Of a stretch of 36,703 nt of DNA, positions 1-36,703 are shown piece by piece. The number at the start of each line of letters is the position of its first letter. Position 1 is the stretch's first letter. This DNA comes from an uncultured Phycisphaera sp. (lineage in GTDB: Bacteria; Planctomycetota; Phycisphaerae; Phycisphaerales; SM1A02): contig CALFOM010000188.1 in assembly GCA_937919685.1 (NCBI GenBank), positions 1 through 36,703 on the forward strand. The letters are read 5' to 3'. Below the pieces are notes generated by a model. That model searched no databases. It saw nothing but the letters and a program-made list of their open reading frames with translations, and was not told the DNA's origin. Both the position numbers and the translations under genes were made by a program.

Positions 1-92
1 TCATCTTGAGAGAGTCCGGGACGGCAAGGCATTCATGGCGGGATATCCGCCGGTCAATCCAGAAGATATCCGCAAGCGTCTAGACTGGGCTG
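1..92 (+). other. Window edge: possible tail of an upstream gene
   Basis: No confident gene. One + frame stays open from base 3 and stops at TAG 81-83, ten bases before the next start; it would be the last 26 codons of a truncated upstream gene. A second frame (from base 2) also reads like protein but runs on far into the next gene, so it cannot be a normal neighbour. Third-position GC does not separate the two. The sequence left of the window would decide. Confidence 0.2.
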
Positions 93-1496
93 ATGCACAT
101 GTTCTTCCGTACCGCCATCATCGTGAGCCTTCTGGGACAGTCCTCCATCGCCTCCGAACCGCCGACGACGGAATCGAAGACCGTGCCGGAGCACGTGCGG
201 CAGACGATCGAATCCACCAGCGACGACGGGCGGCCGCTCGACCCCCGGATCAATGTCGAGAAGATCACCGAACTCCCGGTCCCGACAGTTCCGGTCACCG
301 TGGTTTTTCCGACCGCTCCCGTGCATCGAATCGCCACCGACCGGAGCGAGACGCCCCTCGACGAAGCCAGCTGGACGACGGCCCGATTAATCACTCGACG
401 AGGTCTGGGCTGGCTTGAATCGACGCAGTCCCGGCGAGGCGGTTGGATGGAAGGCGCGGAGGTGGTCGCGACGGATCAACCACCCCGAGAAGCCGCCGCC
501 GCCGTGGCGGTGACCGGACTCGGGCTGAAAGCCTTCGCGCAGGCGCCCTCGCTCGCCGAGTCTCCCGAGGCGGTCACCCGCGCTCTCGGGTTCATTCGCG
601 CTGCACTCGAAGAGTACGGTTTCGACGGTCTCGCCGCGGCCGGACTCGGCAACTACGTGGCAAGCTCGGTGACCATGGGTCTTGCCGCCTACGGATCGTT
701 GTCAGACCCGGGTGATTCGCAATCGCTGGGAGACGCGGTGACCTTCCTTCGCACCAATCAATGGGATCGTGCTGAAGGAGTCACGCCGAAACAGGACTGG
801 TACGGCGGCGCGGGTTACGGGAGTCACGGCCGCCCCGATCTTTCGAACACCCAGATGATGCTTGACGCGCTCTATGACGCCGGCGTGAGTCCCGACGAAC
901 CGGTCGTTCAAAAGGCGCTTGTCTTCCTGACTCGAACACAGAACCTGAAGGCAACGAACCCCGCAGCGTGGGCGCAAGCCGGTACCGATGATGGGGGTTT
1001 CATCTATACCCCGGCAAACGACGGCGAATCCTTCGGCAGCGCCGTCGCTGGTGAAGGTCGGTACGGCGAAACGATGCCCGAAGGCGCCGCTCGAAGTCTT
1101 CGAAGCTACGGCTCGATGACGTACGCCGGCTTCAAGAGCCTCCTGTACGCGGGTCTGACCGCCGACGATCCACGGGTCGCCGCCGCGATCGGCTGGATCC
1201 AACGGCATTGGACGTTGAAGGAGAATCCCGGCCTCGGTGGCCAAGGCCTCTACTACTACCTGCACGCCATGGCGCGGGCGTTGCGAGCATCCGGCCTCGA
1301 TGAGATCCAGGCCCCGGATGGAACGAATCATGACTGGCGCCGCGAGCTCATCTCGATGCTCTTTGAACTGCAGCGAGAGAATGGAAGCTGGCAAAACGAG
1401 GAAGATCGATGGGAGGAATCCCGCCCCGAGCTTGCCACCATCTACGCGATACTCGCACTTGAAGAGACGCTCAAGCCCACCCTTGACGTCGAGTGA
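93..1496 (+). CDS. Secreted alpha-alpha toroid protein (prenyltransferase/squalene oxidase repeats)
   Basis: 467 aa. Residues 1-21 form a signal peptide (MHMFFRTAIIVSLLGQSSIA, cleavage near A20/S21); Met3 is an equally good start. From about residue 105 there are successive helical repeats with the QW-like spacing of the prenyltransferase/squalene-oxidase fold: GLGWLESTQSRRGGW, AVTFLRTNQWD, ALVFLTRTQN, AIGWIQRHW and a C-terminal ELQRENGSW. The fold occurs in terpene cyclases, prenyltransferase beta subunits and many secreted planctomycete proteins of unknown role. I see no DxDD catalytic motif of squalene-hopene cyclases, so a cyclase reaction is not supported; the signal peptide points to a periplasmic, possibly binding, role. 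It converges on the DUF3179 gene with 37 bases between them. Fold confident, function unknown. Confidence 0.8.
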   Translation: MHMFFRTAIIVSLLGQSSIASEPPTTESKTVPEHVRQTIESTSDDGRPLDPRINVEKITELPVPTVPVTVVFPTAPVHRIATDRSETPLDEASWTTARLITRRGLGWLESTQSRRGGWMEGAEVVATDQPPREAAAAVAVTGLGLKAFAQAPSLAESPEAVTRALGFIRAALEEYGFDGLAAAGLGNYVASSVTMGLAAYGSLSDPGDSQSLGDAVTFLRTNQWDRAEGVTPKQDWYGGAGYGSHGRPDLSNTQMMLDALYDAGVSPDEPVVQKALVFLTRTQNLKATNPAAWAQAGTDDGGFIYTPANDGESFGSAVAGEGRYGETMPEGAARSLRSYGSMTYAGFKSLLYAGLTADDPRVAAAIGWIQRHWTLKENPGLGGQGLYYYLHAMARALRASGLDEIQAPDGTNHDWRRELISMLFELQRENGSWQNEEDRWEESRPELATIYAILALEETLKPTLDVE

Positions 1497-1533
1497 TCTT
1501 CGCCGCGGAGATCGATCGGAATCGGGCCTTTTC

Positions 1534-2676
1534 TCAGTTCGTTCCCGGGGGGTCGACGTCCATGGCCTCACGCAACGCAGATCGACCTCGCTCCAGTGCC
1601 GCCTGGGCCGATTCCGGGTCACGAATCGACGCCGCCTGCCAGAAGCCAAAACGGAGTTCGAGACCATCGGCCCGGATGAGATCAAACGTCCCCGTCGGGT
1701 CACCCGTTCCTGTGGCGATCACCAACTGGCGATCGTCGACGGCAATCGAGATGCCATCCGGCCTCATGCGCATCGCCAGTTCAGCCAGCGGGAAGATCGA
1801 CCATCGAGACTCGTCATTCGAGACTCGCGCGGCGAGCACCCGATCTCTGGCTCCGACGAGAGTCTCCATCGTGATCCGCGGCGCGATGATCCAGGAAGAT
1901 CCATCGAGGTACCGGTCGTATGAGACTCGGCGGTACCGCTGGAGAGAGCCGGCGTCGCGGAGCACCACGTCTGTCTCGGGATGCCGAGCGAGCCAGTCAC
2001 GCCAGGTGGTCACCACCACACCCGGAACCGGCTCGAGGCGAAGGCCGACCCGCGGCCCCGCGATGAACCGGCCGTCATGCCCGGACAACAGACTGGGCGC
2101 TACCGGGTCGCGGTCGTGCATGACCAGCGAAAGATCGTCGAGGAGCCCGCTCACGCCGAGTTCGAGAGTTGCGCCGTCCAACAATCGTTCGAACACCACG
2201 ACCTCGTCCACCAACGGAGATCGTGCGATCACAATCGGCGTTTCGCCGATCCGATCCTGAACGACTTCGTGGGCATCGAGAATGAACATCGGATACGCCC
2301 GCGACGAATCGCCGATCTTGACCCCCAAGACTCGGTCCGCACTGACGACCTCCTTCTGCCACTTCCGCTTGTTGGACGCGTTGAGCCCCCCCACCTCTCG
2401 GCCTGCAATGACCGCCGGATCGACAAGAGGAAACAGAAAGTCACGGGGGTTGCCGCTGGTGACCAGCGCCTCCGGATCAATCTCGAGATTCGAGATGTCG
2501 AAACCGTAAGACGATGGATCTCGGCCGTCGCCGATCGGCGAATCACCGGAGAAGACCCCGATCAATCCCCACACCAGAACGATCGTCGCGCCCGAGAGGC
2601 CAAGCGAGATCAGCAGGATAATGGGAATCACGCCCGACTTCGAACTGGAATCGCCGTCGCCACGCGGCGACTTCAC
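1534..2676 (-). CDS. DUF3179 domain membrane-anchored protein
   Basis: 380 aa from a GTG start at 2676. The frame is open further upstream (ATG at 2742), but GTG 2676 shares GTGA with the ctaB stop and has GGAGG ten bases before it, so translational coupling to heme o synthase is the best reading. One membrane segment lies at about residues 16-38, then a periplasmic domain. The stretch VLGVKIGDSSRAYPMFILDAHEVV...GETPIVIARSPL matches the DUF3179 signature. Family members usually carry CPLC at the end of this stretch; here it is RSPL, so both cysteines are gone. The biochemical function of DUF3179 is not established. Coupling to ctaB suggests a link to oxidase or heme biogenesis, which is inference. 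Confidence 0.8.
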   Translation of the reverse strand: MKSPRGDGDSSSKSGVIPIILLISLGLSGATIVLVWGLIGVFSGDSPIGDGRDPSSYGFDISNLEIDPEALVTSGNPRDFLFPLVDPAVIAGREVGGLNASNKRKWQKEVVSADRVLGVKIGDSSRAYPMFILDAHEVVQDRIGETPIVIARSPLVDEVVVFERLLDGATLELGVSGLLDDLSLVMHDRDPVAPSLLSGHDGRFIAGPRVGLRLEPVPGVVVTTWRDWLARHPETDVVLRDAGSLQRYRRVSYDRYLDGSSWIIAPRITMETLVGARDRVLAARVSNDESRWSIFPLAELAMRMRPDGISIAVDDRQLVIATGTGDPTGTFDLIRADGLELRFGFWQAASIRDPESAQAALERGRSALREAMDVDPPGTN

Positions 2677-3692
2677 GGCTTCGAAACCTCCGTCCCGATC
2701 TCCACTTCCGTGGACACCGGTGCGCGACCCCCGCGAAGCCATGATTCCGGGGTCACCGGACCACGGTCCAGCACCATCACGCCGAGGACCAGGGGCAGAT
2801 AAGCCAGACTGGCAAAGAAGGCGGTCCGAGCCGCGCCGTCGCTCGGCGACCGCCAAAAACGGGCGCATCGGAGCGTGAACCAGATGCCAAAGAGGATGCA
2901 GGCGGCCGCCGAGATCCAGCCGGCAACTCCGAACAAGGTCGCGGTCAGCCCGACGGGAACCAACATCGCCGCGGTTGAAGTCATGACCTGACCGGTGATT
3001 CGACCGCTGGGATCAAGTACCGGGAGCATCGCATGACCACCCCGACGGTAGTCCTCGCGGTACATCCAAGCGAGCGCGAAGAAGTGCGGAAGTTGCCAGA
3101 CGAACAAAAGGCCACCCAGCACCCAGGCGCCCGACTCAAGCCCGCCGGTGGCGGCGCTCCACCCGATCATCGGAGGGATGGCGCCGCAAATCGCGCCGAA
3201 CAATGTGTTGGTCGTGGTGATCGGTTTGAGTGGGGTATAGATCGCGGCGTAGATCACGACGTTGGAGATCGCCAAGACGCCAGGAATCAGGCCAACCCAT
3301 CCGCTGAGAATCGCGAATCCCCCGTAGGCCAGGGCCAGACCGACCACCAGCGTCAAGGTCGCGGACAGTCGGCCGCTGGCGACCGGTCGCTCCCGAGTTC
3401 GGTGCATCTTCGCGTCTCGGTTTTTCTCGATCACCTGATTGAGCATGGCGGCACTCGCGGCGACGAAGCCCGTGCCCACCACGGTGATCGCCAGGCGCGA
3501 CCAATCGAAATCCGGCGCCCCGGTCCGACCGAGTACGTACCCAACCGCGGTGGTCAGCAGCACCAACGCATTCAGCCGCATCTTGGTGACATCCATGATC
3601 AACCGCAGAACACCCGCACGCGGCACCGACGCGGTCGCTGTGGGGGCGACTTCGTTCGAATCGATTGGGATCTCGGGGGCGGCGTCGGTCAT
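2673..3692 (-). CDS. ctaB: Heme o synthase (protoheme IX farnesyltransferase)
   Basis: 339 aa UbiA-superfamily membrane protein that adds a farnesyl group to heme B to make heme O, the precursor of heme A for aa3-type oxidases. It acts in the cytoplasmic membrane. The signature is clear: NQVIEKNRDAKMHRTRERP near residues 85-103 is the prenyl-diphosphate/Mg binding loop, and the second conserved loop contains WQLPHFFALAWMYREDYRRGG. Hydrophobic segments are consistent with about nine TM helices. The first 30 residues are a polar, Thr/Ala/Pro-rich cytoplasmic lead. It is divergent from ctaA across 185 bases and its stop overlaps the DUF3179 start. A TAGAAT box sits only ten bases upstream of the ATG, so the mRNA may be nearly leaderless. 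Confidence 0.95.
   Translation of the reverse strand: MTDAAPEIPIDSNEVAPTATASVPRAGVLRLIMDVTKMRLNALVLLTTAVGYVLGRTGAPDFDWSRLAITVVGTGFVAASAAMLNQVIEKNRDAKMHRTRERPVASGRLSATLTLVVGLALAYGGFAILSGWVGLIPGVLAISNVVIYAAIYTPLKPITTTNTLFGAICGAIPPMIGWSAATGGLESGAWVLGGLLFVWQLPHFFALAWMYREDYRRGGHAMLPVLDPSGRITGQVMTSTAAMLVPVGLTATLFGVAGWISAAACILFGIWFTLRCARFWRSPSDGAARTAFFASLAYLPLVLGVMVLDRGPVTPESWLRGGRAPVSTEVEIGTEVSKP
2687..2691 (-). promoter_or_regulatory. Shine-Dalgarno GGAGG deciding the DUF3179 start
   Basis: GGAGG lies inside the last codons of ctaB, ten bases before the GTG at 2676. It supports the short, GTG-initiated form of the DUF3179 protein over the longer form that would overlap ctaB by about 70 bases. Confidence 0.6.
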
Positions 3693-3701
3693 GGACCGAG
3701 G

Positions 3702-3707
3702 ATTCTA
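3702..3707 (-). promoter_or_regulatory. Possible -10 box (TAGAAT) for ctaB
   Basis: TAGAAT on the minus strand, nine bases before the ctaB ATG at 3692. If it is a real -10 element the transcript would be leaderless or nearly so. No good TTGACA-like -35 is visible at the expected spacing. Confidence 0.3.
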
Positions 3708-3792
3708 CGACTACAGATGGCCTCCGCCCGACGATTGCCCGCTGGAACTTGAAAAGGGACTCACGGTCGCGGGGACGATAGAGGCGAGCGAC

Positions 3793-3798
3793 TAGAAT
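3793..3798 (+). promoter_or_regulatory. Possible -10 box (TAGAAT) for ctaA
   Basis: TAGAAT followed by CCGGTCCC, 79 bases before the ctaA ATG at 3878. It resembles the box for ctaB on the opposite strand (TAGAATCCTCGGTCC), as though the divergent pair had related promoters. No convincing -35 is visible. Confidence 0.3.
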
Positions 3799-3877
3799 CC
3801 GGTCCCGTTCGAACGGCGATCGCGACCGAATCCGTCGCGGCTCGGGCTCGAAACCCCTCTTCGGACCACCTGCACCA

Positions 3878-5233
3878 ATGAACTCCACTCCCCCGCTCGA
3901 ATCTGGATCCCGGGGCCTCGTGATCGGCCTCGGCTTTGCCACCACCACCCTGATGTGGGCGTTGGGATATCTGGCCTTCATGCAGCCCGGACTGGCGATG
4001 GGCGAGATCGTCTTCGCTGCGGAACTCCTGGTACTGGCGATCGGCGGGTTCTTCGCCGGACGTCTGCTGGGAACGGTCGCCGCCGGCGTCTGGACCGGCC
4101 TGATCAGCGCTGCGGTGAATCTCCTGGTGGTCGGAAGCCTTTTCGGGCGTGGCGAGGATGGATCCATGCTTGCCAGCGGCATCGCCTGGGTCGCGGGTCT
4201 CTTTGTGGTCTCGGCCCTGCTTGGCGGGCTCGGCGCCGCGATCGGTCGCCGCTGCTTCGAGCCGAATCGCTCCGGCCGGATCGCCCCCGCGAGCTTCTTC
4301 TCGCTCGTCGCGGCCGGGACCGTCTTCGTGCTCATCGTGACCGGCGGTCTGGTGACCGGAATGGAGGCCGGGCTCGCGGTCCCGGACTGGCCCAACTCTT
4401 TCGGCCACAACATGCTGCTCTATCCGCTCTCCGAAATGAAGGGCGGGATCTTCTATGAGCATGCCCACCGCCTCTACGGGATGCTCGTCGGAGTGACCGC
4501 AATCACGCTGCTGGTGATGGTGTTCAAGTACGACGGCCGAGGATGGGTCCGCGGGTTCGCAGGGATGACCTTCCTGATGGTCTGTGTGCAAGGCCTCATG
4601 GGCGGCCTTCGGGTGACCGGTGAATTCACCACCAGCCAGACGGAGGTCGATCCGAGCACTGCCTTCGCCGTCGCCCACGGGGTTTTCGGACAACTCACTT
4701 TCGCTGCGTTCGTCGCCCTCGCCACGGTGAGCAGCCGACGGTGGCGGGATTCGGCATCACCCGCAGTATCGATTCCAGAGGAGGATGGAGACCGTCACTG
4801 GTCGAGCATGCTCCTGGCCGCGCTGCTCATCCAGCTGTTCCTCGGGGCTTGTTACCGGCACTTTGCCACACCGGCCCTCGATGGCGCGCCAGCGCCCGTC
4901 CCCCCCGCCTGGGCGATGTACGGCCATCTCACGTTTTCGCTCGTCGCGCTGGTGACGGCATTGGTTGCCGGGCTTCGAGCCAAGGCGCGGCGCGAGGTCG
5001 GCGTACCGATGGTCCCCGGTCTTGGACGAACCGTGAACCTGCTGGTCGGTATCCAGTTCACGCTCGGGGTGCTCGCCTTCATCGCGACCGTGCTTCGAAA
5101 AACAACCGAGATCCCGATCTGGGAACTCGTTCCGACCTCGGCACATCAAGCGAATGGCGCCCTGCTTCTGGGCGCGGCCGCCGCCCTGTTCGCCTGCATC
5201 CGTCGCTTCGAAGCACCTTCGAAGCACCGGTAA
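3878..5233 (+). CDS. ctaA: Heme a synthase, CtaA/COX15 family
   Basis: 451 aa. It converts heme O to heme A in the cytoplasmic membrane. CtaA/COX15 marks are GGLVTGMEAGLAVPDWPNSF (about 155-174), EHAHRLYG (about 194-201, with the conserved Glu and His pair), AVAHGVFGQ, MYGHLTFSL and SAHQANGALL; these supply the paired histidines of the two four-helix halves. About 130 N-terminal residues form four extra predicted membrane segments before the catalytic core, so the protein is longer than the usual 300-360 aa. It is divergent from ctaB and converges on the cox operon, 130 bases from it. Function is confident; the role of the N-terminal extension is unknown. Confidence 0.92.
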   Translation: MNSTPPLESGSRGLVIGLGFATTTLMWALGYLAFMQPGLAMGEIVFAAELLVLAIGGFFAGRLLGTVAAGVWTGLISAAVNLLVVGSLFGRGEDGSMLASGIAWVAGLFVVSALLGGLGAAIGRRCFEPNRSGRIAPASFFSLVAAGTVFVLIVTGGLVTGMEAGLAVPDWPNSFGHNMLLYPLSEMKGGIFYEHAHRLYGMLVGVTAITLLVMVFKYDGRGWVRGFAGMTFLMVCVQGLMGGLRVTGEFTTSQTEVDPSTAFAVAHGVFGQLTFAAFVALATVSSRRWRDSASPAVSIPEEDGDRHWSSMLLAALLIQLFLGACYRHFATPALDGAPAPVPPAWAMYGHLTFSLVALVTALVAGLRAKARREVGVPMVPGLGRTVNLLVGIQFTLGVLAFIATVLRKTTEIPIWELVPTSAHQANGALLLGAAAALFACIRRFEAPSKHR

Positions 5234-5270
5234 ACTCATCCGATTGATCCAGAAGGGTGGACGCCGCTCC

Positions 5271-5289
5271 CGTCGTCGGCGGAACGACG
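5271..5289. terminator. Weak stem-loop between convergent ctaA and cox operon
   Basis: CGTCGT and ACGACG form a 6-bp perfect stem with a 7-base loop in the 130-base gap between two convergent transcripts. There is no T-run on either side, so an intrinsic terminator role is only suggested by position. Confidence 0.25.
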
Positions 5290-5363
5290 ATCGCCTTCGA
5301 AGACCGTAAAACGGCGGAGGGACGTCATCCACACCCCGACCTCATCCCGGACACACCGCAGCC

Positions 5364-5969
5364 TCACCGAGAAAAGGTGCCTGCGCCCCAGAGCAACGTG
5401 AGATACAGAACGACCCACGCCACATCGAGGAAGTGCCAGTACATCGCGACGTAGGCCACGCCTCGATAATTCTCCCGCGTATATTCGAGCCGGACGGCCC
5501 GGGCGGTGACGAAGACCATTGGGATCACGCCACCGATCACATGGATCGCGTGGAGGCCGGTGAGAAAATAAAACGTCCACGCATACAGGTGCCGAGAGAA
5601 GTCGAGCCCCCGATCGACGAGATCACTCCAGGCCCAAGCCTGCATGCCAAGGAAGGCGATCGCGAGCGCGAGGGTGACGATCATCCATCGCCGGAGACCA
5701 CGGCCGTCCCCGCGATTGGCAGCCCGGCTCGCGAGGAACTGAGTCGCGCTCGAAGCGAGAAGCACGACCGTGCTCCAGAGCAGAGTGACGGGAAGAGCAG
5801 GCATCCCTGCGGGCGGCCAGACCCCCTCGTCGTCCAGTCGGACCACCATGACTCCAAGGATCGATGCGGCGAAAATCATCGCCAGCGACGCGATGAAGAT
5901 GAGCATTCCGAACCGCCCGGCCGACAGCCGAGCGGATGGATCCTCGAATGGTGAGACGATATTGGCCAT
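5364..5969 (-). CDS. Cytochrome c oxidase subunit III-like protein (second copy in the ACIII operon)
   Basis: 201 aa from ATG 5969 (MANIVSPFEDPS...). The frame extends 16 codons upstream but through a hairpin-forming sequence, so the shorter form is preferred; no strong ribosome site is visible. The protein has about five membrane segments and the subunit III marks: HLYAWTFYFLTGLHAIHVIGG and, near the end, YWHFLDVAWVVLYLTLL. Subunit III supports proton uptake and stability of heme-copper oxidases and has no redox centre. It is the last gene of the operon, after coxD, and the operon already has another subunit III gene (coxC, 6565-7527). It may be an additional oxidase subunit, or one used alternatively. 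Family confident, specific role not. Confidence 0.82.
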   Translation of the reverse strand: MANIVSPFEDPSARLSAGRFGMLIFIASLAMIFAASILGVMVVRLDDEGVWPPAGMPALPVTLLWSTVVLLASSATQFLASRAANRGDGRGLRRWMIVTLALAIAFLGMQAWAWSDLVDRGLDFSRHLYAWTFYFLTGLHAIHVIGGVIPMVFVTARAVRLEYTRENYRGVAYVAMYWHFLDVAWVVLYLTLLWGAGTFSR

Positions 5970-6000
5970 GACCCTCGAGGATAGCGGGAGCTTGAAACGA

Positions 6001-6026
6001 CAGAACCCCGCTTTCACGGGGTTCTG
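6001..6026. terminator. Perfect 10-bp stem-loop after coxD
   Basis: CAGAACCCCG, loop CTTTCA, CGGGGTTCTG: a perfect inverted repeat 20 bases past the coxD stop and 32 bases before the next start. On the minus strand it is followed by TCGTTTC, not a true T-run. It could be a weak terminator, attenuator or mRNA-stabilising element separating the last gene from the rest of the operon. Confidence 0.6.
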
Positions 6027-6045
6027 GCCGGACGATTTTTGGTCA

Positions 6046-6495
6046 TCAAGGGATCTGAGACTGCTCGGCGATCGGCGCCCCTGGCGCGTCGATGCTCAGC
6101 AACTCCTGAACCTTGGGCGCGTTCCCCTTGAAGACGCTGGGGGCATTCTGGCCGGTGTCCATGAGCACGAAGATCATCAGAAGCACCGCGAATACGATCG
6201 AGGCCACGAGGACGAGTCCGTTGAACGGTCGATCCCAGCGAAGATGCATGAAGAACAACGCGACCAATGTCGCCTTGACCCCCGCGATCCCAAGTGCGAT
6301 CGGCATGTTCATCTCGCCGGCGTCGATGTACGTGACGGCAACGGTGATGGCGGTCATCAGCACCAGAATTGAACCGGTACCGAAGAGGACGCCGTAACTC
6401 ACGATGTGCCCAAGGCCATGGTCGTGGTCAGCATGATCTGCATGATCAACATGATCAACATGATCAACATGATCAGCGGTGGTTTCGTGGGACAT
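6046..6495 (-). CDS. coxD: Cytochrome c oxidase subunit IV (prokaryotic type)
   Basis: 149 aa. Small subunit of the caa3 oxidase, of the prokaryotic subunit IV family (three membrane helices at about residues 33-55, 64-84 and 94-114). GVKATLVALFFMHLRWDRPFNGLVL is the typical central stretch. The first 28 residues are highly unusual: a run of His-Asp units (DHVDHVDHVDHADHADHDHG) encoded by a 9-base tandem repeat, resembling a metal-binding tail. The neighbouring CoxC also begins with a His/Asp-rich segment. About 30 residues follow the last helix. It lies between the two subunit III genes. Identification is good; the tail's metal binding is inference. Confidence 0.85.
   Translation of the reverse strand: MSHETTADHVDHVDHVDHADHADHDHGLGHIVSYGVLFGTGSILVLMTAITVAVTYIDAGEMNMPIALGIAGVKATLVALFFMHLRWDRPFNGLVLVASIVFAVLLMIFVLMDTGQNAPSVFKGNAPKVQELLSIDAPGAPIAEQSQIP
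6432..6476. repeat. 9-bp tandem repeat (about 5 copies) in coxD
   Basis: Five head-to-tail copies of CATGATCAA (first and last copies with changes) encode the His-Asp repeat at the CoxD N-terminus. The unit is a multiple of three, so gain or loss of copies by slippage would lengthen or shorten the tail without a frameshift. Confidence 0.9.
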
Positions 6496-6564
6496 GTTCT
6501 TGACTCGTTTCGGGACGATGATCGTCCGGGTCTGAAGTAAGGAGTTGGCCTTCCGGCGCCTGGC

Positions 6565-7527
6565 TCAGTGAATCAGGTAGAAGAGCGGAAACAAGAAGAT
6601 CCAGATCAGGTCGACGATGTGCCAGTACAACCCACCGAGGTCCACCGGCGTGAAGTACTTCGGACCGAATTCACCGCGATGAGACCGCCAAATCAGCCAG
6701 CCGATCACCCCCATGCCGATGATCACGTGAATTCCGTGAAGCCCGGTCATGCAGAAGTAGATTCCGAAGAACAGATGGGTCCCGACCGGCATCTCCGGAT
6801 CTCCGAGATGCCCCGCCGCCGAATGACCTTCGCTCTCCTCATTCTCGATCGCAGCCTCCGCCGCCGCCGGGCCCGCGGAGAGTCCGGCCGGTCCGAGGAT
6901 CGCCGTCTTGATGCTGGACGCCGGCTCCTCGGGCTGGTTCACGATCTGGGCCAACGCGATCGATCGAGCCTCGCTCGCGTTGGCTTCCTTCGGACCATCG
7001 ACCAGGGGAGCGTCCAGCGCGACCAGTGGAGTCGCGAGCAGCGCCTTCTGAGCTTCGTCGACCGGCTCATAGAAGGTCCCGCCCCAGACCAGATGATCGT
7101 GGATCTTGTGGGAGTACTCGAAGTACTTGATGACCAGGAAGCCGACTGCGCCACCCATGGTGAGCCAGAGGCAGATGATCAGAAGCGTCTTCCGCCCTTC
7201 CTGCGCGAAGCGAACCGCGAGGGCCATGGTCAGGCTGGAAAGGATAAGGACACAGGTATTGATCCCGCCCATCATCGTGTCGAGATAGTGACTCGCGTAG
7301 GAAAAGACCTCGGGGTTCCGGGCGCGAAGGACCGCGTAGGCGGCGAACAAGCCGCCGAAGAAGAGGACTTCGGTGGCGAGAAATAACCACATCCCCAACT
7401 TCCCCGAATCCATTTGCTGTTCCATGGAGTCGAAGTGATGGGCGAGGTTCGGATCATGCGGATGATCATGGTCATCGTGACCGTGGTCATCGGCATGGTC
7501 TGAGGGATTGGCCGGGATGGAGGTCAT
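6565..7527 (-). CDS. coxC: Cytochrome c oxidase subunit III
   Basis: 320 aa from ATG 7527, with GGGAG eight bases upstream; the frame is open for another 107 codons upstream but that sequence lies in the coxA-coxC gap and does not look like protein. Residues 1-33 are rich in His and Asp (DHADDHGHDDHDHPHDP). Core subunit III marks follow: MDSGKLGMWLFLATEVLFFGG, and at the end HLFFGIYFCMTGLHGIHVI and DLGGLYWHIVDLIWIFLFP. Between the third and fourth helices lies an unusual loop of roughly 100 residues, rich in Ala, Glu and Pro (about 143-240). Subunit III has no metal centre in known oxidases. It follows coxA by 103 bases. Confidence 0.93.
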   Translation of the reverse strand: MTSIPANPSDHADDHGHDDHDHPHDPNLAHHFDSMEQQMDSGKLGMWLFLATEVLFFGGLFAAYAVLRARNPEVFSYASHYLDTMMGGINTCVLILSSLTMALAVRFAQEGRKTLLIICLWLTMGGAVGFLVIKYFEYSHKIHDHLVWGGTFYEPVDEAQKALLATPLVALDAPLVDGPKEANASEARSIALAQIVNQPEEPASSIKTAILGPAGLSAGPAAAEAAIENEESEGHSAAGHLGDPEMPVGTHLFFGIYFCMTGLHGIHVIIGMGVIGWLIWRSHRGEFGPKYFTPVDLGGLYWHIVDLIWIFLFPLFYLIH

Positions 7528-7630
7528 CCGAAAGGCTCCCGAAGAGAAACAAGAGGATCGGGACGAGTTCCCGAGGTCCCCGAAGGGGTGCGAAATACAT
7601 GAGCGCCCGCCCGGCGGACGCCCTATAGGT

Positions 7631-9331
<1,701 letters not shown>

Positions 9332-9354
9332 GACGAATCTCTGCAGCAAGTGAT

Positions 9355-9394
9355 GCGATCCGTGGATCGCGGTGTTTCGCCTCGAAGAACGAGG
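9355..9394. other. Two tandem stem-loops in the coxB-coxA spacer
   Basis: GCGATC-CGTG-GATCGC (9355-9370) and CCTCG-AAGAA-CGAGG (9380-9394) lie in the 154-base gap between coxB and coxA, ending 23 bases before the coxA start. In an operon where many neighbours overlap by a few bases, this is a plausible site of RNA processing or differential expression. Short inverted repeats also arise by chance in GC-rich DNA. Confidence 0.4.
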
Positions 9395-9485
9395 GGGGTG
9401 CTTCGGAATCGGACCGTCGAACGAATGGCGATCCGCATGATTTCGAACGTGTCGACCACCCCGGCCGACGAAGAAGGCTTCACGG

Positions 9486-10751
9486 TCAGTTCGCGGCCTT
9501 GCCGACGAAGCGGCCCTTGGCATCGAACTGGTCCAGTTGTTTCATCATTCCAATGATCGCGTCGATTGCTCGGTCGTTCAATTGCCCCTTGAAGTGCGGC
9601 ATGTTCGGACCGTATCCCGAGACCAGAAGGGCGCCCGGGTTGTAGATCGACTCGCGGATGTAGTCCTCGGGCGTCTCGTAGAGCTTGCCGGGACCGATGT
9701 AGTCAGCCAGTGTCGAACCACCGTTGTCGCGGGTTCCACCGTCGATCGGCGACGTGCCCTCCGAGGCTCGAGTCCAGAGAGTCCCGAGTCCGGCGATGGA
9801 GCCTGAGGTCTGGTTGCCCCACGATGGGCCGGTCCCCGCGGATCCGTCGATCGAGTGGCAGTTGGAGCAGCGAAGATAAAGCTTCGGGCCAGCGATGGAG
9901 TAAAGCTCTTCGTCGGGAACCTCGTCGAGCCAACGGGCCTGGGTCTCTTCCCATTCCTTGAAATCCTCTTCGTTGAGTACGAAGACCTTGCGATGCATGT
10001 TGGAGTGGTCGGTACCGCAATATTCGGTGCAGAACAGGTAGTGCCCCGTCGCCGTCGTCGGCATCTGGTCTTCAGGAACAATGCCCGTGGGCTCGTCGGC
10101 CTGGAACCAGAGGTACGAGTAACGCCCCGGCACGACATCCTGCTTGACTCGGAAATCGGGAATGAAGAGGCTGTGAAGTACGTCGTTGGAACGCATCACG
10201 AGCTTGACGGGCTGGCCTGCAGGAACCACCAGATTGTTGCTGGTCGCGCCATTGGGATACTTGAAGTTCCAAGACCACTGGGCCGCGGTCACATTGATCT
10301 CGTAGGCGTTCTTGGGAGGCGTCGAGAGATCGAGGTAGCCCTTGAAGCCCATGAAGAAGATCGCGATCACGAGAAGCAGCGGGATCACCGTCCAGCCCAC
10401 TTCGAGCGGTGTGTTGTGGACCGGGGCATCGGCGTCGTACTTGACTTCGGTACCGCGCTGTCGATACTTCCACGTGAGGTAGACCAGCACGAACGTGATC
10501 GCGAAGAAGAACACGTAGCTCAGCCAGGTGATCGCGTGGAACGCGAAGTCGGTCGCCGGCGCGAGCGTGCTCGACGCCTGAGGAAGCCAGAAATCCCCAG
10601 TGAGTTCACGTTGCTCGACGACGGGCTCCACCAGAGTGGTCGCGGCGGCCGCGGTGGACGTCGCGGTGGACGTCGCGGCATCCTGCAGGGCGAGGACCGT
10701 GTTCGAGACGAGATTGGCGAGGGTCGAGGAAAGGTCGATCAAGTCGATCAT
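9486..10751 (-). CDS. coxB: Cytochrome c oxidase subunit II with fused cytochrome c (caa3 type)
   Basis: 421 aa. Residues 1-50 are an Ala/Thr-rich lead including a short repeat (ATSTATST), then two membrane helices (about 70-95 and 112-135), a cupredoxin domain with the dinuclear CuA site [12 protein letters not shown] (about 240-251), and a C-terminal cytochrome c domain with CSNCH (about 292-296) and a likely axial Met in NMPHFKG. It accepts electrons from ACIII (through ActE or directly) and passes heme c to CuA to heme a of CoxA. The aromatic stretch [11 protein letters not shown] is the conserved tryptophan-rich region. It lies 98 bases after sco and 154 bases before coxA. Confidence 0.96.
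10651..10674. repeat. 12-bp direct repeat, two copies, in coxB
   Basis: GCGGTGGACGTC is repeated head to tail and encodes the Ala/Thr/Ser repeat near the CoxB N-terminus. It is in frame and probably only a flexible low-complexity segment. Confidence 0.75.
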
Positions 10752-10848
10752 GGCTGGCTCGGGACATTGCCGGGTCGAAGAAGTTCGACGCGACGAGAGA
10801 TCATGGAATCCGATCGCAAAGACCGGAGGAACTGCGAGAAGAGATCGA

Positions 10849-11784
10849 TCAAGGAGTGGCTCCCGTCGAAGCGGTCTGATCGGTCGAACCGACGGCGAGC
10901 GTGCTTCTGCGATCGCGGATCCAGAGCAGGCCGACGCCGACCACCATCACGAGCAGGGTGACCAGTCCGCCCAACTGCATCACCCGGAAGGCGAGCAGGT
11001 GGTACGACCCCGAAGTCGGGTCGTAGACGTGGCACCAGAGAATGAAACGTTCCAAGGTCGAACCGATGCGGCCTTCGGCACCTTCCATCAAGGCAAATCG
11101 GAGCGTGTCCGGCTCGTATCGGACTCCGTAGAGATATCGAGAGATCCGGCCGTCGGGAGTGATGATGAAGAGCGCGGCGGCGTGGGCGTACTCGCCGTCG
11201 TCCTGGAGTCGATACTTAAACCCGACGGCGTCGGCGAGGGCACGCGTGTTCTCCGCCGTCCCGGTCAGGAAGTGGAATCCCTTCGACGCGCCGGAGCGGT
11301 TGTATTCCAGGAGGTACCCCTCCTTCTTGATTTTCGCGAGCTCGTGACTCTCCCGAGGATTGACGCTCACCGCGATCAGGTCGAAGTCCGTGCCTGCGGA
11401 TAGGTCGTCGACTCCGGTGAGCCCGTCCATCGTCTCGTTGAGCACAAGATTGCAGAGCATCGGGCACTTGAAGTACCCCATCTGCAGGATCGCCGGTCGC
11501 GTGCCGTCGAGAAGATCGCCGAGCCTGATCTGTCGGCCATCTTCGTCGGTGAAGACGAGGTCGAGCGGAAGGGCCTCGTCCAGATGCTCGATGATGTCGA
11601 CCCCGACGAGTTCGGGCGGCACGTCGGCATTGAATTCAGGATCCTGAGCCGAAGCAATCGTTCCAACCAACGCCAACGCCGCAACCGTCGCGAGACGGCC
11701 GAGGAGACCACGCGGCGTTCGAGCCCCGACGTTGAAGTCGTTCACGAGGCGGGTGAGTCGGGATGGAACGGTGCGTTCGATCAT
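10849..11784 (-). CDS. sco: SCO1/SenC family copper chaperone
   Basis: 311 aa. A thioredoxin-fold protein that delivers copper to, or reduces the cysteines of, the CuA site of subunit II. Residues 1-47 contain a membrane/signal segment (LLGRLATVAALALVGTIASA). The metal site is CPMLC (about 106-110) plus the distal His in EYAHAAALF (about 200). After the fold there is an extra segment and a second membrane helix (GGLVTLLVMVVGVGLLWIRDRR), so the domain is probably tethered at both ends; classical Sco1 has only the N-terminal helix. The ATG shares ATGA with the stop of the preceding small gene. It lies directly before coxB, its expected client. Confidence 0.93.
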   Translation of the reverse strand: MIERTVPSRLTRLVNDFNVGARTPRGLLGRLATVAALALVGTIASAQDPEFNADVPPELVGVDIIEHLDEALPLDLVFTDEDGRQIRLGDLLDGTRPAILQMGYFKCPMLCNLVLNETMDGLTGVDDLSAGTDFDLIAVSVNPRESHELAKIKKEGYLLEYNRSGASKGFHFLTGTAENTRALADAVGFKYRLQDDGEYAHAAALFIITPDGRISRYLYGVRYEPDTLRFALMEGAEGRIGSTLERFILWCHVYDPTSGSYHLLAFRVMQLGGLVTLLVMVVGVGLLWIRDRRSTLAVGSTDQTASTGATP

Positions 11785-12173
11785 CGGCTGACGAGTGCTC
11801 CTGCGTCATCGGACTTGGCGGCGTCGGCCGAGGCACGGGCGTCGGCCACCACGAGTTCCATTGCACGGCTGACGGGGATCCGGATCCGACTCAACTTGTT
11901 GCCTTCGGCGTCCTCGATCTCGTAGTTCTGATACTCGGTGAGCTGTTCCTGCTGGGCGAGCCGCAGTTCCTGCAGTTCGACCGCGGGCTGATCGACGATC
12001 TTTCGGTCGACTTCTCCCTCTACGAAGGCGAAGTACATCGCGACCGAAGCGAGCACCGTGATCACCATGAGCACCACGCTGACCAGCGAGATGAACCAGG
12101 TGACGCCAGGTTCGGGGTCATCTTCGGGAAGACCCAGGTTCAGGAGTTCGGGATCGGTGCTGTGTTCACTCAT
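11781..12173 (-). CDS. Small one-TM protein between actF and sco
   Basis: 130 aa; not recognised as a named family. One clear membrane helix (about residues 25-50, WFISLVSVVLMVITVLASVAMYF) follows a short acidic cytoplasmic lead; the remainder is a charged soluble domain with QELRLAQQEQLTEYQNYEI (Gln/Glu-rich, possibly coiled coil) and a segment ending RIRIPVSRAMELV. Its stop overlaps the sco start (ATGA), and it lies 42 bases after actF. Position and topology suggest an accessory subunit of ACIII or of the ACIII-oxidase supercomplex, comparable in size to the one-helix ActG described for Rhodothermus, but I see no sequence proof. Confidence 0.75.
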   Translation of the reverse strand: MSEHSTDPELLNLGLPEDDPEPGVTWFISLVSVVLMVITVLASVAMYFAFVEGEVDRKIVDQPAVELQELRLAQQEQLTEYQNYEIEDAEGNKLSRIRIPVSRAMELVVADARASADAAKSDDAGALVSR

Positions 12174-12215
12174 GTCAGTGGTTCCGGACCGGAAAATCGA
12201 TCGAGCCGGCGAGAC

Positions 12216-13571
12216 TCATTGGTTTTCGAAGGAAAGACCTTCGTGGAGTCGGGGATCTCGAATAGCGAGCAAGGTTGACCCCCGCATGCGACGGATGGTC
12301 ATCCAGAGGTAAATGCCGCCAACTCCGGCGAGCATTGTGAAGTTGAGGGGATTGAAGATATGGGTCGAGGCGTCGGCATGGGCTTCGACGACCTCCATGT
12401 AGGTCTTGGCGGTCATGGCGTCCGCCGGAACCTCGGGCATGATGAGCCAGTAGAGGTCGAACCACCCGAAGAACAACATCCAGATCGCGGCGGCGAGGAG
12501 ATACCACGAAAGACGCTTGGTCCATTTGGAGATCAGCGCGACGAACGGTACGACGAAGTGACCGAAGAGCAGGACGAACGAGAGCGTCCCCCATCCACCG
12601 ATCTGACGGCCGAGGAACCAACCCGTTTCCTCGGGAATGTTGGCGTACCAGATCAGCATGTACTGACTGAATCCGATGTACGCCCAGAAGATCATCCCGA
12701 AGGCGAAGAGAAGCTTGCCCATGTCCTGATAATGCTCGCGATTCACGACCTGCTTCAATCGACCGAAGGACTGGAGTCGGAGAACCGCGATGATCAGCAC
12801 CGAGAACCCGCAGGTGCAGCAACCACAGAAGAAGTAGACGCCGAACATCGTGCTGAACCACGCAGGGCTCAGAGACATGATCCAGTCGAAGGCCGCAAAG
12901 GTGATGGTCAGTCCGAAACCAATCGCGATGGGTCCTGACCACTTCTGCATCTTCTCGGTGAGCCGGATATCGCCGGTCGCGTCCTGGGCGATGCTGGTCC
13001 TGAGGAACCAAGTGGAGACCACGCCCCAGAACGTGACGTAGATGATCGCCCGGATCCAGAAGAACGTGGCGTTCAGATAGGCGGACTTCGCGGCGACGAT
13101 GTCGTGCTCCGCGGGGTGATGCGCCTTGAGCGCCTCCAGATCCGCCCAGGGGAAGAGTACGCCCGGGCCCCAGTTCGAATGAGCGGCGTCGCTGCCTTCG
13201 ACATGACTGCCGCCGGAGAACCAGAGCGCGGCGAAGGGGATGAGCCCGACCCACGCCCACTTCAGGTTGGCCGCGATCAGTTCCGCGGGACGACGGATGG
13301 TGGTGCTCCAACCAGCCCGCGTCAGATGCTGGATGAACACGAAGAAGAGCGCCCCGAGCGAGATGGCCAGCACGAACATGTAGTTCTGCGTCCAACTCTT
13401 CATCAGGAACGTGGGCGTGGTGCCGAACATTCCACCGAATCCGATTACCGCGCTGGCGACCAGGCCGATGATGCCGACCAGGCCCGCACCCTGTTGAACG
13501 CCCAGGCCGGCGGTGCCGAGCCGAACGTTGCCTTCGGAGAGGTCCGGTTTGGCGACGTGGATGCTGCTCAT
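12216..13571 (-). CDS. actF: ACIII quinol-binding membrane subunit ActF (NrfD-like)
   Basis: 451 aa from ATG 13571, which shares ATGA with the actE stop; the frame is open further upstream inside actE but that extension is not protein-like. It is an integral membrane protein of the NrfD-like fold with about ten helices, homologous to ActC and, with it, forming the membrane core of alternative complex III. Typical stretches are FFFVFIQHLTRAGWS-like (LGALFFVFIQHLTRAGW), FFWIRAIIYVTFWG, AFDWIMSLSPAWFSTMFGVYFF, GKLLFAFGMIFWAYIGFSQYMLIWYANIPEE and GHFVVPF. In known ACIII structures ActC carries the quinol site and both proteins are proposed to hold proton half-channels. Confidence 0.93.
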   Translation of the reverse strand: MSSIHVAKPDLSEGNVRLGTAGLGVQQGAGLVGIIGLVASAVIGFGGMFGTTPTFLMKSWTQNYMFVLAISLGALFFVFIQHLTRAGWSTTIRRPAELIAANLKWAWVGLIPFAALWFSGGSHVEGSDAAHSNWGPGVLFPWADLEALKAHHPAEHDIVAAKSAYLNATFFWIRAIIYVTFWGVVSTWFLRTSIAQDATGDIRLTEKMQKWSGPIAIGFGLTITFAAFDWIMSLSPAWFSTMFGVYFFCGCCTCGFSVLIIAVLRLQSFGRLKQVVNREHYQDMGKLLFAFGMIFWAYIGFSQYMLIWYANIPEETGWFLGRQIGGWGTLSFVLLFGHFVVPFVALISKWTKRLSWYLLAAAIWMLFFGWFDLYWLIMPEVPADAMTAKTYMEVVEAHADASTHIFNPLNFTMLAGVGGIYLWMTIRRMRGSTLLAIRDPRLHEGLSFENQ

Positions 13572-14242
13572 CGGTTCAACTCCGCCCGCTGATCGGCGGG
13601 GACGTCCTGCATCGTTGCGTTCTGACTTCGTTGCAGGGCCTTCACGTAGAGGGCGATCGCCCAGCGGTCCTCGACGGTGACCTGCGAGCCGTAGCCCGCC
13701 ATTGAATTCTTGCCGTTGGTAATCGTGTTGAAGATCTGGCCAATCGGCTGCTCGCTCCAACCCGGATCATGGAGATTCCGAGCCTGCGTCCAGCTGGTCC
13801 CGTCGGGAGGGCCGTCGGCGTTGTTCATGAGACTGAGTGCCCGCTGATTCACGGGACCCTTCCCGGTGCCGTTCCACCCATGGCATGGCGCACAGTAAAT
13901 GTTGTACCGCTGCTGCCCTCTCTCGACCGTCTTCCGAGCGAGCTTGACCGCCTCGGGAAGCGATGTTGCCCAGCCCCCGTCGACCACGCCGTTGCGGAGA
14001 TGCGGATCAAGGAAGGTCTCGCCGCGGGCGACCGCGCCGACGACTTCGGGACGCATCGCACGCTGGTCCGCGTAGATCGGATTCTTCGACTGCGCCTTGA
14101 ACTTCGCCTGGATGTCCATGTCCTGGATGATATGGATGGGGCGACCCTCGGACGGCGTCGCACGCACGCGGGCGGCCACCACCGGCGGAATGAGCGCCAC
14201 CATCAGAAGAACCATCACGCTATAGACGATGAGACGTGGCAT
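13568..14242 (-). CDS. actE: ACIII monoheme cytochrome c subunit ActE
   Basis: 224 aa. N-terminal signal/anchor (LIVYSVMVLLMVALIPPVVAA), then a periplasmic cytochrome c domain with one heme site CAPCH at residues 117-121 and a likely axial Met in NSMAGYG (about 181). No lipobox Cys follows the anchor, unlike lipid-anchored ActE of some other species. It passes electrons from the ActA/ActB chain to the oxidase. It overlaps actD by one base (TGATG) and actF by four (ATGA). Confidence 0.92.
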   Translation of the reverse strand: MPRLIVYSVMVLLMVALIPPVVAARVRATPSEGRPIHIIQDMDIQAKFKAQSKNPIYADQRAMRPEVVGAVARGETFLDPHLRNGVVDGGWATSLPEAVKLARKTVERGQQRYNIYCAPCHGWNGTGKGPVNQRALSLMNNADGPPDGTSWTQARNLHDPGWSEQPIGQIFNTITNGKNSMAGYGSQVTVEDRWAIALYVKALQRSQNATMQDVPADQRAELNR

Positions 14243-14862
14243 CAGTCCTGAACCTCCTCGACGGCGACGGCCCCGAGCGATTCGAGGAATGCCTCGGTCC
14301 GGGTGCGGAAGAACTTGGGATCACGAGCCTCGATGACGATGTAAAACCGATCGTCGGTGGCTCGCCGGAATCGATCATTGCCCAACAGCGGATGATTCAG
14401 CCGAGGCAGACCGTTCATCGTCAACATGCCGAACACGCTGGTCAGGGCTGCGAACAGGATGGTGAGTTCGAATATCACGGGGATGAACGCCGGAATCGAG
14501 AGCAGCGGCTTGCCCGAGATGAGATAGGGATACCCCGTCACCCAGACCATCGCCCACACCGACATGCCGCTCGAGTTGGTGAACGCCTGCAACACGAATG
14601 CGGCGATCAGACCGGTGAGCCCAGCAAAGAAGACCATGATCGGCAGAATCGTCGGCTTGATTCCCATGGCGCGGTCGAGCCCGTGCACCGGGAACGGCGT
14701 GCAGCAGTCCCACCAGCGGTATCCCGCCTGACGAACCTGCTCGGCGGCCTTCAGAATGTCGCCGGGGGTTTCGAATTCCGCCAGCAGACCGTGGATTTTG
14801 ACCGAGTCGGAAAGGGAGCCCGTCGGTTCGATGGCTGGGACTGATGTTTCAAACGTGGTCAC
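14242..14862 (-). CDS. actD: ACIII membrane subunit ActD (DUF3341)
   Basis: 206 aa. DUF3341 family subunit of alternative complex III. An N-terminal cytoplasmic ferredoxin-like domain includes the diagnostic stretch [30 protein letters not shown] (about 40-68). Two membrane helices follow (about 72-95 and 126-150), and a C-terminal segment with [14 protein letters not shown]. No cofactor is expected. It is encoded between actC and actE with 4-base and 1-base overlaps, so it is made in step with them. Confidence 0.93.
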
Positions 14863-16319
14863 GACGGGCCTCCAGTCGCGGGCGCGGGAGTGCCGTGATG
14901 GTGCCCGTCCTCATCATGATGAGCGTTGGCGGCGGGCATCACCATCTTCACTTCAGCCATGGCGATCATGGGAAGGAAGCGGCAGAACAGCAGGAACAGG
15001 GTGAAGAACAGACCGAACGCGCCGGCCATGGTTCCGATGTCCACCCAGGTCGGCGTGAAGAACTCCCATGAACTGGGGAGGAAATCGTTGGCCAGTGAAC
15101 TCACAATGATCACGAACCGTTCGAACCACATGCCCACGTTCACCACGAGACTGAGGAAGAACATCAGCGGAATGCTGGTCCGGATGGCCTTGAACCAGAA
15201 CAACTGCGGCGTGATGACATTGCAACTCACCATCAGCAGGTAGGCCCACCAGTACTGACCGAACGCCCGGTTCACGAACGCGAATTTCTCGTAGAGCGCG
15301 CCGGAGTACCAGGCGATGAAGAATTCCATCGAGTACGCGTACCCGACCATGCTTCCGGTCACCAGAATGACCTTGTTCATGTTGTCGAGGTGACGGAGCG
15401 TGATGAGGTTCTTGAGTCCGAACATCTCGCGGGCGGGGACCGCGAGGGTCACCACCATCGCGAACCCGGAGAAGATCGCACCCGCGACGAAGTAGGGCGG
15501 GAAAATGGTGGTATGCCAGCCGGGGAGCTGACTCACGGCGAAGTCGAAGGACACCACCGAGTGAACCGAAAGCACCAGCGGCGTCGAAAGAGCGGCGAGG
15601 AGCAGGTAGGCCCGCTCGTACCGGTGCCAGTGGCGATTGCTTCCCCGCCATCCGAGGGCGAAGAGACCGTAGGCGACCTGTTGGAGTCGCCCCTTGGCGC
15701 GATCACGAAGCGTGGCGAGATCGGGGATAAGGCCCGTGTACCAGAAGAGCAGCGAAACGGTGAAGTAGGTGCCCACCGCGAACACGTCCCAGAGCAGCGG
15801 GCTGCGGAACTGCGGCCACATCTCCATCTGGTTGGGAAGCGGAAAGAGCCAGTACACCACCCAAACCCGCCCGACGTGGATGCCCGGGAAGATGCCCGCA
15901 CACATCACGGCGAAGATCGTCATCGCCTCCGCGAACCGGTTGATACCCGTCCGCCATTTCTGTCGGAAGAGGAAGAGAATCGCGGAAATCAGCGTTCCGG
16001 CGTGACCGATGCCGACCCAGAACACGAAGTTCGTAATGTCGTACGCCCAAGCGACCGGCGTGTTCAGACCCCACACACCGACGCCGGTGAAGATGAGGTA
16101 GAGCACGCAGACCCCGAGCAGGCCGAGGAGTCCGAGACTCCCGGCGAATGCCACGTACCACGCGAGTGGGGCGCGGCCGGCTTCGCTGACCTTGGCGACC
16201 TGAGCGGTCACCTGACCGAAAGTGGTCATGTTCAATACCAGCGGCGCCCGGGTTCCCGGGACCTCGGTGGTGTTGTCGACGATGCGTCCGCCGACCTGGT
16301 CGGCTCTGATCGAGCTCAT
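14859..16319 (-). CDS. actC: ACIII quinol-binding membrane subunit ActC (NrfD/PsrC-like)
   Basis: 486 aa, about ten membrane helices. ActC oxidises quinol at the periplasmic side and passes electrons to the iron-sulfur clusters of ActB. Family stretches visible are [54 protein letters not shown] (helix with conserved Gly-His), [53 protein letters not shown], and the C-terminal [11 protein letters not shown] short His/Asp-containing tail ([11 protein letters not shown]) ends the protein. Both ends overlap the neighbouring genes by four bases (ATGA), giving tight coupling with actB and actD. Confidence 0.95.
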
Positions 16320-19300
16320 GATCGAACTTCCTCAGCGATGGTCGACGCAGCGGCGTGTTCGCCGGCAGCCGCGTCCGAGTGACTGTCCTGATGACCGTTC
16401 CCGCCACTGGCGCGGGGTACGCCGGGGTTCGTCACCTTGGCGAGGTATCGGAGCCTGGGCTTGGTGTTGAGTTCTTCCAGCAACTGATACGAGACCTTCT
16501 TCTGTTGAAGTCTGGTCACGTTGGATTTCGTGTCGGCGAGGTCGCCGAACACGATGGCCCCGGTCGGGCAGGCCTGCTCGCACGCGGTCTTGATGACCCC
16601 GTCCGGAATCGACCAATCGGGGCTCGACGCCGTGCCGCCAGCCTGCGCCCATTCGTTCTTGTACTCGATCTTGGCCTCGTTGATTCGCTGCACGCAGAAC
16701 GAGCACTTCTCCATGACGCCGCGGTTGCGAACCGTCACTTCGGGGTTCATCTGCATCCGGCGCCACTGGTTCGGACCGTCGGACATGTAGTAGTCTGGCT
16801 TGACCGCAAACAGGCCTTCCTGTTCGCGAATGGGATCGCGACGCCAGTAGTCGAACCAGTTGAACCGGCGAACCTTGTAGGGGCAGTTGTTGCTGCAGTA
16901 CCGGGTGCCGATGCACCGGTTGTAGACCATCACGTTCAAGCCGTCCTTGTCATGGAGGGTCGCGGCGACAGGGCAGACCTGCTCGCACGGCGCGTTCTCG
17001 CACTGCATGCAGGTGACCGGCTGCACGAAGACCGCTTCCGGCGCGGCCGGATCATCACCCTTGAAGTACCGGTCGACGCGAATCCAGTGCATCTCCCGAC
17101 CACGAGCAATCTGGTCCTTGCCGACCACTGGCACGTTGTTCTCGGCCTGGCAGGCCGTGACGCACGCGCTGCAGCCGGTGCAGGTGTTGAGGTCAATCGA
17201 CATGCCCCACTTGAAGCGGGCGCCGTCGAGGTTGGTCTCTTCCCAGAGGCTGAGCCGATGGGCCACGTGAACCCGATGCTGCGCGAAGTCGGGATGACTT
17301 CGATAGTCGTCGAGCGTGGTCTCCCGCACGATGGAAGGAAGACGTTCCTGAATGCTGCCGAGCGGCACATCAGGAATCAACGCGTCCATCGCACCGTGAT
17401 CCTGAGTCTGAGCGAAGGCGTATCGACCGCCGGTCGGAGACATGGTCGCCCCCGTGGCGATCCAGGCGTTCTTCGTGGTTCGGATCGGATAGGCGTCGAA
17501 TCCCGCACCGTCGGCGATCGATCCCGAGTCGGGCCCCTGCCCCCATCCGAGCGAGATCGCCATCGTCTGTCCGCTCATCCCCGGAACGGGGAACACCGCG
17601 GCCTCGATGGCCTCGATGGACTGATCCCCAACCTTGATCGAGACGACGTCGCCGATCTTCAATCCGCGGGCCTTGTAAAGCGACGGACTGATCAACACCG
17701 CGTTGTCCCAAGTGATCTTGGTGATGCTGTCCGGAAGTTCCTGCAGCCAGCCGAGATTCGCGAAGCGGCCGTCGTAGACTCGGGCGTCGGTGTTGAAGAC
17801 CAACTCGAGGTCGTCGGCCGCGACGGCCTTTCGATCGACTGCGAACGCCTTGACCGCATCAGCGATCCGACCATTCTCGATCCGGGTCGAGGAGACCGGA
17901 GTCGCCGTGCCCTCGATCAGGCCGGTGTCGAGGACCGTCCGCCAGTGCGCTTCAAACGTTGTACCGGTGGTTCCGGAACGTGAGGCTTCGGTGGCACGGA
18001 CAATGGAGTAGCCCTCCTTCGGTTCCGTGCCGGCGAGCGTGGCCAGAAGTTCGATCGAACTCCAACCCTGCTGCTCGAGCGGCATCATTGGCTGGATGAG
18101 CGGCTGCACCACGGAGATCGTGCCGTCATACGCCCTCACATCGCCCCAGCTCTCGATCCAGTGCGCCCGCGGGAGATGCCAGACCGAAGCCTTGGAAGTC
18201 GCATTGGCGTAGAGGGAGAGATGAACCCGTTCCTTCGCCTTGCCCATGGCCGTGGCGAAGTCGAGGTCGACGGGCGCGTCGTAGACCGGGTTGCCGCCGA
18301 TCAGCACGAGCGTTTCGACCGCCCCCGCGTTCAGTGATTTCACCAGCGTCGAGATCGACGCCATACGACTCGGGTGCGGATCTTCGGTGTACTGAACGGT
18401 CTTGCCGACGTTGCCGAGCGCGGCATTGATCGCGGCGGCCATCGCGTGAACCGCGGGAGGCTGCCCCTCGCCGACGATCACCACGCACGCGCCGCCGTTG
18501 GCCTTGAGATCACGAACCATGGCGTCAAAGACCTTGGCGTTCCGGCCTTCCAGCGAGACGGTTCCCGCGAGTTCGTCCAGCCCGTTCATCGAGACGCCGA
18601 GCGCCCCGGCGAGCGAGGCGGCGACGGCGCCGACATCGCCGCTGCGAACCACCAGTCGATCATCGGCGTTCATGCCAGTGACCGACAACACGCCTTCGAC
18701 GGCGTAGACGCGACTCATCTCCTGATGCGCGGGATCCGAGGCGTCGAGTCGACGCTTCGATGCCCAGTCGCGAGCGAGGCGATTTGCGGCGGCATGCGTG
18801 GACAGCGGGTCGGCATCGAGGCAGACCACGACGTTGGCCTGATCGAGCATCGCGTGGACGCGTTGGGAACTGCCGAAGGCAATCTCGGTTCCGGCACGTT
18901 CCTCGTCGCCGGTGATCGCCTCCCATTCGTGCCATGTCGCCTTCGGAAAGGCCGACTTGAACTCTGCTCGCATGCGATCCATGCTCGGACTTCCACTGGC
19001 TTCGGCCAGCACCGCGAGACCGGCGCCGCCAGCCTTGCGAAGATCGATTCCAAATCGCTGGTCCGCCCACGTCTTGAACGCCGCAGCGTCCGCGGGCTTC
19101 CCGTCCTGATGGACCTCACGACTCCGCTCCGGGTCGTATGCCTGCAGGATTCCACTCTGCGTGATGGGGTCGCACGCGCCCATGTTGGTCGAGTGCGCTG
19201 CATTGCCCTCGAGCTTGATCGGACGACCGTCGATGCTTTTGATCAGCAGACCCTGTGCCACGCCGCCCCGCTCGCACGCGGACGCGAAGTGAACCGGACT

Positions 19301-19615
19301 GCCGGGAATTCGTCCGGCCGGACGCGCGGCGTAGGGAACGATGTGCGTTTCGGGAATCCGACGGCAGGCTGCGACGCCGAATCCAGCCAGCGCAAACGAG
19401 GCCCCCATCACCTTCATGAAGTGACGGCGGTCCTCACCTTCGAGAAGGTCGGCGTCCGCAGGAAACTCACGGTGCATCCAAGCCCGGAATTCGTCGGTGT
19501 TCTGAAGATCGTCGAGACTGCGCCAGTAGGCGCGTCGTGACGGCTCCGCCGACGGAAGGTCGCTGCCGCAACCGGAGATCTCGGGACGTTCCTCGCCAGG
19601 GTTCAGCGATGACAT
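16316..19615 (-). CDS. actB: ACIII large iron-sulfur subunit ActB
   Basis: 1099 aa. A fusion of a molybdopterin-oxidoreductase-like domain (about 100-730, present in ACIII without the Mo cofactor) and a four-cluster ferredoxin domain. A Tat-type signal [18 protein letters not shown] (63-80) ends in VAAC, a lipobox with Cys84, so it is probably a Tat-exported lipoprotein; the 60 residues before it are the usual ActB lead ([12 protein letters not shown]). Cluster motifs: [11 protein letters not shown] (about 811), [15 protein letters not shown] (about 868), [13 protein letters not shown] (about 903), and CSFC (about 972) with [10 protein letters not shown] (about 1015). It links quinol oxidation at ActC to the hemes of ActA and ActE. 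It overlaps actA by 13 bases. Confidence 0.95.
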
Positions 19616-20256
19616 GTCGAGCAGTTTTCCGAAGGGTTGATGTGATAGAGATCCTTGAGCGCGACCCGTTCTTCGTAGGTCAACTCAGTCCGCTGGTCGT
19701 AGGCAAGGTTGGTGATCTCGGAGACGGGACGAAGATTGTCAACGGGGTTCCGGTGACATTCGAGGCACCATCCCATCGAAAGCATCTCGTGACGGGTCAC
19801 GACCTCCATCTGGTCGATTCTCCCGTGGCACTCGACACAGCCAACACCACGATTCACGTGTGCGGCATGGTTGAAGTAGGCGTAGTCGGCGATGCGGTTC
19901 ACCCAGATCCATTCGACCGGAAGACCGCTCTCGTAACTCTGCTTGATCGGAGCCAGCTTCCTGCTCTCGGGTCGGATCGCGGTGTGGCAGTTCATGCAGG
20001 TCTGCGTAGGCGGCACTGCAGCATGCGCCGCGGACTCCACCGTGTTGTGGCAGTAGCGACAGTCCATGCCAAGTTCGCCGGCATGAAGCGCGTGACTGAA
20101 TGGCACCGGTTGCGTCGGTTGGTAACCCACCTCGAGTGTCTTGGGACTGAAGCCGTACGCCACGAACATCACGACGTAGAGCGGCAGCAGCGCACCGACC
20201 ACCACAAGGGCTGGAAGGAGTGCATTACTCCAACGGGGAAAGAGGAATCTGCTCAT
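19603..20256 (-). CDS. actA: ACIII pentaheme cytochrome c subunit ActA
   Basis: 217 aa from ATG 20256 (MSRFLFPRWSN); the open frame 13 codons upstream is not protein-like. One N-terminal membrane helix (about 11-33) anchors a periplasmic domain with five CxxCH heme sites: CRYCH, CMNCH, CVECH, CLECH and CSTCH, the last at the very end of the protein. Five hemes is the number found in ActA of known ACIII. The hemes lie between ActB and ActE in electron transfer. It is the first gene of the operon, behind the promoter at 20355-20384, and its 3' end overlaps actB by 13 bases. Confidence 0.95.
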   Translation of the reverse strand: MSRFLFPRWSNALLPALVVVGALLPLYVVMFVAYGFSPKTLEVGYQPTQPVPFSHALHAGELGMDCRYCHNTVESAAHAAVPPTQTCMNCHTAIRPESRKLAPIKQSYESGLPVEWIWVNRIADYAYFNHAAHVNRGVGCVECHGRIDQMEVVTRHEMLSMGWCLECHRNPVDNLRPVSEITNLAYDQRTELTYEERVALKDLYHINPSENCSTCHR

Positions 20257-20308
20257 CGAAAGAGAAGTCCGTGGGTCGAGTGCAGGCGGCGCCAAGTGAA
20301 AGAGGACG

Positions 20309-20328
20309 AACGAGTGACAAACTTCGTT
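20309..20328 (-). other. Hairpin in the actA leader
   Basis: On the minus strand AACG-A-AGT, loop TTGTC, ACT-CGTT pair with one bulged A, about 50 bases before actA and about 20 bases past the predicted transcript start. A run of six A precedes it. It could influence mRNA stability or ribosome access. It does not match a riboswitch that I recognise. Confidence 0.35.
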
Positions 20329-20354
20329 CCTTTTTTCACGAAGTCAGACCTTCC

Positions 20355-20384
20355 ATAGTAGCGACGACCGTTATCCAGGGTCAA
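20355..20384 (-). promoter_or_regulatory. Predicted sigma70-like promoter of the act-cox operon
   Basis: On the minus strand TTGACC (20379-20384) is separated by 18 bases from TACTAT (20355-20360). The -35 matches the consensus at five of six bases and the -10 at four of six. Transcription would start near 20348, giving a leader of about 90 bases before actA. It lies directly in front of the first gene of a thirteen-gene minus-strand run. Confidence 0.55.
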
Positions 20385-20500
20385 CGGAGGCCATTCTTCG
20401 ACCGACTATTTTGAGTCGCCGCCGACCCCCAAGATCGACGGTTCGAAGGCACTGAACATCGGCGTGAGGCAGCGTCCGACACGAATGAAGATCCAATTCT

Positions 20501-20547
20501 GGTGGCCCCTTGGCTCCGCAGCGAGGTGCCCTTTGGGGCTCGCCACC
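20501..20547. repeat. Imperfect inverted repeat / alternative hairpins
   Basis: The outer arms GGTGG-CCCC and GGGG-CTCG-CCACC can pair with one bulge; alternatively GCGAG (20521-20525) pairs with CTCGC (20539-20543) around CCC-TTT-GGG. The two folds exclude each other. There is no T-run for an intrinsic terminator. Confidence 0.45.
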
Positions 20548-20802
20548 CTCGCCCTCTACGATCGTTGATCCGACCCTGAAACCGACCCGATCCGGACCGC
20601 CGAATGGAGGTCCGTGAAGGTATCGCCGGGATCACGGCCACGGAGGCCCGCCCCGTCGGGATCGGTCCAGCCGCCGCATTTTTGAGATAATATGCCTTTT
20701 TGGGCTGATAATCGGGTTTTCAAGCCCACATATCGACCGCGGAAGGCCCCGAATCACGGCCTCCGCAAGTTGCGGTCCGGTCTTCCGAGCGCCTCCGATT
20801 GG

Positions 20803-22929
20803 TCAGTCCGCGGGTGAATCAGGGGCTTTGACGTAGGTCGCCTTCAGCAAGGAAATCCCTGCCTCGTCGCCGATCACGGTGAGCCGATCCCCGGATTCCA
20901 GTTCAAGATTTCCGCTCGGAACCAAAGTCCGGCTCCCACGACGAACCAGCGCCACCAGAGATCCGGTCGGAAAACCAATGTCTCGGATTTTCTTCCCGGA
21001 GAGGGCCGTCGCCGCGGAACCTGGTTCGAGGACCAGCGAGAGATACCGATCGTCTCGAAGGAGAACCTCCCGCAATGCCTGGTGACTCCGGGCCGAGATC
21101 CACTCGTCCTGGAATCCCCGCTGCTCGACGCACCCCGCCAACTGAGCCAGAATCCGAAGATGCAACGCCGGGTCCTCCGCGGGGCTCACCAAGAAGAACA
21201 CCGCGTGCACATCACGATGCGTGGTCGATGACGGCAACGCGTCACCGACGTCGATCTTCAATCCGCGACGGGAACGCACGACGACGAGGTACGGGCGAGA
21301 GATGCCCGGAAGTCGGAGATGAGGAAGCGCCACGCCACGGGTCACGGGCGTCGCGCCGACTCGAGTGCCTTCGAGGAACTGCGTGGCGATCTTGGTCACA
21401 TCCAGTTCGACCAACGGCGAGAGACGCTCGGCAGCCCGTTGCGTGATGGTCTCGAAGTCGGCATCCTCCCCCGCCTCCATGATCTCCGCAGTCACGACGA
21501 CTTCATCAAACGGATCGCTGGCACGAAGTCCGCGATCCTTCATGATGCCGCGAAGTTCGATATCGAGGCCGTCGAAGCGCCGCTGGCCCAACCGTTCAAA
21601 GACGTGGTAGATCGCCCCGCCTCGACGAACTCGTGGCGCCGCATATCCGAAGAACCACACCACGCCAACGATGACCAGCCCGAATGCGAAGATGCTCGGC
21701 GTCGGGCCCATCTCCAGAATGAGCCAGCACGGGCCCAGCAACCCGAGAAGCGGAAGCCATGGATATAGAGGCGTTCGAAAACTCGGGTCGTACGACTTCA
21801 GACCGCTCTCCCGCATCACCACCACCGACATCGAGAGCATCGCAAACATCAGCAGCTGGAACGCACTCGCGTATTTCGCGATCGACATGATGTCGAGTGC
21901 GAAGATGTAAAAGATGATCGAGCCGACGGTCACCAGCAGGGCCAGGCCCGGCGCACCAAATCGATTCAAGCCGCGAAAACCACTCGGAAGCAAGTGGTCC
22001 CGGCTCATGGCGAGTGGATATCGAGACGAACTGAGAATGCCGGCGTTGGCGACGGCCATGAATGCAAACAAGGCCGCACAAGTCACCAAGATCTGCCCAA
22101 CCGGACCAGCGATGGCAAATCCCGCATCTGCGACTGGGTGGAGGCTCGGCTTCGCGAATTCCGCCGGATCATTGACACCGACCATCACCGCCAGCCCGAG
22201 GATGTAGATGGCCACCGCGCATCCAAGCGCCAAGAGAATCCCCCGCGGGAGATTGCGCTCCGGGTTCTTGACCTCCTCGGCAATGCTCGCAACCTTCGTC
22301 ACACCGACATAAGAGATGAAGACGAGTCCGGCGGTCGAAAGAATCGAACCGAAGCCCTTAGAAAAGAAAGCCTTGAATCGAGTGGTGTCGATGCTCGGCA
22401 CGCCCTGCGCGAGAAACCACGTGAGAATCGTCAGGACGCCGATCACCAAGACCACCTGGAACCGAGTGGATGCTTTGGCACCGAAGAAGTTGATGCCGCC
22501 GAAAAGCGCCGCCAATCCGACGGCGACCCAGAGGATCCCCTTCTCTCCAAGGTCGACGTAAAGCGAGATATACGCACCCATGCCGATCAGCGCGAACGCA
22601 GACTTGAGGGTCAGCGCCAGCCAAGTTCCGAGGCCGCCGATCGTGCCCCAAAGCGGGCCCAGACTCCGGTCGAGGAAGAAGTAGGTTCCACCCGCCTTGG
22701 GCATGGCGGTCGCGAGTTCCACGATGCAGAGGGTCGGGGCGACCATGATCGCGGCTGCGATCAGGTAACTCAAAATGACCGCTGGGCCCGCCTGTTGGTA
22801 GGCAAGACCCGGTAGGAGAAAGAAACCCGCACTGAGTGTGGTTCCGATCGCGACCGCGAAGACGCCGAAGAGATTCAGCTCCTTCTTGAGTTTGACGGGG
22901 GTGCTCGGTGCGTTCTGGGTTTCTGACAT
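20803..22929 (-). CDS. APC-family amino acid permease fused to PTS EIIA-like and TrkA-C-like domains
   Basis: 708 aa. Residues 1-430 are an APC-superfamily transporter with about twelve helices: FGVFAVAIGTTLSAGFFLLPG is the unwound helix-1 substrate stretch, followed by ELATAMPKAGGTYFFLDRSLG and VKNPERNLPRGI. Residues about 475-630 resemble PTS EIIA of the fructose/nitrogen class, with the phosphorylatable-His motif VALPHLRLPG (His near 535) and VFFLVSPAEDPALHLRILAQLA. The last 75 residues resemble TrkA-C (RCK-C): GKKIRDIGFPTGSLVALVRRG and LESGDRLTVIGD. Domain order therefore suggests transport gated by phosphorylation or a nucleotide-like ligand; this is inference and the substrate is unknown. 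It is divergent from tatD. Confidence 0.88.
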   Translation of the reverse strand: MSETQNAPSTPVKLKKELNLFGVFAVAIGTTLSAGFFLLPGLAYQQAGPAVILSYLIAAAIMVAPTLCIVELATAMPKAGGTYFFLDRSLGPLWGTIGGLGTWLALTLKSAFALIGMGAYISLYVDLGEKGILWVAVGLAALFGGINFFGAKASTRFQVVLVIGVLTILTWFLAQGVPSIDTTRFKAFFSKGFGSILSTAGLVFISYVGVTKVASIAEEVKNPERNLPRGILLALGCAVAIYILGLAVMVGVNDPAEFAKPSLHPVADAGFAIAGPVGQILVTCAALFAFMAVANAGILSSSRYPLAMSRDHLLPSGFRGLNRFGAPGLALLVTVGSIIFYIFALDIMSIAKYASAFQLLMFAMLSMSVVVMRESGLKSYDPSFRTPLYPWLPLLGLLGPCWLILEMGPTPSIFAFGLVIVGVVWFFGYAAPRVRRGGAIYHVFERLGQRRFDGLDIELRGIMKDRGLRASDPFDEVVVTAEIMEAGEDADFETITQRAAERLSPLVELDVTKIATQFLEGTRVGATPVTRGVALPHLRLPGISRPYLVVVRSRRGLKIDVGDALPSSTTHRDVHAVFFLVSPAEDPALHLRILAQLAGCVEQRGFQDEWISARSHQALREVLLRDDRYLSLVLEPGSAATALSGKKIRDIGFPTGSLVALVRRGSRTLVPSGNLELESGDRLTVIGDEAGISLLKATYVKAPDSPAD

Positions 22930-22986
22930 CGACTCGGTTTCCGATGGTTGCTCGATCGATGATGCGGCCCGGGGCGCATCGAGCCG

Positions 22987-22992
22987 ATTCTA
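22987..22992 (-). promoter_or_regulatory. Possible -10 box (TAGAAT) for the permease gene
   Basis: TAGAAT on the minus strand, 57 bases before the ATG at 22929, in the divergent region shared with tatD. It is the same box seen before ctaB, ctaA and tatC. No canonical -35 is visible. Confidence 0.3.
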
Positions 22993-23094
22993 CCTGAACC
23001 CCTGACGGCCGAACGGAACGTCGTCGATCCTTGTCCGGCTTCGCGTCGCCGCCCATCGACAAACATGGCGGCGTCTGCGTATCCTCAACGTCGC

Positions 23095-23877
23095 ATGTTC
23101 GACACCCATTGCCATCTCACCTTCGACTGCTTCGAAGGGCGGATTGATCGCGTCCTCGCGGATGCCAAGGCCGCCGGCGTCCGAGGCTGCATCTCGATCG
23201 CGACCACCACGGATGGGCTTCCCGGGCTCACTGCACTCGCGGATGCTCATCCCGAGATCTGGTGTTCCGCCGGCGTCCATCCTCTCTACAGCGATCGCCC
23301 CATCGACTGGGATGCCATGCTGGCCGCAGCCCGCCATCCGAAATGCGTGGCCTGGGGCGAACTCGGCCTCGATCACCACTACGACCAACCCGATCGCAGC
23401 CTGCAGCGCCAGGTGCTCGAAGACCAACTCGCCAAAATCGAGACCTGGTCCTCCGAGGGGCTCCAGAAGCCGGTGGTCATCCACTGCCGCAAGGCATTCG
23501 AGGATCTCCTGCCCGTGCTGGAGGCGTCATCACTCCCCAACGACCGCTTCGTCTTCCATTGTTTTACGGGGAACGAAGCCGACGCTCGAGCGGTCCTCGA
23601 CTTTGGCGCCTGGATCTCCTTTACCGGCATCGTCACCTTCCCCAATGCCACCGAGGTCGCCTCCGCGAGCGATCTGGTTCCTGACGACCGGATCATGGTG
23701 GAAACCGACGCCCCCTTCCTCACCCCCGAACCACATCGAACCACTCGCCCCAACGAGCCGAAATTCGTGGGTTGCACCGCAGCGTTTCTTGCCACACGGC
23801 GTGGACGGCAGCCAGATGCGTTCGAATCGCTACTGGACCAGAACGCGGCTCGGTTCTTCGATATCGACATCCCCTGA
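23095..23877 (+). CDS. tatD: TatD family metal-dependent DNase
   Basis: 260 aa from ATG 23095 (MFDTHCHLTFD), which matches the usual family start; an in-frame ATG at 23065 would add ten residues, and neither has a clear ribosome site. TIM-barrel hydrolase of the TatD family, with 3'-5' exonuclease activity in characterised members. Metal ligands are visible: HxH at residues 5 and 7, the Glu in WGELGLDHHYD, His in VIHCRKAFEDLL, His in FHCFTGN and Asp in VETDAPFLTPEPHR. It lies upstream of tatC on the same strand, as in some bacteria, but TatD is not needed for Tat export. Confidence 0.92.
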   Translation: MFDTHCHLTFDCFEGRIDRVLADAKAAGVRGCISIATTTDGLPGLTALADAHPEIWCSAGVHPLYSDRPIDWDAMLAAARHPKCVAWGELGLDHHYDQPDRSLQRQVLEDQLAKIETWSSEGLQKPVVIHCRKAFEDLLPVLEASSLPNDRFVFHCFTGNEADARAVLDFGAWISFTGIVTFPNATEVASASDLVPDDRIMVETDAPFLTPEPHRTTRPNEPKFVGCTAAFLATRRGRQPDAFESLLDQNAARFFDIDIP

Positions 23878-23919
23878 TTCTCACCGCCTGAGACCTCGCC
23901 TCTATAGGGGCTGTCGCAC

Positions 23920-23925
23920 TAGAAT
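23920..23925 (+). promoter_or_regulatory. Possible -10 box (TAGAAT) for tatC
   Basis: CACTAGAATCACGAAACATG: TAGAAT ends eight bases before the tatC ATG, so a transcript from it would be leaderless. No strong -35 is visible. The box sits in the 56-base gap after tatD. Confidence 0.35.
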
Positions 23926-23933
23926 CACGAAAC

Positions 23934-25139
23934 ATGCCGCTGCCGCAACATCTTCAGGGACTGATGAGCTTCGGTGATCATCTCGAAGAGCTCCGAAAAC
24001 GGCTGATCCTCGCGGCGATCGTCCCGCTGCCGCTGTCGGTGCTGCTGTTCTTCTTCGCCGCTTCGATCCGAAGCATCCTGGTCCTGCCGGCTCTGCGGGC
24101 GATGGAAGCCAATGGACTTCCCGCAAGACTTCAGGCACTCGGACCGGCCGAAGTCCTGACCACCGATCTGAAACTGAGTTTCATCTTCGCCGCGGTCATC
24201 TCCGCGCCCTGGATTCTCTGGCAGAGCTGGAAGTTCGTAGAACCCGGGCTCTACAACCAAGAGAAACGTTTCGTCTACTTCCTGATCCCCGGAAGCGCCA
24301 TTCTGACCGCGGCCGGTCTCGCCCTCTTGTATTGGGTGATGCTCCCGCTCATGCTGCAGGTGCTGATCTCCTTCGGCGTCCCCGGACCAGCGGACGCCTT
24401 CGGCATTCCCGACTCCGGCACCCGCATCGTCGAATCCAACAACGAAGGATTCCCGGTCTTCCCCGTCCTCGAGGAAATGCCGACCAATCCCGCGCCGGGT
24501 CAGGCGTGGATCGAGCCCTCGACTCGCACGCTGGTCGTCGTCGTACCGACCAGCGACGACGCCACAACCTTCGAACTGCTCTCCGTACCGCTCAGCCGCG
24601 CCGGCACGATTTCTCAGGAGTTCCGTCTCGGCGAATACATCGGCTTCGTGCTCACCCTCGCACTGGCGGTCACCGTGGCCTTCCAGATGCCGCTGGTGAT
24701 CCTTCTTCTCGGCTGGGCGGGAATCGCGGATCGGAAGTTCCTCACCGCCAATCGTCGTTACGCCGTCTTGATCTGCGCCATTCTCGGCGCGATTCTCACA
24801 CCGGCGGACGTGGTGAGCATGATTCTGCTCTTCATCCCCCTCTACCTTCTCTACGAACTCGGCATTCTTCTGCTACTGGTGGCTCCCGCGGATCGCGTGG
24901 CCGGTGGCAAGATCGTCTCCTCTACGTTGGGCGATCTGGTCGGCTATGACCGTGATGATTCCCGGACGTCAAACGAGGAAGACCCTGCGGATGACACGGA
25001 CGGACGAACGGACCAATCCTCCGAACCCGCACAACCGGAAGCCTCCGATTCAGCGTCCGATCCCGATTCCGATGGTCCAGAGGTGCCCGAAGAGGACGAG
25101 ACCGATGAGCAGAGTGGTCCCGAGGATCCACGACCGTGA
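23934..25139 (+). CDS. tatC: Twin-arginine translocase subunit TatC
   Basis: 401 aa, longer than the usual 240-280. TatC recognises the twin-arginine signal and forms the core of the Tat translocase. The N-terminal signature SFGDHLEELRKRL (12-24) and the later GEYIGFVLTLALAVTVAFQMPLVILLLGWAGI and LGAILTPADVVSM stretches are diagnostic; six membrane helices are expected. Two additions stand out: a large periplasmic loop of about 75 residues (roughly 142-220) between the third and fourth helices, and a very acidic C-terminal tail (about residue 340 on, rich in Asp, Glu, Ser and Pro). Likely cargo within this window includes ActB and the Rieske protein. No tatA/B gene is in the window. The stop shares GTGA with a possible alternative start of tadA. 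Confidence 0.95.
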   Translation: MPLPQHLQGLMSFGDHLEELRKRLILAAIVPLPLSVLLFFFAASIRSILVLPALRAMEANGLPARLQALGPAEVLTTDLKLSFIFAAVISAPWILWQSWKFVEPGLYNQEKRFVYFLIPGSAILTAAGLALLYWVMLPLMLQVLISFGVPGPADAFGIPDSGTRIVESNNEGFPVFPVLEEMPTNPAPGQAWIEPSTRTLVVVVPTSDDATTFELLSVPLSRAGTISQEFRLGEYIGFVLTLALAVTVAFQMPLVILLLGWAGIADRKFLTANRRYAVLICAILGAILTPADVVSMILLFIPLYLLYELGILLLLVAPADRVAGGKIVSSTLGDLVGYDRDDSRTSNEEDPADDTDGRTDQSSEPAQPEASDSASDPDSDGPEVPEEDETDEQSGPEDPRP

Positions 25140-25234
25140 AGTGGCGTCATCGGACCGCTTCGGCCCGGGGATTCATCGTGAGAGGGACTCGAAGAACCGG
25201 TGCCGACGACCGCATTCGTCGGATCCGAGTTCGC

Positions 25235-25239
25235 AGGAG
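25235..25239 (+). promoter_or_regulatory. Shine-Dalgarno AGGAG deciding the tadA start
   Basis: AGGAG lies seven bases before ATG 25247. It favours this start over GTG 25136, which would overlap the tatC stop (GTGA) but would add 37 Arg-rich residues absent from typical TadA. Confidence 0.6.
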
Positions 25240-25246
25240 ACGCTGG

Positions 25247-25759
25247 ATGTCCAGGCTTCGCATCGCATGCAACGATCACCCAGGAGTCGAAGATGTCGAC
25301 ATCCGCATGATGGAGCGTGCGATCGAACTCGCCCGAGCCGCGGGCGCCAACGGCGAAGTCCCGGTGGGTGCAGTCGTCTATCGAGGCGCCGAGATTCTCG
25401 GCGAAGCCGCAAACAACCGCGAAACCTGCTGCGACCCGACCGGCCACGCGGAAATGGTGGCCTTGCGAGAAGCTGGAAATCGACTCGGAAGCTGGCGACT
25501 CAAAGGCTGCAGCATGGCCGTGACGCTCGAGCCATGTCCGATGTGCGCGGGTGCTCTGGTGAATGCAAGACTCAAACGACTCGTCTACGGAGCGTTCGAT
25601 CCGAAAGCCGGCGCATGCACCTCGCTCTTTGAGATTCCCGGCGACCGCCGACTCAATCACCGGGTGGAAATGATCGGCGGCATCGAGGAGACTCGTTGTG
25701 CGGAACTTCTCAAGGCCTTTTTCCGCCGACGTCGCGCTGAAAAACGAAACGCCGGCTGA
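25247..25759 (+). CDS. tadA: tRNA-specific adenosine deaminase TadA
   Basis: 170 aa. Zinc enzyme that converts A34 to inosine in tRNA-Arg(ACG), enabling wobble decoding. Zinc and catalytic residues are His67-Ala-Glu69 (GHAEMVALREA) and Cys97/Cys100 in EPCPMCAGALVNARL; RLVYGAFDPKAGA and a C-terminal helix AELLKAFFRRRRAEK are typical of TadA rather than other cytidine/adenosine deaminases. Length is usual for the family from this start. It follows tatC and may be cotranscribed with it. Confidence 0.92.
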   Translation: MSRLRIACNDHPGVEDVDIRMMERAIELARAAGANGEVPVGAVVYRGAEILGEAANNRETCCDPTGHAEMVALREAGNRLGSWRLKGCSMAVTLEPCPMCAGALVNARLKRLVYGAFDPKAGACTSLFEIPGDRRLNHRVEMIGGIEETRCAELLKAFFRRRRAEKRNAG

Positions 25760-25813
25760 AGTTCGACGCATGACCGACCCGACCAACGTCGTCATTCAAG
25801 GTAGGCTGCTCCC

Positions 25814-26428
25814 GTGCTGATCTGCTTCGATCTCGGTGGCGTACTCGTCCGCATCTGTCGGTCTTGGCCGGAAGGATGCCGCGCCGCCGGCGTTCCGGAG
25901 CGCGAGCATCACCCGCGGCCGGATCACCAAGTCCGGCGAACCGAATTGATCACCCGATATCAGACCGGCCGCGTGGAATGCGACGACTTCTTTCGTGAGC
26001 TGAGCGGACTCTTCGACGGTGTCTGGTCCCCCGCGGAAGTCGCCAAGGTCCATCACGCTTGGATTCTCGAACCATACGCCGGAACCGCGGCGCTGATCGA
26101 GGAGATCCGGGCCGCCGGATTCCCGACCGCCTGCCTCTCGAACACCAGCCACTCCCACTGGGGGCCTCTGCTCCAGATACCGGCCATCGCGGCACTCGGC
26201 ACGCAACATGCATCCCATCTACTCGGCCTGCACAAACCAGATGCCGCCATCTACCAGGCATTCGAGAATGCGGTGGGCATCCCCGGCGAAGACGTCGTGT
26301 TCTTCGACGACCTCGAGGACAACATCACCGCCGCTCGCGCGGTCGGCTGGGATGCCGTCAAGATCGACCATGCCAGCGAGACGGCGCCGCAGATCCGTGC
26401 CGCACTCGAACAACGCGGCGTGCTCTGA
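25814..26428 (+). CDS. HAD-superfamily phosphatase, YihX-like
   Basis: 204 aa from GTG 25814. HAD motifs are in order: ICFDLGGVLV (motif I, nucleophile Asp6), TACLSNTS (motif II), GLHKPDAAIYQAF (motif III Lys) and DVVFFDDLEDNITAAR (motif IV). The residue two after the nucleophile is Gly instead of Asp, as in the YihX-type (FDLGxV) sugar-phosphate phosphatases, so a phosphatase is likely and the substrate is unknown. It starts 54 bases after tadA and ends in a stem-loop shared with the convergent minus-strand operon. Confidence 0.85.
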   Translation: MLICFDLGGVLVRICRSWPEGCRAAGVPEREHHPRPDHQVRRTELITRYQTGRVECDDFFRELSGLFDGVWSPAEVAKVHHAWILEPYAGTAALIEEIRAAGFPTACLSNTSHSHWGPLLQIPAIAALGTQHASHLLGLHKPDAAIYQAFENAVGIPGEDVVFFDDLEDNITAARAVGWDAVKIDHASETAPQIRAALEQRGVL

Positions 26429-26433
26429 TCCAC

Positions 26434-26457
26434 CCGCTCCAGCAACGACTGGAGTGG
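26434..26457. terminator. Bidirectional stem-loop between convergent genes
   Basis: CCGCTCCAG and CTGGAGTGG form a 9-bp stem (one G-T pair) with loop CAACGA, five bases after the HAD stop and four bases from the end of the minus-strand operon. No T-run follows on either strand, so termination efficiency is uncertain. Confidence 0.5.
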
Positions 26458-26461
26458 AAGT

Positions 26462-26968
26462 TCAGGCGGTCCGCCGCCATGCCGCCACCAGACCGATCCC
26501 GACCAAAGGGATCCACGCGAAGATCGCCATCCAAAGCGAACGCCAGGGTGGGATCGGTCCGCCTACCACGACGTCGAACCGCACCGGATCCGCCGCGCCG
26601 TCTCCGTCGGGATCGATCTCGATGGACCAGGTCCCGGGAACCGCGAGTTCGAAGTCCGCCTTGAATTCACCATCGATCCTCGCTTCCCGGAAGCCCGATC
26701 GCATGACGGTCCCGTCGGAATGTCGGACGATCACTTCGGCAGCGGCATCACGGGTACCGATCCAGGCGATCTCGATCAGACCAACCCGCGGCGCCGGCGG
26801 CGACACCACCACTGCCGCGGGATGTTCCGATCGGGTTCCGGTCCAGACCACCACGCCGCCATCGGCCGTGACCTGACTCACGGGCATCGATACGAACGCT
26901 GCGAGGATGATGCACCACCACCAGCCTGACGGTCCACGACGTTCCAATCTTCTGCTTCGTCGAGTCAT
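26462..26968 (-). CDS. FixH/YtkA-like membrane protein
   Basis: 168 aa from ATG 26968, which shares ATGA with the stop of the CtaG fusion; the upstream open stretch is out of keeping with this coupling. An N-terminal hydrophobic segment (WWWCIILAAFVSMPVSQVTA) is followed by a periplasmic beta-rich domain containing VGLIEIAWIGTRDAAAEVIV and AVPGTWSIEID, resembling the YtkA-like/FixH immunoglobulin-type fold, then a C-terminal helix (SLWMAIFAWIPLVGIGLVAAW). FixH-type proteins accompany FixG in oxidase assembly, which suits its place after the CtaG-polyferredoxin gene. The homology is by eye and moderate. Confidence 0.65.
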   Translation of the reverse strand: MTRRSRRLERRGPSGWWWCIILAAFVSMPVSQVTADGGVVVWTGTRSEHPAAVVVSPPAPRVGLIEIAWIGTRDAAAEVIVRHSDGTVMRSGFREARIDGEFKADFELAVPGTWSIEIDPDGDGAADPVRFDVVVGGPIPPWRSLWMAIFAWIPLVGIGLVAAWRRTA

Positions 26969-29277
26969 GGCATGAACCCCGAAGTACCGCGCATCTCCAT
27001 CGGCTGGAAGACGATCCAAGCGGTCACCGTCCACAATGCGATGAATACCGCGGCGGACGGAAGCCAGCGAAGGGTGATGCTCCCGGGCGTGGGATGATCA
27101 TTTCGCTGAATCGCGATCGCACGCCACCCCCACCACGCGACTCCAAGACTCCCCGCGACGCCGAGTGAAAGCACGAGCAACTCGGCCGGCAGCATCCAAT
27201 CGGGCGGCGGCACGCAGCAACTCATGATTCGATCAGGAAGGCGATCGCTCACCCCGAGATCGTGTGCCACCCTGACCATGGACGCCTCCGCGGTCGGCCA
27301 GCCGGTGACCAAATGGAAGCCGAAGTGCACCACCCACATCGCCGCGCCGAGCGGCGCGGCGGCGAGGCCCGCGCGGGTGAGTCGCTCCCGTCGAGATGCC
27401 GACGAATCACCGATTGCGGCGAAGGCGAGAACGCCGAGCCCCGCAAGGATCGAAACAACCACGAATGCGGCCGCCACCAGCACTCCCGAATCATTTCCAG
27501 AGATGTCCTCAAGCACCCCGACCACGGGTCCGGTCATTCCAGCGGCGTTCGCGATCCCCCCGATGGCCAGCACGGCGAGCAGCACACCGAGATCGAGCCG
27601 ACGCGAGAGCCGCCCGATGCCGCTGCGCCATCCCGCGTCAGCCAGATCCGAACCGGGCACCTGGCGGATGAGTCCGACATTGTCGTGTGGGCAGGCACTC
27701 ACGCAGTCGAGGCAGAAGGTGCAGTCGAGATTGCCCGACTTACTGGGTATCAAGAGGTCGAGACCGCACCCCGGTCCGCCCGGTCCGCCGACCAGACAGT
27801 CGTGCGTGGTGCAGGTCGTACACCGAGCCGGGTCAATCGCCGCCACCGTCCGCGTCGAGATCGTCGACATCGCCATCTGGTACTGCCCCACGGGACAGAC
27901 GTAACGGCAGAAGGACGCGCCTTCGAACAACAGATCGATGGCCGTCGCGGCGACCACGAGTCCGATGATCAGGATCGCGGTCGCCAGCGGACTCGCCCAA
28001 AGATCGAAGGCCTCGTAGGCGACGAGCCAGATCACCACCAATCCGACGGCGATCCATTTGGAGCGAAGCCGACGCGGCCAACGCCATCGTGGCGAGACCC
28101 AACGCCGAAGAACGGAACGAGGAGCGATCAACGGACACGCGAAACAGGCGACGTTCCCCAGAACCAAGAGCAAGACCACCGTCACGCCTCGCCAATGCGT
28201 CCACGGAAGCGTGCCAGCGAGGTTCATCGGCGACTCGTCGGGGCCGAGCATCCCATCGATGGCGATGATCGCGGCGCCCGCAAGCGTCGCCAGTCGAATC
28301 CCCAGCCGGAAGGCTGACGAACGAAGCAGCCGACCAAGCATCGGTACGCGAAGCAGGTCGCCACGATCGCGGGGTGGGGAAAGTACGGGAAGCGAGATTG
28401 ACTTCGATGGAGTCGACGCGTTCGTGCCGCGCTGCGTCGGCCGGGTCCCGAGCATCCAACGTGCGGTGATGACCATCGCGGGAATCAGATAGACCAGGTT
28501 TCCGGGGACCCACATCAGCCCAGCGGCAAGCTGTTGATCGAGCACCGCATCGAAGCCTCGCGCCGCGGCGAGCTTTCCGTACCACGAATAGACCGGGGCA
28601 TCCGCGAAGGCGAGTGCCGCACTCACCACCGTATTCACGAGATCCGCGGAGACGAGATAAGGGATTAGCGCGATTCGCGGCCACGGCGACCGATACGGAA
28701 ACGGTGCGACAACGGGAAGCCAGAAGACAAGCCCAGCACCCAGCATGCTCACGTGCTCGACGAGGTGCCACGTCGGATTCTGAATGGCCAGTTCGTACGC
28801 GGCCGGAACATGCCAGCCCAGCGTCGTTCCAGCCATCAACACCCAACCCACCACCGGGTGGACCGCCCGACGCAACGCCGCACGGAACCACGGCGCCGCG
28901 AAGATCGGACCCAAGACGCCCGACCGCCACGAGCGAGGCAATCCCATCAGCATCGGCATCGCGGGGGCGCCGAACCACCAGAGCGGCGGCACCACCAGGG
29001 CCAGAAGCATGTGTTGGATCATGTGCGCCGAAAGGGAACGCTCGGCCGCCGCGTCTAACGGCGTGGCGACGGCCACAAGCAGTCCCAGCCAACCGAGACC
29101 GAACGACAGTTGTCTCCAGCGCGGAAATCGAGCTGCGGTACGGCGACCTGCGCGGAGAAGTCGACGCCGCCCGACGAAGTAGATGGAGATCGAGACCAGC
29201 GCCGCCACCACAGTCCACGGCGCGCCGGAGACGGCGGCCCCGAGCACTTCGACCGAGGTGGCCACGCCAAGGGTCAT
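26965..29277 (-). CDS. CtaG (caa3 assembly factor) fused to a FixG/NapH-like polyferredoxin
   Basis: 770 aa. Residues about 15-285 are CtaG_Caa3 family: seven helices with LSAHMIQHMLLALVVPPLWWFGAP, the TWHLVEHVSMLGAGLVFWLPV His pair and a final AGLMWVPGNLVYLIPAMVI. After a polar linker (about 285-310) comes a FixG/NapH-type membrane ferredoxin: CFACPLIAPR, CRYVCPVGQYQ (about 455), CTTCTTHDC (about 487) and CTFCLDCVSACP (about 520), enough cysteines for two [4Fe-4S] clusters and the NapH membrane motifs. About 220 more residues form further helices (WVVHFGFHLVTG) ending the protein. CtaG aids copper insertion at CuB; CcoG/FixG reduces Cu(II). A combined role is inference. It follows cytochrome b by 18 bases. 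Confidence 0.9.
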   Translation of the reverse strand: MTLGVATSVEVLGAAVSGAPWTVVAALVSISIYFVGRRRLLRAGRRTAARFPRWRQLSFGLGWLGLLVAVATPLDAAAERSLSAHMIQHMLLALVVPPLWWFGAPAMPMLMGLPRSWRSGVLGPIFAAPWFRAALRRAVHPVVGWVLMAGTTLGWHVPAAYELAIQNPTWHLVEHVSMLGAGLVFWLPVVAPFPYRSPWPRIALIPYLVSADLVNTVVSAALAFADAPVYSWYGKLAAARGFDAVLDQQLAAGLMWVPGNLVYLIPAMVITARWMLGTRPTQRGTNASTPSKSISLPVLSPPRDRGDLLRVPMLGRLLRSSAFRLGIRLATLAGAAIIAIDGMLGPDESPMNLAGTLPWTHWRGVTVVLLLVLGNVACFACPLIAPRSVLRRWVSPRWRWPRRLRSKWIAVGLVVIWLVAYEAFDLWASPLATAILIIGLVVAATAIDLLFEGASFCRYVCPVGQYQMAMSTISTRTVAAIDPARCTTCTTHDCLVGGPGGPGCGLDLLIPSKSGNLDCTFCLDCVSACPHDNVGLIRQVPGSDLADAGWRSGIGRLSRRLDLGVLLAVLAIGGIANAAGMTGPVVGVLEDISGNDSGVLVAAAFVVVSILAGLGVLAFAAIGDSSASRRERLTRAGLAAAPLGAAMWVVHFGFHLVTGWPTAEASMVRVAHDLGVSDRLPDRIMSCCVPPPDWMLPAELLVLSLGVAGSLGVAWWGWRAIAIQRNDHPTPGSITLRWLPSAAVFIALWTVTAWIVFQPMEMRGTSGFMP

Positions 29278-29295
29278 GAGGCGGTTCGACTCCGA

Positions 29296-30849
29296 TCAAC
29301 GAGCAGCAACGGTATCCGAGTCGACTTCGGGTTCGGCTTCGGCGCGGGGATCGACGGTTGGTGATTGATCCCGACCGGGCTGCTGCTCCATCGCGCCGGG
29401 AATGAGTGCCGGAAGAGTTCCACCGTCGAGGGTCGAAAGGAAGGCGGCCAACGCCTCTGTCTCAGCGCTATTGAGGCTCTTGCCATAGGCGGGCATGTTG
29501 CCTCCACCCTGCTGAATCTGCCGCACCAGTTGATCCCAACTCAACCGAGTGGCGACATCATCGAGCGCGGGACCTCGCTCGCCACCCTCACCGCCGATGG
29601 AGTGACAATTGCGGCACTGGGCGTACTGCAGTTGGATTGCTCCCTGAAGTTCGAGCGGCGAGCGGTGACGGACGTATTCGATCGGCGTCGGAATGGAGGT
29701 CCACGCCTTCATCACCGGACTCCATGGTGACGTCTCGCCGAGCCAGGTCAGGACGGCCAGTGCGGTCACGATGATGCAGAGAATGATCACGGAAATCGGA
29801 CGACGAGACGGGGCCCGCTCGCCGCTTGGCGAGATGAACGGGAGCGCCGCCAAGAAGGCGATGCCGACCGGTGGACCAACGAGGATGAGGAAGGTCTCAG
29901 AGTCCGGTGGAAGCAGCGCGAGCACCGCAAACAACCAGAGGAACAGACCGTCGGGCCGTGGCGCGACTTCGATGATCGTCGGGCTGGGAACCGGGCCGGG
30001 ACCGAAGGGACCGTACCAGGCCGCCAGTCCGATCAATCCGATCAGCGCCGCACCGCAGAACACCATGTCACGCCGCGCCGCATCGGGGAAGAACGGAACG
30101 CCGGTCTTCTTAACCCGATCTTCATACTCTTTGCGATAGGTCTCGGGCTTGACCGGCTGGCCGACCTTGGGCATCTCGCTGATGCCGCCCTTGAGCACGA
30201 GGATCAAGTGGAGTCCGATCAGTCCGATCGCCGTGCCGGGAAGCACGAAGACGTGCAGGGCGAAGAATCGACTGAGGGTCGCACCGGAGATGTTCGGACC
30301 GCCGAGGACCACCGACCGTAGCCAGTTGCCTGCAAACGGGACCCGATCCACGATCGCGGCGCCGATACCGAGGCCCCAGTAGGCGTTGGCATCCCAGCGC
30401 ATGATCTGACCGGTGAACGCGAGCCCCAGCGTGGTGACGCACAGCGCGACGCCCGCCACCCAGGTCAGTTCCCGCGGGAATTTGTAGGTCCCGTGCAGGA
30501 AGATCTGCGTCATGTGGATCAACATCATGATGCACATGGCGTTCGAACTCCAGCCGTGAAGGGCTCGGAGCATCCATCCCATCGGAATCTTCTCGTCGAT
30601 GTAGACGAGGCTCTGGTACGCCTCGCCGGCACTCGGCACAAACAAGGTCGTTAGCAAGACTCCGGTCACCAACTGCACGATGAAGAACATCAGCGTGGCG
30701 CTGCCGAAGACGTACCACCACTTGGCGCTCCGAGGAACCTTGTGGAACATCGCATGCTCGGTGACCGCGACCAGACCGGTCCGGTCGTCGATCCATCCGA
30801 GGGTTCGTCCGATGACACCAATGACACCAATGACACCTGGGCTCTTCAT
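29296..30849 (-). CDS. qcrB: Cytochrome b (b6-type) with fused cytochrome c domain
   Basis: 517 aa from ATG 30849, with AGGAGAG eight bases upstream. Diheme b core: ligands His98/His112 (13 residues between) and His199/His214 (14 between), the spacing of b6-type proteins. Quinol oxidation site region: the usual PEWY is replaced; the aligned stretch reads APRPDGLFLWLFAVLALLPP. A C-terminal cytochrome c domain has CRNCH (412-416) and NMPAYGKSL with the likely axial Met. The N-terminus has a GVIGVIGVIG repeat. The protein oxidises quinol and reduces the fused c heme and the diheme c protein. It follows Rieske by one base. Confidence 0.9.
   Translation of the reverse strand: MKSPGVIGVIGVIGRTLGWIDDRTGLVAVTEHAMFHKVPRSAKWWYVFGSATLMFFIVQLVTGVLLTTLFVPSAGEAYQSLVYIDEKIPMGWMLRALHGWSSNAMCIMMLIHMTQIFLHGTYKFPRELTWVAGVALCVTTLGLAFTGQIMRWDANAYWGLGIGAAIVDRVPFAGNWLRSVVLGGPNISGATLSRFFALHVFVLPGTAIGLIGLHLILVLKGGISEMPKVGQPVKPETYRKEYEDRVKKTGVPFFPDAARRDMVFCGAALIGLIGLAAWYGPFGPGPVPSPTIIEVAPRPDGLFLWLFAVLALLPPDSETFLILVGPPVGIAFLAALPFISPSGERAPSRRPISVIILCIIVTALAVLTWLGETSPWSPVMKAWTSIPTPIEYVRHRSPLELQGAIQLQYAQCRNCHSIGGEGGERGPALDDVATRLSWDQLVRQIQQGGGNMPAYGKSLNSAETEALAAFLSTLDGGTLPALIPGAMEQQPGRDQSPTVDPRAEAEPEVDSDTVAAR
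30812..30838. repeat. 9-bp tandem repeat (3 copies) at the cytochrome b N-terminus
   Basis: Three copies of ATGACACCA (last with one change) encode GVIGVIGVIG just after the start of the cytochrome b gene. The unit keeps the frame. Confidence 0.85.
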
Positions 30850-30850
30850 T

Positions 30851-31435
30851 TCAGGTGCTCTCCTGAAGACCAGGCAGGCGTCCGCCCAGAATTTCGAAAC
30901 TGCCGTCAACGACCCGCCAGTCGTACTCGTAGAGGCCACGGGGCGGCGGTCCTGACGCGCGAGCGCCGTCTTCGTAATAGACGCCGCCGTGGCACGGGCA
31001 CATGAAGAGCCGCGACTGAGCAAACCACTCGACTGGACAACCAAGGTGGGCGCAGGTCACTGCGAAGACCTGAAAGGTCTCATGAGCGATGCACCGGACG
31101 TAGCAGACGTTCTGATTGGTATCGCCGTCGGTCGGGGAATCCCAGGGGTTGGTGAATTTCACCAGCACCGTCTCGCCGATCTTGAAGTTCGTCGCCTTGC
31201 CCAGCGCGATCCAGCGATTCGGATCGCCGGCCTCCGCCGGGCCGATCGCGACGCCGATGATCGGAACCGCCGCGAGCCCACCACCCACCGTAAGCAAGGT
31301 GGTTCCGGCGGCGAACAAAAATCCGCGACGCCCTCCGCTCTTCACAGCTTCGCATCCTTCGCAACCGCCGACTTCCGACGGGAGCGCCGAAGTAGGTTCG
31401 GTTCCGGTTGATTCTTCACTCGGTCGCTCACTCAT
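30851..31435 (-). CDS. qcrA: Rieske iron-sulfur protein
   Basis: 194 aa from ATG 31435, sharing ATGA with the stop of the diheme cytochrome gene. [2Fe-2S] ligands: Cys128 and His130 in CAHLGC, Cys146 and His149 in CPCHGG; Cys133/Cys148 form the expected disulfide. A Tat-type anchor (GGRRGFLFAAGTTLLTVGGG, RR36-37) precedes the helix, so TatC export is expected. The 35 residues before it contain a CEGC pair (Cys25/Cys28) on the cytoplasmic side that is not part of the known cluster. It accepts the first electron from quinol and passes it to cytochrome c. It is encoded one base before cytochrome b. Confidence 0.95.
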   Translation of the reverse strand: MSERPSEESTGTEPTSALPSEVGGCEGCEAVKSGGRRGFLFAAGTTLLTVGGGLAAVPIIGVAIGPAEAGDPNRWIALGKATNFKIGETVLVKFTNPWDSPTDGDTNQNVCYVRCIAHETFQVFAVTCAHLGCPVEWFAQSRLFMCPCHGGVYYEDGARASGPPPRGLYEYDWRVVDGSFEILGGRLPGLQEST

Positions 31436-32250
31436 GGTGCACCATCCTCCACTTCCGGTCCCGATGGCCAGGTGTTTCGCTTCGAGGCGAGGTATGCGAC
31501 AAGATCGGCAACGTCGGCCGCGTCTAGGCCCCCCGTGACCTCGCCACCGTCCGGCCCGCGGAATGGCCCCGCGGCCCCCGGCATGCCCAGATCGGTGCGG
31601 CCGAAGACGATGTTCGATCGCAGATGCTGGTCGCTGACCAAACGAAGATAGAAGGGATCGGTCACGCTGCCCGCGATCAATTGATCGGGCATCGCACCTT
31701 CCAGCACCGGCACCTTCTGTTCGGCGGGATGACACGCGGCGCACTTCGCCGCGAAGATGCTGGCACCTCTGGCAATATCACCCGTTGCATCCGACGGACG
31801 CCAAGAGATGCCCCGCGACACATTCGAACCTTCACTGCTGGCCCAGGTCGTATGCATCCCCTTGATGAAGTCGCGGATGATCTCATCCGAAACCCCACCG
31901 ATCGCGTTGCCGCCAAAACCTGGCATTCGACTGCTAGGGACGCCGTCGCGAATGATCGAGAACATCTCGCCGTCCGGTACCGCTTTGAGGTACTCGGCAT
32001 TCCGCATCGGGAGACCGGCGCCCATCTGTCCGTCGGCGCCATGACATCCGGTACAGCGTTCCGCCCACATCGCCTCGAATCCTGCGGTCGTCGCCACGGA
32101 GATCACCGGCGCCGGATTCGGCGGCGGTTTTCCCGGAAGGCGGTCGCATGCGGCCCCTACGAAAATCCACGATGCCGCGATCACCAGACGAAGACTCTTC
32201 GACGCGGACGTCAGTGGCTGATGAAGATGACTGGAATCGAACCGGATCAC
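31432..32250 (-). CDS. Diheme cytochrome c lipoprotein of the bc module
   Basis: 272 aa from GTG 32250, which forms GTGA with the preceding stop and has GAGGGAG seven bases upstream. Signal peptide ends in VGAAC, a lipobox with Cys36, so it is a membrane-anchored periplasmic lipoprotein. Two cytochrome c domains: CTGCH (about 64-68) with a Met in SRMPGFGG, and CAACH (about 167-171) with LGMPGAAGPFRG supplying the second axial Met. It precedes Rieske and cytochrome b, the place QcrC occupies in actinobacteria. It likely carries electrons from Rieske to the caa3 oxidase. Similarity to QcrC is functional by context, not close in sequence. Confidence 0.88.
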   Translation of the reverse strand: MIRFDSSHLHQPLTSASKSLRLVIAASWIFVGAACDRLPGKPPPNPAPVISVATTAGFEAMWAERCTGCHGADGQMGAGLPMRNAEYLKAVPDGEMFSIIRDGVPSSRMPGFGGNAIGGVSDEIIRDFIKGMHTTWASSEGSNVSRGISWRPSDATGDIARGASIFAAKCAACHPAEQKVPVLEGAMPDQLIAGSVTDPFYLRLVSDQHLRSNIVFGRTDLGMPGAAGPFRGPDGGEVTGGLDAADVADLVAYLASKRNTWPSGPEVEDGAP

Positions 32251-33116
32251 GATGAATCTCCCTCGGTCTGCTCGAAGCCCATTCGACTCTCGAACGAACG
32301 ACCGACCTGAAGACGGATCTTCGTGGTTCTGGAAATCACCGCGGCACAGGCGATCCCGAATGCGATCTGACTTCCGAGAAACCAGGGCCACGAGATGTAT
32401 TCCTCGAGGGTCGGATTGACGACTCGCATCGTGGCCCAGGCGATCCCTGTCCAGATGATCGGGGCGATCAAACCACCCGCCAGCAGCGGTCTGCGAGGCA
32501 TCATCGGAAGCGAAACCACGAAGACCATGCCGACGGCGAGACTCAGGCAGACGTGAACCGCCACCGCCGTGGCGAACCAACCGCCGTTGAAGAGGCGGAG
32601 TTGCTCCAGCGTCGCGTCACCCACCGATGGGAGCACAGTCCCGGCGAGGAGATTGATCGGCATCCAGAAACTGCCTTCGTCGATCAGTCCCCAACCCGCG
32701 GCGACCACCGCCATCGCGATGGCGCCAGCCACGGCACCCTTGAAACCACTTTGATACGGATGGATTTCTTCAGGAACCACGTTCCGAGGCGACTTCGCCG
32801 GGCGGGGTTCAAAGACCGGGGGTGGAAGCACCGCCTCGCAATCTGCAACCGGGATCGCCTCGACATTCTCGTGCGGGAAGACCTCCCTGAACCAGCCGAT
32901 CAAGCCGACCAGCGCGAAGGCCGCTCCGACCACGCTAACCATCCAGTTGGTGACCAGTCCCGCGAAGATGAACGTCAGGCCGAACGCGGCGAGAATCGGC
33001 CACGGCGTTGGCTGCGGAATCGCGCGGAGATACGGCATCTCCGACGGTCCACGCGGCGCCAGCGCCGCACGTTCCGCGAGCCGTTCGGCCTTTGATTTGT
33101 CGTGGTCGGGCGTCAT
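32247..33116 (-). CDS. Membrane protein of the second cox cluster, unknown function
   Basis: 289 aa from ATG 33116, which shares ATGA with the coxC2 stop. Two parts: residues about 35-85 hold two helices (PTPWPILAAFGLTFIFAGLVTNWMVSVVGAAFALVGLIGWFREVFP), resembling small aa3-oxidase accessory subunits; residues about 125-275 hold about four or five helices, with HPYQSGFKGAVAGAIAMAV, MPINLLAGTVLPS, MPRRPLLAGGLIAPIIWTGIAWATMRVVNPTLEEYISWPWFLGSQIAFG. A polar, Pro-rich linker joins them. No redox motif is visible. Overlaps at both ends (ATGA, GTGA) place it between the oxidase and bc genes, so it may be a linker subunit of a bc-oxidase supercomplex. That is inference. Confidence 0.75.
   Translation of the reverse strand: MTPDHDKSKAERLAERAALAPRGPSEMPYLRAIPQPTPWPILAAFGLTFIFAGLVTNWMVSVVGAAFALVGLIGWFREVFPHENVEAIPVADCEAVLPPPVFEPRPAKSPRNVVPEEIHPYQSGFKGAVAGAIAMAVVAAGWGLIDEGSFWMPINLLAGTVLPSVGDATLEQLRLFNGGWFATAVAVHVCLSLAVGMVFVVSLPMMPRRPLLAGGLIAPIIWTGIAWATMRVVNPTLEEYISWPWFLGSQIAFGIACAAVISRTTKIRLQVGRSFESRMGFEQTEGDSS
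32258..32264 (-). promoter_or_regulatory. Shine-Dalgarno GAGGGAG deciding the diheme cytochrome start
   Basis: GAGGGAG lies seven bases before GTG 32250. With the GTGA overlap it selects the start that gives a proper lipoprotein signal; longer frames upstream read Arg/Asp-rich and are not protein-like. Confidence 0.6.
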
Positions 33117-33736
33117 GCCGCGGCTCCCTGCGGGACTCGCCCGACAATGTAGACGAGCGTGAACACGAGGATCCAGACCACGTCCACGAAGTGCCAGTAC
33201 CAGGTCGCGACGTCCACCCGCTGATGGTCGCGCGCCGGGTTGATGCAACCGAAGAGCGAGAGGATGAAGACCCCGATCAACAAGACGAGTCCGACCAAGA
33301 CATGGAACGCGTGGAAGCCGACGAGGGAGTAGAAGTTGGTTCCGAAGGCGTTTGACTGGATCGTCAGCCCCTTGTCCTCGATAAGCCCCCACCACTCGTA
33401 GCCCGTGCCGAGAAGGAACTCCAGACCGAGCAGGATGGTCACCGCCAACCAGATCCGGAACGCCCCCATCGCGCCTCGCGCGAGCGACCTGACCGCCAGT
33501 ACCACCGTGATGCTCGAACTGAGCAGGCAGACGCTGTTGATCAGCACCATGTTCAGTTCAAGGCAGTCGAGCGGTTGCGGGCCGTCAGGGCTCTTCCCGA
33601 TGTAATAGAGGTAGGTCACCAGGAAGGCGCTGAAGAAGGCGCTCTCCATGAAGATCAAGGAAGCCATGCCGACCTTCGCTCGGGAAAGCGGTGCGGTCAG
33701 AGGAACATTGCTGGTCGTCGCGTTTAAGGCGGTCAT
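33113..33736 (-). CDS. coxC: Cytochrome c oxidase subunit III (second cluster)
   Basis: 207 aa, about five helices. Marks: LSRAKVGMASLIFMESAFFSAFL, FYSLVGFHAFHVLVGLVLL and the final VDVATWYWHFVDVVWILVFTLVYI. It lacks the His/Asp tail and long loop of the subunit III in the ACIII operon. It follows coxA2 by 27 bases and overlaps the next gene by four bases. It supports proton uptake and stability of the A1-type oxidase. Confidence 0.92.
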   Translation of the reverse strand: MTALNATTSNVPLTAPLSRAKVGMASLIFMESAFFSAFLVTYLYYIGKSPDGPQPLDCLELNMVLINSVCLLSSSITVVLAVRSLARGAMGAFRIWLAVTILLGLEFLLGTGYEWWGLIEDKGLTIQSNAFGTNFYSLVGFHAFHVLVGLVLLIGVFILSLFGCINPARDHQRVDVATWYWHFVDVVWILVFTLVYIVGRVPQGAAA

Positions 33737-33763
33737 CCGCGCACCTTCCTCTGCAGTCGGGGA

Positions 33764-35449
33764 TCACTCGTAATGTGCATCGGGATCCTCCGGGTGCTTG
33801 CGGTCCCAGAGCGGCCGCGCGCTGGTACAGGTCGGAATGCGGTCGAAGTTCCAATCGGGCGGCGGACTGGTGGTCGACCACTCGAGCGTCCAAGCGTCCC
33901 ATGGATCATCGCCCGCCACCTCGCCCTTGCGAAGGCTTCGGACCACGTTCCACAGGAAGATCGCGACGCCCGCCATCTGCACCGGAACTCCAATCGAGCT
34001 GATCAGATTCCAGATCTCCCAACCACGATCTACTTCGTAGGTGTAGATGCGGCGGGGCATGCCCAGCGCGCCCGAGACGTGCATGGGCATAAAGGTCAGC
34101 GTGAACCCGATGAAGAGGAGCCAGAACGTCCACTTCCCGAGCCGCTCGTTCAGCATTCGGCCAGTGGCCTTGGGGAACCAGTAGAACAACGCGCCAAAGA
34201 TTCCGAACACCGTCCCGCCGAAGAGGACGTAGTGGAAATGACCCACCACGAAGTAGCTGTCGGACAACTGCCAGTCCATGGGGACCGTCGCCAGCATGAT
34301 GCCGGTCAGTCCGCCGATCACGAACATCGCCACGAAGCCGGTCACGAAGAGCATCGGGGTTGTGAACTGAAGTCGTCCACCCCACATGGTGCCGAGCCAG
34401 TTGAATATCTTGATCCCGGTCGGGACCGATATCAGGAAGGTCGTGGCGCCGAAGAAAGAGTCGAGCACCGGCCCGAGTCCAACCACGAACATGTGGTGCG
34501 CCCAGACGCCCAGCGAGATGAACCCGATTCCGACCGTCGCCGCAACCATCAGGGGATACCCGAAGATCACCTTCCTGCTGAAGGTCGGCATGATCTCGCT
34601 CACGAACCCGAAGGCGGGGAGAATCAGGATGTAGACCTCGGGGTGACCGAAGAACCAGAAGAGATGTTGCCAGAGGATCGCAGACCCTTGCGTCTCGGGA
34701 TCGAAGAAGTGCGCTCCAAGGGTCCGGTCGAAGAGCAGCATCGACTGAGCGGCGGTGAGAATCGGTATCGCCACCAGAACCAAGAACGCCACCACCAGCA
34801 TCATCCAGGCGATCATCGGCATTCGCATCAACTTCATGCCCGGACACCGCATGCAAAGGATGGTGGCGATGAAGTTGATCGCGGTGGTCATGCTTCCGAA
34901 GCCACTGACCAGAATTCCCAGGATCCAGTAGTCGGTGCTGTTACCGCGACTGAAGGTCCGACTGGTGAGCGGCGCGTAGGCGAACCAACCGACATCGGGC
35001 GCGGTGCCCGCCCCATAGAGGCCGTCGGCGCCCACGTAGCTGAAGTAGAGAAGGAGCCCGCCAAAGATGAACAGCCAGAATCCGAAGGCATTCAGCCTCG
35101 GGAAGGCCATATCACGGGCTCCCACCATGAGGGGGATCAGATAGTTACCGAAGCCCAGCAGGATCGGCATGCCCACCAGGAACACCATGGTGGTGCCGTG
35201 CATCGTGAACAACTGGTTGAAGGTGGCCGGATCGACGATTTCGTTTCCGGCCTGGGCCAGCTGAAGTCGCATGAACGCCGCTTCAATGCCCCCAACGAGG
35301 AAGAAGATCAGGCCGGCACCGATGTACATCATCGCCAGCTTCTTGTGATCGACGGAGATCGCCCATTGCATCACCGACTCCCAGAAACGCCCGCGCGGAG
35401 ACGGCCCCGGGAGGGATGCGAGACTGGAATGTCCTGAGCCAATGGTCAT
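33764..35449 (-). CDS. coxA: Cytochrome c oxidase subunit I, A1 type (second cluster)
   Basis: 561 aa. Catalytic subunit of the second caa3 oxidase: DHKKLAMMYIG at the start, D-channel Asp in GARDMAFPRLN, the proton-path Glu in FFGHPEVYILILPAFG (34631-34654), CuB histidines in GVWAHHMF, K-channel Lys in TGIKIFNW, and heme ligands in VVGHFHYVLFGG. The intact GHPEVY makes this an A1-type enzyme, unlike the A2-type CoxA at 7631-9331. C-terminal stretch SLRKGEVAGDDPWDAWTLEW is typical. It follows coxB2 by 15 bases. Confidence 0.97.
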   Translation of the reverse strand: MTIGSGHSSLASLPGPSPRGRFWESVMQWAISVDHKKLAMMYIGAGLIFFLVGGIEAAFMRLQLAQAGNEIVDPATFNQLFTMHGTTMVFLVGMPILLGFGNYLIPLMVGARDMAFPRLNAFGFWLFIFGGLLLYFSYVGADGLYGAGTAPDVGWFAYAPLTSRTFSRGNSTDYWILGILVSGFGSMTTAINFIATILCMRCPGMKLMRMPMIAWMMLVVAFLVLVAIPILTAAQSMLLFDRTLGAHFFDPETQGSAILWQHLFWFFGHPEVYILILPAFGFVSEIMPTFSRKVIFGYPLMVAATVGIGFISLGVWAHHMFVVGLGPVLDSFFGATTFLISVPTGIKIFNWLGTMWGGRLQFTTPMLFVTGFVAMFVIGGLTGIMLATVPMDWQLSDSYFVVGHFHYVLFGGTVFGIFGALFYWFPKATGRMLNERLGKWTFWLLFIGFTLTFMPMHVSGALGMPRRIYTYEVDRGWEIWNLISSIGVPVQMAGVAIFLWNVVRSLRKGEVAGDDPWDAWTLEWSTTSPPPDWNFDRIPTCTSARPLWDRKHPEDPDAHYE

Positions 35450-35464
35450 ATCGGGACCTTCACG

Positions 35465-36694
35465 TCAATGCAGGGTCATGAGGAAGTCGGTGACCGCGTC
35501 GAGTTCCGACGGGTCGAGTTTGAGCGACGGCATGTTGCAGCCGGGCTTCAGTTGATTCGGATCGTCGATCCACGCGTGGAGGTTGTCCCGATTCAGCGGG
35601 ATGAACCCGGAGCCGATGGTGTTACGGCTTGCGAGATGGGTGAGGTTGGGTCCGAACATGCCGTCGCTCAAGCCACTGATGGTGTGGCAGTTGAGACACG
35701 CATACTCGGCGAACACCCGACGTCCCGCATCGACTGACGCGTCGACGACGGCAGGCTTCCGTTGCTCGTCGAGCCAGGTCTCGAATTCGCCCGGCTCATC
35801 GGCGTAGACCCGGATCAGCATGTGAGCGTGCTGGGTCCCGCAGTATTCGGCGCATTGTCCAAGAAAGATGCCCTTCCGATCGGCCGAGAACCACGTGTAG
35901 TTGGTGTGTCCTGGGATCAGGTCCATCTTCCCCGCGAGCCTTGGCACCCAGAAACTATGGATCACGTCGGCGGACTCGAGGCGCAGCCAGATCGGACGGC
36001 CGACCGGCACGTGCATCTCGTTGGCCGTGACGACCTCGCCGTCGGGCCCCGGGTAGCGGAATTCCCACCACCACTGATGCCCGATCGCGACGACCTCCAT
36101 CGAATTCTCGGGTGGAGTCGTGATGTCGATGTCCCGCAGCGTTCTGATGGTCACCATCGTGAGCACGAAGACGATGATCGTGGGAATCACCGTCCAGGCG
36201 ATCTCGATCGGGATGCTCCCATAGATCTGAACGGGTTCGGCCGAGGATTCGTCGGCGGATCGACTCGCGAGCCGCCGAGCGCGGACGCCCTTGACGATCG
36301 CAACCACCAGAAATCCCTGTACCACCACGAAGATGACGATGCAGATGCCGAAGACCAGATAACTGAGATCACGGATCTCACGTGATGGCGGTGATTCGGG
36401 TGCGAAGATTCCGGTGACCCCGGCGCCGGACACCGGCGGTGCATCGGGGTCGCAGACCACGAGCCTGGCATCCATCTCCGCGACCGATCCCTTGACGGTG
36501 TACGGCGGCGGCGCCGCGGATGGAATCGGCGGTGCGGGCGGCGATACGACATCCTGATCGGCCTGAACCGGCAAAAGTCCGGCCGGAAGCTGGCCCGCGA
36601 CGCAGAGCGAGGCGAAGAAGACGATGGCGATTGCAGATCGAACTCCAATCAATCCAGTTCTTCCCTTCCAGAGGCTAGAGGCGGTTCCCGACAC
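35465..36694 (-). CDS. coxB: Cytochrome c oxidase subunit II with fused cytochrome c (second cluster; start near window edge)
   Basis: Up to 409 aa. Signal segment (RSAIAIVFFASLCVAGQLPAG), Pro-rich linker, two helices (about 110-135 and 158-182), a cupredoxin domain with GHQWWWEFRYPG and CuA site CAEYCGTQHAHM (about 278-289), then a cytochrome c domain with CLNCH (about 331-335) and GCNMPSLKLDP with the axial Met. The start is uncertain: GTG 36694 is the last in-frame candidate in the window, TTG 36652 would give a neater signal peptide, and the frame stays open to the window edge. It is the first visible gene of the second operon; its promoter lies outside. Confidence 0.94.
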   Translation of the reverse strand: MSGTASSLWKGRTGLIGVRSAIAIVFFASLCVAGQLPAGLLPVQADQDVVSPPAPPIPSAAPPPYTVKGSVAEMDARLVVCDPDAPPVSGAGVTGIFAPESPPSREIRDLSYLVFGICIVIFVVVQGFLVVAIVKGVRARRLASRSADESSAEPVQIYGSIPIEIAWTVIPTIIVFVLTMVTIRTLRDIDITTPPENSMEVVAIGHQWWWEFRYPGPDGEVVTANEMHVPVGRPIWLRLESADVIHSFWVPRLAGKMDLIPGHTNYTWFSADRKGIFLGQCAEYCGTQHAHMLIRVYADEPGEFETWLDEQRKPAVVDASVDAGRRVFAEYACLNCHTISGLSDGMFGPNLTHLASRNTIGSGFIPLNRDNLHAWIDDPNQLKPGCNMPSLKLDPSELDAVTDFLMTLH

Positions 36695-36703
36695 GATTCC
36701 GAC

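Follow-up and report, generated by a model that had tools for sequence, protein, structure and literature searches.

A single 770-residue polypeptide encoded in the window (the whole stretch of DNA analysed, 36703 nucleotides) joins three membrane parts in one chain: a seven-helix CtaG domain, a four-helix NapH-like iron-sulfur core, and a five-helix C-terminal module with conserved histidines and methionines. Its gene is the last of a COX2-COX1-COX3-IV-cytochrome c-Rieske-cytochrome b operon and stands before a small gene with which it shares an ATGA overlap. The union of a copper-assembly factor and an iron-sulfur electron carrier in one chain suggests that a single molecule may both reduce copper and pass it on to the oxidase, and a physical link between copper reduction and delivery, as proposed at first pass, is still the best single reading of the protein. 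The first-pass annotation had described CtaG and a polyferredoxin in one 770-residue polypeptide, which proved to be real, single-frame, and kept in distant relatives, but its two-part view was incomplete, as the C-terminal module had been overlooked. The features of the two genes are as follows.

26965–29277, minus strand: three-part fusion protein (CtaG, NapH-like core, C-terminal module) of 770 aa, with some 16 predicted membrane helices
28453–29184, minus strand: Caa3_CtaG domain (Pfam PF09678), aa 32–275, seven helices
27643–28344, minus strand: NapH-like core, aa 312–545, placed by TIGR02163 (E 2e-4), alignment with E. coli NapH and YccM, and a structure model
28132–28146, minus strand: first Cys motif, C378-x2-C381-P, invariant in 77/77 and 67/67 sequences, predicted cytoplasmic face
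27892–27909, minus strand: second Cys motif, C457-x3-C461-P, Cys invariant in 77/77 and 67/67, predicted cytoplasmic face
27691–27822, minus strand: two four-cysteine [4Fe-4S] motifs, invariant in 77/77 and 67/67
26986–27612, minus strand: C-terminal five-helix module, aa 556–764, with invariant M581, H651, H655, M760 and M762
27313–27327, minus strand: H651-x3-H655, predicted outer end of a helix, 77/77 and 67/67
26986–27006, minus strand: C-terminal QPMEMRG (758–764), predicted outer face
26462–26968, minus strand: FixH/YtkA-like small gene (P0002), 168 aa, ATGA overlap with the fusion gene at 26965–26968

The fusion gene starts with ATG and lies in an open frame of 776 codons with no internal stop. 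Relatives of the fusion are encoded by 288 stretches in genome_contigs, from which the best 80 were analysed; these were picked by similarity to the whole query, so counts among them are not frequencies. The phyla named among these best 80 of 288 loci were Planctomycetota, Verrucomicrobiota, and Acidobacteriota, as given by the titles of the records, many of which are MAGs. All of the best 80 of 288 matched in a single frame with no internal stop, and the fusion's stop codon lay inside the contig in 77 of these 80. Carriers include strain or complete-genome records, among them Lacipirellula limnantheis I41, Pan216, and Acidobacteriaceae KBS 96. Evolutionary distances of the two fusion halves were correlated over pairs of 44 loci (r 0.88), and remained so when pairs were limited to those with a COX1 distance above 0.2 (r 0.59). 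A frameshift, misassembly, or chance run-on of adjacent genes, which the same gene broken across three frames in one genome (G014) and the many MAG contigs might bring to mind, is refuted by the single-frame loci, the correlated halves, and the invariant residues described below. The doubts entertained at first pass, a frameshift joining two genes or absence of the fusion from relatives, can thus be set aside.

The CtaG assignment held: the protein scored 181 bits against PF09678, for which the curated cut-off is 27.7, and 60 bits against the NCBIfam equivalog TIGR02737, below its cut-off of 279. Residues H85, H89, H156, H171, H175, and D247 of this part are invariant in 77 sequences and predicted to lie at the outer face, and H85, H89, H156, and D247 are also conserved in three CtaG proteins that have no iron-sulfur part. 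From its position, D247 is probably the counterpart of B. subtilis D249. The copper ligands proposed for Caa3_CtaG are outer-face residues that include an invariant Asp (PMC8239418; PMC9145763). The earlier statement that CtaG is needed to build CuB conflated two unrelated proteins that share the name; for Caa3_CtaG, a role in CuB is termed tentative in PMC9145763 and is regarded as not established in PMC13344008.

The polyferredoxin half is likewise real, but its identity is NapH-like and the FixG similarity proposed for it did not hold. The CcoG/FixG model (TIGR02745) found no match in the fusion protein at E ≤ 0.1, the NapH/MauN model (TIGR02163) matched weakly (20.9 bits versus a cut-off of 213, E 2e-4), Fer4 Pfam models scored below cut-off only, and no Pfam match to an Ig-like C-terminal outer domain was found in the protein. 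Four helices, two Cys-Pro motifs, and two [4Fe-4S] motifs (C486/C489/C494/C504 and C519/C522/C525/C529) make up the core, and in alignment the Cys-Pro and four-cysteine motifs follow the same order as in E. coli NapH and YccM, where the first Cys motif is C-x3-C-P versus C-x2-C-P here. We know of no case of copper reduction by NapH itself. A CcoG/FixG identity was ruled out, as neither the fusion protein nor 14 fusion genomes matched the model, so the cupric-reductase precedent of CcoG, which reduces Cu(II) through two [4Fe-4S] clusters (PMC7558416), applies only by analogy. For NapH-like proteins, electron passage across the membrane has been proposed (PMC8238504).

The C-terminal module matched no Pfam family, and its residues 561–757 are mostly helical in predicted models. 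Q758, P759, M760, M762, R763, and G764 are invariant in 77/77 sequences, and Q758, P759, M760, M762, and R763 in all 67 sequences of a broader set that spans three architectures (55 fusions, 6 stand-alone proteins, and 6 of a distant group). All 67 sequences of this broader set keep the same 12 cysteines, 2 histidines, and 3 methionines in the NapH-like and C-terminal parts. The analysis brings to light a conserved His/Met membrane module with no Pfam family match here.

The predicted topology places the 12 invariant cysteines inside and M581, H651, H655, M760, and M762, along with the CtaG His/Asp set, outside. Over 77 sequences, mean lysine plus arginine content summed to 39 for inside loops and 7 for outside loops. 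Within the C-terminal module this positive-inside signal is flat (1.4 and 1.0 inside; 1.0, 1.8, and 1.0 outside), and the module's orientation rests on helix counting outward from the Fe-S domain. A model of the whole chain reached a pTM of 0.65, which leaves the placement of CtaG unsure; residues 303–770 modelled alone gave a pLDDT of 90 and a pTM of 0.91. Foldseek returned no solved-structure relative at E ≤ 0.001 for either the whole model or residues 303–770, and a second structure comparison gave best Z scores of 5.9 and 6.9, respectively, a range that is uninformative and no proof of a new fold. No mid-membrane redox cofactor is visible in the fusion protein.

Upstream of the fusion gene, whose start lies 18 bases beyond the cytochrome b/c gene, the operon runs to the end of the contig.

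29296–31044, minus strand: cytochrome b with a fused cytochrome c domain (bc complex), directly before the fusion (Pfam)
30851–31744, minus strand: Rieske protein, open reading frame from the first start; the true start is probably further in
31432–32580, minus strand: c-type cytochrome with two haem-domain matches; the true start is probably further in
32247–33395, minus strand: subunit-IV-like protein, weak PF12270 match below cut-off, cluster COX4x
33113–33736, minus strand: oxidase subunit III (Pfam)
33764–35449, minus strand: oxidase subunit I, PF00115 548 bits, CtaD_CoxA over cut-off
35465–36694, minus strand: oxidase subunit II carrying a cytochrome c domain (caa3 type), at the contig end

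A bc-complex cytochrome b gene lies immediately before the fusion in 67 of the best 80 of 288 loci, and in 4 of the 80 the contig is too short to judge the upstream gene. Cytochrome b is found 1.1 kb before the fusion at L071, and at L108 the operon is rearranged so that the fusion separates the oxidase genes from Rieske/cytochrome b. Of the 54 loci having at least 7 kb upstream, 49 have COX1 on the same strand as the fusion. In seven fusion loci, out of 76 with enough upstream sequence, the fetched stretch contains no oxidase gene of this type and the neighbours are unrelated genes (L059, L078, L079, L082, L098, and L104, all from Verrucomicrobiota records, and L107); linkage to the operon is thus not universal. 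The first-pass placement of the fusion at the end of a bc-caa3 operon therefore stands for the window and for most fetched loci, but not for these seven, and the idea of a constant operon was dropped once a profile search of the 80 loci and inspection of neighbours had turned up the exceptions. Five of the six Verrucomicrobiota loci among the seven have the same 272-aa-type gene (cluster 27) preceding the fusion. Tight co-evolution of COX1 with the fusion was also considered; their distances correlated over all pairs of 44 loci (r 0.68–0.70), but r fell to 0.10 (CtaG), 0.09 (core), and 0.01 (C-terminal part) at COX1 distances above 0.2, which leaves the idea weakly supported.

The overlap at 26965–26968 argues for reading the small gene as 168 aa from that ATG rather than as a 190-aa open reading frame from GTG. 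We read its product as a signal peptide, an outer domain, and a C-terminal membrane helix. The FixH-like gene follows the fusion in 69 of 77 loci, with the four-base overlap in 46 of those 69. The ATGA coupling noted at first pass holds for the window, but the FixH/YtkA label is weak: the window's protein matched neither PF05751 nor PF13115, and among its relatives 10 of 43 matched YtkA (best 2e-4) and 5 of 43 FixH (best 4e-4) at E ≤ 0.1. Conserved copper ligands of the Met/His type are a trait of the FixH/YtkA families. Across 70 aligned rows of the small protein, no column has His or Cys in more than 40% of rows and the initiator is the sole Met to do so; a copper-chaperone role is therefore not obvious for it.

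In a survey across Planctomycetota, which scored at most three candidates per genome and may undercount, 3 of 294 sampled genomes had a full-length single-frame match to the fusion and 51 of 294 had any match at E ≤ 1e-10. The fusion does occur in relatives and is a minority trait within the phylum. Among the 61 nearest genomes (its own included), 12 had one full-length match, 3 had it in pieces within one frame, 1 had it cut by a contig end, and 1 had it split over frames. These 17 fusion genomes are 17 of the 18 that have this operon's cytochrome b (E ≤ 2.9e-127); the eighteenth, G034, has the operon in a different order and CtaG alone. Fourteen fusion genomes were searched for other copper assembly factors, with SCO1 matched in 14/14, Cox11 in 0/14, and CcoG in 0/14 at E ≤ 0.001. 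As a control, the CcoG model detected 6 of 14 known genomes, over cut-off in 1, and weak CcoG relatives would therefore have been visible.

The Fe-S half with the C-terminal module was also found without CtaG, in some genomes beside a gene for a YtkA copper protein. The YtkA gene next to the CtaG-less L113, the one locus scanned, scored 45.4 bits, over the Pfam cut-off, and the same YtkA motif was seen in L112–L116. Both of the CtaG-less proteins scanned at L118 and L119 have an N-terminal YHS metal domain. L118, a distant relative, lies in a molybdoenzyme operon; the nitrate reductase and formate dehydrogenase assignments of the enzyme have about equal scores, and at this locus the module may thus have nothing to do with copper. 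TIGR02163 E-values were 5.9e-10 for the CtaG-less L112 and 7.4e-16 for the more distant L129, both below cut-off. None of 12 genomes carrying CtaG-less versions had a CtaG match. In a quick tree the six stand-alone sequences formed one group (support 100) that joined several fusion groups at an open fork.

We tentatively read the fusion, with confidence that falls a little short of even, as an assembly factor, in this genome, for the neighbouring bc-caa3 oxidase, whose single chain would unite copper delivery with a supply of electrons; the copper chemistry is what we infer. Electrons from quinol or a cytoplasmic donor would enter the NapH-like core and cross the membrane to the outer His/Met site, where they would either reduce Cu(II) or maintain Cu(I), and the CtaG part would then hand Cu(I) to the oxidase at CuB or CuA. 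The whole protein would serve as a transmembrane electron relay that keeps copper in the Cu(I) state for CtaG, and the small FixH-like protein may be its docking or folding partner on the outer side. This reading draws on the invariant Cys and His/Met sets on opposite predicted faces, the operon linkage and following small gene in most fetched loci, the fusion genomes that have SCO1 and neither Cox11 nor CcoG, and the CtaG-less relatives beside YtkA or with a YHS metal domain. Against it stand the loci off the operon, a core that is not CcoG by model, the lack of a visible mid-membrane cofactor, the flat charge signal in the C-terminal module, the unsure placement of CtaG, a small gene without conserved metal ligands, the molybdoenzyme operon at L118, and the 12 genomes with CtaG-less versions in which CtaG was not matched.

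A broader reading, possible if somewhat doubtful, is that the NapH-like core and five-helix module constitute a family, as yet without a name, of transmembrane reductases that act on a metal, probably copper, and have the signature M581, HxxxH, and QPMxMR. It would occur in three architectures: behind CtaG in caa3 assembly, alone beside YtkA, and behind YHS in a molybdoenzyme operon. In the CtaG fusion, reduction and insertion would then reside in one protein that replaces Cox11 and CcoG.

It is also conceivable, but unlikely, that the core takes quinol electrons to a thiol or disulfide, such as the CuA cysteines in subunit II, or to haem during assembly, and that CtaG alone handles copper. 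NapH/MauN is the nearest model to the core, NapH-like systems serve many acceptors (PMC8238504), Cys-Pro motifs of NosR and NapH relatives have been discussed as possible disulfides (PMC5928378), and the distant relative L118 is placed with a molybdoenzyme, all of which would suit such a role; the invariant set on the predicted outer face of the C-terminal module, however, is His/Met and not cysteine, and CtaG-less relatives adjoin YtkA. Quite improbable in our view is a cytoplasmic cupric reductase resembling CcoG, in which the Fe-S clusters would reduce Cu(II) at the Cys-Pro motifs on the cytoplasmic side, and CtaG together with the C-terminal module would carry Cu(I) outward across the membrane. 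The invariant C378/C381 and C457/C461 are predicted to be cytoplasmic, and CcoG is described as reducing Cu(II) in the cytoplasm (PMC13038864), but CcoG was unmatched in the protein and in the 14 fusion genomes, the first motif departs from the C-x3-C-P of E. coli NapH and YccM, and the Cu(I) transport pathway is putative. Fe-S clusters are common sensors, and control is as easily gained from a fusion as catalysis; a device that reads oxygen or redox state and gates CtaG without passing electrons to copper is nevertheless very improbable, since the full NapH-type electron-carrier layout is retained, including membrane Cys-Pro motifs that a sensor would not need.

No description of a CtaG / NapH-like fusion was found in those parts of the literature that were searched. 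The published Caa3_CtaG phylogeny, as described in PMC8239418, took proteins of 6 to 9 helices, a limit by which a 16-helix fusion would have been excluded. Recent papers (PMC13344008; PMC9145763) treat three points as open: the route of copper into caa3 oxidases, the centre (CuA or CuB) that Caa3_CtaG supplies, and the involvement of a dedicated reductase in maintaining Cu(I). That bacteria of three phyla naturally combine Caa3_CtaG with an electron carrier in one polypeptide suggests that the work of CtaG is tied to a redox step, and the fusion points to residues for mutation in a single-protein system.

Several known systems resemble the fusion in part. It shares with CcoG/FixG membrane helices, two [4Fe-4S] motifs, a genetic link to oxidase assembly, and an adjoining FixH-like gene, but it does not match the CcoG model, is fused to CtaG, and belongs to a bc-caa3 rather than a cbb3 operon; the Ig-like C-terminus of CcoG is absent from it, as it is from YccM in the account of PMC7558416. 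With NapH/MauN it has in common the four-helix core with two Cys-Pro and two [4Fe-4S] motifs, yet it scores far under the NapH cut-off, its first motif is C-x2-C-P, and E. coli NapH and YccM have no counterpart of its five-helix C-terminal module. CopZ of Archaeoglobus fulgidus, likened here by description and not by sequence, joins an Fe-S domain to a copper carrier and is reported to reduce Cu(II) (PMC7558416), but is cytosolic, unlike this membrane protein. B. subtilis CtaG has the same seven helices, conserved outer-face His, and invariant Asp, and its gene too closes an oxidase operon (PMC9145763); it stops after the seven helices, whereas the fusion adds 490 residues with the Fe-S motifs and the further module. 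CtiP of Corynebacterium glutamicum, a CopD-CtaG fusion described as required for a bc1-aa3 supercomplex, likewise carries a CtaG domain within a protein of 16 predicted helices (PMC9145763). In CtiP the CtaG domain is C-terminal, behind CopD, whereas here CtaG is N-terminal and its partner is a NapH-like Fe-S core with a His/Met module.

The gene that closes the bc-caa3 operon encodes a fusion protein in which CtaG is joined to a NapH-like Fe-S core and a C-terminal five-helix module, and it is directly followed by a small FixH-like gene:

26965-29277, minus strand: fusion ORF, 770 aa encoded
26462-26968, minus strand: FixH-like small gene

Residues 32-275 of the fusion match Pfam Caa3_CtaG (181 bits), the sole match to that family in the genome. 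The Fe-S part matched Pfam Fer4 models below threshold only and the NapH/MauN model at E 2e-4, below its curated cut-off, and a family-model search found no match to CcoG, the FixG-type cupric reductase; of the FixG/NapH polyferredoxin label in the first-pass annotation, the NapH part is weakly supported and the FixG part is not supported. The upstream genes are, in order, COX2 with a haem domain, COX1, COX3, a subunit-IV-like gene, a c-type cytochrome, Rieske, and a cytochrome b-cytochrome c fusion, 18 bases beyond which the ORF starts. An ATGA overlap joins its end to the next gene; both the proposed place at the end of a bc-caa3 operon and the proposed coupling are present in the window.

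A scan of genome contigs found 288 stretches encoding a relative, and the best 80 of these loci were returned, a sample therefore selected for similarity. The claim of one 770-aa polypeptide carrying CtaG is borne out here: a single stop-free frame spans the match in 80/80 of these best loci, and the stop codon lies within the contig in 77/80. An alignment of 77 sequences (the window and 76 relatives; L037, L104 and L110, which are truncated 3', and L111, truncated 5', were excluded) has a median pairwise identity of 43% and a minimum of 36%. Invariant in all 77 are H85, H89, H156, H171, H175 and D247 of CtaG, the cysteines C378, C381, C457, C461, C486, C489, C494, C504, C519, C522, C525 and C529, and M581, H651, H655, Q758, P759, M760, M762, R763 and G764 of the C-terminal module. 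The 55 fusions in the tree comprise 37 from Planctomycetota, 12 from Verrucomicrobiota, 5 from Acidobacteriota and the window, with phylum read from record names; many are MAGs, and some are titled strains or complete genomes. At locus L122 (genome G014, 7112-10853) the fusion appears split across three overlapping frames, apparently a damaged gene or a sequencing error.

Profile searches across the same 80 loci (best of 288) found a bc-complex cytochrome b immediately upstream in 67, with too little contig in 4. It lies 1.1 kb upstream in L071, and in L108 the fusion sits between oxidase genes and Rieske/cytochrome b. No bc-complex cytochrome b was found in the fetched stretches of L059, L078, L079, L082, L098, L104 and L107, where the neighbours are unrelated genes. 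Of the 54 loci with 7 kb or more of upstream sequence, 49 have COX1 on the same strand. The fusion is present in 17 of the 61 nearest genomes, all of them within the 18 that have this operon's cytochrome b (E <= 2.9e-127; next best 1.8e-45). The eighteenth, G034, has another gene order (COX2, COX1-COX3, CtaG alone, Rieske, cytochrome b), and CtaG alone adjoins oxidase and bc genes in L120, L121 and L130 too. Near the window, therefore, the fusion is tied to a single type of operon, and in one verrucomicrobial branch it has moved away or been kept apart from the operon. In L059, L079, L082, L098 and L104, all Verrucomicrobiota records, the same gene of the ~272-aa type precedes the fusion in place of oxidase genes.

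A FixH-like gene follows the fusion in 69/77 loci (from the best 80 of 288). Three of the eight others have <200 bases of contig left, and in L054, L059, L078, L079 and L081 none was matched downstream despite enough contig. The small gene and its relatives carry Asp-Gly-Gly directly behind an apparent signal peptide (Asp36 invariant, 43/43), and no conserved metal ligands were found in them.

Searches of 14 fusion genomes matched Cox11 in none (the search control matched in Caulobacter only), CcoG in none, and SCO1 in all (weakest 1.3e-4, G005), with two or three COX1 matches per genome. On sequence grounds this leaves the fusion as the only candidate CuB-type factor and oxidase-linked reductase among the searched families (Cox11, CcoG and SCO1); reductases of further kinds exist, CrpH for example (PMC13038864). 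A second oxidase operon (6565-19615, minus strand) contains alternative complex III genes (Fe-S protein, NrfD, ActD, cytochrome c), SCO1, COX2, COX1 and COX3; the genome has no SCO1 match elsewhere, and no CtaG match was found in this operon. Between the two operons, 20803-22929 (minus strand) encodes a 708-aa amino-acid permease followed by PTS EIIA type-2 and TrkA-C domains.

AlphaFold models (whole chain, pLDDT 85.6, pTM 0.65; residues 303-770, pLDDT 90, pTM 0.91) can be read as 7 + 4 + 5 membrane helices. With this helix assignment, mean K+R over the 77 sequences sums to 39 in one loop set versus 7 in the other, which would place both termini outside and the Fe-S domain inside. The Fe-S core cysteines are consequently predicted on the inner face, and the CtaG His/Asp set with M581, H651, H655, M760 and M762 on the outer face. 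The charge signal is flat within the C-terminal module taken alone, so its orientation rests on helix counting. A membrane module whose invariant residues include His and Met but no Cys would fit a copper site.

The module also occurs without CtaG. Six of 294 Planctomycetota genomes encode such a stand-alone version, 41-45% identical (L112-L117). Upstream in L112-L116 are a His-rich membrane protein and a YtkA-type lipoprotein; the former carries HWAEH in L112-L115 (the visible L116 stretch begins past that motif) and cleared no Pfam cut-off in the single locus scanned, L113. The lipoprotein carries NM(S/T/N)HAGM and, in the one scanned (L113), exceeds the Pfam YtkA cut-off. Downstream in 6/6, including L117, is a small secreted protein with predicted mature start HEGPPFP or HDGPPYP, whose N-terminal His is a possible metal site. 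A more distant group (L118, L119, L123, L124, L128, L131) retains the module, with AHxxxH and QPMEMR; both scanned members, L118 and L119, have an N-terminal YHS domain. Caa3_CtaG was matched in 0/12 genomes with CtaG-less versions (six stand-alone, six distant). The 12 cysteines and M581, H651, H655, M760 and M762 are invariant in 67 sequences of the three groups, and H361 is kept in 48/55 fusions, 6/6 stand-alone and 0/6 distant sequences.

The most economical reading, which we hold tentatively, is that the Fe-S core would supply electrons, the putative outer His/Met site would receive copper, and CtaG would pass it on. Mutants of CtaG in B. subtilis are described as having inactive oxidase with haem present and no rescue by copper, and the oxidase site that CtaG serves is regarded as unsettled (PMC9145763, PMC13344008). 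An electron role in something other than copper is rather unlikely but is the strongest rival: NapH-like proteins are proposed transmembrane electron carriers to many acceptors (PMC8238504), NapH and NosR require Cys-Pro motifs (PMC5928378), and L118 adjoins a molybdoenzyme with near-equal scores as NapA and as formate dehydrogenase, a NapH-like gene and further ferredoxin-type genes; the predicted outer His/Met set, invariant in all three groups, sits more easily with copper. Somewhat less probable still is a CcoG-like cytoplasmic role, which would suit the predicted inner cysteines. A sensor, or something unforeseen, takes up the small remainder.

For the copper reading, precedents are offered by the cupric reductase CcoG and by archaeal CopZ, in which an Fe-S domain is joined to a copper chaperone (PMC7558416); the electron transfer proposed for NapH-like proteins (PMC8238504) is a precedent here too. 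Neither a CtaG and NapH-like fusion nor the C-terminal module was found in the portions of the literature searched on CtaG, caa3 oxidases and polyferredoxins/copper, and the published Caa3_CtaG phylogeny is described as restricted to proteins of 6-9 helices (PMC8239418). Both ingredients have known counterparts: CtaG fusions are represented by CtiP, a CopD-CtaG fusion (PMC9145763), and Fe-S cupric reductases linked to oxidases by CcoG, which has two [4Fe-4S] clusters (PMC7558416).
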